Positions 1 through 64,000 of a stretch of 64,000 nucleotides of DNA are shown piece after piece. Numbering within the stretch: position 1 is the first letter of the stretch; each line of letters opens with the position of its first letter. The notes beneath the pieces are model-generated. The model was given only the letters and a program-made list of their open reading frames with translations, was not told the DNA's origin and searched no databases. Both the position numbers and the translations under genes were made by a program. The stretch is from a virus: the IMG/VR virus record IMGVR_UViG_3300045972_000791, positions 1 to 64,000 of that record; one strand, 5' to 3'.

Positions 1-2283
1 TCATCTAGCTCTAACTGATGTTGTTAATGCTTTTTCAACACTCCATCCACTTTCTATTCGAGACTGTATTGTCTGCTGCCGAATATTAACTATTTTTGCC
101 CATTCAGCAATAGTTAATGTTCTATTGTTATACGTAAGTTTTGCAAAATTCCTCGTTCCATCAATACCAATTTTATTAAGTAGTTTAATTCTATCTACAG
201 AAACATTCTGATCCCTTATAAGTTTCCTTTGTGAATCAACCCATGAACTTAATTTTTTTGGTATGGGAAGACCTTTACTGACTATATCTCTACACTGTAA
301 ATATTTTCTTTCCCATAGATCACCTGAATTAGCTATATAATTAAATGCTAAATCTCCAAGATCCTTATACTGTTGAATTCTTAATTCTGACATAAGTCCA
401 GAGGTATATAGTTTCCGCTGTGTTATTATCCATGTCTTTATTGGACTATCAATTATCGATGGCAACTCACCAGATAAATATATCTCTTTAAATTTATCAA
501 ATTGATCGTTGGTTTCATCATATTTTCTTATTTTTTTATCTGCAACATCTAATCTAAATCCAATTTCTCTTAATATCTCCTCTCTTTCTTTTTTTAATTT
601 ACCAGCCTTAAAGAATATTCTTTGATTCTGACACCAAAACTTAAGTTCCTTATCATCTGCCATTTTTGGTTCGCCTGAAATTTTATATCTTTCAAACATT
701 ATATCCCATGAGTCCTGAAATACATAACCTAATTTAAGTAACATTTGATATCTATCATCTAATAATTTTCCCTTTTTAAATTGATATTTCTGAAACATAA
801 GCCAAGAGTATAATTTGTCACCCTCTTCAGGTAATTTATTATTCTCTTTAAGAAAGTCTACTGTATCTTGATATTGCCTATCCCATTTTTCATCAAATGT
901 TTCATATGGTTCCATTATTTTACTAAATACAGATTTTCTAAGTTCATTTAAACTAATATTACTAGTACTACTAATAATAATTTTACTGTCTCCATTATCA
1001 GTATATGGAGCTTTCATATCCGACATATCAGTTGGTATTGAGTCAATCATAGACTCATCAGACTCTCTCAATTCCCTAAGACATCGTCTTATATCCGCCA
1101 ACTTCTTTTCTGAATCTTTTTCTAGTGCACCATCTTCATTGACGATTAGTGGAATCATAATATATCCAAATTCTTTATCTTCATGTAGACGTACAACCCT
1201 TCCAAGAATCTGAGTTATATCCAACCAGCTATTTCTTGGGTCAGCTAAAACTGCTAGATCACAATTTGGTACATTAATTCCTTCAGATAATAATTTAGCG
1301 CAGGATACAACTACTTTATCTTCTGTTCTTAAAGTATTAATATTCATTGCTCTCTCAGTTTGAGACATATAACCATTAACATGATGTACTTTAAAACCAT
1401 TAGGTAACAGATCATCCCAACCAATTATACGTTTAGCTAATTTTACAGTGTTATGAAATGTTATTATCTTCTTAATTTCCCATTTCTTAATAGCATCTTC
1501 CATTGCTATTAATAATACTGCATCTTTAACCTTAGCCATATATCTTTTCTTATACTCATCGCTATGTGACGTATTATTCATTTCAACTTCATTAGCAATT
1601 ACTGTTTCTTTTAGATTATCAATAATTTCAGAATTAGTGACTAGACTAATAATAATTCGGTAATCACAAATGTATCCCATCTCAATAGCCTCTTTCATAG
1701 GTAAATGATACACTACTTTACCAAATAATCTAATATTATCCATACTAGCTACTCTATCACCATATTTTTCGTGATATCTTTTCTGAGTTGCAGTCATAAA
1801 AATGCGTTTATTCGCTTTTACATCAAATAATGATTTAGCCCATGATTTGTCTATAAATCCACTGATTTTATGTGCCTCATCATAAATAACTAAATGTGGA
1901 GTCATGGATTCAGTCACTATAGATATAACATCATATGATGCATATGTACATATTACAATTCCTCCATTAAGGAGATGATCCTTAATCACTTTAGGATCTC
2001 TTGATGGATTTAAATGACCGACATGTTCATTCTCTATTGAAGAGCATACTGGAAGAATCTCTTTCTTAAGAAAACCAACAGACATATAATCTTTTCTTAA
2101 CTGTGTTATTAGATCGATAGTTGGAACGAAAACTACTGCATTATTAAAAATTTTAGCTATTGACGCTCCAAGAACTGACTTACCGGTGCCACATGCCATT
2201 ATAATACTACATCTATCTGTATTACTTAATTCATCGATTGTTAAATTAAATGCATTTTGCTGATATGGTCTTAGTGCTATCAT
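1..2283 (-). CDS. SF2 DEAD/DEAH helicase with helicase-associated repeats and an endonuclease-type HTH tail
   Basis: Probable ATP-driven nucleic-acid helicase or translocase acting on phage DNA. Seen: Walker A ACGTGKS at about residues 30-36, DEAH box (YDEAHK) at about 135-139, a motif III-like MTAT, and motifs V/VI (SEGINVP, QILGRVVR). After the motor core come about four copies of a W-x2-Q-(K/R)-x(8)-K repeat (roughly 475-700), which fits the helicase-associated domain family. The last ~45 residues (TIAEWAK, then RIESGWSVEKAL) match the C-terminal module of four homing endonucleases in this window. The start ATG at 2283 has an SD-like GGGGG upstream and the stop is at the window edge, so the gene is complete. 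The exact role (replication, repair or recombination) is not shown by sequence. Confidence 0.85.
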   Translation of the reverse strand: MIALRPYQQNAFNLTIDELSNTDRCSIIMACGTGKSVLGASIAKIFNNAVVFVPTIDLITQLRKDYMSVGFLKKEILPVCSSIENEHVGHLNPSRDPKVIKDHLLNGGIVICTYASYDVISIVTESMTPHLVIYDEAHKISGFIDKSWAKSLFDVKANKRIFMTATQKRYHEKYGDRVASMDNIRLFGKVVYHLPMKEAIEMGYICDYRIIISLVTNSEIIDNLKETVIANEVEMNNTSHSDEYKKRYMAKVKDAVLLIAMEDAIKKWEIKKIITFHNTVKLAKRIIGWDDLLPNGFKVHHVNGYMSQTERAMNINTLRTEDKVVVSCAKLLSEGINVPNCDLAVLADPRNSWLDITQILGRVVRLHEDKEFGYIMIPLIVNEDGALEKDSEKKLADIRRCLRELRESDESMIDSIPTDMSDMKAPYTDNGDSKIIISSTSNISLNELRKSVFSKIMEPYETFDEKWDRQYQDTVDFLKENNKLPEEGDKLYSWLMFQKYQFKKGKLLDDRYQMLLKLGYVFQDSWDIMFERYKISGEPKMADDKELKFWCQNQRIFFKAGKLKKEREEILREIGFRLDVADKKIRKYDETNDQFDKFKEIYLSGELPSIIDSPIKTWIITQRKLYTSGLMSELRIQQYKDLGDLAFNYIANSGDLWERKYLQCRDIVSKGLPIPKKLSSWVDSQRKLIRDQNVSVDRIKLLNKIGIDGTRNFAKLTYNNRTLTIAEWAKIVNIRQQTIQSRIESGWSVEKALTTSVRAR

Positions 2284-2295
2284 AATATCCCCCTT

Positions 2296-2697
2296 CTAAT
2301 GATGACCAGATTTACGCCAATAATTTCCATCACCCAACGATGTACCATATGATGTTGGTCCAGAGTAACATGACTCTTGTTCAAAGACACTTATTCGTAC
2401 ATCATGTGTTGGAGTGCAACAAGTAAAGATATCTTTTAAATCTCTACCTTGCATCCTAACTAACTCTCGATTAACTCTTCCAAGATGTCTAGTAAAAGTT
2501 TTCTTTTCATCGGAATCTTTTGCTAATGTTTTGATATGTACTTCGAGTCTCTCACTGATAGTTCGTAATTTCTGAGTATTAGCGTATGATACACATTCAG
2601 GACAATATGGTTCTGTTCGATTTACAAATAACCATCCTTTTGTCATAGCTGCTTGCAATATTAAATGTGTGGTATTATCACAATCAGTACATTTCAT
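2296..2697 (-). CDS. small zinc-ribbon protein, unknown function
   Basis: Encodes about 133 residues. The N-terminus has two CxxC pairs (CTDC at 3-6 and CPEC near 30) spaced like a treble-clef or ribbon zinc site, followed by a basic, probably helical middle (repeated Arg/Lys with Leu). I chose ATG at 2697 over an upstream TTG at 2727 because AAGGAGA lies 6-7 bases before it; the TTG lies inside a hairpin. It sits 12 bases before the helicase and is probably co-transcribed with it. Likely nucleic-acid or protein binding by the zinc site, but no specific family is recognised. Confidence 0.6.
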   Translation of the reverse strand: MKCTDCDNTTHLILQAAMTKGWLFVNRTEPYCPECVSYANTQKLRTISERLEVHIKTLAKDSDEKKTFTRHLGRVNRELVRMQGRDLKDIFTCCTPTHDVRISVFEQESCYSGPTSYGTSLGDGNYWRKSGHH

Positions 2698-2717
2698 ATT
2701 AGTCTCCTTATTAGTTC

Positions 2718-2739
2718 CCCTACACAATTAAGTGTAGGG
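2718..2739 (-). terminator. hairpin between homing endonuclease and zinc-ribbon gene
   Basis: Perfect 8-bp stem (CCCTACAC / GTGTAGGG) with a 6-base AATTAA loop, just after the end of the leftward endonuclease gene. No clear T-run, so it may terminate weakly or be a processing or stability hairpin. Confidence 0.5.
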
Positions 2740-2765
2740 ATCATAGATTAAATATCGAGCATTTC

Positions 2766-3377
2766 TCATACATAGTCAACGAAATGATTTCCAGTTAGTG
2801 CTTCTTCAGTAGTCCATCCACGACCAAGTCTTGCAGTTAAAGTGCTATAATTGATATTTTTCTCTCTTGCCCACTCAGCAATTGTTTGTGTTTTTCCTTC
2901 AAAAGTTAAATGTACATTACATGACATGTTATTCATTTGCTCAGTACGAGTAGACCACTTACAATTATTCTTACAGTAAATACCGTCTGAATTTTTTCTA
3001 TCAAGTTCATGTTTATCAGTTGGTGGATCACCCATGTCTTTATAAAATTTTTCAAATGAATTCCAATTTGGATCGTAAGTAATACCTTTGTCTTTATAAT
3101 ATTTAGAACCAATTGTATTACGATTACATCGTTTTTTCATCCCTACCCAAATTTTAAATACTTTTGTATTAGACATACCATGTGTAGTCATTCTTTCTCT
3201 AGTTGCACATCCGCATGAAATAGTTGACTTTGATAAGAGACTTACTTTGTGAATAATTTTCTCAGTACCACAATCGCATTTACATTTATACACACGATTA
3301 CGACCCACAAGTCCTCCATCAGAGAGGACTGTGAGTCTACCAAATCGACTTCCAATCATACTATCATTATTTTTCAT
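2766..3377 (-). CDS. zinc-ribbon HNH-type homing endonuclease (short form)
   Basis: Free-standing phage homing endonuclease, 203 residues. Domains in order: a zinc-ribbon module (FGRLTVL, CKCDCG, SCGC; about residues 10-60), a central HNH-like core (KYYKDKGI, DMGDPPTDKHELDR, NCKWSTRTEQ; about 90-150), and a C-terminal helix-turn-helix tail (TIAEWA, GWTTEEAL). Three longer relatives in the window have two zinc modules; this one has one. It lies immediately downstream of the topoisomerase gene on the same strand. The start is 12 bases from AGGAG; a closer ATG opens a six-codon frame that stops at once. DNA cleavage is inferred from the family. Confidence 0.85.
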   Translation of the reverse strand: MKNNDSMIGSRFGRLTVLSDGGLVGRNRVYKCKCDCGTEKIIHKVSLLSKSTISCGCATRERMTTHGMSNTKVFKIWVGMKKRCNRNTIGSKYYKDKGITYDPNWNSFEKFYKDMGDPPTDKHELDRKNSDGIYCKNNCKWSTRTEQMNNMSCNVHLTFEGKTQTIAEWAREKNINYSTLTARLGRGWTTEEALTGNHFVDYV

Positions 3378-3396
3378 AAATCATATAAACTCCTTT

Positions 3397-5757
3397 CTAT
3401 ATATCTAGTATCTCACGAGGGTATTCATTTACATTATCCTCCATAAAATCCCTACGAAGGGCTGGACCGTTTGTTCCGCCACCAAGTAATGCAGTAATCA
3501 TTTCACCTGCATCATCAAAATCTTCTACTTTTAATTGATGGAGTGTTCTAGTTTCTGGATTAAGCGTTGTATCCCATAATTGTTCATCTGTCATCTCTCC
3601 TAATCCTTTAAGATAACCGATGTTGATTCCGTTTTTTGCAAACTTGTTTACTAATTCTCCAAGTTCATAGAGTGTTGAAACAGATTCACTTTTATCATTG
3701 AACTTGATTTTGAATGGAGGCTCACATTCTCCAATCAGTTTAGCTGCATTAAGGAACGCAGCTTGTGTAGACTGGAAGAGATGAACTTCTTTGTCCGTAA
3801 CCACTGCTGATACAAATCCGAGTCCAGTATCACCAAGAACAGTAGTGCCTCTGATTTCAGCACTACCCAATCCTCCTGCAATTGCTTTTCTAAGTTCTTT
3901 TGCACTCTCAACCTCACTACTCTCAACAATACTTGCTACAAATTCAATAGGTGAACCCATAGCTGAAGAAAGTATGTTTAATTTTTTACTATAGATTTCA
4001 ATAGACTTGAGAAGTTTGGTGAGGTTAAAATTATTGAATTCACCATTTGCAATTATATCGCCCTTAGACATGAATCTTTTTGCGATATATGCATTAAGTT
4101 TTGCACCATCACGGATATAAGATACTTTATCTTTACCTTCTACAATACGGAATAGAGGTGGTGCTGCAAGATACACATGACCATTTTCAATTAGTGGTTT
4201 CATATTTCTAAATATAGTTCCCATTAAAAGTATAGCTATGTGAAGTCCATCAACATCAGCGTCACTTTCTATAATTATTTTATGATATTTCAATTTTTCA
4301 ATATCGAAATCAATACCAATACCAGTACCAATTACATTAATAAGATCAGATATTTCTTTATTTGCATACATGACATCCACACGAACACCTTCAGTATTGA
4401 GAGGTTTACCTTTAAGTGCATAAATCGCTTGAGTATTTTTATCTCTACCATTTTTTGCTGAACCTCCAGCACTCTCTCCTTCAACCACATGGAGTTCGCA
4501 GATTTTCGGATCTTTACTGATACAATCCGTTAATTTTGATATCGAATTAAGAGAGAACACTCCATCTTTTTGTTTGGCTCTAACTTGTTCTTTAGCCTTT
4601 CTAGCTGCAGTCCTTGCAGTAGCAGCGTCAGAAATTTTCTTTGCCAAAATCTTTGCTTTTGCTGGATTTTGACTAAGCCATAATTGCAGACCATCACTGA
4701 CGATTCTCTGTGTGATTGTTTGTGCATCTTTATTCCCCAGTTGGCTCTTATGTTGGCCAGCATATTCGGGATTGGGATGTTTGACACTTATAATACATAC
4801 TAATCCTTCTCTAGTATCTTCACCAGTAACAGCTGCTGCCTTTGGAAACAGATTAGTACACTGTTCAGTCATTAATTTAGATAGAGCGAATCTAAATCCT
4901 GATACTGGTGTACCACCTTCACTCATCTTTATTGTATTACAAAAGAGTCGTGAGGTCTCATCGTAACTATTATTCCAAGTCATAGCTACTTCTACAGATA
5001 CACCTTTATCTTCACCTGTAAAACGAATGATATCACCAATAATATTCTCTGGTGAAAGATGTTTTACATAATCTTTAAGACCATCTTTCGAACAATAAGT
5101 CTTAGACTTATTTGTAGCCTCATCTTCAATGGTGATCTGAAGACCAGTATTCAGATATGATCTTTCCTGATACATATGACATATATCTTTAAAATCATAT
5201 GCACCCATATCCTCACCAAGTACCTCTGAATCAGGTTTGAAAGTAACTATAGTGCCGTGCTCTTTAGATTTACCTTGTTTAATAACTTCAGTTTTAGGTA
5301 ATCCCTTTTTAAATGTCTGAGTCCAATAATAACCATCTCTATGAACTTCGACATGCAAACGAGCAGAAATTGCATTGACCACAGCGGCACCAACACCGTT
5401 GAGGCCAGAAGAAATTTTATAGCTGTCATCGTTTTCATCAAATTTTCCTCCTGCATGAAGCTCTGTAAATACCATCGTCAGAGCATCATTACCTGTTTCC
5501 TTATTAATACCGACAGGTATACCCCTTCCATCGTCAGCTACAGATATTGAACCATCTTCGTTCAATGTTATTACTACTTGAGAAGCGTATCCATTTAGTG
5601 CTTCATCAATAGAATTATCTGTAACTTCCTTAAGAAGATGAACCAATCCCAGATGCCCTATATGCCCTATATACATTGTAGGACGCTTTCTAACGTTGTC
5701 AGGGTAATCAAGTTTTTGGATTGAATCCGCCCCGTAAGTAGCTTTTACTTTAGCCAT
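3397..5757 (-). CDS. type II DNA topoisomerase ATPase subunit (GyrB/ParE-like)
   Basis: ATP-binding and Toprim subunit of a type IIA topoisomerase, 786 residues, acting on supercoils or catenanes of replicating phage DNA. Seen: GHKL ATPase motifs (EVTDNSIDEA near 45-55, DDGRGIPV near 77, GLNGVGAAVVNA near 118), then the Toprim region with VEGESAGGSAK near 425 and ESDADVDG near 498, which carry the expected acidic metal ligands. AGGAG precedes the ATG at 5757. The breakage-reunion (A) subunit is not in this window. The ~45-residue C-terminal tail after the Toprim half is not the usual GyrB ending. GyrB versus ParE versus a T4-type subunit cannot be settled by eye. Confidence 0.92.
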   Translation of the reverse strand: MAKVKATYGADSIQKLDYPDNVRKRPTMYIGHIGHLGLVHLLKEVTDNSIDEALNGYASQVVITLNEDGSISVADDGRGIPVGINKETGNDALTMVFTELHAGGKFDENDDSYKISSGLNGVGAAVVNAISARLHVEVHRDGYYWTQTFKKGLPKTEVIKQGKSKEHGTIVTFKPDSEVLGEDMGAYDFKDICHMYQERSYLNTGLQITIEDEATNKSKTYCSKDGLKDYVKHLSPENIIGDIIRFTGEDKGVSVEVAMTWNNSYDETSRLFCNTIKMSEGGTPVSGFRFALSKLMTEQCTNLFPKAAAVTGEDTREGLVCIISVKHPNPEYAGQHKSQLGNKDAQTITQRIVSDGLQLWLSQNPAKAKILAKKISDAATARTAARKAKEQVRAKQKDGVFSLNSISKLTDCISKDPKICELHVVEGESAGGSAKNGRDKNTQAIYALKGKPLNTEGVRVDVMYANKEISDLINVIGTGIGIDFDIEKLKYHKIIIESDADVDGLHIAILLMGTIFRNMKPLIENGHVYLAAPPLFRIVEGKDKVSYIRDGAKLNAYIAKRFMSKGDIIANGEFNNFNLTKLLKSIEIYSKKLNILSSAMGSPIEFVASIVESSEVESAKELRKAIAGGLGSAEIRGTTVLGDTGLGFVSAVVTDKEVHLFQSTQAAFLNAAKLIGECEPPFKIKFNDKSESVSTLYELGELVNKFAKNGINIGYLKGLGEMTDEQLWDTTLNPETRTLHQLKVEDFDDAGEMITALLGGGTNGPALRRDFMEDNVNEYPREILDI

Positions 5758-5817
5758 TATAGCTCCTTTTACTTCATATATTTATCGTTTGTTCTTTATT
5801 CTTTAAAACTTAAAAGT

Positions 5818-6264
5818 CTATCCGTAATAATATATTGGCTCGTCTGACATCTGGATATGTTCTGTATTAGTGCTTCTTATTTCTTTTGAATATAATTTAC
5901 TATCAATACCTTCAAGAAACTCATTATTATCTATGATATCTTTAATCACATTCATAATTGCATTAATAACTACTATTTTATCACTTCCCTGATATGTATA
6001 AAAATATAGTGTTGAATTATCATTGCTAACTTCATATTCAAATAATACTTTGAATTTATCTTTAGTGTACGTTCTCTTCCAAAACCATATACCTTTTTGA
6101 ATTTTATCTGTCTCTACGGGATTACAGTTATACACTTGATATCTATTCGTTCTACTACTACTAATTTCACATTCAGGATATAATCTTTGTATTGCCTGTT
6201 TTATTATATCCTTTAGTGCATATACGCTTAGCGTAGGCTGTCTCTGTTCTGTAATAAGTGTCAT
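5818..6264 (-). CDS. hypothetical protein, 148 residues
   Basis: No family recognised. The protein is soluble-looking, with mixed charge and many Tyr/Ile/Asn, a central aromatic patch (GIWFWKRTY) and a C-terminal tyrosine run (YYYG). It overlaps the upstream small gene by four bases, so it is translationally coupled in a leftward operon that runs from about 6808 towards the topoisomerase gene. Confidence 0.6.
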   Translation of the reverse strand: MTLITEQRQPTLSVYALKDIIKQAIQRLYPECEISSSRTNRYQVYNCNPVETDKIQKGIWFWKRTYTKDKFKVLFEYEVSNDNSTLYFYTYQGSDKIVVINAIMNVIKDIIDNNEFLEGIDSKLYSKEIRSTNTEHIQMSDEPIYYYG

Positions 6265-6440
6265 ATTTTAATACTCCTTTCTTCTCCTGTAGATAGGTCA
6301 ATAAGTTCTACTTTTCGTTCAGACAATCCATTATTAAAGGACACAATATCTACTTTATCCACAAAATCAATAGCCTTGATTCTTGCCATTCCGTCATTCT
6401 TTACTTCAAATTCGATTGTGTACGTTAGTCTACACTTCAT
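6261..6440 (-). CDS. small hypothetical protein, 59 residues
   Basis: Short beta-rich sequence starting MKCRLTYTIEFEV. I use ATG at 6440 because AAGGAGAATATT directly precedes it; an in-frame ATG ten codons earlier lies inside the previous gene. It is followed by a 4-base overlap with the next gene. No function is apparent. Confidence 0.6.
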   Translation of the reverse strand: MKCRLTYTIEFEVKNDGMARIKAIDFVDKVDIVSFNNGLSERKVELIDLSTGEERSIKI

Positions 6441-6451
6441 AATATTCTCCT

Positions 6452-6808
6452 TTAGTCTGATGGATCCCATGAGTTCATAGGCGTATTTTTATGTAATTTA
6501 ATTATATGACATTTATACTTATCAACTTCCTTACTACCATATCGTGGTGCTACTTTACAATCAATCGATCCTTTGTAAATAGTCCTACCGTTAACTTCGT
6601 GAGTTTCAGAATAAATCCTTCCCATAATTGCTACTTTACAAAGGACATAGTCACCTTCAGTTTTATTTGTTGGAATAACATGACAATCCCTATACCACTT
6701 TCTATTGCGAAGCATAGGGTTATACTTCTTTTTATTCCACTCCCTTGTGAATGCAACTACTATACCAATAGGTATCTGATGTAACTTTCTTCTCTCCCAA
6801 CATCCCAT
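6452..6808 (-). CDS. small basic hypothetical protein, 118 residues
   Basis: Cys- and Arg-containing basic protein opening MGCWERRKLHQIPIG, with a later YVLCKVAIMGRIY strand-like stretch. The ATG at 6808 has AAAGGAGACTC upstream; the open frame continues upstream only through a promoter-like sequence and a terminator hairpin, so the longer version is rejected. First gene of a small leftward operon, about 40 bases from the conserved ACATATTATA element. Function unknown. Confidence 0.6.
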   Translation of the reverse strand: MGCWERRKLHQIPIGIVVAFTREWNKKKYNPMLRNRKWYRDCHVIPTNKTEGDYVLCKVAIMGRIYSETHEVNGRTIYKGSIDCKVAPRYGSKEVDKYKCHIIKLHKNTPMNSWDPSD

Positions 6809-6842
6809 AAGAGTCTCCTTTAATTTATTTAGTAATCTAAAG

Positions 6843-6852
6843 TATAATATGT
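6843..6852 (-). promoter_or_regulatory. promoter-like element ACATATTATA (copy 1)
   Basis: On the minus strand this reads ACATATTATA, followed by CTTTAGATTA, about 40 bases before the ATG at 6808 and just after a terminator. The same core with matching flanks recurs at 9422 and 52752. No -35 box is evident, so it resembles a phage-specific (late or middle) promoter. Confidence 0.5.
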
Positions 6853-6857
6853 GTATG

Positions 6858-6888
6858 AAAAAAGAAGGGGATTTCACCCTTCTTTTTT
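6858..6888 (-). terminator. intrinsic terminator after lipoprotein gene
   Basis: 12-bp stem (six A-T pairs plus GAAGGG/CCCTTC) with a 7-base loop. On the minus strand the stem ends in a T-run. It ends the leftward ligase/lipoprotein transcript. Confidence 0.8.
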
Positions 6889-6934
6889 ACTTATGAGAGT
6901 ACTACTTTTACTACAGTTATGTAATAACTTATTT

Positions 6935-7174
6935 TCACGAAATCTTCCTCTTAAATATGATTACTTTAGAAGTAATACCTTTAGTAAATGGGTTATCGCA
7001 TCTCACATACCATATTGCACCATTTGAATCTCTCACTATAAAATCATTACTATGAGAAGGTACAAATACAATATCTGAATTAGGAAATGCATCATTCACA
7101 CCTTCTGCTTTATATGTTGTTGAACATCCAAGCATTCCTAATATTAATAGCAAAAGTATAATTACAGTTTTCAT
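6935..7174 (-). CDS. small predicted lipoprotein
   Basis: 79 residues starting MKTVIILLLLILGMLGC: Lys, a hydrophobic stretch, then an LGC lipobox, so it is expected to be lipidated at Cys17 and tethered to a host membrane. The ATG at 7174 has GGAAGGA upstream, which rejects an in-frame start 15 codons earlier. The mature part includes a DxxGxxWxV motif (SNGAIWYV). It begins 1 base after the stop of a single-span membrane protein with a similar motif. The pair could be envelope proteins such as spanins or superinfection-exclusion factors; sequence does not decide. Confidence 0.7.
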   Translation of the reverse strand: MKTVIILLLLILGMLGCSTTYKAEGVNDAFPNSDIVFVPSHSNDFIVRDSNGAIWYVRCDNPFTKGITSKVIIFKRKIS

Positions 7175-7175
7175 T

Positions 7176-7547
7176 TTAATCCTTCCAATAGTATGGTGGT
7201 GGAACTTCTCTAAAATCACTAAATGTCTGAAATGAATTACTTTGAGTAATCAAAAATCCCTCTGGCACTTTAGCTCCTAATCTCATCTCATTACAATATA
7301 AACCAGTTAGTTCATCCTTACCATTAACTGTCTTACCTACAACCATCCACATTCTTCCATCTTGAATGATTATATCGCCAAATCCTCTTTCTTTAATAAT
7401 TTTAGCATTAGCATCTTTCCATCTCTGAAAATCTTTATTCTGCTTTTCCTGTCTCTTATCACTATGAACAAAACCAAGTATAAGTATTACTATAAATAAT
7501 AATATTAATGATAACATCATTGGCTTGAATAGATCTAACTTATGCAT
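7176..7547 (-). CDS. single-span membrane protein next to lipoprotein
   Basis: 123 residues. One N-terminal transmembrane segment (about residues 10-28, Leu/Ile/Val rich) followed by a charged stretch and a soluble domain with IIIQDGRMWMVVG, which resembles the lipoprotein's strand motif. Topology is predicted as N-in, with the C-terminal domain outside. The gene ends 1 base before the lipoprotein start and follows the ligase gene closely. Possible inner-membrane partner of the lipoprotein. No family recognised. Confidence 0.65.
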   Translation of the reverse strand: MHKLDLFKPMMLSLILLFIVILILGFVHSDKRQEKQNKDFQRWKDANAKIIKERGFGDIIIQDGRMWMVVGKTVNGKDELTGLYCNEMRLGAKVPEGFLITQSNSFQTFSDFREVPPPYYWKD

Positions 7548-7549
7548 TT

Positions 7550-8404
7550 TTACTCCTGTACAATAGATGGATGAAGTAACATACCACTTTTTGAAACGTC
7601 GCTATACTCTACAATGATCTTTAATTCAACTTTCTTCCAGATAATATCTTCTTTATTATACTTTTTACCATCCGGAAATGAAGGTATAAGACTATATATA
7701 CTCTTTCGAGTATCATCATTTAGCCCACCTGTACCCACTTTACCTACATAACTACCAAATTCATCAGTAATAGCAAAGGATGCAAGATAATTAGATTCGA
7801 CTCTAAATCCAACTATATTACAAGTCTTCTTTGTCCTCACCCTCACTTTGATCCATCTCTCGTCCCGAGTGCCATTGGAGTATATAGACTCCCTCTGCTT
7901 TCCCACAATACCTTCCATACCCTGCTTCTTGGCTCGTTCGAATAACTCGTTCGAATCCAAGTGGCTCTTTGGGGTGAAAGCCATCTCGTTGCTTAGGATA
8001 TTCAGTCTCTCTTTTAGGGGGAATTTTCTTATGTCTTTCCCCTTGAATATCAATATATCGAAGGGTATGAACGTAGCCGGCCTTGTCTCTGCCCATATCT
8101 TCGCCTTATTTCCTTTCACCCCTATTCTATTTTGAATAAGGGAAAATTGGTCTTTCATATTCTCATCTAGTACAATTAACTCTGAATCAACAAGAGAGTT
8201 TTTTGGTAAGTACATTCCATTAACTTCAGGAAATGATTCAGTAAGTCCACTAACCCCTCTACCAAAAATCTCTCTTTTGTTATCTAATGATGATACTCCA
8301 CCTCTAACCCCATTGTATTTATAAAACCAAAGATATCTATCATCTATGAATGGTTCTCTCTTTAGTAATAATAACATCGGATCATAGATAAAACTACTCA
8401 CCAT
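7550..8404 (-). CDS. ATP-dependent DNA ligase
   Basis: Seals DNA nicks by enzyme-AMP and DNA-AMP intermediates. Nucleotidyltransferase motifs seen: I YKYNGVRG (near 28-35, nucleophile Lys), III VDSELIVLD (near 92), IIIa FIPFDIL (near 132), IV MEGIVGK (near 172) and V WIKVR (near 188), followed by a short OB-like C-terminal part. At 284 residues it is a compact phage ligase. Motif I has Asn where Asp is usual (KxDG). It lies in the same leftward block as Ku about 1 kb upstream, so it may act in end joining as well as in Okazaki-fragment sealing. The start overlaps the preceding gene's end. Confidence 0.88.
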   Translation of the reverse strand: MVSSFIYDPMLLLLKREPFIDDRYLWFYKYNGVRGGVSSLDNKREIFGRGVSGLTESFPEVNGMYLPKNSLVDSELIVLDENMKDQFSLIQNRIGVKGNKAKIWAETRPATFIPFDILIFKGKDIRKFPLKERLNILSNEMAFTPKSHLDSNELFERAKKQGMEGIVGKQRESIYSNGTRDERWIKVRVRTKKTCNIVGFRVESNYLASFAITDEFGSYVGKVGTGGLNDDTRKSIYSLIPSFPDGKKYNKEDIIWKKVELKIIVEYSDVSKSGMLLHPSIVQE

Positions 8405-8639
8405 ATTCTACCTTCAGATAGTTCTTACCAAATTCTGCACGAATTTCATTAAGCATTTCAGGTATACTTTCTTCAGGAACGTCTCCACTAATATCTCTAA
8501 CCATTGTAGTAAGATCAGTTCCAGCTCCATGTTCTTCAAATAAATATTTATCTGCAATAGGTCTAAATTTTTTATCAACACCAATAATTCCAAGATTCTG
8601 ATCCAACTGAAAGTAGATATAAATATTTTTATTAGCCAT
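8394..8639 (-). CDS. small hypothetical protein, 81 residues
   Basis: Starts MANKNIYIYFQLDQN, acidic, no recognised family. ATG at 8639 overlaps the TAA of the preceding gene (TAATG) and has AAAGGG upstream; an upstream in-frame ATG inside that gene is less likely. It overlaps the ligase start by 11 bases, which points to coupled translation in the ligase/Ku block. Confidence 0.6.
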   Translation of the reverse strand: MANKNIYIYFQLDQNLGIIGVDKKFRPIADKYLFEEHGAGTDLTTMVRDISGDVPEESIPEMLNEIRAEFGKNYLKVEYGE

Positions 8640-9091
8640 TAGATTATCCCTTTGTCTGTGCAAGTTTTACATGCACAGACACCTTTACCGCTATTAGGTG
8701 TAACGTACATAGGTTGGATAGATTCACATCGATCACACCATGCATCAACACCAGTTATACGATTGATTTTTATTTTACTATTTACATATTTACTGCATCC
8801 CGTTGCATGATTACCTTTTACTGTACTACCACATTCATCACACATTTTATACATTCTCAAGTACCTCCAATGAGTTACCTTTTGATCTTCAGGCATTCCA
8901 CCAGATTTAGATAACTCTTTACCAAATCCCTTGATATGAGTAAAGCTTATTTCACTACAGTAGAACCACCCATTCGAATGGTAATATCCAACATAGTCTA
9001 AACCATTAATTTTAAACAAAACTACATCTGATACTAGGTTATCTATTTTAGTTACTTCAGGCAACCCACTTTTTACTGATTGAAATTCCAT
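8639..9091 (-). CDS. protein with C-terminal zinc-binding pairs, 150 residues
   Basis: N-terminal half is a mixed alpha/beta domain with aromatic residues (YVGYYHSNGWFYC). The C-terminal half holds CDEC, CSK, CDRC and CKTC, enough for two zinc sites. Starts one base inside the stop of the gene at 9091 (ATG at 9091). Function unknown; zinc binding is inferred from spacing. Confidence 0.6.
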   Translation of the reverse strand: MEFQSVKSGLPEVTKIDNLVSDVVLFKINGLDYVGYYHSNGWFYCSEISFTHIKGFGKELSKSGGMPEDQKVTHWRYLRMYKMCDECGSTVKGNHATGCSKYVNSKIKINRITGVDAWCDRCESIQPMYVTPNSGKGVCACKTCTDKGII

Positions 9092-9387
9092 TACTTTTCT
9101 CCTTTCATTTTTGCTATATAATTTTTATAGCTTTGAACATAAACATATATAATTCCTAGATTTGTCATATATGCTACACTAATAACTACATAACTTTTAT
9201 TCTCATCAAAACTAACTACTTCTCCTGATCGTGGAATAATAACGTGCATTCCTTTTGATATATCATGAGTTAACAGTGTTATATTTTCATCTTCATAATC
9301 TAAATCCAACATCCTCGTAACTTTGTTGAGTTCATCGATATCAACATCCACATAATTGATCTCTGTATAATTCTGATAAAGTTTCAT
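9091..9387 (-). CDS. hypothetical protein, 98 residues
   Basis: Beta-rich protein with an IIPRSGEVVSFDENKSYVVI stretch that looks SH3-like. First gene of the ligase block: GGGAGG lies before the ATG, and the conserved ACATATTATA element is 40 bases upstream. No specific function is recognised. Confidence 0.6.
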   Translation of the reverse strand: MKLYQNYTEINYVDVDIDELNKVTRMLDLDYEDENITLLTHDISKGMHVIIPRSGEVVSFDENKSYVVISVAYMTNLGIIYVYVQSYKNYIAKMKGEK

Positions 9388-9421
9388 TTTTATCCTCCCG
9401 ATATTTAATTAATTACTCAAT

Positions 9422-9431
9422 TATAATATGT
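9422..9431 (-). promoter_or_regulatory. promoter-like element ACATATTATA (copy 2)
   Basis: Minus-strand ACATATTATAATTGAGTA, 40 bases before the ATG at 9387 and directly after the terminator of the Ku gene. It matches copies at 6843 and 52752 in the core and in the downstream T-T-AG part. Confidence 0.5.
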
Positions 9432-9441
9432 ATATAAAAAA

Positions 9442-9463
9442 AGAATGGGAGTTACCCCATTCT
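9442..9463 (-). terminator. intrinsic terminator after ku
   Basis: 8-bp AGAATGGG/CCCATTCT stem with a 6-base loop, flanked by an A-run on one side and a long T-run on the other; on the minus strand it ends in a T-run after the Ku gene. Confidence 0.75.
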
Positions 9464-9481
9464 CTTTTTTTTTTTATATGA

Positions 9482-10282
9482 TTAATCCACACTCCCCATC
9501 AAAGCAGCTAAGAGGTCATTAGGGTCACTCTTCTTAGCACTAGCTTTAGGTGCTTTAAGAGCTTTACCTGCAACTCTAGCTTGGATTCCTTCTAACAGAA
9601 GTTCTTCATACTCATCAGTGAAGTCTTCTGCAGAGAACTCTTTATAAGTCTTAGATGCTATGATTTTCTTCATAACACCCATCATCTGTGATTCAACTTC
9701 AGTAGTTATATCTTCAAAGAATGGAGTTGAATCTTTGATAAGACCAATACGATTAAGAGTCCATAGAACGATACCGCCTTCTTGTGGTACGAGAGCAACT
9801 ACTTGCTCTTTTCTTGTCATTACATACTTCCCAAAACCAAACATTTCAGTTTCTTCAAGTGCAGCAAGAAGGAGTTCATAAGCAGTCTTTCCTTCTGGTT
9901 CAGGTACTACAAAATATGGAACACCTAAAATCATACCATCAAGAAGTTCAAGACTAAAGAACTTTGTTATATTGATAGACTTATCAACATCTGGACAGAT
10001 TGAGTCGAGGAATTCCTCTTCAATGAGAGTCCACTTCTCAGGACTCCCTTCAAATCCCTTTAGAGATTTGCTACGGTCAACAGTACCGTGAGTAGGACAT
10101 TTGTACTCTTGTTTCAATTTATCATGGCAGTCAGGACAGATCATATTAAGAGCGACCTTTTCTGACTCCTTTGACGTTACAGCACGGTATCCTTTCACCG
10201 GAATGGTTAACATTCCTAGTGAAATGAATCCACTGAAAGAACTGCGACCTAATGATTTTTTCTTTTTAGCAGGTTTAGCCAT
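9482..10282 (-). CDS. ku: Ku-family DNA end-binding protein
   Basis: Homodimeric ring protein that binds broken or linear double-strand DNA ends and recruits a ligase in bacterial non-homologous end joining. At 266 residues it is the size of bacterial Ku. Family signature seen: an N-terminal basic leader, then GFISLGMLTIPVKGYRA (residues 19-35), the CPDC ... CPTHG segment near 49-65, a long middle ending in GFGKYVMTRKEQVVALVP, and a helical C-terminus rich in Lys/Ala. It overlaps the downstream end of a small gene by 8 bases and has its own terminator. An ATP-dependent ligase is encoded in the same direction 1.1 kb downstream. Some mycobacteriophages are known to carry Ku; use for end joining, genome circularisation or end protection here is inference. 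Confidence 0.85.
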   Translation of the reverse strand: MAKPAKKKKSLGRSSFSGFISLGMLTIPVKGYRAVTSKESEKVALNMICPDCHDKLKQEYKCPTHGTVDRSKSLKGFEGSPEKWTLIEEEFLDSICPDVDKSINITKFFSLELLDGMILGVPYFVVPEPEGKTAYELLLAALEETEMFGFGKYVMTRKEQVVALVPQEGGIVLWTLNRIGLIKDSTPFFEDITTEVESQMMGVMKKIIASKTYKEFSAEDFTDEYEELLLEGIQARVAGKALKAPKASAKKSDPNDLLAALMGSVD

Positions 10283-10481
10283 GTACTTCCTCCTCTGTTA
10301 TAATTTCGTTCCATATAATAGCTATGGATTCAAAGACATGTCCTGTATTTCCTTTTAATGCTTCTTGTAGAGGATCTTCAAATGGACCATGAAGTGTATC
10401 AAATTGTATCTCTTCTTCACGATACTTATCTTCAACAAGTTTTTTTAGTGCATCATATTGCTTTGTATTTAGTGCAGTCAT
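10275..10481 (-). CDS. small hypothetical protein, 68 residues
   Basis: Acidic protein beginning MTALNTKQYDALKKL. ATG at 10481 is preceded by GGAG within the previous gene's last codons; four codons upstream another ATG is less well placed. It overlaps ku by 8 bases. Function unknown. Confidence 0.6.
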   Translation of the reverse strand: MTALNTKQYDALKKLVEDKYREEEIQFDTLHGPFEDPLQEALKGNTGHVFESIAIIWNEIITEEEVHG

Positions 10482-10482
10482 A

Positions 10483-10890
10483 TTAATCTCCATAAATTAT
10501 ATGAGGATGACCATCTTCAAAAGCTCTTAAAGCTAAGTCTACACTAGAACTTTTGATATTGACTGCTTCTGAAGGTTTCATGATATCCCAGTGGATTGGA
10601 CCTTCAGCGTTGTAATACATGTTTTCAATCTCAGTATCAAAATTATCTGCTTCAATGATATGGACATGTCCTTCATATCTTACACAGTCGCAATCCATAC
10701 CACCCTCTACAATTGCAATCTTTCCTTCCTCACTACACTCTATAACTCTCTTCTTATTGTACAGCATGTCTTGGATTTCGTCATGTAGTCTTTCAATTTT
10801 TGGTGCGTGTAATTTATTCAAAAACTTAAGGTACTTTGTTTCAGATACAGATTTCTTTAAAACTTTTTTCATGTCTGTGTAACTAGCCAT
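10483..10890 (-). CDS. hypothetical protein, 135 residues
   Basis: Starts MASYTDMKKVLKK with GGAGG six bases upstream. The N-terminal third is helical and basic; the middle has CDCVRYEGHVHIIEAD, a His/Cys/Asp-rich strand region; the C-terminal third is acidic. Lies between the deaminase and ku, overlapping the deaminase end by 8 bases. No family recognised. Confidence 0.6.
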   Translation of the reverse strand: MASYTDMKKVLKKSVSETKYLKFLNKLHAPKIERLHDEIQDMLYNKKRVIECSEEGKIAIVEGGMDCDCVRYEGHVHIIEADNFDTEIENMYYNAEGPIHWDIMKPSEAVNIKSSSVDLALRAFEDGHPHIIYGD

Positions 10891-11401
10891 CGTATCCTCC
10901 AAATAATTGAGCTGTAGTTCCAGCTTTTTCTCTTAGTGCATTTAGTGAAATATCAAAACGAGTGACATCTAATCCTTTTCTACGAAGATAACCCATATTG
11001 TCTTCACTATCGTCATACCGTTCAATGTATACGACTCTGATAATTTTTGTTTCTTCAGCAATTAAATCTGTACATCTTCTGCATGGTGAATGAGTGACAT
11101 ACAAAGTAGCGTCATTTGTGGGAAGACCGTAGTCTCTACAGAATTTAATTGCATTAGCCTCTGCATGAATCTCATTCGCTAAAGACCAATTATGGTGATC
11201 AGGATATAGTAATTCTCCCGACTCCATTAGATCTTTACAATGAGGTTTACCTTTAGCCGTACCATTTCTACCTGTAGAAAGGATACGATCATTTCTTACA
11301 AGAACACTTCCAACTTGGTGTCTTGCACATGTGGACAATTCAGATACAATCATTGCAATTCTTAGATTGATCTGGTCTTTTAATATCTGTCTTTCATTCA
11401 T
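10883..11401 (-). CDS. dCMP/cytidine deaminase-family protein (probable dCMP deaminase)
   Basis: Zinc-dependent deaminase, probably dCMP to dUMP to feed dTMP synthesis during phage replication. The catalytic motifs HAEANAI (near 79-85; zinc His and catalytic Glu) and SPCRRC (near 107-112; zinc cysteines) are intact, and the length of 172 residues fits phage dCMP deaminases. An extra His/Cys-bearing stretch (KPHCKD, PDHHNW) between the first strands and the HAE motif fits the second, structural zinc site of dCMP deaminases. Start ATGA-overlaps the previous gene's stop. Confidence 0.88.
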   Translation of the reverse strand: MNERQILKDQINLRIAMIVSELSTCARHQVGSVLVRNDRILSTGRNGTAKGKPHCKDLMESGELLYPDHHNWSLANEIHAEANAIKFCRDYGLPTNDATLYVTHSPCRRCTDLIAEETKIIRVVYIERYDDSEDNMGYLRRKGLDVTRFDISLNALREKAGTTAQLFGGYDG

Positions 11402-11820
11402 ATCGGTCGCCTAATTTGAGACATTTGATTTTGAATATTTGTCTGCAACTGCATTATCTGTGAATTAAAAATCATGTCCATTGACCTGATCATTGCTCCA
11501 CTCATTCCCATACTAATAACTTCTTTTACAGCAATCATTACTTCTTCTGGATGTTCATCAACATACTCTTTAACTACCTTATTAACTGTAGGCTGAACAC
11601 ATTCTTTAAGAATTTCTTCTAAAAGAGTTGGTCCGTCTATTGTTTTGTAATAGTCTCTTGGATCTTTAATTCTACTCCTTGTAAAGAATACATCCTGCAT
11701 TCCTTTATCAACTAGCTTCTTGATATCTTCATCAGATAATAAATCTCCAATACTATCCTTAATCCTATCTTTCATCTTCTGTTCAAATGTCTTACTCTCT
11801 GCTGGTAAATTTTCACTCAT
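11398..11820 (-). CDS. hypothetical protein, 140 residues
   Basis: Highly helical, acidic N-terminus and a Met/Gln-rich C-terminal helix (MQLQTNIQNQMSQI). Overlaps its neighbours by four bases on both sides, so it is tightly coupled with the metallophosphoesterase and the deaminase. Function unknown. Confidence 0.55.
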   Translation of the reverse strand: MSENLPAESKTFEQKMKDRIKDSIGDLLSDEDIKKLVDKGMQDVFFTRSRIKDPRDYYKTIDGPTLLEEILKECVQPTVNKVVKEYVDEHPEEVMIAVKEVISMGMSGAMIRSMDMIFNSQIMQLQTNIQNQMSQIRRPI

Positions 11821-12326
11821 AACTTTCTCCCTTTCTTTTCAATTATACTTCTTAGACTGATTGGTGCATACAAATGTTCCATAAATATTAGATGATGTTT
11901 TAAAGTTCCACCTCCTGTGTGCCTAGCATTAATATTATTATGGAGATGACCATGGATATTTAAATCATAATCTCCATCTATTGCTGGACGATGAGTCATA
12001 AGAACTCTCTTACCAAATATATTAAGTAATATTTCGTCACCTACAAAATCCCATCCATGCTCAAGATACCATGATGAACTTTTCTTATCATGGTTTCCTC
12101 TTACTAACCACATTTTACCTTTACATGATTCTCTTAATCGAAGATTCCAATACTCATCCTTATAAAATGCTACATCTCCAAAGTGTATTAATACGTCATT
12201 AGGCATGACTGTTTTAGTTATTTTGCTGAGTGTAGTCTCTTCGAATCCAATAGGTCGTCCTCCATATTCTTCTGTATGAAGGAGATTGTGTCCTAAATGA
12301 GTATCTGCAACACCCCAATAATTCAT
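11817..12326 (-). CDS. calcineurin-like metallophosphoesterase
   Basis: Hydrolyses a phosphoester or phosphodiester with a dinuclear metal centre; substrate unknown. Motifs seen in order: DTHLGH (near 8-13), HFGDVAF (near 48-54), RGNHDKK (near 75-81), MTHRP (near 110-114) and NIHGHLH (near 123-129), which together make the complete active site. 169 residues. First gene of the leftward deaminase/Ku block, with TAAGGAGG before the ATG. Confidence 0.85.
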   Translation of the reverse strand: MNYWGVADTHLGHNLLHTEEYGGRPIGFEETTLSKITKTVMPNDVLIHFGDVAFYKDEYWNLRLRESCKGKMWLVRGNHDKKSSSWYLEHGWDFVGDEILLNIFGKRVLMTHRPAIDGDYDLNIHGHLHNNINARHTGGGTLKHHLIFMEHLYAPISLRSIIEKKGRKL

Positions 12327-12403
12327 GCATAACCTCCTTATAGAATTAATAACAACTTATTAATAATATCTATTTAAAATAAGAGAAGATATAAGGAGTT
12401 ATT

Positions 12404-12628
12404 ATGTTTCAGTGGGTATATAAGTTATTCAACAAAGAAGTAAATAAAATCAAAGAGGAACTTGATGAGGCCGATAGAGAACTAATTCGAGTTGTAGATG
12501 ATGTTGTAGAGACTCTTATTAAACTAAACATTGTCAAAGAAGAAGATCTACCTGAGAATGCTGTTAAAAAACTCAATAGTCGAAGGGATCTTAGAAAAAA
12601 ATTAATGAGCGAGCTTAATAAAAAGTAG
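12404..12628 (+). CDS. small helical hypothetical protein, 74 residues
   Basis: Charged, almost entirely helical protein with an aromatic N-terminus (MFQWVYKLF) that may touch a membrane. ATAAGGAG precedes the ATG. Divergent from the phosphoesterase gene and nine bases ahead of the next gene. Function unknown. Confidence 0.6.
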   Translation: MFQWVYKLFNKEVNKIKEELDEADRELIRVVDDVVETLIKLNIVKEEDLPENAVKKLNSRRDLRKKLMSELNKK

Positions 12629-12637
12629 GAGGCTCTA

Positions 12638-13321
12638 ATGAGTCATTTTAAAAATACATGTCCTAAATGTGGGAATACATCACAGTGTCGTTGTATGAAA
12701 TGTGATAAAGTTCAAACTGAAGACCTATGTCTTAGCTGTGAGCAAGATGCAATAGTGACTGAAGGTATATTGAATCGAACCTGGATTAGTGTAAAAGAAT
12801 ATTTTGATATGGAGTATTCCTTAGAACGTACAAAGACCATGATCGATGATTACTTAGCTGATGGAAGAATTGATGAATTAAAAAACTTTCTTGTAGTATT
12901 GAGACTTAATGCAGATAAAGATAATCATAAAGGTTTCTTTAAAAAATTAGGACAAATGTTGTTATTTAGCTCACACTATAGACTGAATTATCTTCAATAT
13001 AAAAGAGAAATATTACCTCTTATATTTTGGGCTGCAAATGAAATATCTAAAGCTGAAGGAAGAAAATTTGACTTTGAATTCTATTATGCTAGTACTACAG
13101 GGCAGCTCAACTCTAGAATGAATGATGTTGAACAGTATAATAAGTTCTATGATATGAATCGTGGAGTCAATCCTAACCTTCAAACATTACAAGTACTCAA
13201 CTCTATGAATCCAAAAGATAGTGTGGGTTCAGTTGCTAAATTTTCTAATTTACATGCTGTTAGTAATCAGTACTATAATAATCCCGGATTAGCCGCAACT
13301 CTTCCATCTAATTTCAAATAA
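12638..13321 (+). CDS. protein with N-terminal zinc ribbon, 227 residues
   Basis: Residues 9-35 hold four cysteine pairs or near-pairs (CPKC, CRCMKC, CLSC), a probable double zinc site, followed by a helical body with many Arg/Tyr (SSHYRLNYLQYKRE) and a low-complexity Asn-rich tail. AGGAGG precedes the ATG. It forms a two-gene operon that ends at a strong terminator. No function recognised. Confidence 0.6.
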   Translation: MSHFKNTCPKCGNTSQCRCMKCDKVQTEDLCLSCEQDAIVTEGILNRTWISVKEYFDMEYSLERTKTMIDDYLADGRIDELKNFLVVLRLNADKDNHKGFFKKLGQMLLFSSHYRLNYLQYKREILPLIFWAANEISKAEGRKFDFEFYYASTTGQLNSRMNDVEQYNKFYDMNRGVNPNLQTLQVLNSMNPKDSVGSVAKFSNLHAVSNQYYNNPGLAATLPSNFK

Positions 13322-13323
13322 AA

Positions 13324-13360
13324 AATAAGCGCATACACCTTTTGGGTGTATGCGCTTATT
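13324..13360. terminator. bidirectional terminator, convergent junction
   Basis: Perfect 16-bp stem (AATAAGCGCATACACC and its complement) with a 5-base loop, A-run before and T-rich after, between convergent genes. Confidence 0.85.
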
Positions 13361-13363
13361 ATT

Positions 13364-13777
13364 CTAATGTGTTACATCAATGTTTTTATATAACTTTAAT
13401 AATTCCATTAAATTAGTAACAGTAGCACCTGCAACTGAATTATTAATATGATAAACATAATAAGTATCAGCTGCGTCTTTATATTCAAATTCAGTAGGGA
13501 GTTTACTCTTCCAATTCTCAATTTGAGATAAACCACAATCTAATGATATAAGTGCTACAGTATAATCTTTACTACGATCAGATATTGAATATACACCATC
13601 GATACAGTTAAGTATCCATTTTAAAGTTATCAAGTTATTTTCTAATTCAATAGCATCAAACTCTTGAACTATCTCTTGGAAGGTGGGGCTATCATCAGCA
13701 TCACTACCGAGAAGATCATCAGTAAAACTAATTAAGTTAGCTAATAATTCTTTATACCTATTATTCACTAGTTTCAT
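13364..13777 (-). CDS. acidic hypothetical protein, 137 residues
   Basis: Asp-rich N-terminal half (DDLLGSDADDSP) and a C-terminal half with a VYHINNSVAG segment. Starts inside the end of the upstream gene with no strong ribosome site, so it is probably translationally coupled. Function unknown. Confidence 0.55.
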   Translation of the reverse strand: MKLVNNRYKELLANLISFTDDLLGSDADDSPTFQEIVQEFDAIELENNLITLKWILNCIDGVYSISDRSKDYTVALISLDCGLSQIENWKSKLPTEFEYKDAADTYYVYHINNSVAGATVTNLMELLKLYKNIDVTH

Positions 13778-14624
13778 TCAATACTCCTCTCAATTTATGC
13801 ATGTTAACCTCAATCATATGTGAATTAGGCATATCATCTATAACAGTATTACATAGACTACACTCATCAATATTAATTGGATGAATATACGATACACTAT
13901 GCATATCATGACAGTTACAATCCCAATATCCATTATGAAAACGAGTAGGATGAGTTTCATTTTTACCTACGTTTAGTACTGTTTCTAAATCAAATGAATA
14001 TTGAGTTATGAATCTAACAGCACTTATAGCATCAGGTACTTCCTGATCATTGAAGTATTCGACAAACTGCTTACTGAGCTTTTCAAGCTCTGTGAGTTTA
14101 TCAAACTCACCCCAACCTGGAACTAATCTATCCCATTCTGAATTAATGGCTTTAGAATTAACCATACTACTCTCTATATCATAGGTGTATCCTACCATAT
14201 ATTTAATAATATCATCTACTTGACGATATCCATCTTTTACTTCAGGACATCTATAACGTGACTTACCTGCAACAGCACTCACACGCCACACGAGACCAGA
14301 TAGATTTGCACCCATAAGAGCACTTCCACCACAATCCTGACCATATCCTTTCCGCATTTCAGAACTTGCCCAGAAGTATCCATGTTCTCCCATATGGGAA
14401 CCGTTACTAAGAGTAGTACGCACCTCACCGATAGCAATTCCTACTCCTACAAAATTACCACCATAATTAGCTACTCTTATTTGGAATACCTTACCTGGAA
14501 TTTCATGGAATGTGGTACTACCGGTATATGCTTCTTGTTCATTGTGATAATGAGATGTAACTTTAAGACCATACTTATCAATAAGTATAAGCATTTCTGT
14601 TCTAGCTATATCATGTGCCTGCAT
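13761..14624 (-). CDS. hypothetical protein, 287 residues, with C-terminal Cys/His cluster
   Basis: N-terminal domain is beta-rich and Gly-rich (NYGGNFVGVGIAIGE). The C-terminal part has CNCHDMHS and CSLC, a likely zinc site. AAAAGGAGA precedes the ATG; the gene overlaps both neighbours. No family recognised. Confidence 0.55.
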   Translation of the reverse strand: MQAHDIARTEMLILIDKYGLKVTSHYHNEQEAYTGSTTFHEIPGKVFQIRVANYGGNFVGVGIAIGEVRTTLSNGSHMGEHGYFWASSEMRKGYGQDCGGSALMGANLSGLVWRVSAVAGKSRYRCPEVKDGYRQVDDIIKYMVGYTYDIESSMVNSKAINSEWDRLVPGWGEFDKLTELEKLSKQFVEYFNDQEVPDAISAVRFITQYSFDLETVLNVGKNETHPTRFHNGYWDCNCHDMHSVSYIHPINIDECSLCNTVIDDMPNSHMIEVNMHKLRGVLNETSE

Positions 14625-16413
14625 TAAATATCTCCTTTTTCATATTAGTTATTCTTTCATAAAGTACTCCTAATTTGAAATTAGGGTCTTTATCAGAGTC
14701 TATAAGACTCAATAAACCATCAAGCTCTTTATGTTTTATATTACCGCTAAATTCTTCAGGATTTTTAACTAATAGTGGTGTAGGAATTTGTAGCAAAGGA
14801 GATGCAGCGGTCTTTTCATCTTTAATAGGTAATATACCTACTGAATTAGCGACAGCTATGTCTACTAACTCATAGAAGAAAGTTGATTTACCTCTGAATG
14901 GTATATGGTTTAGATCTCTCCATATCCTCCAATACTTGCACTCTGTAGTAGTTTCCTGTCCAAATTTACTGTAATTAACAAAATGTCCTTTATTTTTCTT
15001 AACTGCAATAATAGTTCCTGTATTGAATATCTCATTAAAGGAATCTGTTGGACATTTAACTAACACAACATACTGCTCTCCCAATGGACCAATTATCTTC
15101 AATGGTATCTTTCCACCATTAAATGTAATCTCTGGCTCTTTCATAGATGTGAGATGCCAATGTCCACAATATCCGCACTTATAAGTACGAAGTACTCTAT
15201 CGGGAAATGTTGCCGCTTTAGCTAAAGCTAGTTCATTACTAGGATACTGAGATTTCTTTTTACATGAAAAATACTCTTCCTTTGATTCTTCATCAAAAGG
15301 CATCATAGGAAGAAGTTCAATATCATCTTCACTACAAGGATTAACTGTTTCCTTTATATTTTCATCTATTGTAACTGGATTATAGTCTTCTTCTATAGTA
15401 GTGAATATTTTTTCTATCGGAGGACTACTTATTGCCTTCTTTTTACTTATACTATGATTATCAGTGGATGTAGTTTTCTTTTCTTTTGGTTTAGGCTTAT
15501 CTCGAATCACTTTAATCTTAGGTATCTTTTCTTCAATAGCTTCTTCTTCTGGTTTTTGAAGAATAGTCTTTGATATGTGATTGTCACTAATCTCAAATTT
15601 ATAATCATTCATATCAAGTATAGGATCATTATCTGACAATACTATTTCATCAACTTTTACCTCTGCATTGTGAATTGAGATAAATCCTTTAAATTTCTTT
15701 CTCTTAAATGTAGTTGAGTGAAGATAGCTATCAAATTTAGCAACATCACATACATTTGAATTAAGTATCACTTGACTTACAATAATATCAAATAGACAAT
15801 TATTTAAATGCAACTTAGACTTAGAGAATTTAACTCCAAAGGTTTCTCTGGCGATATTCTCGTCACACGTAGCTACATACTTAAGTCTCCTAAGATTCAG
15901 TTCTTTATCATCAAACAACAGTATAACTGGAAGATACGAATGTAAACTTGACATCTTATTATAAATAACCATTATATAAGATAGTGCATGACATCCAGTT
16001 ATATCCGTTCCATCGGTATATACCTTTTCTTCAGGAAAGTAATTAAATGCATTATCATATTGATGAATGAATTGTCTACTAAAATCAACTCCGGCTTCAC
16101 CAAGATAATTGACAATACATCCATGTTCGTAATCTAGAGTTGTATCAGGTATAATCCGTCTATTAAGGTGCCTGTTACCATCTTTAGTCACTGCCTCTTT
16201 CGCTTCAGTCAAGTCAAACTTAGAGATATACTCTAATAGGACTGGCATGTCATATGAATTTGGTTTTAAACTTACATCTAACTCAAGCAAAGATTCCAAA
16301 CTAACGTCATCTAAATCACTCAGCTTATCGAAAATCTCCTGAGTGTCTATAACTGATATATTTGGGAACCATACTGGTAGATGTGAATACTGTTTAATAA
16401 TTCGTAGATACAT
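14611..16413 (-). CDS. large unknown protein with a central CxxC-HxH zinc motif, 600 residues
   Basis: Not recognised. The N-terminal ~280 residues are a mixed alpha/beta domain; a disordered, Lys/Pro/Ser/Glu-rich linker follows (about 290-390); then a short zinc motif CGYCGHWH near 415-422 and a C-terminal domain with WRIWRDLNHIPFRG. An AAAGGAAT ribosome site sits next to a strong hairpin. It lies in the same orientation as the RNA polymerase beta-like gene 1.8 kb upstream. Confidence 0.6.
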   Translation of the reverse strand: MYLRIIKQYSHLPVWFPNISVIDTQEIFDKLSDLDDVSLESLLELDVSLKPNSYDMPVLLEYISKFDLTEAKEAVTKDGNRHLNRRIIPDTTLDYEHGCIVNYLGEAGVDFSRQFIHQYDNAFNYFPEEKVYTDGTDITGCHALSYIMVIYNKMSSLHSYLPVILLFDDKELNLRRLKYVATCDENIARETFGVKFSKSKLHLNNCLFDIIVSQVILNSNVCDVAKFDSYLHSTTFKRKKFKGFISIHNAEVKVDEIVLSDNDPILDMNDYKFEISDNHISKTILQKPEEEAIEEKIPKIKVIRDKPKPKEKKTTSTDNHSISKKKAISSPPIEKIFTTIEEDYNPVTIDENIKETVNPCSEDDIELLPMMPFDEESKEEYFSCKKKSQYPSNELALAKAATFPDRVLRTYKCGYCGHWHLTSMKEPEITFNGGKIPLKIIGPLGEQYVVLVKCPTDSFNEIFNTGTIIAVKKNKGHFVNYSKFGQETTTECKYWRIWRDLNHIPFRGKSTFFYELVDIAVANSVGILPIKDEKTAASPLLQIPTPLLVKNPEEFSGNIKHKELDGLLSLIDSDKDPNFKLGVLYERITNMKKEIFNAGT

Positions 16414-16427
16414 CTTAGATTCCTTTC

Positions 16428-16457
16428 AATGCCCCATACTCGAAAGTATGGGGCATT
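16428..16457 (-). terminator. hairpin terminator with stem GCCCCATACT
   Basis: 13-bp perfect stem with CGAA tetraloop between the 73-residue gene and the 600-residue gene on the minus strand. It sits only about 14 bases before the next ATG, so it could also influence translation. Confidence 0.6.
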
Positions 16458-16463
16458 ATATTT

Positions 16464-16685
16464 TTAAAAACAACGTTGGATTTCATCCGTAAATACAACT
16501 AACATCTCAGTATGACCGAAAGATTTTTTAAATTTAACAGCTATATTTTCAGTACCATCTGATAATGGAATCGTTGACATAACTTCACCTTTAAAATTAT
16601 GACATTTCATTAAACCAAGCATTTCATCTGTAAATCTAACCTTATCACCAGTTCTAAAACTAGCTGATTTCTGTGCAGTTGTCAT
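16464..16685 (-). CDS. small SH3/KOW-like protein, 73 residues
   Basis: Sequence GDKVRFTD ... FKGEV ... IAVKFKK is typical of an SH3-barrel or KOW-type strand pattern, but the match is weak. GGAGAAAGGA precedes the ATG, located within the end of the beta-like gene (26-base overlap). Function unknown. Confidence 0.5.
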   Translation of the reverse strand: MTTAQKSASFRTGDKVRFTDEMLGLMKCHNFKGEVMSTIPLSDGTENIAVKFKKSFGHTEMLVVFTDEIQRCF

Positions 16686-18123
16686 CTTTGAAAAATCCTT
16701 TCTCCTTGAATTCTATGAAGGGTGTAAAAGTTCCAGTCAATCCTGGATCGCCCGCTGATGCTGATGCAAGACCCATTTTTCCTATATACGATGGATGAAC
16801 ACCGCGGTATTTAGGGGAAATATCATTCTTAGAACCATCAGCCAATGACTGTGGACCACGGAATGAATATTTAAGAGCGCAACCAAACAAGTCTAAGTCG
16901 TTCACAAGGTTACTATATCTAAGAAGTTTATTACCTTGTAATTTCTTTATTACAAATCCAGGTTTTATATTCTTAAATATAGATTTCATATGTTTGAGAG
17001 TTACCGTTTTGTTATTCAATAGACGATAAGTGTTTTCAGAGAATCTCATAAGAATGGGGTGAATAAGATACTCATTCATTCTCATTCTCTTATTACATAG
17101 ATCCATACTGTCTGACTTAGATAAAGTATCATAGTTCATTTGCATAAAACGCATAATTGCAAATACATCAGCTTTATCTTCATCTGGAATGTCAATAAGA
17201 TTCTTACGAGTACAGTCGTCTAATACACGTTCTAAGGATATCATAACTCTTTGTGCTTTATCAAATTGAGAGTTAGTATTCTTAGTAAAGTATCTACCAA
17301 GCTTCTTCAACCAGAACTCAGTTGATTCAACTTGTTCCCTTATAAGTCCTTTGTTAGTACTAATAATTTCATAAAGTGATACTATAAAAGATGCACTAAA
17401 TGAATTGTCAGGTATATCATTCAGACATACGATCCTAACATTCTTACCTGCTTTAAATGTGGTGTATCTCGATTCATCTACATCTACATCGCCATCATCT
17501 GGAAGGAGTACATCCACATAAGCATCCATTTTGAAGTATTCTATTGTTTTACTTAATCCAAACTTACTTAGATAATAGTGAAGAACATTCCTTCTGTTCT
17601 TAAAGATATCTAATGTCATGAGTCTTCCAGATATTTCTTCTCCAGTTACTGATTCTATTGATATAATCTTGTCAGTACGAAATACTATAGGCATCAATAG
17701 TGTCTTTAGAGAGAATGTCTTACTTGTTACATATGTTGCTTTATCTATTACCTGCCAAATAGAGAAGTATTTACTACCATCAATAAGATAGTAAAAGTTA
17801 TCAACTAGAGCAGGGAATAGCAACTTTAACTCTACATCTTCTGTCTCATCAAGCTTAGTTAGTTTGAATTTCATTTTGATTAATTGATGACGACTTTCTT
17901 CAATCTTATACCTAAAATTGAACTCGTTCGCAATTTCTGTCTCATCAGTTATCAATTCACAGCCAGTAAACTTAATACCTTCGATTACTTCCAATGCTTT
18001 GCTAACATCCTCTAAATATGATAGGATGTTATCCTTCTTACGATAATTCATAATAAAATCATGGTTGAACTGCTCAGGGTTCTGACTTTGGTAGTGGTTA
18101 TACATCTCCTTTAAAACCGTCAC
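16660..18123 (-). CDS. RNA polymerase beta subunit-like N-terminal half
   Basis: The last ~60 residues read RGVHPSYIGKM and then GDPGLTGTFTPF, which lines up with the bacterial beta stretch RDVHPTHYGR ... EGPNIGLINSL, including the preceding SLADG / SALGPGG region. The N-terminal region (VELKLLFPALVDNFYYLIDG) also fits the beta strand that ends in an 'inGte' turn. At 487 residues it stops where the first half of beta stops; the second half with the catalytic lysines is not in this window. Split beta subunits are known from jumbo-phage virion and non-virion RNA polymerases. Start is GTG at 18123, six bases after AGGAGGTTTC, with an overlapping ATG-TGA. Assignment is by eye. Confidence 0.5.
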   Translation of the reverse strand: MTVLKEMYNHYQSQNPEQFNHDFIMNYRKKDNILSYLEDVSKALEVIEGIKFTGCELITDETEIANEFNFRYKIEESRHQLIKMKFKLTKLDETEDVELKLLFPALVDNFYYLIDGSKYFSIWQVIDKATYVTSKTFSLKTLLMPIVFRTDKIISIESVTGEEISGRLMTLDIFKNRRNVLHYYLSKFGLSKTIEYFKMDAYVDVLLPDDGDVDVDESRYTTFKAGKNVRIVCLNDIPDNSFSASFIVSLYEIISTNKGLIREQVESTEFWLKKLGRYFTKNTNSQFDKAQRVMISLERVLDDCTRKNLIDIPDEDKADVFAIMRFMQMNYDTLSKSDSMDLCNKRMRMNEYLIHPILMRFSENTYRLLNNKTVTLKHMKSIFKNIKPGFVIKKLQGNKLLRYSNLVNDLDLFGCALKYSFRGPQSLADGSKNDISPKYRGVHPSYIGKMGLASASAGDPGLTGTFTPFIEFKEKGFFKDDNCTEIS

Positions 18124-18280
18124 ATGAAACCTCCTTATATCGTAATATAAATTTTTGTTGTCAAATCTTTTCTTTTTAAAGTTTCTCTCCTTTTAGTAAG
18201 ATATGATACAAGGTAATAATATTCACTTATTTTAACTTTTAAACTGAACTATCAGTACTTTTTCATAACATACCGTTGTA

Positions 18281-18296
18281 GCCGATATATTTCGGC
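18281..18296 (+). promoter_or_regulatory. small leader hairpin before HU-like gene
   Basis: GCCGA-N6-TCGGC, a 5-bp stem in the ~200-base divergent region 18124-18331, about 36 bases before the ATG. The region also contains AT-rich promoter-like sequence for both directions but no clear consensus. Possibly a 5' UTR stability hairpin. Confidence 0.35.
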
Positions 18297-18331
18297 ATAA
18301 CTATTAAAGAGAGAGAAAGGGGAAACAAACC

Positions 18332-18697
18332 ATGGCAATCGCTAAAAAACCAGCAGCAAAGGCAGCACCTGTAAAGGAAGTTAAAAAAGCAGCTCCAGCT
18401 AAGACTAAGAATGAGTCTTCTAGTACTGGTGATCTTGAGAACAAAGTGTATGAAGCTCTTGAACTTCCTACCAAAAAAGAAGCTAAGCTTGTAGTTAAAG
18501 CAGTTGTAACTGCTATCTGTGAGTTGGTTAAAGAAACTGGCCGTCTTCAGATTGCTGACTTTGGTATCCTTGGCGTTAAAACCATTGGTGCTCGTACTGG
18601 TCGTAATCCTAAGACTGGTGAAGCTATGAAATTGAAAGCTACTAAGACTGTATCTTTCAAGACTTCTAAAGCCTTCAAAGATTACGTACGTTCGTAA
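18332..18697 (+). CDS. HU/IHF-like DNA-binding protein with histone-like N-terminal tail
   Basis: Nucleoid-type DNA-binding protein, 121 residues. Residues 34-121 follow the HU pattern: helical dimer core (LVVKAVVTAICELV), then FGILGVKTIGARTGRNPKTGE, the beta arm with the conserved RTGRNPKTGE signature. The first ~30 residues are an Ala/Lys/Pro-rich tail (KKPAAKAAPVKEVKKAAPAK) absent from host HU and resembling eukaryotic H1 tails. Codons favour C/G third positions as in the capsid gene, which suggests high expression. Its position just ahead of the capsid region suggests genome packaging or virion DNA binding. Confidence 0.88.
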   Translation: MAIAKKPAAKAAPVKEVKKAAPAKTKNESSSTGDLENKVYEALELPTKKEAKLVVKAVVTAICELVKETGRLQIADFGILGVKTIGARTGRNPKTGEAMKLKATKTVSFKTSKAFKDYVRS

Positions 18698-18705
18698 TAA
18701 TAAAA

Positions 18706-18740
18706 ATTGTTGAGTAAGCCCATTGGGTTTACTCAACAAT
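18706..18740 (+). terminator. terminator after HU-like gene
   Basis: 16-bp stem (ATTGTTGAGTAAGCCC, with one G-U pair) and a 3-base loop, followed by ATATTATT. It precedes the next gene's ribosome site by about 10 bases, so read-through probably feeds that gene. Confidence 0.75.
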
Positions 18741-18759
18741 ATTATTAGGAGGAATAGAT

Positions 18760-19458
18760 ATGCTTGATACAACAATTTATAAACCCATGTTTTTAACGGA
18801 AGCTCCTGTAAAGGGAGCACAGAAACTTGTACTACATGTAACACCTGCAAATGATGATGAAGAAGACGATAAACCAGATGATAAAAAGGATGATGCCAAA
18901 GCGTCAGTTGATACCAAAGATGATGATACAGCAGATAATAAAACTGCAAATAAAGCAGATGATAATAGCGAAGATGGATCTGATGAAGGTGACGATACTG
19001 ATAGTGAAGATGACTCAATGGATGATGATTCTGAGTTAGATGATGACTCAATGGATGATGACAGTGGAGATAGTACTAGTGATGAAGAAATTCCAGATGA
19101 GGAATTCACATCACCAGACAGTCAAGAGAGTGAAAAAAAGTATCTCCTATTTAACTCATTTAAAGAGTTATCAGATCAGGTTAAAAATATATCTGAACTA
19201 ATAGTTTACACTATACCCAATGTTAATATACCTGAAATAAAAGATTCTTTAGAGGCTATAAATTCTGAAGTAAATGATATTTTAGACAAAATCAATTTGG
19301 TGGTAGCAGGTGACTTTGATAAAAAAGACTATAGAAACCTATTAGTTACATATACATATTTGAGCGGTTCCATGAATCAGATCAACAAATTTATTTCAAC
19401 ACTTTTATCTAGTTCTAAACTAAAATCTGAAAAACCAGCAGATAATAGTGAGAATTAG
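18760..19458 (+). CDS. acidic Asp/Ser-rich protein, probable capsid scaffold or core
   Basis: 232 residues; about residues 28-125 are a run of Asp, Lys, Ser, Glu repeats (DDKPDDKKDD, DSMDDDSGDS), followed by a helical C-terminal domain. AGGAGGAA precedes the ATG. Placed between the HU-like gene and the major capsid gene, where tailed phages keep scaffold or prohead-core genes; composition fits a scaffold, but no family motif is seen. Confidence 0.5.
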   Translation: MLDTTIYKPMFLTEAPVKGAQKLVLHVTPANDDEEDDKPDDKKDDAKASVDTKDDDTADNKTANKADDNSEDGSDEGDDTDSEDDSMDDDSELDDDSMDDDSGDSTSDEEIPDEEFTSPDSQESEKKYLLFNSFKELSDQVKNISELIVYTIPNVNIPEIKDSLEAINSEVNDILDKINLVVAGDFDKKDYRNLLVTYTYLSGSMNQINKFISTLLSSSKLKSEKPADNSEN

Positions 19459-19523
19459 ATTTTATTATGAAACAAAATTATTAGAATTCTACGGGCAGGT
19501 ATTTGTGAAGATGTACCTTATAT

Positions 19524-19560
19524 ATACATTGGGTTTGGGCGAACCCTATGTATCCTTTTT
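19524..19560 (+). terminator. terminator before major capsid gene
   Basis: 12-bp stem (ATACATTGGGTT, one mismatch) with a 6-base TGGGCG loop and a T5 run. The capsid gene therefore needs its own promoter downstream. Confidence 0.65.
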
Positions 19561-19572
19561 AAGTCATTGGAT

Positions 19573-19601
19573 TTGTCAAGGCTATATAAGGGTTCTATCA
19601 C
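19573..19601 (+). promoter_or_regulatory. possible sigma70-like promoter of the capsid gene
   Basis: TTGTCA, 17 bases, then TATCAC, ending about 28 bases before the capsid ATG and just after a terminator. The -10 match is partial. Confidence 0.25.
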
Positions 19602-19629
19602 GTACCACATTTTAGAATGGAGATAAAAT

Positions 19630-21282
19630 ATGTCTATTAGTTACCGTGTACAACATACCTCGAAACAGAAAGATGGGTTTTCGCAGGTAATGAATGAGGC
19701 CGCAGAAGTTTTTGCTGGTGAGCGTATTAATATGCTTGGTGGCGGAATTGCTGAGATTCTTGCAGAAGACGTTCTCTTCAATACTTATAAGGACGAACTC
19801 CTTAAAGGTATGGATGCTGACTCTTCTCTAGTTCTTGAGCAGTTGATTGATAACACTCGTACTCACTGTCTTTCTGAAAGTGCATTGTCTGGTATCCAGC
19901 CTATTACGGCTCTTACTATGCCTACACTTCGTAAGTCGTGGCCACGTATTGGTGTAACTGAAGCTATTCCTACTGAAGCTGTTAAGCTTCCTAAGTTCAG
20001 CATCAGCTACTTGACTCCTTACCTCATGGACTCTAAAGGCGTTAAACAGCCACTTCCACAGGCTCTTCGTGATCCTGCTTTGGTTGGTGGTCTTGTTAAC
20101 CGTAAAGAGTTGAAAGGTACGATCGTTGCTGTTCCTGCAACTGCTCCTGTAGTTCCTGCAGAGCAGGACGGATTCAAAGGCTTTAACGTTGCTAAAGCCG
20201 ATGTTCTTATTGGCGATTTCGCTATTAAGAATGAATCCCTTGACCGTGACTTCTATATCACTCATGTTAAACTTGCTGGTGTAACTTATACTCCTGCTCA
20301 GTTAGCTGAAGGTGGTACAAAGGTTTCCTTGAGAATGGAAACTACTAACGCACAGATTTATGGCGAAGTTAAAGACGGAAGCGTTACTGATGTTCTTTTT
20401 GGTAAAGTTGACGTTACTAGCGGTCTTGTAACTCTTGCTTGTGTTGGTGGAAAGATTGAAGAAGTAACTTACCTCGGATACATTTCTTCTGAAATGAATA
20501 CCCGTACTGAGCAAGTTGGATTTGATATCAACCTCAAGAACATCGATATTCCTACTGGCGCACATATCACTGCTCCACTCCCAATCGAGTGGCTTCAGGA
20601 TACTATGGCTATGTATCAGATCGATGGCGCTATGAAGGTTATTGATATTATGTCTGATACGCTTGCACAGAAAATTGATATGGAAGGTATTGCTTTCCTT
20701 CAATCTTCTTACGTAGAGAGCACAAATGCTGGTGTTAATTACAGCTATGAGTTCGATGTTAAGCCACCTGCTGGTTTTGCTGGTTCTCCTAAAGAATGGC
20801 GTGACGAGTTCAGAACTACTCTGGACTTTGCTGCTATTACTATGAAGAACGATACCTCCATGAATCAGGGTAAATTCTCTATTCTTGGTAATGATATCGA
20901 CACACAGATCATCCCTAACGTTGAGTGGATCTTCAATAACAACGTTGATGAGCGTGGTGGCGTTGATGTTAACTACAGCATTGGTGCATACAGCGGTTCT
21001 AACCGTTACACAATGGTTTCTACCCCTAACGTTCCTGCTAACGCAATGTACTTGATGTACATTCCTACTAATCAGGATCAGATGACCTTTAAATACTACC
21101 CATATGCATTCGCTGTAGAGCGTGCAAATGGTTATGTTGACCCTAAGAACCCTAACGTTCCTTCCGTCATCATGACACGTAGGCAGGTATTTGAGAAGTT
21201 CACTAACCTCATCGCTAAGATTGAGATTAAGAACAACAGCAAGCCTATGTTTGCTCAGGGTAACCGTGTACCTGCAGCCTAA
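19630..21282 (+). CDS. major capsid protein (probable)
   Basis: 550 residues, no membrane segment. Codons favour C/G third positions far more than most neighbours, the mark of a very highly expressed structural gene. It lies between an acidic scaffold-like gene and the terminase, has its own terminator, and opens with a helical N-terminus (VMNEAAEVFAGERINML) as in T4-type capsid proteins before proteolytic trimming. The prohead protease gene at 45.9-46.7 kb supports maturation by cleavage. No catalytic motif. Identity rests on context, size and expression signature. Confidence 0.7.
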   Translation: MSISYRVQHTSKQKDGFSQVMNEAAEVFAGERINMLGGGIAEILAEDVLFNTYKDELLKGMDADSSLVLEQLIDNTRTHCLSESALSGIQPITALTMPTLRKSWPRIGVTEAIPTEAVKLPKFSISYLTPYLMDSKGVKQPLPQALRDPALVGGLVNRKELKGTIVAVPATAPVVPAEQDGFKGFNVAKADVLIGDFAIKNESLDRDFYITHVKLAGVTYTPAQLAEGGTKVSLRMETTNAQIYGEVKDGSVTDVLFGKVDVTSGLVTLACVGGKIEEVTYLGYISSEMNTRTEQVGFDINLKNIDIPTGAHITAPLPIEWLQDTMAMYQIDGAMKVIDIMSDTLAQKIDMEGIAFLQSSYVESTNAGVNYSYEFDVKPPAGFAGSPKEWRDEFRTTLDFAAITMKNDTSMNQGKFSILGNDIDTQIIPNVEWIFNNNVDERGGVDVNYSIGAYSGSNRYTMVSTPNVPANAMYLMYIPTNQDQMTFKYYPYAFAVERANGYVDPKNPNVPSVIMTRRQVFEKFTNLIAKIEIKNNSKPMFAQGNRVPAA

Positions 21283-21311
21283 TTAAGTAAGAAGACACCG
21301 CTAAATTAAAC

Positions 21312-21349
21312 TACACTCCCTATTCCACTTAAAGGGAATAGGGAGTGTA
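21312..21349 (+). terminator. strong terminator after major capsid gene
   Basis: Perfect 15-bp stem TACACTCCCTATTCC with an 8-base loop. Followed by TTTAG. Confidence 0.8.
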
Positions 21350-21367
21350 TTTAGAAAGGGAAATATT

Positions 21368-21730
21368 ATGAGTCTAGATATGTTGCTAGCAGAAGATGAT
21401 GTCTTCGAAAGTGAAGAATCTATTGACTGTGTAAGTGAAGAAGAATCTGAAGATTTTCAGCAGTTTGATAATCTTGACGATCTTGATGAAGAAAGTGATA
21501 TTGATGATCTTCGTAAAGATGTTAAAGATAATTCAGTTGTTGAAGACGTAGAAGTAGAAACTACAGATAACTCAGTTGCTGAAGATTCAGATTTTGAGTG
21601 TGACGAATATTCACTATCCAGTCTAGAAGAATCTGTGTATTTTAGCGAAGCTAAAAAACCTAGTGATTCAGAGGACGATGAAGAAAGTGAAGACGATGAA
21701 AGTATTGACGATGATGAAGATTGTGATTAA
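21368..21730 (+). CDS. acidic Glu/Asp-rich protein, 120 residues
   Basis: Composed almost wholly of Asp, Glu and Ser (VFESEESIDCVSEEE ... DDDEDCD). GAAAGGGAAA precedes the ATG. It has its own strong terminator and lies directly after the capsid gene, so it may be a second core or scaffold component. No family. Confidence 0.5.
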   Translation: MSLDMLLAEDDVFESEESIDCVSEEESEDFQQFDNLDDLDEESDIDDLRKDVKDNSVVEDVEVETTDNSVAEDSDFECDEYSLSSLEESVYFSEAKKPSDSEDDEESEDDESIDDDEDCD

Positions 21731-21776
21731 TCGTTAACATTTTATTGTCCATTGTCTTCTCCTTTTTGTAAAGAAT

Positions 21777-21810
21777 AATTCCCTATACCTTCCCCAAGGT
21801 ATAGGGAATT
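21777..21810 (+). terminator. terminator (stem CCCTATACCTT)
   Basis: 15-bp stem with a CCCC tetraloop, AATT on both ends. Ends the capsid/acidic transcript; the downstream homing endonuclease and terminase need a promoter in 21811-21884. Confidence 0.8.
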
Positions 21811-21884
21811 ATATAATATTCTCCGCACATAAATAAAAATATATTAGAACATACTATCATATAATATATTTTTGGAGAGAGCCT

Positions 21885-22688
21885 ATGAGAAAATATGAGT
21901 CTATAATTGGTAAACAATTTAATAGATTAACTGTATTATCTGAAGACAAACTTGTTGGTAAACAAAGATATTTCAATTGTAAATGTGAATGCGGTAATAT
22001 TACCTCAGTCCGTATGTCTAGATTAAAAAATAAAAACAAGCCAGCTATATCTTGTGGTAAATGTAAAGATAGTATTATGGAAATAAAATTAGTTGGAAAG
22101 AAATTTGGGATGTTAACCATATTATCTCTTGATTTCAATAGTCCTATGAGTGGGATTAGAGGTGGTCCACCGAGAAGAGTTATTTGTAAATGTGAATGTG
22201 GAACAATAAAATCAATACCGTTATATTATTTAAAAGATACAAAATCTCCCACATTATCATGTGGATGTTATAGAGATTTTATAAAAACTAGTCATGGAAT
22301 GAGTAAAACACGTATATATAGTATTTGGCAGGGAATGAGAGATAGATGTAATAATCCAAAAAATGTTTCATATCCTAATTATGGTGGTAGAGGTATATCA
22401 TATTTAGATAAGTGGGAAGATTTTGAAGAGTTCTATAGAGATATGGGTGATCCTCCAACTGATAAACATGAACTTGATAGAATTGATAATGATAAACATT
22501 ATACAAAGAAAAACTGCCGATGGTCTACTCATAAAGAACAGCAGAATAATAAACGTAATAGTCATTTTATTGAATTTAATGGAAAGAAACAAACTCTTAC
22601 TCAGTGGTCAGAAGAAACTGGTATAAAAAAGGAAACATTACGATATCGGTTATATAATAATTGGCCACTGGAAAAGGCTCTTTCATGA
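21885..22688 (+). CDS. zinc-ribbon HNH-type homing endonuclease (long form)
   Basis: 267 residues. Two tandem zinc-ribbon modules (each GK-x-F-(N/G)-x-LT(V/I)L then CKCECG; the second ends SCGC), then the HNH-like core (NYGGRGISY, DMGDPPTDKHELDR, NCRWSTHKEQ), then the HTH tail (TLTQWSEETGI ... LEKALS). Good GGAGAGAG ribosome site. The stop overlaps the start of the terminase gene (ATGA), so the terminase is probably translated by coupling to this gene. This is a free-standing homing gene next to the intron-interrupted terminase. Cleavage site not predictable here. Confidence 0.85.
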   Translation: MRKYESIIGKQFNRLTVLSEDKLVGKQRYFNCKCECGNITSVRMSRLKNKNKPAISCGKCKDSIMEIKLVGKKFGMLTILSLDFNSPMSGIRGGPPRRVICKCECGTIKSIPLYYLKDTKSPTLSCGCYRDFIKTSHGMSKTRIYSIWQGMRDRCNNPKNVSYPNYGGRGISYLDKWEDFEEFYRDMGDPPTDKHELDRIDNDKHYTKKNCRWSTHKEQQNNKRNSHFIEFNGKKQTLTQWSEETGIKKETLRYRLYNNWPLEKALS

Positions 22689-23437
22689 TAGATCATCTTA
22701 CCAAAAATGTATCTTTTTTAAAGATGCACAGATATCTTAAAGAAAAAGGTATTAAAAATAATAAATTCTTTCTAAAGCTAAATGACCCTGATCTGTTAGG
22801 AGTAGATCCTCACTCTCCAGATCTAACTAAAATACAAAAAGCAAAGATTCTAAAAGAAATTATAGGTAATCCATGGTATTTTTATAGATCCGTTATAATG
22901 ATTCCCGTCCCAGGTGGTAACAAAGCCTTTGAATTGCATCGTGGTAACTTAGCTATGCTATGGGCAATGCATATGAATATTAAATCATGTGTACTATTGC
23001 CACGACAGAACTATAAGACTATTTCTACAATATGCGGTCTTCTATGGATATACTACTTTGGAACCACTAACAGTCAGATGATCTTTAGTAATAAAGAGCT
23101 AAAAGACTCAAGACTTAACCTTAAACGATTTAAAGATATTAAAAATCTTCTTCCAAAGTATCTAGTTCATGAAGATAAATTGGATAAAGATAATATTGAC
23201 TCTGTGGAACATAAGAAAAGAGGAAATGCTGTAGGAATTCTATCTGCTCCTAGAGACGAAGACCAAGCCGATAGGATGGGAAGGGGTATGACCGTTCCCA
23301 TTGTATGGTATGACGAATTTGCATTCTTAAAATATAACTCTGTAGTATATGCCTCAGCTGCACCTGCACAAGGTCAAGCATCTATAGAAGCTGCAAATAA
23401 TAAAAGACCATACTTTACTACAGTTACTACTACGCCT
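22685..23437 (+). CDS. terL: terminase large subunit, exon 1
   Basis: ATPase half of the DNA-packaging motor. The ATG at 22685 overlaps the preceding stop (ATGA) and has only a weak GGAAAAGG site. Residues 103-112 hold the Walker A-like segment VLLPRQNYKT (Tyr where Gly is usual before Lys); Walker B VPIVWYDEF is near 204-212, with the catalytic Glu. The exon ends after codon CCT (Thr-Thr-Pro) at 23437. Joined to exon 2 it gives Thr-Thr-Pro-Asn-Asn-Ile-Asp, which continues the terminase family pattern, for a total of 641 residues. The open frame runs on into the intron to 23536 but those residues do not belong to the protein. Confidence 0.85.
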
Positions 23438-24516
23438 AAATACTATTGGGCCGTCTGGATGAGAGTTCAGATGATAATCTCTTTAATTGCTGGAACATCC
23501 CTATGGGAAAATCAGCAGCGAAAATTCTACTACTAACATATCATTAACAAAATTGATGTGGAGGTAGTTATGAGAAAAACTCATGAAACATTTGTATCTG
23601 AAGTATTTCAATTACGTGGTAACGAATATAAGGTTATTAGTAAATACACTACTAATCGAAATAAAATTCGTATGCTACATAATAAGTGCGGTATGGAATA
23701 CGAAGTTGCACCTACTAATTTTCTAGGCTCTCCAAAGAAGAAAGGTATAGAATGCCCATTTTGTACAGGTGGAGGTTCAGGTGCAGATAGACAACGAATG
23801 TCTGAATGGTTTAAGATTAAGGTAAAGAATAAAGTAGGAACAGCATACACAGTTATAGAAGAATATAAAGGTACTCATAAACCAATTGATATTCTTCATA
23901 ATGATTGTAACAGAATTACTAAAGTTAGCCCAACTAATTTCTTAAAGAATACAGCTTATACAAGGTGTGTTCATTGCCAAAGAGAAGAAAATATCTCCCA
24001 AGGTGAGAAGATAATTAAAGATTGGTTGGAAACTAACGATGCTGATTTTACCTTTCAATGGTTTTGTCCAGAATTAAATAAAGAACAAAAAAATCATCGA
24101 TATTCATTTGATTTTAGAGTGGAGCTGAATGATGGTTCTTTTGCACTTATAGAGTATAATGGTGAATTGCACTATAGACTATGGCGAGGAAATAGTGAAT
24201 CTGCTGTTAAAAAATTAGAAAATACTCAAAAAAGTGATATTCTTAAAAAGGAATATTGTCAAGATAATAATATACCTTTTCTGGTTATTCCATATACAAA
24301 TCTTTATCAAATATCAACTATTCTAGATAAGTTTTTCCAAGAATGACGTTCAACGACTAGAGCGAAAGCTCGTACACTACAAGCTAATGGTAGTGGAAAT
24401 GGGAGACATCCTAACTCTATGAGAAGGATGAAGATATAGTCTACTCTGCACGGTAACATGCAGCTGCTAGGAAATTGCTAGCGGGATAGAAGTTGCGACT
24501 CTATTCGAATACAAGG
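23438..24516 (+). ncRNA. group I intron in terL with homing endonuclease frame
   Basis: Self-splicing intron of 1079 bases. P1: exon CGCCT pairs with GGGC(C)G, last exon base T opposite G. P4: TTGCTG 23487-23492 with CAGCAG 23513-23518. Core near the 3' end: CAACGACTAGAG with P7 strand GACTA (24355-24359) pairing TAGTC (24437-24441), a GAGC-GAAA-GCTC hairpin (24360-24371), the CATCC/GGATG P8 stem, the AAGATATAGTC signature of T4-type introns, and P9 hairpins (CTGCA/TGCAG, GCTAG/CTAGC). The last intron base is G at 24516. The endonuclease gene occupies a peripheral loop. Class looks like IA; the exact boundary needs cDNA. Confidence 0.85.
23570..24346 (+). CDS. intron-encoded homing endonuclease, Vsr-like (EDxHD) type
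   Basis: 258 residues. N-terminal two repeats of a Cys-containing DNA-binding module (LHNKCG.EYEVAPTNFL and LHNDCN.ITKVSPTNFL, each followed by a CxxC pair), then a C-terminal PD-(D/E)XK-like nuclease: SFDFRVELND, IEYNGELHYRL, and KKEYCQDNNIPFLVIPY, matching the EDxHD / Vsr-fold homing endonuclease pattern. GGAGG sits five bases before the chosen ATG at 23570; an upstream GTG is weaker. It would make a break at the intronless terminase allele. Confidence 0.75.
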   Translation: MRKTHETFVSEVFQLRGNEYKVISKYTTNRNKIRMLHNKCGMEYEVAPTNFLGSPKKKGIECPFCTGGGSGADRQRMSEWFKIKVKNKVGTAYTVIEEYKGTHKPIDILHNDCNRITKVSPTNFLKNTAYTRCVHCQREENISQGEKIIKDWLETNDADFTFQWFCPELNKEQKNHRYSFDFRVELNDGSFALIEYNGELHYRLWRGNSESAVKKLENTQKSDILKKEYCQDNNIPFLVIPYTNLYQISTILDKFFQE

Positions 24517-25689
24517 AATAATATTGACGTATTAACTGGTTTATATTGTAAGACTGAGATTATGGATAAAGCATGTCCATTTATCGAAGAGATGTATGAT
24601 TGGAGTAGGGAAAAGGTTGTTACATACCTAGATAAAAACTCAGAAAATGACTTTGTATATATCGAATACTCTTATAAAGAATTAGGTAGAAGTGAAGCTT
24701 GGTTTAGGACGCAATGTCGTCAGTTGCTTGGAGATACGCTTAAAATCAAACGAGAAATACTTCTTGAATGGACTAAAGCCTCAGATACTTCTCCATTTAC
24801 AGAAGATCAACTTCAGGCTATAGATGATAAACTACTAGAAGAGGTTGGAACTATAACATTAAGAGAATACTATACTCTCCATCTTATAGATTTCATAAAG
24901 AAAGATAAAGTATATCTAGTTGGTCTTGACCTTGCAGGTGGTCTTGATAGAGATGAATCAGCTATAGTTATCGTTGATCCAGATACTTCTCTACCAGTTG
25001 GTTTCTTTCATAATAATAAAATAGATACTGATGAACTATATCTATTAGCTCAAGAGCTTATTGAAAGCTACTTACCTAGATCAATTCTTATACCTGAAAG
25101 AAACTCTTATGGTTTACCATTCTGTCAACGATGGATGAAATCTAAATTAGAGAAAAATTTATTCTTTCATTCAAGAGAGAAAGCAGAAAAAAGAGTTGGT
25201 CAGGCAACATCTAAAACTAGACTTAAAGTATATGGTATCGATACTACTGCTAAGTCTCGTGATTTAATGATTGACATTCTTAAAAAGGATGTTGTAGAAC
25301 ATCCGGAGTTCTTCAGAATAAAGAAGCTATATGATCAAGTTCGCAATCTTGAGAGAACTAAGAATGGAAAGATAGAACACTCTTCACATAGTCATGACGA
25401 TATTCTATTTGCATATTTAATGTGTAGATATGCCATGTGGTATCATATGGATATCTTAGGTAAATATTTCCTAAAGGTAAATATCCAGAGAAGAAATGTA
25501 TCTCATATGGAAATAGTTGGATCTAATAATGAAAGAGCTGTAGAAAGTAGAGAATTATTAATGCAACCTATAATGCAACCAATTGAAAGTCCCTTAAGTA
25601 CAATGACAGCTACAGGTGGACTTAAATTGGCAAAAAGATCTAACTTAATAAGCGTAATTAATTTAAATAATGATGATGGAGGAAGATAA
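24517..25689 (+). CDS. terL: terminase large subunit, exon 2
   Basis: Nuclease half of the packaging motor, 390 residues. Begins AAT AAT ATT GAC directly after the intron's final G. RNase H-like nuclease acidic residues: LVGLDLAGGLDRDESA (first Asp), ILIPERNSYG (Glu) and SHSHDDILFA (third Asp), each in the normal order. The upstream part (VYIEYSYKELGRSEAWF) is the usual hinge region before the nuclease. It ends exactly before the next ATG at 25690. A frame open back to a TTG at 24493 is intron RNA and should not be used. Confidence 0.85.
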   Translation, partial: NNIDVLTGLYCKTEIMDKACPFIEEMYDWSREKVVTYLDKNSENDFVYIEYSYKELGRSEAWFRTQCRQLLGDTLKIKREILLEWTKASDTSPFTEDQLQAIDDKLLEEVGTITLREYYTLHLIDFIKKDKVYLVGLDLAGGLDRDESAIVIVDPDTSLPVGFFHNNKIDTDELYLLAQELIESYLPRSILIPERNSYGLPFCQRWMKSKLEKNLFFHSREKAEKRVGQATSKTRLKVYGIDTTAKSRDLMIDILKKDVVEHPEFFRIKKLYDQVRNLERTKNGKIEHSSHSHDDILFAYLMCRYAMWYHMDILGKYFLKVNIQRRNVSHMEIVGSNNERAVESRELLMQPIMQPIESPLSTMTATGGLKLAKRSNLISVINLNNDDGGR

Positions 25690-26478
25690 ATGTTATCTCA
25701 AGCTGGATTTGAAGATTTTGATGATACCAATCATCAGAATGAAGATTTTGATATGGATGAGCTAAATAATTTATCCGCAGGTATTATAGGTGCATCAGTC
25801 CTAGATCAATTAAGAGGGGATATTGAATTAACTAAATCCCCTACTAACTTTTTAGGTATATTAGATGATAGGATTAAATATCTATTACAGATTAATTATG
25901 GTAATGATGATGTTATTATTAAGATTAAATCTGCAGAATTAGAATTTTATACTAATATAGCCATAGAAGTAGCAAAGCATTTAAGTGTTTCATTAGATGG
26001 TCTTGACCTTGAACCAACAATACCATCTATTTATAAGAGAAAAATTAAATCATTGTATAATTTTCTAATTATATATCGATTTAATAATCTTATGAGTGTG
26101 TATTATACATATATACTAAACCATAGGAAAGATATTGCTAAAGAACTCAGACCTTATACTGATAAAAAGGATATTACTGTAGGTAATATGCGTAAACAGA
26201 TTAAGAATTTTGATGATATTTCTATACTATATAATTTATCTGAAATCATTGATCATCTAGCTGTAGATGATATGAAGATGGATGAATTTATTGATTTATT
26301 AACTACTGCTGATGGTGACTCGGTAGACACTTATCTTTCCGTTGAGTGTTTAACTGGATGCAGTATTCCTAAACCACTTGAGACTTATTCTTCATTTGTT
26401 ACTAACAATGATGATTTAAGATCTTCATTGGAAAATGAACTATTATTCCACTTAAATTCTACATTTGAAAGGAAATGA
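25690..26478 (+). CDS. hypothetical protein, 262 residues, connector region
   Basis: Acidic N-terminus then a mainly helical body. The start follows the terminase stop without a gap. Lies in the terminase-to-sheath interval where T4-like phages place neck and connector genes, but no family is recognised. Confidence 0.55.
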   Translation: MLSQAGFEDFDDTNHQNEDFDMDELNNLSAGIIGASVLDQLRGDIELTKSPTNFLGILDDRIKYLLQINYGNDDVIIKIKSAELEFYTNIAIEVAKHLSVSLDGLDLEPTIPSIYKRKIKSLYNFLIIYRFNNLMSVYYTYILNHRKDIAKELRPYTDKKDITVGNMRKQIKNFDDISILYNLSEIIDHLAVDDMKMDEFIDLLTTADGDSVDTYLSVECLTGCSIPKPLETYSSFVTNNDDLRSSLENELLFHLNSTFERK

Positions 26479-26479
26479 A

Positions 26480-27076
26480 ATGTCGGGGAGAACCTATCCA
26501 AGAAGTATAATGCAAGCAGCCATTGAGACTCATGGTAAGCAAACAGTGAATGATGCTATTAAAGATATTGCTATGGGTGAGATTAGCATCAAAGATCAAA
26601 TTGATGAAAATTTTGACCCAAACAAGCCAGTAGTTGAATCATCTGAGATTAGAGTTATGGCTAAAGAAGCAATGGTAGATGGAATGGATACTGAAGCCAG
26701 TATCAAACTTAGAAAACTTGCAGATGAAATAGATAATGTTGATAGTCTAGACAATCTTATGGATAAATCGCTTATTCCAACTATTGATAAGTGGAAACAG
26801 TCTTTAAGTTCTCAAAATGAAATAATTGAAAAAGTACATAAAAAATTTAATAAGAACAGAAAATACACCTTTCTTATGATGGATACTTTTAGTAATATTA
26901 AGGAAGATTTAAATTCTGATTTTGATTTATTTAAGTCTGTAGTATATGCATATATGAATAAGAAAAGCTGTGAAGAATTATCGCAATTCCAACCAAAAAT
27001 CATGTTTAAAATAAGAACTAGAGACGCTTCCCTCATTGAAAGAGCTAAAGAGGTAGTGAATTTCTACAGGGGATAA
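26480..27076 (+). CDS. hypothetical protein, 198 residues, connector region
   Basis: Starts MSGRTYPRSIM with GAAAGGAAATG upstream; an in-frame ATG five codons earlier lies in the previous gene's end. Acidic, helical protein with a Lys-rich centre. No family recognised; probably neck or head-completion by position. Confidence 0.55.
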   Translation: MSGRTYPRSIMQAAIETHGKQTVNDAIKDIAMGEISIKDQIDENFDPNKPVVESSEIRVMAKEAMVDGMDTEASIKLRKLADEIDNVDSLDNLMDKSLIPTIDKWKQSLSSQNEIIEKVHKKFNKNRKYTFLMMDTFSNIKEDLNSDFDLFKSVVYAYMNKKSCEELSQFQPKIMFKIRTRDASLIERAKEVVNFYRG

Positions 27077-27078
27077 AT

Positions 27079-27795
27079 ATGGATTTCCTTAAAGAAGTAA
27101 ATGGTTCAATTATTTGTAATACATCAGAAATAAATGTCTATATAGACAAAGATTATTTTGAGAATGGATTATCGGTTGAGATGGGTGATGGTATAAAAAC
27201 GATAGGTCTTTTTTATATTGGAGTTAAATCATCACCAACATCTAATGAACAAATTCATCGTATAAATATACCTGCTTTCGTAAAGATAAACTTCCCAAAT
27301 AGATTTGAATCATCTAATGTATTTGAAGGAAAAGACTTAGCACATTATGAATGTGCTAAGTTATCGCAGGGTGATGTATTTATTTATACGACAAATCATG
27401 TTCAAAGTATCGATTCATGTATTGCCTTTCTTAAAGCCTTCAATCTAGCTAAGATACCATCTGCAATACCATATGATGATCTTGTAAAGATGTATAAGGG
27501 TGCAGGTGAGTATAATGGTATTAACTTTGGTGTACCATCACTAATTGTCGAAATCATTATATCTGAATTATGTAGAAATAGTACAAATATAAATGAGCCA
27601 TATCGTTTAGTAGCTGGAACTGGTAAGCAAGGTTCATATAAGATGATTCCAATCAAGAAGATAGCTGAAGTTAGTTCTGTTTTCAATGCTATAGCATTCG
27701 AGAACATGAATCAAGCTATTCAATCATCTGTAAAAATCACAAGAAGTGGTAAGACTCAAAAGGTTTCACCAGTTGAGAAAACCATTTTTTACTGA
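27079..27795 (+). CDS. hypothetical protein, 238 residues, connector or tail-completion region
   Basis: Beta-rich N-terminal half, helical middle, no motif recognised. Two-base gap to the previous gene. It ends about 110 bases before the sheath gene, which probably has its own promoter in that gap. Possible neck, sheath-terminator or tail-completion protein by order only. Confidence 0.55.
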   Translation: MDFLKEVNGSIICNTSEINVYIDKDYFENGLSVEMGDGIKTIGLFYIGVKSSPTSNEQIHRINIPAFVKINFPNRFESSNVFEGKDLAHYECAKLSQGDVFIYTTNHVQSIDSCIAFLKAFNLAKIPSAIPYDDLVKMYKGAGEYNGINFGVPSLIVEIIISELCRNSTNINEPYRLVAGTGKQGSYKMIPIKKIAEVSSVFNAIAFENMNQAIQSSVKITRSGKTQKVSPVEKTIFY

Positions 27796-27907
27796 TTAAA
27801 AAATGTATGAATCTATGCACTAAAAAGCCAACAAAGTATTGAACGATAGTAAACATTTAGCGGTGTCACTCTATCGAAATACAAATCTTTAAGAAAGGAA
27901 AAGAATT

Positions 27908-30292
27908 ATGGAATATTTGCATCCATCAATTGCTACCCGTATCATTGATAACAGCATAATTTTTATGGCAGCTCAAGGGCTAACTAATCTTTATTCTGTT
28001 ATTACTGCTGACAAGGGTAAGGACAACGTGGTACAATACATGACGTCCCCCACCGAATTCTTATTTGAATACGGTAATCCTAGCATCGGCAAGCACGGAC
28101 AGCAGAATAACAACCTCTATCAGTGGTTAAACACCAGTGGTGGAGCCTATGTACTCCGTGTACTTCCTCCTGATGCCACCTACGCTAACCTTGTCTATGA
28201 ATTGAATTACAAACTTGCAGCACCTGCCAATGGTGATAATACCAACAGTCATCTTTATTTTAAACCTGCATTTAACTCATTTGAATCTGCTAAGACACGA
28301 GATATGGTTGAAACTTATTTGACCACAAAATATGAGTTGACTAGTGAAGGCTTACCAGTAGTTGTTGGTAATAATAAAGTGAATCTATCTGCAGATACTG
28401 ATGGCTTTACTGTTAAACGTATTGTTGCATTTTTACCTAAAGCTCGTGGTAAGTACTATGAAAATCTTGGTGTAAAAATGTCTGTTGTAGATAATTACGA
28501 CAGTACGTATGACTTCCGTTTGTTCAATATTGAAGTAGTTGAGAAATTCCCAGGTGGTGGATATAGTACTGTTGAAGGTCCATATCTTGTATCATTTGCA
28601 CCTGATGCTATTTCTCTTTCACAGGAGTCATTGTACATCAGCAACGTAATGTCAAAATACAGTAAGTATTTTGAAGCAGTTGTTAATCAGTCTGCTCTTG
28701 ATGATATTGCTGCTGTAATTGATACCTTTAATGCTATGACTTTCCCAAGTCCTATAGCTGGAAAGAGTGTTTATTCTGATGTTAACCCTAACCTCATAGA
28801 CATTCTTACAGGTACACACCTCAATAAGACTAATGGTGTACGTTATGTTAATGCATATAAAGCTGTACTTGATTGTGGTGAAGGTGTTGATGCTGATTTG
28901 AATAAAAATGAGCAGATCATCATTACTCTTGAGAACTCTGATGGACAGCAGGAAAAGTTTACTATCACTGCAGGTGCAACTTTAGCTACTGCAGAAGAAA
29001 TTGCTATTGAAGTTAAAAAAGTAATCGATCCTAGCGTAAACTATGAGGCAACCGTTATTGGTGGTCGTGTAGCTATTACTAATATCGATTCTACTGAAAC
29101 TTTTAAAGTAATTGGTTTGTCACTAGTTGTAGCTAATCCTTCACCTATAAGTAATCCTAATCAACTTATTGCAGCTGTTAAGATCACTAAAGCTATTCCA
29201 CTTGTTTCCTTCTTGAATTCTTCAAGTTTGGAAGTTATAAGTGAATTGTCTGATCCTAATGATCCTAAGAGTCCTAAGAAATCTATGGATGATATTGCTG
29301 CAGAGTACATGATTGAACTTCCAGCTGGTAGTGAATTATTCAGTGGTGTACAGAGTCTTAATGATATTTCTTTCCTTCAGAATGGTTCTGATGGTAAGAT
29401 CTTTACAAAAGCAGAGTTTGATTTACTTTCTCCTGCTGAAAAGACTGCTGCATTTACTAAAGATATGCTTCTTGCTCGTGGTTTTGGACAGGGTGGTTAC
29501 ATTGACCCTACCGTTACTAATAAGAAGGAAGTTGTTATTGATGTAGTTATGGACTCCAATTACAATGATTCTGTAAAAGGCGCTATAGTTACGTTCTGCA
29601 GTGAAATTCGTGGTGACTGTATTGCCATCATCGATACTAACTTCACTGCTACTCCTCAACAGGCACTTGATTGGAGGAAATTAAATCCTTTCTCTACATT
29701 CTATGCTTCAATCTTTACACAAGATTTTATTGTTGATGATGCATTCTCTGGTAGTGAGATTAAAGTTACATCTACTTACTTCCTTGCATCAAAAATTCCT
29801 AACATTGATGAGCAATACGGTTTACAGTATCCTTTCGTTGGTCCACGTAGGGGTACTATTTCTGGCTTTAAGAAAATGAGCTGGAATCCTACTGAGCCTC
29901 AAAAGGAATTGTTGTACAAGCGTCAGATCAACTATGTTGAGTCTGATATTAAACGTACTAAATTTGGTTCACAGTTAACGTCACAGACTGTTGTTTCTGC
30001 TCTATCTAACATCAATGCAGTACGTACTTTGTTGCGTATTAAACGTGATGTTGAGACTTTGGCTGAAGATTATCAATTTGAATTTGGTGATCCGCAGACT
30101 TATTCCAACTTCCAGTACAATCTTAATACGTACTTACAGCGTTGGGTTGCAAACCGTGCCTGTTCTATTATTAAAGGTCAGGTATATGCATCGGCTTATG
30201 ACAAGCAGCAGAAAATTGCCCGTGTCCGTATTGACTTAACATTCAATTATGTCATTGAGAGAATTCTCATTGACCTAGTTGTGAATCGATAA
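27908..30292 (+). CDS. tail sheath protein (probable)
   Basis: 794 residues, highly expressed codon pattern. N-terminal features resemble contractile-tail sheath proteins: SPTEFLFEYGNPSIGKHG and NNNLYQWLNTSGGAYVLRVL near 47-85, which fit the sheath 'f.G....sl..aV..ff.nGG..v.vvrv' core. A long insertion domain follows (about 100-500), then the conserved C-terminal part ending VIERILIDLVVNR. It contracts around the tail tube during injection. Good AAGAAAGGAA ribosome site. Next gene is the probable tube, 15 bases away. Confidence 0.75.
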   Translation: MEYLHPSIATRIIDNSIIFMAAQGLTNLYSVITADKGKDNVVQYMTSPTEFLFEYGNPSIGKHGQQNNNLYQWLNTSGGAYVLRVLPPDATYANLVYELNYKLAAPANGDNTNSHLYFKPAFNSFESAKTRDMVETYLTTKYELTSEGLPVVVGNNKVNLSADTDGFTVKRIVAFLPKARGKYYENLGVKMSVVDNYDSTYDFRLFNIEVVEKFPGGGYSTVEGPYLVSFAPDAISLSQESLYISNVMSKYSKYFEAVVNQSALDDIAAVIDTFNAMTFPSPIAGKSVYSDVNPNLIDILTGTHLNKTNGVRYVNAYKAVLDCGEGVDADLNKNEQIIITLENSDGQQEKFTITAGATLATAEEIAIEVKKVIDPSVNYEATVIGGRVAITNIDSTETFKVIGLSLVVANPSPISNPNQLIAAVKITKAIPLVSFLNSSSLEVISELSDPNDPKSPKKSMDDIAAEYMIELPAGSELFSGVQSLNDISFLQNGSDGKIFTKAEFDLLSPAEKTAAFTKDMLLARGFGQGGYIDPTVTNKKEVVIDVVMDSNYNDSVKGAIVTFCSEIRGDCIAIIDTNFTATPQQALDWRKLNPFSTFYASIFTQDFIVDDAFSGSEIKVTSTYFLASKIPNIDEQYGLQYPFVGPRRGTISGFKKMSWNPTEPQKELLYKRQINYVESDIKRTKFGSQLTSQTVVSALSNINAVRTLLRIKRDVETLAEDYQFEFGDPQTYSNFQYNLNTYLQRWVANRACSIIKGQVYASAYDKQQKIARVRIDLTFNYVIERILIDLVVNR

Positions 30293-30306
30293 GGGGGTAA
30301 TATAAA

Positions 30307-31071
30307 ATGGCCGATAATATGTTTACGCTTCAACCAGACTCCAATGAAGCCTATGGGGTTTCTGAGTTTGGTAATATGGAAGGTAATCCAGACTATTACA
30401 GAGGATGGTTTAACACTGTTCAACAGCACGTTGATCCACTTATCACTGGCTATGCATTTGTTAAGTGGTATGATCTTCCTACTTGGGTTACTGATTTCAA
30501 CAGTCAGTTTACTAACTTAACTGAGAAAAACCTCAGAGCTTTTGACTTGCCTGGAGATATTGAGATTAATAAAATCTCAAGTCAGGCTGGTTTCTCTACT
30601 GAGGAGACTGAGTTTGCTGGCAGCATTGGTAAACCAACTGGCTTTCAGATGACTCATAAAGAGTTTTCAGGTAGTCCTATTCGTCATGCATATTCACATT
30701 GGGTTTCTGGCATTCGTGATCCTAAGACTGGTGTTGCAACTTACCCACTATTCTCAGGTCTTGAGTATGCTGCAGTCAACCATACTGGTAGCCTTTTGTA
30801 TGTTATGACCCGTCCTGACGCTACAAACTTTGATAATGCAGCTATTATTGAATTTGCAGCTTACTTTACTAATGTTATGCCTACCAAGATTCCTCTTGGT
30901 CACTTGAACTTCTCTGCAGGTAGTAATGATGCACAGGAGATTCAGATGAGCTTCACAGGTATGATGCACTTTGGTCAGTCTGTCACTGCATTCGCTGCAG
31001 CTGAAATGCAGACTACTATTAAGGGTGTACACGGTAATTATCAGTACGATAATAACGTTGAATTCCGTTAA
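30307..31071 (+). CDS. tail tube protein (probable)
   Basis: 254 residues, highly expressed codons, GGGGGTAA before the ATG. C-terminal half includes YFTNVMPTKIPLGHLNF and EIQMSFTGMMHFGQSV, in the order strand-loop-strand seen in tube proteins of contractile tails. Directly follows the sheath gene, the standard order. A terminator of the shared type follows. Confidence 0.65.
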   Translation: MADNMFTLQPDSNEAYGVSEFGNMEGNPDYYRGWFNTVQQHVDPLITGYAFVKWYDLPTWVTDFNSQFTNLTEKNLRAFDLPGDIEINKISSQAGFSTEETEFAGSIGKPTGFQMTHKEFSGSPIRHAYSHWVSGIRDPKTGVATYPLFSGLEYAAVNHTGSLLYVMTRPDATNFDNAAIIEFAAYFTNVMPTKIPLGHLNFSAGSNDAQEIQMSFTGMMHFGQSVTAFAAAEMQTTIKGVHGNYQYDNNVEFR

Positions 31072-31078
31072 GATTAAT

Positions 31079-31117
31079 AAAATTAGCTCTATACCTTATG
31101 GGTATAGAGCTAATTTT
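31079..31117. terminator. bidirectional terminator, tube/portal junction
   Basis: 17-bp stem containing GCTCTATACC with a 5-base loop, between convergent tube and portal genes; T-run on both sides. Confidence 0.85.
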
Positions 31118-33408
31118 TAATTTATATCTTCATCATCAGATGACGGTGCATCTTCATCTGTTCCTGCATTTTCATCATCACCGCCACCACCTACATCCAT
31201 TCCTTCAGCAGGTTGGTCTGCGGCTTCACCTTCTTTGTTATTTAGATCTTCAATAGCTTTCTTCTTAGTAGCCTCTTGATTAGCCTGAATGATAGATGCT
31301 TCGAATAGTTCTTTAAACTCTTCCCATTCAACACCTGGCATTAGCTTCTTAAGTGACTCAATCCTAAAGATTCTCTTAGCATTTGGATCGATATCTACAT
31401 CACCTATCATAGCTGCAGTTATGAACTCTAAGATTGAGTTAACATTGTTAACCATATCATTCATAGATGCAGATAACAAAGTCATAGGCTTAGAGAACTT
31501 AACTTCCAACTTATCCAAGTCACCTTCTTCATATTCTTCAAGTGAAGAATATTCAGACTTATAAATCATTCTAACCATTTGAGTAAATTGCTCTGCAAAA
31601 ACAGATTGCCATGATATAACTGATCGAACAAAACGTCCATTCATCATAGTAAGTGATCTTGCAAATTCAACTTCATCTGAATAGCCTAAGAATGCTGCAG
31701 GAATACCCATACCAGATATCATAGACCTTCTAAGATAATCTAAGAAGTCATTCTCAATAGATACATCCTGTCCAGGTAATGCATCAACTTCAATAGTCTT
31801 TTCACCATTCTGCATTGGAATATAAAGGTCATTAAATGTACCTACTGAGTTCAATGCAGATGTGATATCACCTAAGTCTGAAGTTTTGAATTCTTTAGAC
31901 TTAATAGATTTAACGAATGATTGAATAGCTCCAGGTGTATCTTCATCTAAACCTGTTTCAATATAAAAGATTCGTTTCTCAGGTGCTCTTACCAATTTCT
32001 GCATAAGAGTAGATATTAAACTAGCTAGATATAGTTTTGCGGTAAATAATACTGGACTATATGCTGAACGACCATATATACTATCTCCTTCTGATCTAAA
32101 GTGAACCATTTTATCAGGAGGAATGTATGTTATACGTAGTTTCTGATCTTTATCGTAATTTGTTTTAAGAATACCATAAATAATATTCTTAAACTCAGGA
32201 TTATCCTTAACAAACTTACGATCTATCTTACTAGCTACATTCTTACTAAAAATATTAGATATTAGTCTAAGTTTAGCACCTTTGATTTGGTCTGCAACAG
32301 GGTCAGGAGCACCAATATTTGTGGTGATCAGGTCTCTAAAACGGTTGTTACCTAGAGAGTGAGTAGTACCAAATTGTGTATTTGCCCCTATTTGATCAAC
32401 ATAGTAATACCCATAGTCAACGTTGTCCAGATTTAGCTTAATAACACGCTGTGGGTCAAGAATACGTAGAATAGAACCAGATAATTCAAATGTACCATCT
32501 TTAGTCTCTTTATCTTTAATCTCTTTTGCATCATTACCTGCTTCATATAATAATACAGAAGGGTCTCGTGACATTATAACTGATTCTTGAAAGAATATTT
32601 TAATCTCTTCAGCCCAATCTATATTATCTTCACTTTTCTTACCAGTATTGGTAATGTCTTCTATTTCTTTAAATTCATTCAACAGTACCTTATCATCATC
32701 ACTAACACTGGCTTCTGTAAGAATATGGTTGGTATAGTACATTTCTTCATATTCTCTAGTTTCATCTCTGAATGCATTTTCCTCTTTTAGCATCTTACCT
32801 ATTTCATCACCATAACCAAGAACGGCTACAAAGTTATCGCCTTTCTTCATAGTATTACGAATGATTTTAGGTTGGAGGCGTTCAAGTAGATATTTCTTTT
32901 TTATTTCAGTAAGTCTTTTAGCTACTTCATTCTTCTTTTGTTCAGTAGCAGTTACATTAGTATACTCAATGTTAAATGAAGTTTTTGTAAAGTCATCAGG
33001 AGATATGATATTATCAACGAATGTGTCCAATGCCATAGCCATCTGAGGAATTAAATCATAGATTTGATCAAAGCTATGATATAGTTGAACACGGTCTTTT
33101 TCACTATAAAAAATATCGTTTACAACACCAGTGTCAGCATTATCAACTAGATCATTTACATTAACTTTCCCTTTTCCTTTTATACTCTTTCTACCACCAC
33201 CGCCTCCGCTCTTTAACATTTCTACTCGACTAAAGAACTCAGTGATATTATTTCCAGTCTCCCTCTTGTAAGCAGAGGAAATCTTACTCATAGTATCTCT
33301 TACTTTGTCGTATAGATCATTATCGGCTTTAGCTGAAGTTCCAAACATTAATTCTGAGTTAGCATCTTGTAGATCTTTTATTGTTTGAATTTCTTTTTTA
33401 TCAGACAT
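31117..33408 (-). CDS. portal protein (T4 gp20-like)
   Basis: 763 residues. Ring protein at the head vertex through which DNA enters. The C-terminal half carries the gp20 pattern: RIFYIETG, then LYIPMQNGEKTIEVDALPGQ, and later DYLRRSMISGMGIPAAFLGY with a helical end. N-terminal ~130 residues include a Gly-rich spacer. Ribosome site GGGGATC. Encoded opposite to the capsid, terminase and tail genes. A strongly acidic C-terminus (Glu/Asp) may contact the terminase or be disordered. No cleavage site identified. Confidence 0.8.
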   Translation of the reverse strand: MSDKKEIQTIKDLQDANSELMFGTSAKADNDLYDKVRDTMSKISSAYKRETGNNITEFFSRVEMLKSGGGGGRKSIKGKGKVNVNDLVDNADTGVVNDIFYSEKDRVQLYHSFDQIYDLIPQMAMALDTFVDNIISPDDFTKTSFNIEYTNVTATEQKKNEVAKRLTEIKKKYLLERLQPKIIRNTMKKGDNFVAVLGYGDEIGKMLKEENAFRDETREYEEMYYTNHILTEASVSDDDKVLLNEFKEIEDITNTGKKSEDNIDWAEEIKIFFQESVIMSRDPSVLLYEAGNDAKEIKDKETKDGTFELSGSILRILDPQRVIKLNLDNVDYGYYYVDQIGANTQFGTTHSLGNNRFRDLITTNIGAPDPVADQIKGAKLRLISNIFSKNVASKIDRKFVKDNPEFKNIIYGILKTNYDKDQKLRITYIPPDKMVHFRSEGDSIYGRSAYSPVLFTAKLYLASLISTLMQKLVRAPEKRIFYIETGLDEDTPGAIQSFVKSIKSKEFKTSDLGDITSALNSVGTFNDLYIPMQNGEKTIEVDALPGQDVSIENDFLDYLRRSMISGMGIPAAFLGYSDEVEFARSLTMMNGRFVRSVISWQSVFAEQFTQMVRMIYKSEYSSLEEYEEGDLDKLEVKFSKPMTLLSASMNDMVNNVNSILEFITAAMIGDVDIDPNAKRIFRIESLKKLMPGVEWEEFKELFEASIIQANQEATKKKAIEDLNNKEGEAADQPAEGMDVGGGGDDENAGTDEDAPSSDDEDIN

Positions 33409-33417
33409 AGTGATCCC

Positions 33418-34473
33418 CTAGTTTACATTCATATATCTCTTACATGCAGATGACAAGCTTATTATATAGCTTTTCAAGAAGTCCATCATCCCAATAATAT
33501 CGCTTATAATTGGTCCAACGTTTATAATTAAATCATTGTTGCTATACAATCCAGACTTCAATGCAATCCAATAAACGAATAATAATGATGACAGTTTACT
33601 TCTAGTTGATGTCGAATAATCAATATCGATAAATTTTTCTATTAAACTATCTATATCTGACTTAGTTAGTATATCATTATTGAATGAGATAATCCCTCTT
33701 ATTTGCTTCACATTTTCGATGGTATTATTATATGGGTAGTACCCATTAAATATATTCTCCGTGAATGAATAATCTCTAGCTAATAATGATGGTATATCAT
33801 TAATCTTAATGATTAATTTATATAGTTCGTTATTATTAATTCCTTCAACGATTCCTCTACCAAGAAATATATCAGAGTATAATTTTTTTGCAAATAACTT
33901 AGCATTAGCATCAGTTACATCATTGAAAACATCTACTGAGTTATCTGGAAAGATACTTGGTAGATCTATTTTTTCATCAACAGGAATATTTGTTCCATTA
34001 TACAATGGTTCAATTAGAGATTTAAAATCAGTATCAATCTTAGTTTCATTATCATAGTATAATCCACTAGACATTGATGCATATTCAGCAGTAAAGGCGT
34101 TAGTTAATAAATCAGACCACTTAATATATTTAAATGAATTATTAGCTGCTGTATACTCCATAATATATTTATCTAGCTGAAGAGTTTCTGTACAATATTG
34201 ATTTATATCAAATGTAACTTCTGCAGCAGTATCACTACTGTTGTATACAAATGTAAGTTCTCTATCTCTTTGATCTAAAAAGTTCACGACTTCATAGTCA
34301 TTTATAATAGGAAGAGACATCAATTCATCAATACCAATTACGCCATCACATAGATTATCAATACATCTCTGATAATTTTCTGGCAGCATATTCATTAGTC
34401 TCAGAAAGACACTCTTGTTATACTTATTTAGATTTATATTAAAGAAGTTACGAAGCACTTGTTCATCTTTCAT
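33418..34473 (-). CDS. unknown protein, paralogous N-terminal domain (copy 1)
   Basis: 351 residues. N-terminal ~70 residues share a pattern with the next two genes upstream: a helix, then DGVIGIDELMSLPII, then a hydrophobic helix. The rest is Asn/Asp/Ser-rich helical sequence. Located just upstream of portal, co-directional, nine bases away. Likely virion-associated by context; no family recognised. Confidence 0.55.
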   Translation of the reverse strand: MKDEQVLRNFFNINLNKYNKSVFLRLMNMLPENYQRCIDNLCDGVIGIDELMSLPIINDYEVVNFLDQRDRELTFVYNSSDTAAEVTFDINQYCTETLQLDKYIMEYTAANNSFKYIKWSDLLTNAFTAEYASMSSGLYYDNETKIDTDFKSLIEPLYNGTNIPVDEKIDLPSIFPDNSVDVFNDVTDANAKLFAKKLYSDIFLGRGIVEGINNNELYKLIIKINDIPSLLARDYSFTENIFNGYYPYNNTIENVKQIRGIISFNNDILTKSDIDSLIEKFIDIDYSTSTRSKLSSLLFVYWIALKSGLYSNNDLIINVGPIISDIIGMMDFLKSYIISLSSACKRYMNVN

Positions 34474-34481
34474 AATTTCAC

Positions 34482-35513
34482 CTATACTAAAGATAATTTT
34501 GTTATTGAATATGCTGATTCTGTGATTATACTTACATTAGCCATAAATTTCTTAAAATTATCCATTTCTGTAGTAGTTGGTTTAAAGTATTCAGATATTC
34601 TTAAATCATACATATATGGCATGAGATATTTATTTATGAAGTATGTATGATAACTTGTTGCAAAATCATTTACATTAAACTCAAATGTAGAATTTTTCAA
34701 TGATGTAATATAATTCTTTATTTTATTCTGAACTGTATCAGTTGTCACATCATTAGTAACTGCAGTTATCATTGAGTTGATAGCCCTACTAATTAAAGAC
34801 TGGGACGTACACTCTAAGTCATATAAACGGAATACTCTATTTTTATAGCTAACTGATCTTAAAGCAAATCCATATACTCCACTCGCTTCTAATAATGTGA
34901 AATCACTATATGGTTTTTCCATAAAAATAGGTTCAGTATACAACTTAATTACTTCATCATATATTTTATCGATTATTACACTATTACAGTCTTCTTTAGA
35001 AGTTGATAGCTGATCCATAAAGTAACTACCATCTCCATCTTGATTAAAGAAATTAGATAATGCTGATCTAACATCTACTTCAGCTAATGCATAAGATCCA
35101 TTATATGTTTTAGTCATAAATGGATTTACAATCCAGTTTTCACGTCCAGCTAATATAAGTGAATAATACTCCTTAAATGGAATAAACTTTTTAGATCTGA
35201 AGTCAGGAATACTACTATATACTTTACCACTAATGATATTTAATTCAAATAGATTCTTAAGATCAGTATATCTTTGTAGATAATCATTATCACTATTATC
35301 TATTAATATTTCAACTGAGACAGCATTTAAATCTGGTAAGGCATATAGTTCATCCATTGTAATATAATGATCTTTTAATGCACTAATAGTCTTAGTGAAA
35401 AGATCAGTGCCTAATATCGATAGTCTACTTATGATTGCATAATCTCTACTGTTTTCAGTTAGTTCTAAGCCTTCAATATAACTTAAAACTTCTTCGGATG
35501 TTAAAAGTGTCAT
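34482..35513 (-). CDS. unknown protein, paralogous N-terminal domain (copy 2)
   Basis: 343 residues, similar length to copy 1. Segment DHYITMDELYALPDLN matches DGVIGIDELMSLPIIN of copy 1. The C-terminal part is helical and polar. GGAG from the preceding gene's last codons serves as its ribosome site. Function unknown. Confidence 0.55.
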   Translation of the reverse strand: MTLLTSEEVLSYIEGLELTENSRDYAIISRLSILGTDLFTKTISALKDHYITMDELYALPDLNAVSVEILIDNSDNDYLQRYTDLKNLFELNIISGKVYSSIPDFRSKKFIPFKEYYSLILAGRENWIVNPFMTKTYNGSYALAEVDVRSALSNFFNQDGDGSYFMDQLSTSKEDCNSVIIDKIYDEVIKLYTEPIFMEKPYSDFTLLEASGVYGFALRSVSYKNRVFRLYDLECTSQSLISRAINSMITAVTNDVTTDTVQNKIKNYITSLKNSTFEFNVNDFATSYHTYFINKYLMPYMYDLRISEYFKPTTTEMDNFKKFMANVSIITESAYSITKLSLV

Positions 35514-35516
35514 GAC

Positions 35517-35987
35517 TTACTCCATTTTACTTGATAACTTAGCTGCTTCCAGTAGTCTAGCATTTTCTAACTGAACTTGTTTGTTATCAGATATACGTGT
35601 TATAGTTGTTATTTCAGGTTCTACCAATACATCATCTATTATACTAATAAATTTGAGTCCTGTAACTTTTTCATATTCAGAAATTACTTCTAGTCTTTTA
35701 TTGCTTTCTTTAGCAAAATCTCTATACTGGATATTATCAACAATTTTATCAGCTAACAATGATTCTAATGCCTTTTTCTGTTTAACTCCAGACATCTTAT
35801 ATTTTTTTCTATTACTTCTTTTGATAATTGGAATTAAATCAGCTAGTACTATTCTATCAAATAGTAGCTCATCCATGATAGGACGATATACTTCGTAAGG
35901 CATTGATAAAAGACTATATACAGCAGATATATTTTCTTGAGTTATTGGAAGTTTGTCTATCCTATCTCTTAGTTCTACATAATCCAT
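35517..35987 (-). CDS. unknown protein, paralogous N-terminal domain (copy 3), short
   Basis: 156 residues. The N-terminal part (YSLLSMPYEVYRPIMDELLFDRIVLADLIPI) follows the same helix-turn pattern as the two downstream genes; the remainder is basic then coiled-coil-like. Starts after a TAGGTGAC ribosome site; first gene of the portal operon after a terminator. Function unknown. Confidence 0.55.
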   Translation of the reverse strand: MDYVELRDRIDKLPITQENISAVYSLLSMPYEVYRPIMDELLFDRIVLADLIPIIKRSNRKKYKMSGVKQKKALESLLADKIVDNIQYRDFAKESNKRLEVISEYEKVTGLKFISIIDDVLVEPEITTITRISDNKQVQLENARLLEAAKLSSKME

Positions 35988-36003
35988 AAGTCACCTATAA
36001 AAA

Positions 36004-36031
36004 GAGAAGAGAGGATAGATCCCCTCTTCTC
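36004..36031 (-). terminator. hairpin before portal operon
   Basis: 11-bp G/A-rich stem with one A-C mismatch and a 6-base loop; followed on the minus strand by CTCTTTTTAT. Confidence 0.5.
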
Positions 36032-36036
36032 CTATA

Positions 36037-36711
36037 TTAGAAGTCGATAGCTATAAAGCTCTGTTTGGATGAATACGACTTAGATTCGCATTCTATTTCA
36101 CACAATAGTTTGTTATCCAAAATATCATATAGAGTTATGTGGTGCTTAGCATCTTCTTCAGGTTTTACAAAAAGTTTTTGAGCAAGTCTAAGCTTCCAGT
36201 GTTTACTAGTAGTACCATATTCATTAACAAGAATATGTTTTTTAGTAAGAATTACATCTGCAAATTCGGATTGACCACATTCTTCATAGAACCCATCTAT
36301 ATCTCTATATTCGCAAAGTATTTCACCATTATCTTTCAAGTTATTATACATCGTTTCAATTCTTCGTATATTTTTCAAATACGACTTATCAGTAAGCGAT
36401 GTATATAATGGATATTTTTCACCGTGTATAACTAGATTTTCATCAAAGCTAATACCAGTCAATGGTTCTTCTTTCTTATTCTTAAAGACTTGAAATAACT
36501 CATCACTATTTACAGATACAATTTTAGTATCTAAACCTTTATGAAAGTCAATTAGTGTATATGAATAACATTCATCTGGAAGAATATATGCTTTTCCTCC
36601 AAATGCATACCACATCTTATTATTAAATAATAATTTTTTAGCTAGTTGATTCATATTATTTAAATTTTTAAGATGATCCTTAAATGTAATGACCTTTTCT
36701 TTTTTAGCCAT
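36037..36711 (-). CDS. hypothetical protein, 224 residues
   Basis: Starts MAKKEKVITFKDHLK. I use ATG at 36711 because GGTGG lies in the preceding gene's end; an upstream in-frame ATG is less well supported. Mixed alpha/beta, with one possible Cys-Asp pair (DGFYEECGQ), no motif recognised. Ends at a hairpin. Confidence 0.55.
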   Translation of the reverse strand: MAKKEKVITFKDHLKNLNNMNQLAKKLLFNNKMWYAFGGKAYILPDECYSYTLIDFHKGLDTKIVSVNSDELFQVFKNKKEEPLTGISFDENLVIHGEKYPLYTSLTDKSYLKNIRRIETMYNNLKDNGEILCEYRDIDGFYEECGQSEFADVILTKKHILVNEYGTTSKHWKLRLAQKLFVKPEEDAKHHITLYDILDNKLLCEIECESKSYSSKQSFIAIDF

Positions 36712-37000
36712 TTTTTCCACCCATAACATTCTCGCTATCTAATAAATCAATTATTTTTTGTTCAGAAGGGTCTTCACACCAAAAGGCATTTTTCAGCTTA
36801 AATATTTCTTTCTCTAAACGGACAATGCGATTAGAAGCGCATAACACTGTTCTAATACATTTAGCACTTCCATCTTTCATAATAATACTTATTGATCCGC
36901 AGTTATACTTTACTGAATGGGTATATTTATTACCCCCTATTGTAAGGGGGCTTTTCCTGATTTCTAATAGCTCAGATTTACATGATGGGCATATATCCAT
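36704..37000 (-). CDS. small zinc-ribbon protein, 98 residues
   Basis: N-terminal CPSC and a later NCGS cysteine make a plausible partial zinc site, then a helical C-terminus. Starts at 37000, overlapping the stop of the polymerase N-half (TAATG), with GGAGG inside the polymerase's last codons. Function unknown. Confidence 0.55.
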   Translation of the reverse strand: MDICPSCKSELLEIRKSPLTIGGNKYTHSVKYNCGSISIIMKDGSAKCIRTVLCASNRIVRLEKEIFKLKNAFWCEDPSEQKIIDLLDSENVMGGKNG

Positions 37001-38739
37001 TACACAACCTCCAATAGTTCTTGTAAGTCTGGTAAATTAAAATATTTTTTACCAGTAGCAATAAAATCTTTAGCTTGAATAGAATCAATAATTTTAGGTA
37101 TTTCATCATTGAGTTTATTCTCTAATTTTAGTTGACTTTTATTATTATATACATATACATCCTCAAACTGTTCAACTAAGAAAGCCTTACCAATCTGAGT
37201 AAATGAATCAATATTAAAACCTTGAATAATACTTGGATAGAGAGATGCAAGGTCAAGGTCACAAGTCTTTTCAAATATCTTATTTGATTTGATACCTAAG
37301 ACTGGAATGCCTGTATGTGCAAGAAGTTTAGGATTAGCAACAAATGCACCACGAAACTTTTTCTTTGCATCATCTTTATCTTCATCTTCTTTAGATTTCC
37401 ATTCATCACTACCATAATCCTGATTACGATTATTAGATAGCACGTATCCTTGGTCTCTAAAGAATCTATCAGCCATATTACGAAGACATATTGTCTTTGT
37501 CATAGCTTTGTTCATACGAGTTTCAGTCATCAAACTCAACTGATAAATAAGATCAGTATCACCAATCTTCTTTTCAATCAAGTAACATCCAATAACGTCC
37601 ATCGCATTATATTCCATAAACTTTAAGAAGTTAGAGTATGGAAATTTCTTCATATCATCAACAACTTCATCCTTACTCATACTAAGTTCTTCAGTAAGTA
37701 CTGCATCTAACATGTATGAGTCTTTTTTCTGCATTGACTTACGAATAACTGCATACTGAATCATTTGGTCAAGAAATATTACATCTGAAGTAATCTGTAA
37801 CTGATCTTTCTTTTCAGATATATCTTTCGCTCTAGTATCAGTATAGTAATATACCTGTTTATAATCTACTTCTTTTGGACACATTATAAGAGCAGGAATA
37901 CCGCCTAGAATCTTTATTCTATTTATAACAGTTTGACCGTCAAATGAAAGGTTCCATGCATGAAGTATATCTGGTTTACATCTTTCATTAAGAAGCTTAA
38001 AGAATGCTTTAATAAGGTCTAATTCTTTATCAAAGAACTCAATTTCTATCTCTAGATTTGGACACTCATTTTTAAACTTCTTTTGAATAGTTTTAGTATA
38101 CTTTTCAATTTGAGTATCTTCAAATATCCCAATCAATGTATTCTTTGGATTCCTCAGAACGAATTGATATAATATATTCTCTTGTTGATCATAATATCCT
38201 ATAAGGTTGATAGGACTAGGTGCTTCTTCAGCAATAGGAAAACCTGGTATATTGGATGAGTCAACCTCGATATCCCAAAAACCTTTAGTAAGAGATGCAG
38301 TTAGATCAACTTCAGACTTATATTTAGATAGATATCTACTTATAGTGTGATCACTAATATCCACATCTGAACCATGTAGAATTGGATCAAGGTGTAACTG
38401 TTTCAACTTACCAAAGTGTTTCTCTTGCAGACATGCCTCATAAAAGTCCATCTCACCAAGATATTTAGCTATCTCACGCATATACTCCCAATACTTACAG
38501 GTGACAGGAAATGTATCTTCAATAGGTACAAATAACGGTGGTGGATCCAAATACTGGTCTACTTTATTCTGTTTAGTGACTCTAAAAGTTATAGTAGGAT
38601 CAGCTATGAATCTCATTCTCTTTTCACCATCGATTTTTTCAACTATATATAAACCTGTATGTTTCAGAGGTAATTTATTTCCATCTGAATCTTTACCGCC
38701 TCTTACTGTTAAAACATTGATCAACTGACGAACTGGCAT
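37000..38739 (-). CDS. family B DNA polymerase, N-terminal half (exonuclease plus palm motif A)
   Basis: 579 residues of a replicative polymerase. 3'-5' exonuclease motifs: GFWDIEVDS (Exo I), ILHAWNLSFDGQ (Exo II) and YNAMDVIG (Exo III). Palm motif A is DLDLASLYPSII near residues 495-506, with the first catalytic Asp. It then stops about 77 residues later; motifs B and C are absent here and are encoded on the opposite strand at 42194-44116. No intein motif at the end. AAAAGGAG precedes the ATG. The two chains must associate to make an active enzyme. Confidence 0.9.
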   Translation of the reverse strand: MPVRQLINVLTVRGGKDSDGNKLPLKHTGLYIVEKIDGEKRMRFIADPTITFRVTKQNKVDQYLDPPPLFVPIEDTFPVTCKYWEYMREIAKYLGEMDFYEACLQEKHFGKLKQLHLDPILHGSDVDISDHTISRYLSKYKSEVDLTASLTKGFWDIEVDSSNIPGFPIAEEAPSPINLIGYYDQQENILYQFVLRNPKNTLIGIFEDTQIEKYTKTIQKKFKNECPNLEIEIEFFDKELDLIKAFFKLLNERCKPDILHAWNLSFDGQTVINRIKILGGIPALIMCPKEVDYKQVYYYTDTRAKDISEKKDQLQITSDVIFLDQMIQYAVIRKSMQKKDSYMLDAVLTEELSMSKDEVVDDMKKFPYSNFLKFMEYNAMDVIGCYLIEKKIGDTDLIYQLSLMTETRMNKAMTKTICLRNMADRFFRDQGYVLSNNRNQDYGSDEWKSKEDEDKDDAKKKFRGAFVANPKLLAHTGIPVLGIKSNKIFEKTCDLDLASLYPSIIQGFNIDSFTQIGKAFLVEQFEDVYVYNNKSQLKLENKLNDEIPKIIDSIQAKDFIATGKKYFNLPDLQELLEVV

Positions 38740-38839
38740 GTGTTCTCCTTTTGTTCAGTATATACGATACTATGTTGTCTATATTTTTAAATTAAACATT
38801 TTATTATGTTATTCATTTTATGGTGTGAGAGAGAAAACT

Positions 38840-39562
38840 ATGTCAGATGACAATCTTTTTGAAGAAATGTTAACTGCTATGGAAAGGGAAGGACAAGCTA
38901 CTGAAGAACTGTATACTGAGTTAAAAGAGCATTATGATACTATAAAGCTTAATAGTCGTAGGATGCAGGGCAGCTTAACATTCCTTTCCAAACAAGCCGA
39001 AAATCTTATAGCTTTAAGACAGGCTAATCAACAAATTATTAAAGCAATGGTGGATATGAAACACAAACAGTTTGGTAATACTATGAAGACTAAGATGTTA
39101 TCTGTTAAACAAGAAACGGCTGATGAAGATGGTATTCCATTTAAAGTTGTTAAATATCTTATAGATGCACTTAAAGTAGACTCTAATAATATAATGAGTA
39201 TAGAGGGTGAATTAGTCAATAACCCTATTACTGATGATGATAGATTATTAGAAGGTAGATTAAGTGAATTGTCTGATGAAGAGACAACTGAAGACAGCAT
39301 CATTCCAGCTGAAATTGATGAATCTACTATTGAACTAGTATGTGATGAACTAGGTAGTTATCATATAGTTGCTAATGGATATATTATATGTGATGATGAT
39401 TATGATCTACCTAAAGATTCACCTACCTATGATGTAGGTAAGCATGGGGAGTTGAGGGCTTTTAATTCTGATGGAAAAGAGATTAAAATAGTCAGGTCTG
39501 ATTCATTAGTATTTAGAGAGCCTGAAGAGGATGGTGAAATAGATGAGGAAGATGATGACTGA
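38840..39562 (+). CDS. acidic hypothetical protein, 240 residues
   Basis: Starts MSDDNLFEEMLTAM with GAGAGAG upstream; the longer open frame back to 38738 overlaps the polymerase start and is rejected. Helical N-terminal half, acidic C-terminus (EEDGEIDEEDDD). Divergent from the polymerase N-half. Function unknown. Confidence 0.55.
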   Translation: MSDDNLFEEMLTAMEREGQATEELYTELKEHYDTIKLNSRRMQGSLTFLSKQAENLIALRQANQQIIKAMVDMKHKQFGNTMKTKMLSVKQETADEDGIPFKVVKYLIDALKVDSNNIMSIEGELVNNPITDDDRLLEGRLSELSDEETTEDSIIPAEIDESTIELVCDELGSYHIVANGYIICDDDYDLPKDSPTYDVGKHGELRAFNSDGKEIKIVRSDSLVFREPEEDGEIDEEDDD

Positions 39563-40199
39563 AGGATCTCTCCCAGAATTCTTATGGAGGGGTAAAGCTG
39601 CAGATATTATAAAGAATACAAAAATAGTAACTAAAAATGAATTGATATCTTTTATGGAACCTGGAGATTTAATCTGCTCCAATACTCCTGATAGCAAGAT
39701 AGTATCATACATGCATAATCTGTCTGGAATGTCAACTAAGATGGCTATGGGTATTCCTTACTCTTCAATTAAATTAGTTGCAACTGACGGTATGTTAATA
39801 GGTTATGGTCTTAGGAAATCTCTTCCAACTAATGTAGGTCTTGATAAGACAACTATTAGTGGATATGTTAATAAAGCTAGAGAGATTATTCTATTAAAAC
39901 CAAAAGTACCCAAAGAAGATAGACTCGATGTTATTAAATGGATGGAAGAAAGATTAGGAGTTCCATTTAATGTGAATATGCTTAATAGATCATTATTAGC
40001 TAGAGTAGTAAATAGCAAACCCAGTGATGATAAAGTGAAAGCTAGATTAAGTGAGAAAGTATCACTTTTCTGTTCTAACATAATTGCATATGCATTCTTA
40101 TCCACAGGTCATAGATTAGTTGTGAATCCAGAGAATGCTTGGCCTGTAGATTTTATAGAATCAAACAATATTACACCAATAAGTCGAATACATCAATAG
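39543..40199 (+). CDS. possible permuted NlpC/P60 (YiiX-like) peptidase
   Basis: 218 residues. It has PGDLI near 40, a His shortly after (YMHNLSG), and a late FCSNIIAYAF, the order of a circularly permuted papain-like fold with His before Cys, as in YiiX-type proteins. Starts inside the previous gene; the exact ATG (39543, 39552 or 39555) is uncertain, with GAGGAAG favouring the later ones. The next gene is holin-like, which would fit a wall- or lipid-linked role. Weak match. Confidence 0.4.
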   Translation: MRKMMTEGSLPEFLWRGKAADIIKNTKIVTKNELISFMEPGDLICSNTPDSKIVSYMHNLSGMSTKMAMGIPYSSIKLVATDGMLIGYGLRKSLPTNVGLDKTTISGYVNKAREIILLKPKVPKEDRLDVIKWMEERLGVPFNVNMLNRSLLARVVNSKPSDDKVKARLSEKVSLFCSNIIAYAFLSTGHRLVVNPENAWPVDFIESNNITPISRIHQ

Positions 40200-40207
40200 G
40201 AGGGATT

Positions 40208-40528
40208 ATGAACAAAGTAGCTCAATATGTAATAGATCGTCTTAAAGAACCATCTTCATGGCGTGGTCTTATTATGGTAGGTACATCTACTGCAAGTATG
40301 TGTGGTGCAAAATACGATCTATCCACAGATCAAATTGTAGCAATTATTACTACTGGTGTATTCGTATCTGGTATGGTAGGTAGTTTAATTCCAGATAAAA
40401 TGAAAGCATCAGGTAAAGGTGTGATTGAAACTGTAACTGACAGTATCAAAGCAGTTGGTGATTCAGATGACGCAGTTAGAGATAATTCTGTAGGTATTAA
40501 AGTAATTGAAGTATTTGATAAAAAGTAG
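40208..40528 (+). CDS. small membrane protein, holin-like
   Basis: 106 residues. The pattern PSSWRGLIMVGTST followed by a hydrophobic segment, DQIVAIITTGVFVSGMVGSLIPDK, is like phage holins that have two membrane segments and an IPDK/TPDK end. ATG at 40208 is preceded by AGGAGGG; an earlier in-frame ATG lies in the preceding gene. A soluble acidic tail follows. Would permeabilise the inner membrane at lysis if confirmed. Confidence 0.5.
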   Translation: MNKVAQYVIDRLKEPSSWRGLIMVGTSTASMCGAKYDLSTDQIVAIITTGVFVSGMVGSLIPDKMKASGKGVIETVTDSIKAVGDSDDAVRDNSVGIKVIEVFDKK

Positions 40529-40598
40529 TTACCGTATTCAGTGGATTTTTTATTTAATATTATTTATATAGAATAAATAAAAATCCATTGGAGGAATT

Positions 40599-40736
40599 AT
40601 GCAAATCAAAGACCTTGCTGGCCGTAAAAATGTTGTAAAAATGGTTAAATATATATGTCATAAGTGTGGTGTAGGTGGTCTCTTTCCCAAGGTTAAGAAA
40701 GTTGTGACCTGTAGTTATTGTGGTCACGCATCTTAA
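40599..40736 (+). CDS. tiny zinc-ribbon protein, 45 residues
   Basis: MQIKDLAGRKN..., with CHKC at residues 20-23 and CSYC at 38-41: a complete four-cysteine zinc ribbon, like ribosomal or RNA polymerase ribbons. GGAGGAATT lies six bases before the ATG and a strong terminator follows. Short but with a clear ribosome site, and coding by composition. Confidence 0.7.
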   Translation: MQIKDLAGRKNVVKMVKYICHKCGVGGLFPKVKKVVTCSYCGHAS

Positions 40737-40756
40737 CCATCTGTTTCAAATACATT

Positions 40757-40797
40757 ATGCTCTATTCCAATTAAGGAATAGGGCATATTTTTTTTTT
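40757..40797 (+). terminator. intrinsic terminator with T10 run
   Basis: 12-bp stem ATGCTCTATTCC (one G-U) and a 6-base loop followed by ten T. Ends the rightward operon from 38840. Confidence 0.82.
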
Positions 40798-41608
40798 AAT
40801 CCTTACCATATAATGCTTCTTCTACGGACCATCCTCTTTTTAGACGACCACGAATAGTGCTACGATGTATACCTACTTCTTCTCCCCACATAGCTAATGA
40901 TTGAATTTTTCCATTATACTCAATATTATGATTGTTAGATCTATTATTTTGCTGTTCTTTCATTGTAGACCATTTACAGTTCCTCTTTGTATAATGACCA
41001 TTACTTTCTATTCTATCTAATGTATGTTTATCTGTAGGTGGATCACCCATATCCTTATAGAATTCTATAAAATTTTCCCATCTAACTGCATAAGATACAC
41101 CTTTTCCACCATAATTAGGATTATTAGAGTTACATCTATCTTTCATCATAACCCAAATATGATAAATACGAGTACCCTCCATTCCATGTTTTGTATTGGC
41201 TTTAGATAACATTTCTTTTCCATAGCATCCACATGATTGTGTTCGTCCAAGATTTAAACGACTTCCATCTACTTCTTTAGTATTTCCGCAATCACATTGA
41301 CACATATAATGCCAATGTAAATTTTTTAATATAGTGGGATTTAATACTATTAATCTCCCAAATCTTCTACCAATCATTTTACTATGGGTTCTAATGTTTC
41401 TTGCTGTATTTTCTTCTTTAATTCTTTCTTTATTAAAGCAACCACATGATGATGTTTTACCGGATCTAAGACGAGTTCCATTATATTCTGATTCATTTCC
41501 ATTACAACTACATCTACATTTATAATACAATTCCCCATATCTGTTATTAGCTTGTTTTAAAACAGTTAACCTTCCAAATACTTTTCCAATCATATTTATT
41601 TTTGCCAT
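40796..41608 (-). CDS. zinc-ribbon HNH-type homing endonuclease (long form)
   Basis: 270 residues. Two zinc-ribbon modules (KVFGRLTVL ... CRCSC ... SCGC; RRFGRLIVL ... CQCDCG ... SCGC), HNH-like core (NYGGKGVSY, DMGDPPTDKHTLDR, NCKWSTMKEQ), HTH tail (LAMWGEEVGI ... SVEEAL). Start chosen at 41608 (GGAGGGTACAAT upstream) over an in-frame ATG 10 codons earlier. Lies between the two halves of the polymerase. Family and motifs clear; cut site unknown. Confidence 0.85.
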   Translation of the reverse strand: MAKINMIGKVFGRLTVLKQANNRYGELYYKCRCSCNGNESEYNGTRLRSGKTSSCGCFNKERIKEENTARNIRTHSKMIGRRFGRLIVLNPTILKNLHWHYMCQCDCGNTKEVDGSRLNLGRTQSCGCYGKEMLSKANTKHGMEGTRIYHIWVMMKDRCNSNNPNYGGKGVSYAVRWENFIEFYKDMGDPPTDKHTLDRIESNGHYTKRNCKWSTMKEQQNNRSNNHNIEYNGKIQSLAMWGEEVGIHRSTIRGRLKRGWSVEEALYGKD

Positions 41609-41644
41609 ATTGTACCCTCCTAATAAACTGTTACTCAAGAGGAA

Positions 41645-41680
41645 GTTAGTTCCCCATACTAAAAAGTATGGGGAACTAAC
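41645..41680 (-). terminator. terminator, stem GTTAGTTCCCCATACT
   Basis: Perfect 16-bp stem, AAAA loop, between the basic-protein gene and the homing endonuclease on the minus strand. Isolates the endonuclease from upstream transcription. Confidence 0.78.
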
Positions 41681-41686
41681 ATAAGA

Positions 41687-42037
41687 TTAATGCATAGGGG
41701 AATGTCTACGTGTAAGATATACACGAACTTGTGCCTTGGCCTTCTGTCCATACTTGCGTTGTATCGCAGCACGGAAGCTTTTCATTTTAAGATAGTGGAA
41801 CAACATTTTAGAATAGAGAGGATCTCCACCCTGTTTTGCAATCAAGTTAGCTGCACGAGCAACCATACGCTTGATCTTAAGTTCTTTCTTGACTTTGTAC
41901 TTACCAGTGATCATGCTACCTTCACCAAGCATTTCAAGGCTTTTGCAAGCGATGTCATGTGCCTGATCAAGAATTGCAAGACTCTCACTGGTGAATTCAA
42001 ATTCCTCATTAGCATTAGCTTCATCATTCAGAAACAT
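41687..42037 (-). CDS. small basic protein, 116 residues, probably highly expressed
   Basis: Acidic first 25 residues, then a strongly basic, Arg/Lys-rich helical remainder (KKELKIKRMVARAANL ... RAAIQRKYGQKAKAQVRVY). Codons use more C/G at third positions than the neighbouring genes. AAAGGAGAT precedes the ATG. Nucleic-acid binding or virion DNA binding is suggested by charge only. Confidence 0.6.
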   Translation of the reverse strand: MFLNDEANANEEFEFTSESLAILDQAHDIACKSLEMLGEGSMITGKYKVKKELKIKRMVARAANLIAKQGGDPLYSKMLFHYLKMKSFRAAIQRKYGQKAKAQVRVYLTRRHSPMH

Positions 42038-42134
42038 GTGTATCTCCTTTACCTATTGTTTTTATGAGACCTATATTGTCTCGGTGCGCAACACAGTGCG
42101 TCTAATAGATTGTTATAGTTTATAATGAATTGTT

Positions 42135-42144
42135 TATATTATAC
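42135..42144 (+). promoter_or_regulatory. promoter-like element TATATTATAC before polymerase C-half
   Basis: TTTATATTATACCCTTAAAA about 50 bases upstream of the ATG at 42194 resembles the ACATATTATACTTTAGA element at 6843. The match is partial. Confidence 0.3.
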
Positions 42145-42193
42145 CCTTAAAATATTTGACAACAGATTATCACTATTCGAAAAGGAGTAATAT

Positions 42194-44116
42194 ATGGACT
42201 TTATTAATGAGTGGGCTAATCAAGCAGCAGAACAGATTGCAATTATAAAAGGTATTCCGTATGATCAAAAACTTATAAATAAAATACTAAAAGTTGGTAA
42301 GGCTCAGCTTCAGACAAAAGAGATGATTATCCATAATAATCTTACTCAGGTAGTCGAAGAAGGTACTACTGAAGATCTTTTAGATTATTATTTGGGTGAT
42401 GATAAACCTCTTATGACTGGATATGGAGTTCTTTATCAACAACATGAAGGTTCTCTCAACCTTCCAGCTAAGATGTTAGCTTATTTAGGTTCAGAACGAA
42501 AAGTAGTAAAAAAGAAAATGTTTGAACATGTAAACGACGTTGATAAAGGCATATATAATGCTTACGATACCAAACAAAAGGTTATTAAAGTTCTAGCCAA
42601 TAGCTTCTATGGTGTTATGGGTCAAAAGAGTTTTATCTTTCATAATGAGTATAATGGTCCAGCAATTACATATACTGCATATCAGATCATTACTAACTCA
42701 ATGTTATCTATTGAAGCGTTTATGGCTAATAATGTTAGATTTAAAAACTTTGATCAGATTATTCAATTTATTACTAATAGTTTAAAAACTACTCCTAGAA
42801 CTCCTATTGAACAGATAATAGGTAGTAAAAAAGTTTTTAAATGCCCTAATATAATTGAGTATTTAGTTAGTATGTCTGATTTTGATCTAACAGAAAAAGA
42901 GATAGATCTTCTAAATACCGCAGTTGGTGGATTAGTTCATGAAGAGATTTGGTTGTTATACTTTAAAAGGAATTTATTTGAATTTCTAAAACAGCCTAAA
43001 ATAATTGATATGCTAGGTGATTGTTTAGATGGAGATTTTGTCAATCCAGATGAACCACCTGAAGCAGTTAAACCTACAATAGATGCACTCTATGAATTGT
43101 TAGTAGACTATGTATCATATGACTATTTATATGAAGATCGTTTTGAACGCTCACATGAGTTAGTTAGACAAGTTATCCTTGTAGTTGATACCGATTCTAA
43201 CTTTATTTCACTAATGCCATTCTATGATTTCATGGCTGATCAATTTGATCTAGGTGACAAAGATGACAAAGAAGCATATATACCTGTGTGTAATATTATT
43301 ACTCATATATTGAGTAGATATATCCATCGTACCCTCCATCTATTTGCAAATAATATGAACCTCACAAAAGACAATCAGAAATTTCTTGCGATGAAATCAG
43401 AGTTTCTTTTTTCAAGAGTTCTTCTTACTAATAATAAGAAACAGTATGCTGCAAATATTGTGGCTACTGAAGGTAATGTTCTTGATAAACCAAAGCTTGA
43501 ATTGAAGGGTATTTCCATAAAAAAGACAGGTCTTAATAAAGCTACACGTACATATTTTACTAAAATACTTGAAGATATGATGCTCAATGCTAAAGAGATC
43601 GATATTCCTGCCATATTGAGGAAATATTGGGAGTACGAGCGTGCTATTGTGAAGGGGCTTACTGAAGACCTTTCTACACAATTTTGTACACCTGGCAAGT
43701 ACTCTAGCATAGATTCGTATAAGAACTATGCGCAGATGGATGTTGTTCGTGGTACAATGCTGTGGAATTATATGAATGAAAGTAGACCTATTGGAAATCA
43801 CAGTAAGATAAATAAAATTAAACTTAGAAGTATGACTAAAGATGAATTGAAAGAAGCTATGAAAGATTTTCCTGAAGATTTAGAAGCATTATTAGAGCTT
43901 ATGGAAAAAGATGAAGTATTTAAAAAATATGGATTAGATATTTTAGCTCTACCAAAAGATTTAGAGACAATTCCAGATTGGGTTAGACCTCTTATGGATG
44001 TTAGTACTATGGCTAGTGATATTATGAGAAATGCAATAGTTCTTCTTGAAAGTTTAGGAGTACAATTACTCACTATTAGAAGTAAGAACTACTATAGTAA
44101 TATTCTTCAGATGTAA
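42194..44116 (+). CDS. family B DNA polymerase, C-terminal half (palm motifs B and C, thumb)
   Basis: 640 residues. Contains motif B KVLANSFYGVMGQ (near 134-146), motif C VVDTDSNFIS (near 330-340; catalytic DTDS), a KKQYA segment and a thumb region with KLELKGISIKK. It has no motif A or exonuclease. The matching N-half is at 37000-38739 on the other strand. AAAGGAGT precedes the ATG. Length and motif order make the pair a complete polymerase with no missing catalytic part. Terminates at a strong bidirectional hairpin. Confidence 0.9.
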   Translation: MDFINEWANQAAEQIAIIKGIPYDQKLINKILKVGKAQLQTKEMIIHNNLTQVVEEGTTEDLLDYYLGDDKPLMTGYGVLYQQHEGSLNLPAKMLAYLGSERKVVKKKMFEHVNDVDKGIYNAYDTKQKVIKVLANSFYGVMGQKSFIFHNEYNGPAITYTAYQIITNSMLSIEAFMANNVRFKNFDQIIQFITNSLKTTPRTPIEQIIGSKKVFKCPNIIEYLVSMSDFDLTEKEIDLLNTAVGGLVHEEIWLLYFKRNLFEFLKQPKIIDMLGDCLDGDFVNPDEPPEAVKPTIDALYELLVDYVSYDYLYEDRFERSHELVRQVILVVDTDSNFISLMPFYDFMADQFDLGDKDDKEAYIPVCNIITHILSRYIHRTLHLFANNMNLTKDNQKFLAMKSEFLFSRVLLTNNKKQYAANIVATEGNVLDKPKLELKGISIKKTGLNKATRTYFTKILEDMMLNAKEIDIPAILRKYWEYERAIVKGLTEDLSTQFCTPGKYSSIDSYKNYAQMDVVRGTMLWNYMNESRPIGNHSKINKIKLRSMTKDELKEAMKDFPEDLEALLELMEKDEVFKKYGLDILALPKDLETIPDWVRPLMDVSTMASDIMRNAIVLLESLGVQLLTIRSKNYYSNILQM

Positions 44117-44117
44117 A

Positions 44118-44154
44118 TAATCTCGCATATACCTATATGGTATATGCGAGATTA
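44118..44154. terminator. bidirectional terminator, polymerase/HD-GYP junction
   Basis: 16-bp perfect stem TAATCTCGCATATACC with a TATAT loop between convergent genes. Confidence 0.85.
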
Positions 44155-45108
44155 ATCTAGACTTAATGTATACTCTTCCATAGCACTGTATAGCTCTTTA
44201 CTAATTGCCCTACCTACAAATTGATCTTTCATTATTTGTAGAGCTTCTTCAGGAGTGTGTCCTTTTCTATACGGCCTATCAGCAATTAGAGCAGAGTAAA
44301 CATCTGCAGTATTAATGATTCTAGTGTTTCGACCTATTTGATCGCCTTCTATACCCCTAGGGTATCCTCTACCATCTAGTCTCTCATGATGATCCCTAAT
44401 ATTACTTAGGATTACTTCATTAGAAATAGTCTCTTTTATATAATCATACCCAAAAACCGTATGATCCTTCATTATATCGTACTCTTTATCAGTTAAACTC
44501 TCAGGCTTATTTATAATCTCGTCAGGTATAAATATTTTACCTATATCGTGTAGTATTGCTCCTGTACCTAAGTCAGATAATTCATCGTGATCTAAATTAT
44601 ACATTCGATGAGCAAGTACTAGTGATAAGGTTACAACATGTATGGCATGAGCATACTCATATCCATTATGAACAATGATTTTACTGATTTCTTTAAATAC
44701 ATTAGGATTATTAAGACATGATGTTATTATACTATCTACCAATGTCCTACACCTATCTATATTACTACTGACTGCAATTGGGTTATTATAAATTTCAGAT
44801 ATATAGTTTGTAGATACTGTAAATAAAGCATCTATTTTCTTTGTAACTGAATAATTCTTATTTGCAACTATATTCTCTAAAACTTCTTCCGTCTGACGGG
44901 TAAAAACTTCCATATCACCATATCTTAAATATATGAACTCAGTACTAGATCTATTTAATCTCTCAATATCTCTTCTAGTAAATAATTCCCCTGCCGGTTT
45001 GTATAAGATATAATTATCTCTATTCTTTATAAAGACTGGGAAGTTTAAAGGAAAATCATCAATAAATGATGATACAAGGATACTTTTATATAAATTATCC
45101 CTACTCAC
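44152..45108 (-). CDS. HD-GYP domain cyclic-dinucleotide phosphodiesterase
   Basis: 318 residues. N-terminal ~60 residues fit the small domain that precedes many bacterial HD-GYP domains (YILYKPAGELFTRRDIERL). The HD-GYP core is complete: AILHDIGK (HD), DHTVFGY, then HHERLDGRGYPRG (the HHExxDGxGYP signature) and TADVYSAL ... RPYRK. HD-GYP enzymes hydrolyse c-di-GMP and some hydrolyse 3'3'-cGAMP. Start is GTG at 45108, six bases after AGGAGCTAAAT, with an overlapping ATG-TGA. Probably moved from a bacterial host. Confidence 0.9.
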   Translation of the reverse strand: MSRDNLYKSILVSSFIDDFPLNFPVFIKNRDNYILYKPAGELFTRRDIERLNRSSTEFIYLRYGDMEVFTRQTEEVLENIVANKNYSVTKKIDALFTVSTNYISEIYNNPIAVSSNIDRCRTLVDSIITSCLNNPNVFKEISKIIVHNGYEYAHAIHVVTLSLVLAHRMYNLDHDELSDLGTGAILHDIGKIFIPDEIINKPESLTDKEYDIMKDHTVFGYDYIKETISNEVILSNIRDHHERLDGRGYPRGIEGDQIGRNTRIINTADVYSALIADRPYRKGHTPEEALQIMKDQFVGRAISKELYSAMEEYTLSLD

Positions 45109-45165
45109 ATTTAGCTCCTAGACTGTTATTTAATATCAATAGGATGTTCATTAAATATTTGGGAG

Positions 45166-45196
45166 ATCTGCATATACCTATATGGTATATGCAGAT
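45166..45196 (-). terminator. terminator after ChaB-like gene
   Basis: 13-bp stem ATCTGCATATACC, TATAT loop. Near-identical in core sequence to the hairpin at 44118. Confidence 0.7.
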
Positions 45197-45202
45197 TTTT
45201 AC

Positions 45203-45793
45203 TCATGCACTAGCTAATTTGGCTTCAAGCAGCTTAATATCTTTATCTAGATCTTTTCTTTTTTCACGTTGTTTTTGGAGAGCAGATATAATTTTAGCTT
45301 TAGCAATTGGATCAAATTTTTCTTCTCTGGCTTTCATAATACCTAGTATCTGGATGATAGTTTGTATTAATCGTGCAATAATACCAACTGCACATGTAGC
45401 TGATATTAGTGCAAAGAGTATAGTTACACCAGTTATAACCATTCCAGCAAGAGCAAGTACTGCAGTATCTTTAGCACCAGTCTTAGCTGCAAGCTTGGCA
45501 TTATTCATCCATGCTTCAGCTTTTGTTTCTATGGCACTTTTACCTTCAGTTAAGAAATGAACTCCTTCATTCTGAATCCAGGTACCTTTAGGACTTTTAT
45601 GGAATTTAGTTTTAACTGCAGACCAAGCTGTAGCATGACATACTTGTTCTCTTGTAGCATGACCTACAAGTTTTTTAGGATCTGAATTAGCTTCAAAGCA
45701 TTCATTGAATGCAGCTACATAAATTTCTTGTGCATGGTCAGGAAGTATTTCTCGTATAGTACGAGATAACTCAGTAGTATTTTTATATGGCAT
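45203..45793 (-). CDS. ChaB-domain protein with membrane segment and coiled coil
   Basis: 196 residues. Residues 1-65 match the ChaB pattern (MPYKNTTELSRTIREILP, then ATREQVCHATAWSAVKTKF). A hydrophobic stretch of about 30-40 residues (LALAGMVITGVTILFALISA and on) predicts one or two membrane spans, and the tail is a charged coiled coil. ChaB is known as a cation-transport regulator in E. coli; a membrane-anchored form is unusual. GAGGAAC precedes the ATG. Separated from the HD-GYP gene by a terminator. Confidence 0.75.
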   Translation of the reverse strand: MPYKNTTELSRTIREILPDHAQEIYVAAFNECFEANSDPKKLVGHATREQVCHATAWSAVKTKFHKSPKGTWIQNEGVHFLTEGKSAIETKAEAWMNNAKLAAKTGAKDTAVLALAGMVITGVTILFALISATCAVGIIARLIQTIIQILGIMKAREEKFDPIAKAKIISALQKQREKRKDLDKDIKLLEAKLASA

Positions 45794-45802
45794 ATTAGTT
45801 CC

Positions 45803-45933
45803 TCAACTTTTAGCAGATTTAGCTTTAGTTCTACATTTTGCAGCCAAACTCTTTATTTCAGATATACCTTTTTTGACATTAGCTTTTCTTTGAGCATCTT
45901 TGTTTGGATTATTTTTAGATACTCTTCCCACTA
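45803..45933 (-). pseudogene. possible broken or frameshifted small basic reading frame
   Basis: From GTG at 45933 the frame reads VGRVSKNNPNK and then leaves at an A5 run (CAAAAAGATG); a Lys/Ala/Ser-rich frame one base shifted continues SKQKDAQRKANV ... KSAKS to a TGA at 45803. Removing one A would join them. No good ribosome site. May be a decayed small basic gene, a slippage gene, or chance. Confidence 0.3.
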
Positions 45934-45936
45934 ATA

Positions 45937-46722
45937 TTAAAATGCTCTTGCCATAAATTCATCAAGCTTTTTAATAGTAGATTGCTCAAGGAACAAACGT
46001 GCAGTAGTCTGTCCATGTTTAATTGAAGCCATCTTACCATCATAACCTATCTTAGCCTCATCTAGACCGCAATTTAAGAAAGTTTCTGCAGCTTCATGCA
46101 TAACACCTTCTCTAGACAAGAATTCACGTAAATTAGACTCAGTAAGAGCAATCTGGATGTCCTCATTATTAGAAGTAATCATAGCTGATTCAATAACATT
46201 TTCCATATAAGCAGGTACGTGTGATGGATGAAGAACCCAATCCCAAGTAAGAGCTTTCATTGGATTAGAAATAACTTGCTTACCAGATTCAGTCTTGATA
46301 GGAGCCATACCACGGAAAGAGAATGCAACTTTACATCCTTGCTCAACAAGACCTTTCATATCACGACCAATACGGGTGTTGGCAGTTTCAACAACACCTT
46401 TCATAAGATTCCTGTCAAACTTAAGGTCTGTTATGATGTGTGATGCACGGGACATATCAATAGTCATCTGACGTTCAATAGACTGATCTAAAGGATGTCC
46501 ACACTCACCAAGAAGTGATTTAGTTTTAAGACGTTCTACGATATAAGGAGCTTTAATCGCTTCCTGAAGGATTTTTGTTGGATAGATGCGTCTATTCCTA
46601 TTCTCAACATCTCCCTCTTGAAGAATACAGTTCATTCGTACATACTGTTTTGTAGATTGAATGATTTCAGGTTTAGACTCTACTCCAGCTTCCGTTAAGA
46701 TATAACCGAGTGTTTTACTCAT
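45937..46722 (-). CDS. prohead core protease (T4 gp21-like, S80/U9 type)
   Basis: Cleaves capsid, core and scaffold proteins during head maturation. 261 residues. Pattern seen: NCILQEGDVENRNRRIYP at the first strand, ECGHP with the catalytic His near 93, SHIITDLKF, and VAFSFRGMAP with the catalytic Ser near 132-140. The C-terminal 60 residues are a separate helical tail, as in gp21 relatives. AAAGGATAA precedes the ATG. It is 25 kb from the capsid gene and on the other strand. Confidence 0.8.
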   Translation of the reverse strand: MSKTLGYILTEAGVESKPEIIQSTKQYVRMNCILQEGDVENRNRRIYPTKILQEAIKAPYIVERLKTKSLLGECGHPLDQSIERQMTIDMSRASHIITDLKFDRNLMKGVVETANTRIGRDMKGLVEQGCKVAFSFRGMAPIKTESGKQVISNPMKALTWDWVLHPSHVPAYMENVIESAMITSNNEDIQIALTESNLREFLSREGVMHEAAETFLNCGLDEAKIGYDGKMASIKHGQTTARLFLEQSTIKKLDEFMARAF

Positions 46723-46813
46723 TTTATTATCCTTTCCTATGAAAATTATCCTATGAAAATTATGAAAAAAAATTAAGGGTTACTAATAAAATGTTAGACT
46801 TAAGATGATATTA

Positions 46814-46845
46814 GTGGGAGTATCTCAATTAAGAGATACTCCCAC
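46814..46845 (-). terminator. terminator after cold-shock gene
   Basis: 13-bp stem GTGGGAGTATCTC with AATTAA loop, 15 bases past the stop of the cold-shock gene. Confidence 0.7.
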
Positions 46846-46859
46846 GTAGATTTGTTAGA

Positions 46860-47063
46860 TTATTTAACAACAGCTACATTAGAAGCCTGTTGTCCTTTCT
46901 GTCCTTGAACAATATCAAGAGTTACCTTATCGTTCTCTTTAAGAGTTTTAAAACCATCACCTGCGATTGCGGAAAAATGGACGAATACGTCATCTTTACC
47001 CTCAACTGAGATGAAACCAAAACCTTTTGCCTCATTAAACCACTTAACTGTTCCTTGTGCCAT
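46860..47063 (-). CDS. csp: cold-shock domain protein
   Basis: 67 residues, full CspA family length. RNA-binding motifs RNP1 KGFGFISV (near 13-20) and RNP2 VFVHFSAI (near 26-33) both present, with the N-terminal GTVKWFNE and C-terminal QASNVAV. Binds single-stranded RNA/DNA and may stabilise phage mRNA or melt structure. GGAAAAAGC precedes the ATG. Single-gene transcript with its own terminator. Close to host versions, so recent host origin is likely. Confidence 0.93.
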
Positions 47064-47201
47064 TGCTTTTTCCTTTTCTTACTTTCTTGATATATCAGAG
47101 AACTATGCTCTGAAATTGTATTCTGATTATTTGTTACCATTTTTTAGAGTAAAAAGTGGCTTACGCCTTGTTAGTGCGTCTATCATAACATTAATATGTG
47201 T

Positions 47202-47657
47202 TTATAAATTCTGTCGCCTTGCCCATTCAGCAATAAGAATTGCCTCAGCTATACCATCATGTTTTACACGACCCTTTGGAGGGATAAGGTTAACTGTAGG
47301 AAATATCTTCTCACATAGTACAATTGCATTATTTTTATCAGAATTTAGATGCATTGTTTTCTTCCATGTTTGAGGAGCTACATCATGATATGGTATCTCC
47401 ATCCAATATGCAGACGTTTCAAATATACCAAAATGATTACCATATCCAAATGCAGATTTTATACCCTGTTTAGGCATTGTCTGAGCACGTTCAGAGATAA
47501 TACACATTCCTCCAAGACATTTCTCATACCATAGATGCAGTTTGCTAATTATGTCCTTTTTTCCATCAGGCATTTTACAATACTCAATAAGCATTCTATC
47601 ATCACCTAATAAACATAATCCACCTTTCTGACCTGGATCAACACCTAAATATAGCAT
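47202..47657 (-). CDS. RuvC-like Holliday-junction resolvase
   Basis: 151 residues. RNase H-fold nuclease: LGVDPGQKGGLCLL (first Asp), IISERAQTMP (Glu near 56), and KHDGIAEAILIAEWA (final His/Asp, near 133-140). Cuts four-way DNA junctions, needed to resolve branched phage concatemers before packaging. ATG overlaps the previous stop (TAATG), with AGGAG in the last RNase H codons. Confidence 0.8.
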   Translation of the reverse strand: MLYLGVDPGQKGGLCLLGDDRMLIEYCKMPDGKKDIISKLHLWYEKCLGGMCIISERAQTMPKQGIKSAFGYGNHFGIFETSAYWMEIPYHDVAPQTWKKTMHLNSDKNNAIVLCEKIFPTVNLIPPKGRVKHDGIAEAILIAEWARRQNL

Positions 47658-48229
47658 TATTTACTCCTATATATTTCTAAAAGACAATCTTTCTCTCCAC
47701 CAGCCATAACATCGCATGCTTCATTCCAAATGTGTCCTTTATGCCCACGCACCCAACTAAAATATACATCTAAATAACTACCGTAGCTTAATACATTAGA
47801 TGCATTGCTTAGTTTAACAAGTTTTTTCCACAGATCTATATTAGCTGTTGATTGCCCTTGGTTGTTCTTCCAACCACGCTTTAACCAACCTCTCATATAC
47901 TCTGTAGCACCACGTATGACATATTGTGAATCAGATACAACTGTAACCTTAGTGCCTTCTTCATATAATTCTTTTACTTTTGATAGACCACTTATAACGC
48001 CTAACAACTCCATACGAGAGATTGATGTTGACATCTCCCCTCCAGAACCACGCTGTACTTCTTCACCTGATTCAGTTATAACAAAACCCCAACCCCCAAT
48101 GCATGGGTGGTTGGGGTCTTTTTGACCGTTATTCCATGTGCTACCATCAGTATAGAGAAATACACCGTCATCTGGGTTCAATTTAGAATAATCAAGATAC
48201 TTTATTCTATCTGAAAACCCTTTCTCCAT
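47657..48229 (-). CDS. rnhA: ribonuclease HI
   Basis: 190 residues. Removes RNA from RNA-DNA hybrids (primer removal). Motifs TDGSTW (Asp), SRMELLG (Glu), VVSDSQYVIRG (Asp), SWVRGHKGHIWNEACD (His and last Asp) are all present. The N-terminal ~20-residue addition is unusual. AGAGG precedes the ATG. Co-directional with RuvC-like and primase genes. Confidence 0.9.
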   Translation of the reverse strand: MEKGFSDRIKYLDYSKLNPDDGVFLYTDGSTWNNGQKDPNHPCIGGWGFVITESGEEVQRGSGGEMSTSISRMELLGVISGLSKVKELYEEGTKVTVVSDSQYVIRGATEYMRGWLKRGWKNNQGQSTANIDLWKKLVKLSNASNVLSYGSYLDVYFSWVRGHKGHIWNEACDVMAGGEKDCLLEIYRSK

Positions 48230-48238
48230 ATATTACCT

Positions 48239-48625
48239 CTATTCTGCAGGAGTTGCTGCAGCTTTTTCCTGTGCTTGAGATAAGATGTATTGATGAGCCA
48301 TTCTATTGGCTGTGGTCTGCATATTTCTGCAACAATCCGTCATCATCTGAATGTACTGAAACGGGTCATTCGAAAACATTCCAGTATAAGCACATACAAG
48401 ACCGGAAAGTTTACCAGAGACTTCAGTCACATTGGTAAGATTAGTAGTTGGCGAGAGAGTAACTAATACTGCATGAAGAAATTCATCATTAGGTGCAATT
48501 GCAGCTAACAAATCTTCATTCTTTTTCATAATTTCTTCATGTGTAAGTTCAACTTCTTCTACTGGTTGTACTAGAGGAGCTTCTTCATTTTCTACAATGA
48601 TTGCATCTTCTACTTGGTTTTCCAT
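48239..48625 (-). CDS. acidic hypothetical protein, 128 residues
   Basis: Acidic, Val/Glu-rich first 40 residues, then a helical body with NEDLLAAIAPNDEFLHAVL and a C-terminal MADCC-like helix (MMTDCCRNMQ). GGAAGAGAA precedes the ATG. No family. Sits between primase and RNase HI. Confidence 0.5.
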   Translation of the reverse strand: MENQVEDAIIVENEEAPLVQPVEEVELTHEEIMKKNEDLLAAIAPNDEFLHAVLVTLSPTTNLTNVTEVSGKLSGLVCAYTGMFSNDPFQYIQMMTDCCRNMQTTANRMAHQYILSQAQEKAAATPAE

Positions 48626-48649
48626 GGTTTCTCTTCCTTTTCATTTGAA

Positions 48650-49621
48650 TTATAGTACCATTATTCTGGTTTTGATCTTATCTTTCGTATGCCCAAAATC
48701 ATCCTCAATCTTATTATAAGCTATGTTAAATTTAAATGATGGATATTTGGCTTTGAGCTTTTGAAAGAATCTTTCTTTAACATCATTATCAGAATAAATG
48801 GTTACATCCTGCTTGAGGAATCCTAATTTTACTATGTTGTTTATTATACCACCAAATCCCTTACCCTGACATGCTGAATAAATTACATTACCAGTTTTAG
48901 GTTTCTCACAGTGATGAATTGCACCTAATAGACTTATAATACCTTCAGCCATTACTACACTAATTGATGGATTTAGTAAATCTACTTCAGTTGCAATTCT
49001 ATAGGTTCTATCTGAAACTGCATTAGGGAATATCTGATAATCAATATATCTTTGATATTTACCTGATACATCACGAAATGTTATAAAAGAACCATCTGCA
49101 GATAAGAAGCCGAGATAATTGCGGTGGATATCGTCAACATCTTGTTCATGATAACTTAACTTGTCAATTTTATTAAACTTTAGAAATTCCTTAAAGTTTG
49201 TAATAATCCTAAGTCTTGGAACGTCGTCTTCAGTAAATTGAACTCCTATCCTATCATTTAGATACTGTAGCTTACGCATACCATATCCATATCTAGGGAT
49301 AGTAGTTAAAGGTTGTCCATTCGTGAGCCTAAGTTTTTTAATCTTAAGCCCACGCATGAACTTTTTCTCATTATTATTAGCAAATTCAATTCCATCCAGA
49401 TCATAGATTTTATTATCTCGAAGGAACTTGACAGTCATAGCAGATCCAGCTATATCGCATATTTTACAATGCCATGCATACGGCTCTTTTTTAGAGATGT
49501 ATAAATGTGCATGCGAAGAGTCCCTTGAATCACCACAACTTTTACACCTAATTTGAAATTCTGTATGATTTTCATAGAAAACACTACATGTACGTCTAAG
49601 TAGATCTCCTAAATCATTCAT
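48650..49621 (-). CDS. DNA primase (DnaG-like, zinc plus Toprim)
   Basis: 323 residues. N-terminal zinc-binding segment CKSCGDSRDS ... HCKICDIAG (near 23-60), then an RNA polymerase-type domain with Toprim elements VVMAEGIISLLGA (Glu, near 228) and VTIYSDNDV (near 272). Makes RNA primers for lagging-strand synthesis. Start ATG follows the previous stop (TAGATG). Smaller than bacterial DnaG. No helicase-binding tail obvious. Confidence 0.75.
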   Translation of the reverse strand: MNDLGDLLRRTCSVFYENHTEFQIRCKSCGDSRDSSHAHLYISKKEPYAWHCKICDIAGSAMTVKFLRDNKIYDLDGIEFANNNEKKFMRGLKIKKLRLTNGQPLTTIPRYGYGMRKLQYLNDRIGVQFTEDDVPRLRIITNFKEFLKFNKIDKLSYHEQDVDDIHRNYLGFLSADGSFITFRDVSGKYQRYIDYQIFPNAVSDRTYRIATEVDLLNPSISVVMAEGIISLLGAIHHCEKPKTGNVIYSACQGKGFGGIINNIVKLGFLKQDVTIYSDNDVKERFFQKLKAKYPSFKFNIAYNKIEDDFGHTKDKIKTRIMVL

Positions 49622-51157
49622 CTAACTCACCATATGAATAAACCTAAGTACTTCGTCAGATATAGATGATATATTGTAGCTCATTGGGAGATACTCATCT
49701 TCATCATCTACTCTTGGAAGTCTATCAAATTTATTTTTCTCAAGCGTTGCAATGAATTTGATAACAATAGTGCTGTCTGCGAGACGTTGCCCTATAAAAC
49801 TAAACTTACTGTGTATCTTTTTGTAGCTAGTACTCCTAATAAGTTCAGATATAAATTTCTTACTAGATAATGTTTCTCTGGCAATAATTTCACTATCTTT
49901 AGGAATACCAGTTAAGTAATCAGCTAGAATAGGAAGATCATGCTTATAGAGTAACTTTTCAGCAATCATTAACAGTTTTATATACTGAATTTTAGTTGCT
50001 GAATTTAAAGCCTCTTGTCTTCCCATCTCTCGTTGATATATGAGAGTTAGAATTCTTTTCTGTAAATCATTAATCTTGATACGATTCAGATAGTAACTCA
50101 ACTCCTCTGGACATATATCATAATCCAGTTCCCGAATATACTTTCGGATGATGGATTCGATATTTGCATCGTTTATCACCTTCAAGCCTTCATCATGCTG
50201 ATAGGCTTGCTCAATCCTTTCAAAAGGATTGCTTCCCTCATCAGAGTCTATATCAATTGTATTGATTGGACGATATTGGATAGGGAAGTTTTGTGTAAAC
50301 AAATACATAAGCTGATTCTTTAAAGTAGTATGAATATATGATACTATACCTCTATTATGAGCTAATTTTGGAAGTGTATCACATATTGTCTTTCTATAAA
50401 GAATACGAATAAATACATCTGGTGTTATACCTAAATTCTTTAGATAAGACCAAATGATTTTATCTGAATAGTTAGTTGCAACTACTCTAGACTCCGCTAA
50501 TTTGAATAGTTTATTCTCTAAATTCATATGACTAGGAGTAAATTTACGTAGCACTCTAAGGAATGAGCTAAAGATGAAACTATTTGTTGGATTCTCTGAG
50601 ATTGGATCTGCTGCTTTAACAAGACTAAATCTCAATTCACAAAAATCCATTATGATAGGGATAATCAGTTTTGCTGCAAAGGATGCTTTAATTACTGCTT
50701 TAGTGTGCTCTGGCTTGAATTGTAGTTCTACATTTTTAATCTTGTCATCACTGAGAGATGGTGGTTCATAGTAGATTTCCTCTATATTATCAGAGATAAT
50801 CTTAACGACTTCATCATCGATAAGTCTATCTATAGCCTGATAAAACTGCTCTAGAGTTATTTCTACCTCTTCATCACTATCAGTATCCTCTCTATATTCG
50901 GCAAATGCGTCCATATTGAGAATACCAATTATTGCAAACTTCATTTTTAGATAATTATAAACAAACGTTTCTGATCTACCACCAACATACGATATTGCTT
51001 CAGCAATTCTATCAGACATATTCCGATAGGTTTTTTTCTTGTTGAGTGGAAAATTATTAAAGTTTGTTCCCCCAGTATAACCCTTCGACATATATTTATC
51101 AAAGTGTATGATTATACCGTCCTTCTCAGATGTAGTAACAAGTAAATCCTTTGCCAT
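49622..51157 (-). CDS. large unknown protein, 511 residues
   Basis: Not recognised. It has a mostly helical body with repeated Leu/Ile heptads and charged surface (RIKINDLQKRILTLIYQREMGRQ). GGAGGAAC precedes the ATG. Ends one base before the primase start, so it is co-translated with a replication gene. Candidate for a replication or transcription factor by context, nothing more. Confidence 0.55.
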   Translation of the reverse strand: MAKDLLVTTSEKDGIIIHFDKYMSKGYTGGTNFNNFPLNKKKTYRNMSDRIAEAISYVGGRSETFVYNYLKMKFAIIGILNMDAFAEYREDTDSDEEVEITLEQFYQAIDRLIDDEVVKIISDNIEEIYYEPPSLSDDKIKNVELQFKPEHTKAVIKASFAAKLIIPIIMDFCELRFSLVKAADPISENPTNSFIFSSFLRVLRKFTPSHMNLENKLFKLAESRVVATNYSDKIIWSYLKNLGITPDVFIRILYRKTICDTLPKLAHNRGIVSYIHTTLKNQLMYLFTQNFPIQYRPINTIDIDSDEGSNPFERIEQAYQHDEGLKVINDANIESIIRKYIRELDYDICPEELSYYLNRIKINDLQKRILTLIYQREMGRQEALNSATKIQYIKLLMIAEKLLYKHDLPILADYLTGIPKDSEIIARETLSSKKFISELIRSTSYKKIHSKFSFIGQRLADSTIVIKFIATLEKNKFDRLPRVDDEDEYLPMSYNISSISDEVLRFIHMVS

Positions 51158-51172
51158 TGTTCCTCCTGTTTC

Positions 51173-51874
51173 TTATTTTCTTCTATTAGCTCTCTTCTTT
51201 GCCTCAGCCTCCTTTATTTTGAGTTGTTTTACCTTCTCTTTTTCTTTCTCTTTTTTCTTGTTTTTAACAATCTTTTCTTTAGCTTTGTTATACTCTACCA
51301 TCTTCTCATCGAATGTTTTGATGGATTTGAAAAGTGCCTTCCAATTGACTTTTCCGTCAATATGTTTTGTTATCTCATTTTTAGACGTTAAATTATATTC
51401 CTTCATACTTAATGCAGCGAATGTAATACTTTTTTCAAAACCCCATGTCATAGAAGGATTTCTTACATCGGGTGGATCTAACAACGCTTGTTTTGGAAGC
51501 TTACCGATAAGTTTATCTACTAACCATTTATCTCTTTCAAGTACATAACAATACGTGTATACGAAATTTGGAGAGTTTGAAAAGAAACGAATACCATACT
51601 CACTTATACTCTTACTTTGTTTAGCCTCATTATTTAATGGTGTAAATACTAATACAACATCATAATATATATTATATTCTTCAGATGGAATAGAAAATGA
51701 AAAGATATAATCGTCTTTCTCAGTATATACTGAAAGTTCCATTGGCATTTTAAGAAAAGCTTTAGCTGCCCTAGTTCTCATATTCTCAATTATTTCATCA
51801 CGCCTTGCTATATGTGCAGAACCTCTACCTGCAGGATTGGTTAAAAGTTGTTTATAATTAATTAAATCTTTCAT
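51173..51874 (-). CDS. unknown protein with Lys-rich C-terminus, 233 residues
   Basis: Starts MKDLINYKQLLTNPAGRG. The ATG overlaps the TGA of the homing endonuclease gene (ATGA), and the endonuclease's terminal Gly-Gly-Arg-Arg codons supply GGAGGAAGAAG as ribosome site. An in-frame start 15 codons earlier is rejected. Mixed alpha/beta body, then ~40 residues of Lys/Glu repeat. Function unknown. Confidence 0.55.
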   Translation of the reverse strand: MKDLINYKQLLTNPAGRGSAHIARRDEIIENMRTRAAKAFLKMPMELSVYTEKDDYIFSFSIPSEEYNIYYDVVLVFTPLNNEAKQSKSISEYGIRFFSNSPNFVYTYCYVLERDKWLVDKLIGKLPKQALLDPPDVRNPSMTWGFEKSITFAALSMKEYNLTSKNEITKHIDGKVNWKALFKSIKTFDEKMVEYNKAKEKIVKNKKKEKEKEKVKQLKIKEAEAKKRANRRK

Positions 51875-52683
51875 CTTCTTCCTCCAAGTGGAACAGATAA
51901 AGCTTCTTCTACAGTCCATCCTGCATATATTCTGTTTCTTACAATACTAGGATCCATATTATTAAGTCTAGCTAGTTTAGTAATAGGCGCAGTAATTCCG
52001 TTATAAGTTTCAATTCTATTATTTCTTTTATTTAAAGCTTGTTCAGAATAATTAGCCCATGTACAATTATCTTTAGAATATGGTTTATTATTTTTAACTC
52101 GTTCTAAAGTTGCATCTTCTGTTGGAGGATTACCCATATCTTCATAGAATTTTTCAAAAGAATTCCATGAAGTATCATACTTTATACCACGACCACCATA
52201 TCGTGCATATGCGCTGTTTTTCGGATTGTCACATCTTTGTCTCATACTAGACCATATACTGTAAATTCTTGTTTTTGTCATACTATGTGTTGTAGCAATA
52301 TTTGCCATAGTTTCAGATCTGAAACATCCACATGACTTTGTATGATTAGATTTAAGTTTTCCACCTTGTACAATACAATTATTTCCACATTTACAAAGAC
52401 AATTCCAAAATTTATGCTTACTATCAGAGTGTGAAAATGATGTCACTACCAATTTATTAAATTTTTGTCCTACTAAGTCATATCTATTACGAGTTAATGT
52501 ACATCCACATGATAATGCAGGTGTATCTTTATGAGTTAATCTAATTGTAGGAAAATTTTTTATATTTCCACATTCACATTTACATTTATATATAGCATTA
52601 TTACCAATTGTACCTTCTCTAGATACCACTATAAGTTTTCCAAACTGTCTTCCAATCATTTTAGAATCATTAGATTTTCCCAT
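51871..52683 (-). CDS. zinc-ribbon HNH-type homing endonuclease (long form)
   Basis: 270 residues. Two zinc-ribbon modules (RQFGKLIVV ... CKCECG ... SCGC; QKFNKLVVTS ... CKCGNN ... SCGC), an HNH-like core (YARYGGRGIKY, DMGNPPTEDATLERV; the second motif is more diverged than in the sisters), and the HTH tail (MDPSIVRNRIYAGWTVEEAL). Its ribosome site (GGGGGAG) lies in the right arm of a large hairpin, so translation may be repressed when folded. The stop overlaps the next start (ATGA). Confidence 0.85.
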   Translation of the reverse strand: MGKSNDSKMIGRQFGKLIVVSREGTIGNNAIYKCKCECGNIKNFPTIRLTHKDTPALSCGCTLTRNRYDLVGQKFNKLVVTSFSHSDSKHKFWNCLCKCGNNCIVQGGKLKSNHTKSCGCFRSETMANIATTHSMTKTRIYSIWSSMRQRCDNPKNSAYARYGGRGIKYDTSWNSFEKFYEDMGNPPTEDATLERVKNNKPYSKDNCTWANYSEQALNKRNNRIETYNGITAPITKLARLNNMDPSIVRNRIYAGWTVEEALSVPLGGRR

Positions 52684-52684
52684 T

Positions 52685-52735
52685 TACTCCCCCTAACTAT
52701 AATTTTATAAGTACAATTATATGTTAGGGGGAGTA
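52685..52735 (-). promoter_or_regulatory. RBS-sequestering hairpin in leader of HNH gene
   Basis: Left arm TACTCCCCCTAAC (52685-52697) pairs with GTTAGGGGGAGTA (52723-52735), 13 bp, extended inward by a TATAATT/AATTATA stem. On the minus strand the SD GGGGGAG is in one arm, immediately before the ATG at 52683. It could also terminate transcripts from groEL. T4 homing endonucleases use comparable RBS hairpins. Confidence 0.55.
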
Positions 52736-52751
52736 GTTAATAATACTAAGT

Positions 52752-52761
52752 TATAATATGT
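52752..52761 (-). promoter_or_regulatory. promoter-like element ACATATTATA (copy 3)
   Basis: Minus-strand TACATATTATAACTTAGTA, 69-78 bases before the endonuclease ATG, between the groEL stop and the RBS hairpin. Matches copies at 6843 and 9422. Confidence 0.5.
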
Positions 52762-52765
52762 ATAG

Positions 52766-54505
52766 TTATTTTGAGTTCATTTCCATATCAATCAAACCAA
52801 CTGATACGAATTGACCTGAAGTTATCAGTAGACCAATAATAGAGAATGTTGAACGTACAATCTCATAATCTGTTTCTGCAGAGTTGATAATTTCAGTATT
52901 AGGGAACTCTTCAAATTCCATTGTCCTAGCATTGAATATAGTCTTCCAATCATTACAACAAGCACGTACAATTAAATCAATAGCCTGAGCAGAGTCAGTA
53001 CCAGTAAGAATACTTGGATGCTTTGCAATAACTTTATCATGTGCAGATTTATTATCAATAAAAGAAAGTACTTTACAGAATACTTCTTTAAATGCATCTG
53101 CTACAGCATCAATAAGACGATATACTTCCATAGTAGTGAGGAATGTCTTATCAAAGATTTCATTAGCTAAAACATTTCTAAACTCTTGTTCAGATAGGAT
53201 CTTAGGGATAATAAGATTTCCACCCATTACAATACCAAACTTGAGTGCTGATTGACATGCAAATACTGCATCTTCTACAAGAAATTTTTTCGTTTCAATT
53301 TCTTGAGGAGTCTCACCACCAACCTTAATAACTACCATACCATCAGATAGTGATGCAAGACGATTCTTTAATACTACTACATTAGTATCACGTTCAATAT
53401 GATCTTCTATTTGGAGAAGCTTTTCTAATTCTCCACGTATAGAATCTATCTTAGCTGTGATATCTTCCTGACTACCTTTACCACCAAGAAATTTAGTGAC
53501 TAAATCAGTACCTTTAATTGCAGAGCACTGACCTAAACGATCAAGAGGGAATTCTCTAAGAGATTCACCTGCAATCTTATTGTAGTAAGCACAACCAATA
53601 TAGATTGAAAGATCTTCAAATTTAGCAAACGCTTCAGGTGATTCAGTAGCCATATCGATTGCAGCAATTGGCATAGACATGTTCTTAACTTTATTAACAT
53701 GTAAGAATTCTCTAAAGTTTGAATCATAACCTTTAGCTACTAATAGTAAAGATGCTCCCATACCACAAATCTTCTGTATGAGATCACCAACTATTGTCAT
53801 ATCTTCTCCACCTAAAGTACCATTAGTCATAAAAATGAATACATTTTCATGCTCACATTTAATGCCAGTCTCAGTTGCAGAAGTAGCAAAATACGGATTA
53901 ATGATACCACGGTTAACTTCAATACCACTAGTTCTTTCATAGTATGTATTAGAAGTTGAGCCTGATTCTACAGTAATAGAACAATCTCTACCAACTTCAG
54001 TAAAGATTTCATGTATCATATCAGCTAATTTAGCATCACTATTAGTTGAAATATATGCAACATTCTTAAGGTGATTAGTATCTTCTAAAGAAATAGCACG
54101 CTTGAGAATTTCTTCTCTAAGCATATCAGACATGATGTTAAGTCCATCAACAACATCTTTAGGAGATAATTCATTACCTGCTGCAGTTACGGCTTTATAA
54201 ATCTCATTAGATGCAACGACTGCCGAGGTCGATCCATCACCAACACTACGTACTAGACGAAAGCTAATACGTTTAAGAAGATCAAGAATAGTTCTAGGGA
54301 ATGGATGCTTGAAGAAAATTTTACGAAGAACTGAATAACCATCCTTAGTTGCAAAATGCTGAAGATTATGATCTTGTACAATTGCATGTTTTCCATATGG
54401 TCCGAGAGTACTACCTACTGCACCTGCAATGTAATCTAGGGTTTCACCCATCAATTTCTTACATTCAACATCATTAATAACATTTGACGAAAATACATTT
54501 TCCAT
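52766..54505 (-). CDS. groEL: GroEL-like chaperonin
   Basis: 579 residues. Type I chaperonin motifs: VGSTLGPYGKHAI near 31-43, VGDGSTSAVVASNEI near 90 (ATPase Asp and Thr/Ser), LSDGMVVIKVGGET near 385, VEDAVFACQSALKFGIVMGGN near 408-428 with the catalytic Asp. Some conserved residues differ (GDGTT is GDGST). GroEL of phages folds capsid or other large proteins and may replace host GroEL. No GroES in the window. Start at 54505: GGAGAGAAC lies before this ATG; an upstream ATG four codons earlier has none. Confidence 0.9.
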   Translation of the reverse strand: MENVFSSNVINDVECKKLMGETLDYIAGAVGSTLGPYGKHAIVQDHNLQHFATKDGYSVLRKIFFKHPFPRTILDLLKRISFRLVRSVGDGSTSAVVASNEIYKAVTAAGNELSPKDVVDGLNIMSDMLREEILKRAISLEDTNHLKNVAYISTNSDAKLADMIHEIFTEVGRDCSITVESGSTSNTYYERTSGIEVNRGIINPYFATSATETGIKCEHENVFIFMTNGTLGGEDMTIVGDLIQKICGMGASLLLVAKGYDSNFREFLHVNKVKNMSMPIAAIDMATESPEAFAKFEDLSIYIGCAYYNKIAGESLREFPLDRLGQCSAIKGTDLVTKFLGGKGSQEDITAKIDSIRGELEKLLQIEDHIERDTNVVVLKNRLASLSDGMVVIKVGGETPQEIETKKFLVEDAVFACQSALKFGIVMGGNLIIPKILSEQEFRNVLANEIFDKTFLTTMEVYRLIDAVADAFKEVFCKVLSFIDNKSAHDKVIAKHPSILTGTDSAQAIDLIVRACCNDWKTIFNARTMEFEEFPNTEIINSAETDYEIVRSTFSIIGLLITSGQFVSVGLIDMEMNSK

Positions 54506-54559
54506 AGTTCTCTCCATAAAATAAAATGTGGTAATTTACTGTTACATAAAATTAAAATC

Positions 54560-54593
54560 TGAATCTGCATACCATCTAAGGTATGCAGATTCA
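54560..54593 (-). terminator. terminator with stem TGAATCTGCATACC
   Basis: 14-bp perfect stem, ATCTAA loop. Ends the gp25/gp26-like transcript before groEL. Confidence 0.75.
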
Positions 54594-54596
54594 GGT

Positions 54597-54848
54597 CTAT
54601 TTTTTCTTAGCTTTTAAAGCCTCTGCATCAAGTGCTTTTTCTCTAGCTCTAGCTTTAGCTTCAAGCAAACGCTGTTTAGCACTAGCTAGTTCAGATATAA
54701 GCCATAAGTCACTTTTCAGAATATCTTCTAATGCCAATTGACCCTCAAAAAGTTCGAGGACATTGACAATAAAGTCTGATGTCTCTCGCCTAAAGCGAGC
54801 CGAAGTGACGATTATGCTTTCTCCATTAGTTTGCTGAAAAGCAAGTTT
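54597..54848 (-). CDS. start-less downstream frame, probable -1 frameshift extension of the gp26-like protein
   Basis: An 83-codon frame, open from 54848 and in the -1 frame relative to the upstream gene, runs through that gene's TAA (54812-54814) to a TAG at 54597. It has no ATG or GTG, and its first TTG is a Leu about 38 codons in. The sequence is coding-like: an FIVNVLELFEGQLALED helix region, then SDLWLISELASAKQRLLEA and a Lys/Ala-rich helical end. A 5-bp CTCGC/GCGAG hairpin (54785-54799) begins about 12 bases after the stop. In T4 the order is 25-26-51; this frame sits where gp51 would be. No classic X-XXY-YYZ heptamer is seen; a weak AAA/GAA slip is possible. Non-AUG initiation after GGAGAAAGC remains an alternative. 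Confidence 0.55.
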   Translation of the reverse strand, partial: KLAFQQTNGESIIVTSARFRRETSDFIVNVLELFEGQLALEDILKSDLWLISELASAKQRLLEAKARAREKALDAEALKAKKK

Positions 54849-56008
54849 TCACAATCAATATTGATTGCCTCAATTTCATTAGCACAAGCTGCACAAACCA
54901 TCTTTGGAAGCTGATAGTTTACTTCAAATTTCTTAGCACGCTCATTGATTTCTTCATTCAAACGATCACCATCAGTTGGTGACAATCTAGATACAATTCT
55001 AAGCATTTCATTACGATCTGTAACAGGGAAGAATATTGCTCTTCCTTCATTTTCTAATTTCTCACTATCTGGAATGAATAGTTGTTTAATGAACAACATC
55101 ATACCAATGATATTAGAAATATCAGCAATGAATTTAGGATTGAATGCTTTAAGAAGAATAAGATGATCTGAAAGACTAGGAGTACAAATATCTACTACAA
55201 TATTAGATGTTGGTAGAAGTACTCTTGAAGTAGTATGTACCATTGAGTTACTAGCTACATCTTCAGGATTAGATGATTTAGAAATAGAATCTAAATATCC
55301 AAATGCAGTTTCATCTTTAATCTGCTGAAGAAGATGAGCACCAATTTTTGCATCAATTTTATTTTCACATTTACCACAGGTGATATCAAAATCAGATTCT
55401 CCAGGGTATGTTTGAGCGTAGAGACCATACAGAAGAGTTTCTAAGTCATGATATGAAGTCATCTTCAACCACTCATCAAACTTAGGTTTAGGAATATTCA
55501 TTTCAATAATATGATCATATATTGAACGATACAGCTTTCTACGGCTTTCAAAAGGACTCTCTACCGAGTTAAGAATCCTAATTTTATCTTCAAGACAAAG
55601 TGAAGAAATCTTAGCAACATATGCTGATTGAGGGCATACAATCATAAATGTTGATTTGTTGTTAAGAATCTTTTCAATAATACCACTTCTACCCATAGCA
55701 GATGTAGTATTGATCTGAAGATTAGTTAAATCAATATTTGGATTACCTTTAAGAATAACTTTTGTTTCATGTTTCTTTTCTTCAACTACAGGTTCTTCTT
55801 CTGGACTTTCAAATGATACCTCTTCAATTTTAGGTACTTCTGAGAAAGCATCTTCAATAGACTGATCAACTACTGGTTCAGGTAAAGTTTCAACTACAGG
55901 TTCTACCATTGGTTCAGCAACAACTGCAGCTGCGGCTTGTCTTAATGCTGCTGGAATTTGAAAACGACTTGGATCTTGAGCTTCTACGACATTGTTTTCT
56001 TCACTCAT
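54812..56008 (-). CDS. gp26-like baseplate assembly or tail chaperone candidate
   Basis: 398 residues. Acidic Pro/Glu/Val-rich N-terminus (about 1-80), then a domain with CGKCENKI near 225 and a second CAACANEI near 380, which may form zinc sites. It follows the gp25-like gene as gp26 follows gp25 in T4. ATG at 56008 has GGAGAGAG upstream; an in-frame ATG four codons earlier overlaps the previous stop and has none. Family assignment (T4_baseplate type) is by synteny and general pattern only. Confidence 0.5.
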   Translation of the reverse strand: MSEENNVVEAQDPSRFQIPAALRQAAAAVVAEPMVEPVVETLPEPVVDQSIEDAFSEVPKIEEVSFESPEEEPVVEEKKHETKVILKGNPNIDLTNLQINTTSAMGRSGIIEKILNNKSTFMIVCPQSAYVAKISSLCLEDKIRILNSVESPFESRRKLYRSIYDHIIEMNIPKPKFDEWLKMTSYHDLETLLYGLYAQTYPGESDFDITCGKCENKIDAKIGAHLLQQIKDETAFGYLDSISKSSNPEDVASNSMVHTTSRVLLPTSNIVVDICTPSLSDHLILLKAFNPKFIADISNIIGMMLFIKQLFIPDSEKLENEGRAIFFPVTDRNEMLRIVSRLSPTDGDRLNEEINERAKKFEVNYQLPKMVCAACANEIEAINIDCENLLFSKLMEKA

Positions 56009-56019
56009 TTCTCTCTCCA

Positions 56020-56454
56020 TTAATGAATTAAAATTTCCGAGGTAACTCTCGAAGTAGATGTATCTTTCTTAAGCACTATACCAATAAACTTTTCATCAGT
56101 CTGACTACCCAATTCAAATGCAACAATTATAGAATTTGTTATATTCTCATTATATGTATTCATATTTTCAACAATAGTGTTTTTAATGTACTGACTACTT
56201 GCAGGTACCCATTTACTTACTTGCTCACTAATTTTTGATCTTAAATCAGATAGTGTAGCATCGTCTAAAAATTCAAAATCATATTTTTGAACTCCTATAC
56301 CTAGCGAGTAGTTATTAGGATAAGTTCCAGGCTCAGTTAGTAATAATGTTTGTAGACGAAGAGCTAAAGCTCTCACACCAGTTTCATTATTAACTATATT
56401 AAAATCTGTATTAATCTCATATGTTGGCTCTATTGCTAATGGCGAATCTGACAT
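56020..56454 (-). CDS. gp25-like baseplate wedge protein
   Basis: 144 residues, lysozyme-like wedge protein (GPW/gp25 family) that initiates sheath assembly at the baseplate. Pattern: GVRALALRLQTLLLTEPGTYPNNYSLGIGVQ near 25-55, matching the 'll.T.pGer.m.p.fG..' core. ACGGAGGA precedes the ATG. Immediately upstream of the gp26-like gene. Confidence 0.65.
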   Translation of the reverse strand: MSDSPLAIEPTYEINTDFNIVNNETGVRALALRLQTLLLTEPGTYPNNYSLGIGVQKYDFEFLDDATLSDLRSKISEQVSKWVPASSQYIKNTIVENMNTYNENITNSIIVAFELGSQTDEKFIGIVLKKDTSTSRVTSEILIH

Positions 56455-56490
56455 ATTATCCTCCGTTTCAATATATTTGTTAATATTGTT

Positions 56491-57225
56491 TTATTTAGGT
56501 AATAGTCCCAAAGATCTATTAGTTACTGCTCTTTTACCAAAAAGTGATATTGCCTTTTTGTCATATAAAATTGCTAATTTTAGAGGATCATTTCCTTGCG
56601 CTATATGAATGGTTTTACCTTCATAAATCATATTTGACATAAATTTAGAACCATTTGGTTTGTTAACTCTAAAAACGCCTTTATATCCAGTAACTCTTAC
56701 TTTGTTATTAGCTTCAGTTATTTTAGCAGCTCTCATATTACAATTAAGATGACTAAATTCTATATTGCTTAAATCAAAATACATTTCTTTCGGATTAGGT
56801 GCATTCATCCAATCAATAATGTGATCTATTGATAGATCTGTAATTGTCAGTTCTTCCCCACATCTATAACATTTTGTATAATTTAAAGCACTAAGCATAT
56901 TATATATATCATAATAATTTTTTGAAGTTTTTTTATTATTTGCTTGCAGATTTTTTTCTCTCACTTCATCAATTTTTTTAAGAGCTTTATTAATTCTTTT
57001 AGTAATTGAACTAATTCTTGTTGTATCAGTAAATTGTCTACATACATTCTCTAAATTTTTTAATATAAACAATTCAGGATGTATAAATTCTACTTCCTTA
57101 TTTTCCTCTTCAAGTTTATTAATAAGTGCATTTTTAATATCTCTTATTAAAATATATCTGGCTTTTCCATAAGACATTCCTAGTTTTTCTTTTTTAAGAT
57201 CTTCATATTTTTCTCTATAATTCAT
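56491..57225 (-). CDS. HNH endonuclease with C-terminal AP2 DNA-binding domain
   Basis: 244 residues. HNH: CYRCGEEL near 118, LSIDHIIDW near 130, DLSNIEFSHLNCNMRA near 150-165. AP2-like C-terminal domain GYKGVFRVNKPNGSKF ... YEGKTIHIAQG, a pattern shared with homing endonucleases of plastid and phage origin. N-terminal ~100 residues are helical, coiled. GGGGG precedes the ATG. Free-standing, between the gp25-like gene and the next operon. Confidence 0.85.
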   Translation of the reverse strand: MNYREKYEDLKKEKLGMSYGKARYILIRDIKNALINKLEEENKEVEFIHPELFILKNLENVCRQFTDTTRISSITKRINKALKKIDEVREKNLQANNKKTSKNYYDIYNMLSALNYTKCYRCGEELTITDLSIDHIIDWMNAPNPKEMYFDLSNIEFSHLNCNMRAAKITEANNKVRVTGYKGVFRVNKPNGSKFMSNMIYEGKTIHIAQGNDPLKLAILYDKKAISLFGKRAVTNRSLGLLPK

Positions 57226-57348
57226 AATTCCCCCTAATTTCAGTTAATTAACTATTTGTTATAAAAGTCAATTAAACTAGAATTAGAAAGAATTTTATTG
57301 AAACATATAATTGTATAAAGTCACATTATAGCAAGGGGTATTGATCTC

Positions 57349-58095
57349 ATGAACAATTACAAGTGCCCTATCTGCTCTAGGGGATACATAAACACTGATG
57401 GATTATTTCACCATGTAGATAAAGATCATCACGATTCTCTACAGGGAATGACAAGTAAACAATACTGTTTCAATCGTAAGTATAAAATTTCAGGTAGAAA
57501 TGGTAAAAGCGTTATATCTAAAAAGCCTACTCCTTGGAATGAAGAATTAGGTAGATATGAACGTTTTGCTAACGATGCTGAAAGACAAGAATATCGTAAG
57601 ATATTTCTTGAACGTATGCAGAAAACTTATGGAAAAGATACTCTATTAAATGATCCTGATGTACAAAAGAAGATGTTAGCTAATAGAAAGATATCTGGAA
57701 TATACAAATTTCGTAATGGTAAAGAAGTAACTTATACTGGTGATTATGAAAGACATTTCTTAGAAGTAATGGATACTTTATTAGAATGGTCACCTGATGA
57801 CTTATTTGTACCTGCACCACAAGTTATCGATTATCATAATCCACGCACAGGTAAGATGAGTTTTTATATACCAGATGCGTATATTTCATCACTCAATATG
57901 ATAATTGAAATAAAATCTGAAGAAAATAAACACTATAGAGAAAGAGACCTTGATATTGAAAAAGCTAAAGATGCTGCAACTATTAAGAAGGGATATAGGT
58001 TTGTCAAAATATTTGATAAACAGTATCATGAATTATTAAATGCAGTTATTGAGGCAAGAAATAGTCAATGGTCTAATGGAGATATTTATGATTAG
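57349..58095 (+). CDS. zinc-finger PD-(D/E)XK nuclease-like protein
   Basis: 248 residues. N-terminal C2H2-like finger (CPICSRGYINTDGLFHHVDKDH). C-terminal nuclease fold: GDYERHFLEVMD (Glu), FYIPDAYIS (Asp), MIIEIKSEEN (EIK), in the PD-(D/E)XK order, like TnsA-type or homing nucleases. Starts at ATG 57349; GGGG eight bases upstream. Overlaps the next gene's ATG. Mobile or packaging-linked role not established. Confidence 0.7.
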   Translation: MNNYKCPICSRGYINTDGLFHHVDKDHHDSLQGMTSKQYCFNRKYKISGRNGKSVISKKPTPWNEELGRYERFANDAERQEYRKIFLERMQKTYGKDTLLNDPDVQKKMLANRKISGIYKFRNGKEVTYTGDYERHFLEVMDTLLEWSPDDLFVPAPQVIDYHNPRTGKMSFYIPDAYISSLNMIIEIKSEENKHYRERDLDIEKAKDAATIKKGYRFVKIFDKQYHELLNAVIEARNSQWSNGDIYD

Positions 58096-58351
58096 TGAAT
58101 TCTTAGAAAAGAATGGATTACGTAGTACTGTATTAGAAGCAAATGAAATGAGTACTGTTGAAAAACATATTGCTGAGAAAAACGCTCTTAATAAGAAACA
58201 TAAAAATGAAGTAGATTCAATTATAGAAAAGTACAATCATAAAGATGCAGATGAGTATAAAATGCATCGTGAACTTTCACCAGTACATGAAAAACATAAT
58301 AAAGAAATTGAAGAAATGGGAATACGACATAAAAAAGAAAGGGGTCTATAA
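58088..58351 (+). CDS. small coiled-coil protein, 87 residues
   Basis: Starts MISEFLEKNGL; ATG at 58088 has GGAGATATTT upstream and overlaps the nuclease stop by 8 bases. Earlier in-frame ATG rejected for lack of ribosome site. Charged helical sequence with His/Lys/Glu heptads. Function unknown. Confidence 0.55.
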   Translation: MISEFLEKNGLRSTVLEANEMSTVEKHIAEKNALNKKHKNEVDSIIEKYNHKDADEYKMHRELSPVHEKHNKEIEEMGIRHKKERGL

Positions 58352-59223
58352 TGAGTAACATTCAAAACCTTAGTAAAAGATGTATCGAGTATGCTGAAAA
58401 GGGTTTATTCGGTATGCTTGCAGAACATCTTAAAGTTGAAAAGAGTAGTATAGAATCTGATCTATCAGCTCTTAATGAAACTGTAACGGATACTGTTAAA
58501 CGTGACAAAGCATATCAGGTTGTAACTGAAAATATTTGCACGCTAGCTAATATTGCAGATATTCCTAGCTTGAAACGCCATCGTTTAGCATCAAATGCAA
58601 CTGCTGCTCTTCGTGAAACAGTTATGCTTTTGATTGAAAGTCAGGCTAAACTGAGTGAAAAAGAAGTTGCTGGCGATATTCTTAATGAATCATTCAGTAT
58701 GGAAAATTGTTTATTTCTAAATGAAGCTAATCCATATATTACTCATTTTAAAAATGAAATTAAAATTCATCCTAAAGCTAAAGGTTCTATGAAGAATCTT
58801 ACTCATGATGAACGCAAACAGTTCTTTAAAGATGTAGCCGTTAAATGGCATGCAAAAAAGAAAGAAGCTGCAGGTAAAGAAGCAACTGATCGTCAAATAA
58901 AAATTGATAATCATAAAAAAGAAGACTTAAATATATCTGAAGGTTCACATGATATAGCTATGGCTGCACTAAATAAAAGAATTGAAACATTAGAAGACCA
59001 AGCAGATGGTTTAGATGTTAAAGGTAATCCAGAATCAAAAAAGAAAGCATCACAAATTAGAGAAAAAATTAAAGAATTAAAGGAAGATGTATCTATTCTT
59101 AATGAAAAAACTAAAGGTAATCTTGAAGCTCTTAAGAAAAGTGGAAAGATGAAGACCTTTGAAAAAGGTACAGACAAAGTTGTAGATAAAGATAAAGATA
59201 AAAAAGATGATGAAAAAGATTGA
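58351..59223 (+). CDS. helical protein, 290 residues
   Basis: Starts in the previous stop (TAATG). Helical N-terminal domain (LTKRCIEYAEKG-type), a central segment with HPKAKGSMKNLTHDERKQFF, and a Lys/Glu/Asp coiled-coil tail. May be virion or core by analogy with acidic/basic coiled-coil proteins, but no family. Confidence 0.5.
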   Translation: MSNIQNLSKRCIEYAEKGLFGMLAEHLKVEKSSIESDLSALNETVTDTVKRDKAYQVVTENICTLANIADIPSLKRHRLASNATAALRETVMLLIESQAKLSEKEVAGDILNESFSMENCLFLNEANPYITHFKNEIKIHPKAKGSMKNLTHDERKQFFKDVAVKWHAKKKEAAGKEATDRQIKIDNHKKEDLNISEGSHDIAMAALNKRIETLEDQADGLDVKGNPESKKKASQIREKIKELKEDVSILNEKTKGNLEALKKSGKMKTFEKGTDKVVDKDKDKKDDEKD

Positions 59224-59273
59224 GTGAAATAGATATGTGACTGGTACGTTACATACTGAAATAGGGTAATAAA

Positions 59274-59306
59274 AATAGGCTTACCCCTCATAAGGGTAAG
59301 CCTATT
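59274..59306. terminator. bidirectional terminator
   Basis: 13-bp perfect stem AATAGGCTTACCC with 7-base loop, between convergent genes. Confidence 0.85.
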
Positions 59307-59308
59307 CT

Positions 59309-59992
59309 CTATGTTAACTGCGCTTGTTTATTAAATGGTCTTACAACTGTTTTGAGAAAATAATCTACTCTCTTTAAATATTTTTGTGGATCACGATTTA
59401 TTCTTACATTACGTGGTCCAGCATTATAACATAGTAATGCAGATTTTCTTCTCTTTTCCTTGTTTTTAACAGAAGCATAATTTTGGTGAAGTATCTCAAA
59501 ATAGTATGCTCCCATTCGGACTGCAAAGTCCGAGTCAGTTAGAAGACGTTTCTTCAGTTGGGCATCTGTATAAGTACCTAGCTCTGGATGTGCAGCTAAT
59601 ACGGCTCTACAGGCAGGGAGTTGTGTTTGCATCTCTCCTAATGATGCTCCTCCGTCTCCAACTTTATCAAGCAATCCTGCGTGTGTTTCAGCAAGTGCGA
59701 TAGCTTGAGTATCTTCAGGGTGGCCCGTTTCCTTGCCCACTGAATGGGCTAAACGTAGAATTTTAGTTTGTTCATGAGTCAAACCTAATTCATGGCCTGC
59801 AAGTTCAACCTTCCCATTGGGCGGTGATACTGTCCCTGTACATCGCTGTAGGTCAATGACCACAGCTGGTTTGATTGAAGCACCAGCAATAATTATTGTT
59901 AAACTGATAATTAATGATGATACAACAACCGCCAGTAGTGCTTTAGTCACCTTTTTGATAACAGGTACTTCAGCAACAGTGTGTCGGTTCAT
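59309..59992 (-). CDS. lytic transglycosylase (SLT domain) with N-terminal membrane anchor
   Basis: 227 residues. N-terminal hydrophobic segment (about 18-40) is a signal anchor, placing the catalytic domain in the periplasm. SLT motifs: IALAETHAGLLD with the catalytic Glu, ASLGEMQTQLPA, and ALLCYNAGPRNV (the YNAGP substrate motif). Cleaves the peptidoglycan backbone for lysis (endolysin) or DNA entry. ATG follows a small leader frame; its AAAGGAG sits in that frame's last codons. Confidence 0.8.
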   Translation of the reverse strand: MNRHTVAEVPVIKKVTKALLAVVVSSLIISLTIIIAGASIKPAVVIDLQRCTGTVSPPNGKVELAGHELGLTHEQTKILRLAHSVGKETGHPEDTQAIALAETHAGLLDKVGDGGASLGEMQTQLPACRAVLAAHPELGTYTDAQLKKRLLTDSDFAVRMGAYYFEILHQNYASVKNKEKRRKSALLCYNAGPRNVRINRDPQKYLKRVDYFLKTVVRPFNKQAQLT

Positions 59993-59995
59993 ATC

Positions 59996-60058
59996 TTACA
60001 CTCCTTTGTTGTGTTGACTCTTGCAGTATCCATCTTTTTTGGACACTACAAAAATCAT
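59996..60058 (-). CDS. 20-residue leader peptide with strong ribosome site
   Basis: ATG at 60058 is preceded by GAAAGGAGGC. The frame reads MIFVVSKKDGYCKSQHNKGV and stops 3 bases before the transglycosylase ATG; its Lys-Gly-Val codons (AAA GGA GTG) contain the SD of the lysis gene. Looks like translational coupling or an attenuating leader. Confidence 0.45.
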   Translation of the reverse strand: MIFVVSKKDGYCKSQHNKGV

Positions 60059-60164
60059 GCCTCCTTTCGTATTTACTAGGCGTGCTTTGTTGGATTTGCT
60101 ACGCCAGATATAAAATCGTTCTTTATTATTTGTTAATTAAATTTATTTGAAAAGGATGCTAAAA

Positions 60165-60518
60165 ATGGGAATCTTACAGACTGTCGTTGAGAAATTACGT
60201 ATTGCTGCACCCACGATTAAACGTTCACCAAAATGGCCTACTGTACGTGCAGCTCATATTAAGAAACATGGTAAATGTGCAGCATGCGGTTCCACTAAAA
60301 CTTTAGAAGTTCATCATATTGAGCCATTCCATCTTAATCCTGATTTAGAGTTAGATCCTAAAAATCTAATTACTTTATGTGAAAGTACATCAAATGGAGT
60401 AATCTGTCATTTATTCATTGGTCACAGCGGTGATTACAAAGCTTATAATCCAGAAGTATTAGTTGATGCTAAAATTGCTCTTGATCGTATTACTCATCGT
60501 CCATACGATAAGAAGTAG
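60165..60518 (+). CDS. small HNH endonuclease
   Basis: 117 residues. HNH core: CAACGSTKTLEVHHIEPF, then ELDPKNLITLCES, then ICHLFIGHSG, with both zinc cysteines and the catalytic His. AAGGA precedes the ATG at 60165; an in-frame TTG six codons upstream is less likely. Some phages place such HNH enzymes with packaging, but no terminase neighbour here. Confidence 0.85.
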   Translation: MGILQTVVEKLRIAAPTIKRSPKWPTVRAAHIKKHGKCAACGSTKTLEVHHIEPFHLNPDLELDPKNLITLCESTSNGVICHLFIGHSGDYKAYNPEVLVDAKIALDRITHRPYDKK

Positions 60519-60601
60519 ACAATGTATTCCTCTTTTTATTTGAAATTATATACAACATAGTAATATGTCTTTCAAATAATAGTTCGTAAAGAGGAAATGA
60601 T

Positions 60602-61654
60602 ATGAGCTTTCAAGCGGTTTTTAATTATTCCAAACCAAAGTATTCAGTATTGAATGATCTTATTGGTGGATGGATGCCATCAGTAGATATAGTTCGTATA
60701 TTTTTTGATATAGATGCATTTACTGCAGTTCTGTTTAATCCAAGAAATGTTGATTTTATGAGAGAATTAATGTCTGAAAGAAAAATGTATGCTGCATCTG
60801 AGATAATCAATATTGCAGCACACTATAGACACTATTTCTGGTCGAGGTATAATGTACCTACTGATATTATAATGAATTATACCTTAGAACCTATTGATAG
60901 TGGCGAAGAGGGATATCTAAAGCAGCATTATGACAAGAGGTTAGGTATCACACCTGAATATAAAAGATTGTCAAATTACACATCAGGATGTGTCAGGCTA
61001 GCTAGTAAGATATGTGAGTTCATACCTAACGTCCACGTTATTAATACTAAGACGATGGATCCACATACACTACCTAATGTTGTAATGAATCAAATTACTC
61101 CAGGTGATGACTCATCAATGAACTTAGTAGTATCTAATAAGAAACATATGATAATGTATGGTCTCAATCATAACTGCGCAGTAATGACTTATCGTGGAGA
61201 TAATACTCAGATAGTTACTAGTGATAATATGAATGAAACCGTTAGCTCTAAGTATAATATTGGAGTTCCACCTCATTTTTATCCTATAATTATTGCTATA
61301 TCTGGTGATGTTACGGTAGGTATGAAGCCAGTAAGAGCACGATATAGTGCTATTAAATCAATGAAAATGATTAAAAAGATGTTAGAAGATAAGGTAATAA
61401 CTAAAAATACGTATGATATAGATTCATTTTTAGACAGAGTAGATGTATTTACTAGTGAAGAAAAAGAAAGAATTGCTAAGCGATTTGAATATATAAATAT
61501 TCGTAAATCAGCATCACAGTTAGATCTAGCAAATATAGAATCTCAAATTATCAATAAATATGATTGGGATTCTTTACTTAGTCTGAATGCTAGATACTTT
61601 GAAGAATACCCTATAAACTTAGAGTATACTGTTGATGGTGAAAAATATGAGTGA
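60602..61654 (+). CDS. unknown protein, 350 residues, virion region
   Basis: Mixed alpha/beta protein with no recognised motif. AGAGGAAAT precedes the ATG. Eight bases before the next gene (hub-like), so probably tail/baseplate-associated by position. Confidence 0.5.
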   Translation: MSFQAVFNYSKPKYSVLNDLIGGWMPSVDIVRIFFDIDAFTAVLFNPRNVDFMRELMSERKMYAASEIINIAAHYRHYFWSRYNVPTDIIMNYTLEPIDSGEEGYLKQHYDKRLGITPEYKRLSNYTSGCVRLASKICEFIPNVHVINTKTMDPHTLPNVVMNQITPGDDSSMNLVVSNKKHMIMYGLNHNCAVMTYRGDNTQIVTSDNMNETVSSKYNIGVPPHFYPIIIAISGDVTVGMKPVRARYSAIKSMKMIKKMLEDKVITKNTYDIDSFLDRVDVFTSEEKERIAKRFEYINIRKSASQLDLANIESQIINKYDWDSLLSLNARYFEEYPINLEYTVDGEKYE

Positions 61655-61662
61655 GGTAATAT

Positions 61663-63387
61663 ATGGCTGGATTAGGACTGGATATAGGTAGTCTTACCAA
61701 GAGTACAGGTTTATCTGTACCTAATCTTGGAAGTGTCAATAGTTTAAAGGATTCGATGCCTAATCAGGTATCACTAAATAGTATACCTAAACCTAGTCTG
61801 CTAGGTGGATCTAGTCTAACTAATACTAATTCTAGTTTACCTATTACCCCTCCAACTATCGGAGGGGCAACAAATTTATCAGGAGGAACGGCTGCATTTT
61901 TCAAAGCAGATACTCCTACTACTGCTCCTGAATCAGTAGCTAAGAGTATAGGTACTGTACCTGAAGAAGTAGGTCCACCTACACTTACTCAAAGTACAAC
62001 TATAGTTGCTCCTACAACTGATAATCCAACTACAGGTGCTCCTAAAGGAGCAGACACTGCAAGTGGTAAAGAGTCTGAAGTAGATGTAAATTATGAGAAT
62101 TATGTTTATAAATTAGAAATTGGAATATACTACGATGCAGAAGACGAGCTACAGGACTTATCAACAAATGTACTAGCATGTAACTTGATCAATAATTATG
62201 ATGTAAATGTTATGCCATTCTTTGAATTAGAAATGATGCTTAGTAAAAACGTATATAATGATTTACTAAAGTTTTATACTGAAGCAACTGCAGTATTAAG
62301 ACTAACTATGTTTAGATCTAATAGAGGTAATGAACCTGATATCCTTCCAGAAAATATTATTGAACCTATGTCATGTAGTATAATTGACTTACAGGGTCAA
62401 CCAATGCCTGGTGGAATTGATACATTAACTGATGATCAACCAAACATACCAGTAGTTATGTATCTATTCTTAGAAGAACATTTGAGAGTTACTAAATCAA
62501 TCATAAACCGAATATTTACTAACTGTACTATGGAAAGTGTAGTAAGTCAAATTAATACAGAGAATAGTACCATTCCAGTATTAATGGTAAAGCCTAATAT
62601 AGAAAAGAAATATGAACAAGTAGTAATCCCTCCAATGACTATACGTAGAGTTATGGACTACCTACAAATGAAGTATGGTATATATAAAGATGGTTTAAGA
62701 TTCTTCTTTGGCTTTCATTATTTATATATTATGAGTAGGTCTCAATCTGCATCTCCTCAAGATGATTATAAAGAGGTTATTATAGAGTCCGTATCAGGCA
62801 TAAATAATAATTTACTTGAAGCAGATGGATCATATACTGATGATGAGGCTGAAGTACATAAGATTAGAACCTCCTTTGTACCTATATTTAAACTAGAACA
62901 TAACTTATGTCATCTGACTGATGGTGAGAAAATGTTAGTAGGTGGATCCTCTCAGACTGCCCACTCAACAGCTCAGTGTGATGCTGTTCAAGGTATGGAG
63001 AAACCATTAGATGCTAAGAAGTCTAAAGAAAGAGCCGTATGGGATAAATCTAGTAATGAATTTGCAACTCATGAGTATGCTAAAAAATCTCAGGAAGATT
63101 CAGATAAAGTTACAATACAGATGGCTCTTATAAACATGTTTCTACTAACTCCAGACAAAGTATATCGTATAAAATTTGCTGATAGAAAACTTAAAAAACA
63201 TGACGGAACATACAGAATTTCTAATAGTGGATATAGACTATCTAGAAGAGCTGGAGATGTATATATGGTAGGTAATTCTTTATCAGAATTTCTTCTTATA
63301 GAAAGAGATGAAGTTCTTAAAAATGAAGATAAACCATTTCTAGTAAATATACCTTCAGTAACAACATCAAAACCAAGCATATTATAA
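61663..63387 (+). CDS. virion protein, baseplate hub-like candidate
   Basis: 574 residues. First ~150 residues are low complexity (Gly/Pro/Ser/Thr). The body contains TIRRVMDYLQMKYGIYKDGLRF (hub-like domain) and a C-terminal GDVYMVGNSLSEFLLIE strand, the general order of gp27/late-control D-type hubs. No strict motif. A terminator follows. Confidence 0.45.
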   Translation: MAGLGLDIGSLTKSTGLSVPNLGSVNSLKDSMPNQVSLNSIPKPSLLGGSSLTNTNSSLPITPPTIGGATNLSGGTAAFFKADTPTTAPESVAKSIGTVPEEVGPPTLTQSTTIVAPTTDNPTTGAPKGADTASGKESEVDVNYENYVYKLEIGIYYDAEDELQDLSTNVLACNLINNYDVNVMPFFELEMMLSKNVYNDLLKFYTEATAVLRLTMFRSNRGNEPDILPENIIEPMSCSIIDLQGQPMPGGIDTLTDDQPNIPVVMYLFLEEHLRVTKSIINRIFTNCTMESVVSQINTENSTIPVLMVKPNIEKKYEQVVIPPMTIRRVMDYLQMKYGIYKDGLRFFFGFHYLYIMSRSQSASPQDDYKEVIIESVSGINNNLLEADGSYTDDEAEVHKIRTSFVPIFKLEHNLCHLTDGEKMLVGGSSQTAHSTAQCDAVQGMEKPLDAKKSKERAVWDKSSNEFATHEYAKKSQEDSDKVTIQMALINMFLLTPDKVYRIKFADRKLKKHDGTYRISNSGYRLSRRAGDVYMVGNSLSEFLLIERDEVLKNEDKPFLVNIPSVTTSKPSIL

Positions 63388-63388
63388 T

Positions 63389-63422
63389 AATACCCCTATA
63401 CCTAAAGAGGTATAGGGGTATT
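63389..63422 (+). terminator. terminator, stem AATACCCCTATACCT
   Basis: 15-bp perfect stem, AAAG loop, T-rich downstream. Same family as 21777 and 31079. Confidence 0.82.
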
Positions 63423-63446
63423 ACCCGTAAACGTTGAACTTTCATA

Positions 63447-63460
63447 TATATATTATTTTA
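63447..63460 (+). promoter_or_regulatory. AT-rich promoter-like element before coiled-coil gene
   Basis: ATATATTATTTTAGTA about 50-60 bases upstream of the ATG, resembling the ACATATTATAACTTAGTA element. Directly after a terminator. Confidence 0.3.
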
Positions 63461-63510
63461 GTAAGAAGCAAACAAATCCAGTAGTATAAATAGAAAAGGA
63501 GAAACAAATC

Positions 63511-63903
63511 ATGAGTGTATCCGAGAAAGCATCAAAAGCAGTTAAGGACGTGATCGTTGAGGAGGCTTCAGCTACATCGATCTTTCTGGCTTCCATCAAG
63601 GAAGCAGCTAAAGCTATCAACTTCGACAAAGTAATTGCTGATGTCAAAGCTGGTATGGAAAAATCTTGTGAGGCGTATACCACCCGCAACGAGAAGTATC
63701 TTGCTGAACTAAAGGAAAAAGCAGAAGAAAAGAAGGAAAAGAAAGAAGAGAAGAAAGACCTTTCTGAGTTGGAAGAGGAAATTGCTGAAATCGAGAAGGA
63801 TATCGAAGAAGGCGAGGAAACTCTTGCTGAAGCTCGTATCCAGTTGAAGAAACTCCAGAAGAAGGCGGCTAAAACTAAAGCTAAAGCTGCTGAGAAGAAG
63901 TAA
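63511..63903 (+). CDS. highly expressed coiled-coil protein, 130 residues
   Basis: N-terminal ~50 residues helical with AVKDVIVEEASATSIF; from ~65 on a Lys/Glu coiled coil (EELEEEIAEIEKD type). Codons use C/G third bases as in the capsid gene. AAAAGGAG precedes the ATG and a strong terminator follows, so it is a stand-alone, strongly expressed transcript. Function unknown; internal virion or core protein is possible. Confidence 0.6.
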   Translation: MSVSEKASKAVKDVIVEEASATSIFLASIKEAAKAINFDKVIADVKAGMEKSCEAYTTRNEKYLAELKEKAEEKKEKKEEKKDLSELEEEIAEIEKDIEEGEETLAEARIQLKKLQKKAAKTKAKAAEKK

Positions 63904-63904
63904 A

Positions 63905-63947
63905 AAATAAGCTATTACCCTCACAGGTAATAGCTTATTTTTTTTTT
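63905..63947. terminator. bidirectional terminator at the right end
   Basis: 15-bp stem AAATAAGCTATTACC with a 6-base loop, then a T10 run. Convergent with the partial minus-strand gene. Confidence 0.85.
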
Positions 63948-63952
63948 AGATT

Positions 63953-64000
63953 TTAGTAGTCGATACCGTCAAAAAGGCTACCGGACTCTTTTTTAGCAGA
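63953..64000 (-). CDS. C-terminus of a minus-strand gene (partial)
   Basis: Last 15 codons seen, ending SLFDGIDY and TAA at 63953-63955; continues beyond the window. Too short to assign. Confidence 0.5.
   Translation of the reverse strand, partial: SAKKESGSLFDGIDY

What the first reader, a model, noticed from the sequence alone, without database searches (positions are those of the whole stretch)
37000..44116. Family B DNA polymerase split into two genes on opposite strands
Seen: Exo I-III and motif A (SLYPS) in the minus-strand gene at 37000-38739; motif B (ANSFYG) and motif C (DTDS) in the plus-strand gene at 42194-44116. Neither half has the other's motifs. Split PolB genes are known in T4-like phages but usually stay co-directional. 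A single inversion of about 37000-42193 would place the N-half stop directly before the C-half start, so the simplest history is an inversion with one breakpoint inside the gene between motifs A and B. A homing endonuclease lies between the halves. That the two chains form one enzyme is inference.
Basis: partly seen in the sequence, partly recalled or inferred. Interest (0 to 1): 0.85.

Follow-up and report, generated by a model that had tools for sequence, protein, structure and literature searches.

The report
Two-gene jumbo-phage DNA polymerase
This is a DNA fragment of a large bacterial virus related to phages AR9 and phiR1-37, whose replication enzyme is made as two proteins from two genes on opposite strands; that split is an old, already described trait of this virus group, and the opposite-strand layout is common in it, so the find is real but largely ordinary.

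Summary
Window 37000-38739 (-) encodes the exonuclease domain and palm motif A. Window 42194-44116 (+) encodes motifs B, C and KxY of one family B DNA polymerase. Both genes are intact, with AAGGAG-type ribosome sites and all catalytic residues.

The inversion history is not supported. The same break occurs in AR9/PBS1, phiR1-37, BpSp, Staphylococcus SA1, Listeria LPJP1, Fusobacterium JD-Fnp4 and, in two genes, phiKZ/EL/Ea35-70. [quoted passage not shown] Of 44 other records carrying both halves, 21 have them on opposite strands, 22 on the same strand and 1 fused. phiR1-37 and seven contigs share the window's close divergent layout, including a distant clade with the same sheath/portal/N/gp152-like/C order. 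The layout is therefore old, and the HNH gene is not at the break.

The two chains most likely fold together into one polymerase. This is inferred: all paired records keep both halves, the N-half palm models poorly alone, and split gp43 of phage 25 is active (PMC2988022).

Possibly new: two contigs (IMGVR 3300046542_000248, 3300025530_000275) carry an unbroken 1,270-aa version, most simply a re-fusion, though tree support is weak.

The parts
37000..38739 (-). N-half of family B DNA polymerase (579 aa): N-terminal and 3'-5' exonuclease domains plus the palm piece with motif A
   Evidence: phrog_3011 2.8e-62; 33-37% identity to AR9, SA1 and phiR1-37 N-halves; Foldseek best hits RB69 gp43, 1e-19; CAAAAGGAGAACACATG start
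37231..37254 (-). motif A DLASLYPS
   Evidence: D494, D496, Y501, P502 invariant in 27 sequences
37597..37611 (-). Exo III YNAMD
   Evidence: invariant Y377, D381
37939..37953 (-). Exo II NLSFD
   Evidence: invariant N263, D267
38260..38274 (-). Exo I DIEVD
   Evidence: invariant D156, E158
38740..38839 (.). intergenic region between the N-half and the divergent gp141-like gene
   Evidence: sequence; start of the gp141-like gene inferred
38840..39562 (+). gp141-like gene (likely start ATG at 38840), also beside the N-half in phiR1-37, G033, G034, G035 and G039
40796..41638 (-). freestanding HNH endonuclease (TTG start) between the halves, not at the break
   Evidence: phrog_374 2.7e-75
41687..42037 (-). 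gp152-like virion structural gene, head-to-head with the C-half as in AR9, SA1, BpSp and phiR1-37
   Evidence: phrog_26909 1.4e-11
42194..44116 (+). C-half of family B DNA polymerase (640 aa): fingers, remaining palm with motifs B and C, thumb; with a ~140-aa family-specific stretch between motifs B and C
   Evidence: PF20286 1.9e-39, PF00136 7.2e-14; phrog_2927 4.6e-85; AF2 model pLDDT 90.5, Foldseek hits RB69 gp43 2e-9; AAAAGGAGTAATATATG start
42587..42613 (+). motif B KVLANSFYG
   Evidence: K132, N136, G140 invariant in 42 sequences
43187..43198 (+). motif C DTDS
   Evidence: D332-S335 invariant
43436..43450 (+). KKQYA (KxY motif)
   Evidence: K416, Y418 invariant

Best explanation
The window comes from an AR9/phiR1-37-like jumbo phage (multisubunit-RNAP group). 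Its replicative PolB is inherited as two genes, broken between motif A and the start of the fingers by an old split common to the group. Each half is translated separately from its own ribosome site. The two chains then associate non-covalently, so that motif A (N-half) and motif C (C-half) meet in one palm and proofreading sits on the N-half. The close divergent layout is an old arrangement of this subclade, with the C-half kept head-to-head with a gp152-like structural gene and the N-half upstream of the portal gene; it is not a new inversion. Shown: both genes, motifs, common split site, relatives' layouts. Inferred: association and activity of the two chains, and the polarity of rearrangements.
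For: Same split site and 30-37% identity in AR9, SA1, BpSp and phiR1-37. All 44 other paired records hold both halves. 21 of 44 are on opposite strands; the ancestor of the window's clade is reconstructed as close-divergent. G033 has the window's sheath/portal/N/gp141/gp152/C order and strands; G015 has the same without gp141. The trees of the two halves largely agree (r = 0.89; 22 of 26 strong N splits recur in the C tree). Catalytic residues are invariant. The N-half palm piece models poorly alone (pLDDT 34-63 over residues 441-540) while its exonuclease domain is mostly above 90; the C-half models well. An unbroken homologue exists in two contigs. In AR9 both halves are continuously expressed (PMC5312081). 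Split gp43A/B of Aeromonas phage 25 co-purify and are active (PMC2988022). PMC7598289 names a split PolB as core for these phages.
Against: No direct evidence that the window's two chains bind each other; two-chain modelling was not available. The record is a 67-kb fragment, so another polymerase elsewhere in the genome cannot be excluded (only PolB was sought in the record). Deep branches of the tree are weakly supported, so the direction of some rearrangements is uncertain, and three strong conflicts between the N and C trees leave room for some exchange of halves.
Confidence: 0.88

Rival explanations
1. One reading: a recent inversion of about 37000-42193 broke an intact polymerase gene in this lineage.
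For: The two ends would abut after un-inverting; inversions are common in the group (orientation changes at least 12 times on the tree).
Against: The identical split is present across the group; close relatives G033-G035, G039 and phiR1-37 share the divergent layout with genes between the halves; most co-directional pairs at 9-16 kb run C before N.
Confidence: 0.03
2. The two halves are joined after expression, by trans-splicing RNA introns or by a split intein.
For: Nanoarchaeum PolB could be joined by a split intein (PMC4104785); group I introns do interrupt the halves in relatives.
Against: Each window half has its own ribosome site and stop codon. No intein domain and no intron match in 36500-44500 even at E = 1. 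Both junction ends align to relatives with no extra domain.
Confidence: 0.03
3. One or both halves are relics or have a separate role (for example, the N-half as a stand-alone exonuclease) and another polymerase replicates the genome.
For: The record is a fragment; the exonuclease domain models well on its own.
Against: All active-site residues of both halves are invariant; both halves are kept together in all 44 paired records; both are continuously expressed in AR9 (PMC5312081).
Confidence: 0.05

Closest known systems
Split PolB of Bacillus phages AR9/PBS1 (AR9 BI022_gp131 + BI022_gp151)
   Same: Same split site and domain content, 35% and 32% identity, gp152-like gene head-to-head with the C-half, N-half upstream of the portal gene
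   Different: Halves on the same strand, 15 kb apart, C-half first
Split PolB of Yersinia phage phiR1-37 (g170 + g167/g164)
   Same: Same split and the same divergent layout, with gp141-like and gp152-like genes between
   Different: C-half itself interrupted by a group I intron; whole block inverted relative to the portal gene; 1.8 kb apart
PF20286 'Divergent family B DNA polymerase' (phiKZ/EL/Ea35-70 type)
   Same: The C-half matches it (1.9e-39); a separate N-half gene is present in phiKZ, EL and Ea35-70
   Different: About 20% identity; motif B degenerate in EL/Ea35-70
Split gp43A/gp43B of Aeromonas T4-like phages 25 and 44RR
   Same: PolB in two chains that co-purify and polymerise (PMC2988022)
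   Different: T4-type gp43; halves separated by a seg endonuclease or an untranslated insert; split site not compared here

Membership tests
Family B DNA polymerase (two-chain) | Exo I-III and pol motifs A, B, C with catalytic carboxylates | tested here: met
Family B DNA polymerase (two-chain) | PolB fold | tested here: met
   AF2 models of both halves have RB69/T4 gp43 as best PDB matches
Family B DNA polymerase (two-chain) | polymerase activity of the assembled pair | not testable with these tools
   needs biochemistry
Split PolB of RNAP-encoding (AR9/phiR1-37-type) jumbo phages | break between motif A and the fingers at the shared site | tested here: met
Split PolB of RNAP-encoding (AR9/phiR1-37-type) jumbo phages | sequence descent from that clade | tested here: met
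   trees of N+C place the window with phiR1-37, G033-G035, G037, G039, G041, G045 (0.99-1.00 support for the group)
Split PolB of RNAP-encoding (AR9/phiR1-37-type) jumbo phages | multisubunit RNAP genes in the genome | tested here: met
   homologue of the AR9 nvRNAP beta N-part at 16660-18123 (1.6e-111) and of the AR9 nvRNAP subunit encoded at 194414-195808 at 49622-51157 (9e-39); the other subunits lie outside the fragment or were not found
Chimallin-encoding (nucleus-forming) phages | chimallin gene | not tested
   fragment only; PBS1, PALS_2 and phiR1-37 are described as lacking chimallin (PMC10299810)

The most novel reading that the evidence does not exclude
The replicative PolB of this whole phage group has been two chains since its ancestor, the two genes were then shuffled into every relative orientation, and at least one lineage (IMGVR 3300046542_000248 and 3300025530_000275) re-fused them into one gene, a natural reversal of a gene split in a replicative polymerase.
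Probability: 0.45. Interest if true: 0.45.

Novelty: new member of a known kind. Interest (0 to 1): 0.27.

Why it matters
It shows that a replicative polymerase active site shared between two chains has been stable over a deep phage radiation while gene order turned over, so coordination must be at protein or regulatory level and not through an operon. The fused relatives give a natural single-chain control for testing what the split costs or gains. For this window itself the finding is mainly an annotation: two genes, one enzyme.

Tried and rejected
Recent inversion: rejected from relatives' layouts. Split intein and trans-splicing introns: no sign. Homing endonuclease as direct cause of this split: the HNH gene is not at either broken end. 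AR9 early-promoter motif upstream of both halves: a matrix from 25 AR9 sites gave only 8 window hits above 8 bits, fewer than a shuffled sequence (14, doubled from one strand), and none near either half. IQ-TREE did not finish in time; FastTree used instead. Close relatives of the window's C-half in IMG/VR: none found.

Full report
Check of the observation. Both ORFs exist exactly as described. The minus-strand protein of 579 aa carries Exo I, II, III and motif A; the plus-strand protein of 640 aa carries motif B, motif C and the KxY motif. PHROGs and Pfam place both in DNA polymerase families with E-values down to 1e-62 and 1e-85. Profiles built from relatives hit RB69 gp43 at residues 87-436 for the N-half and 703-770 for the C-half, with archaeal PolB residues 452-530 also matched by the C-half, so the halves are complementary. 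No other PolB is present in the 67,153-base record. Each gene has an AAGGAG-type ribosome site.

Relatives. tblastn against phage records gave AR9, PBS1, Goe21, BpSp, phiR1-37, Staphylococcus SA1/S6/PALS_2/MarsHill, Listeria LPJP1 and Fusobacterium JD-Fnp phages, with the two halves at separate places. The alignments show the same break. [quoted passage not shown] phiR1-37 has the C-half on the minus strand at 109849-112172 and the N-half on the plus strand at 113892-115622, the same divergent layout as the window.

Layout survey. 59 records were searched with both profiles. After removing duplicates and records with one half, 44 remain besides the window: 11 divergent, 10 convergent, 12 co-directional with C first, 10 co-directional with N first, 1 fused. 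Distances run from 0.8 to more than 200 kb; long ones on circular or fragment records are only nominal. Phylogeny of concatenated halves puts the window with G033, phiR1-37, G039, G034, G035, G045, G037 and G041, whose common ancestor is reconstructed as close-divergent. Gene-family synteny shows sheath(+) portal(-) N(-) gp141-like(+) gp152-like(-) C(+) in the window and, mirrored, in G033. In phiR1-37 and G034 the N-to-C block is inverted as a whole relative to its flank. G015, of a different clade, has sheath(+) portal(-) N(-) gp152-like(-) C(+); G014 and G030 keep the portion around the halves. The gp152-like gene is head-to-head with the C-half in AR9, SA1, BpSp and many others. So the layout is old, and in the AR9-type phages it is the C-half block that is flipped relative to N. 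Which state came first at the root is not settled.

Fused relatives. One contig (L082) has an uninterrupted frame of 1,273 aa carrying both halves, and a second contig (L239, 76% identical) confirms it. It has about 20 residues of linker at the place where the others are split, so nothing conserved is missing in the window's halves. In both rootings it falls among split relatives, which favours re-fusion, but the support at those nodes is poor.

Structure and mechanism. AlphaFold2 gives the C-half mean pLDDT 90.5 and the N-half 81.7. The N-half segment that holds motif A (residues 441-540) is at 34-63, while the exonuclease domain is mostly above 90. Both models have RB69/T4 gp43 as best solved match, with modest TM-scores (0.32-0.55 by query length). 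In RB69 the motif A and motif C aspartates bind the same metal ions (established knowledge, not tested here), so neither half should polymerise alone. Low confidence of the palm piece alone fits a need for the partner but is not proof. Split gp43A/B of phage 25 co-purify and have activity (PMC2988022), and both AR9 halves are expressed in the same temporal class (PMC5312081).

Other interruptions. Group I introns interrupt the halves in G030 (four), G015 and phiR1-37, and group II intron parts occur in LPJP1's N-half locus; none is found at the window's halves. These cis breaks differ from the N/C split. That introns or homing elements caused the original split is plausible (proposed for the RNAP genes of these phages, PMC7598289) but not shown.

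Verdict. A real two-gene polymerase; known kind; ordinary layout for its group; the inversion history is not supported.

Noticed in passing
L082:8126-11947 and L239:5983-9795: Unbroken 1,270-aa PolB of the otherwise split family in two independent contigs (76% identical), downstream of an SbcC gene.
   Followed up: partly
window 22661-25689 (+): Terminase large subunit in two pieces (22661-23536 and 24493-25689) with an HNH-type homing endonuclease (23558-24346) between; AR9 and phiR1-37 terminases are also interrupted.
   Followed up: partly
window 7550-8404 (-) and 9482-10282 (-): ATP-dependent DNA ligase domain and a Ku-domain protein near each other, a possible phage end-joining pair (AR9 also has Ku).
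   Followed up: no
window 44152-45108 (-): HD_5 (HD-GYP-like) protein convergent with and directly beside the C-half, no PHROG match.
   Followed up: no
L235, L236, L233: Group I introns inside PolB halves of relatives: four in L235 (G030), one in L236 (G015), one in phiR1-37, whose g167/g164 are probably one spliced gene; group II intron parts in LPJP1 (L231).
   Followed up: partly
C-half residues about 180-320 (window 42731-43153): About 140 residues between motifs B and C that are absent from T4-type PolB models but present across the divergent family, including the fused form; role unknown.
   Followed up: no
L136-L138, L140: T4-type PolB relatives split into tandem co-directional N (547-567 aa) and C (367-405 aa) genes.
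   Followed up: no
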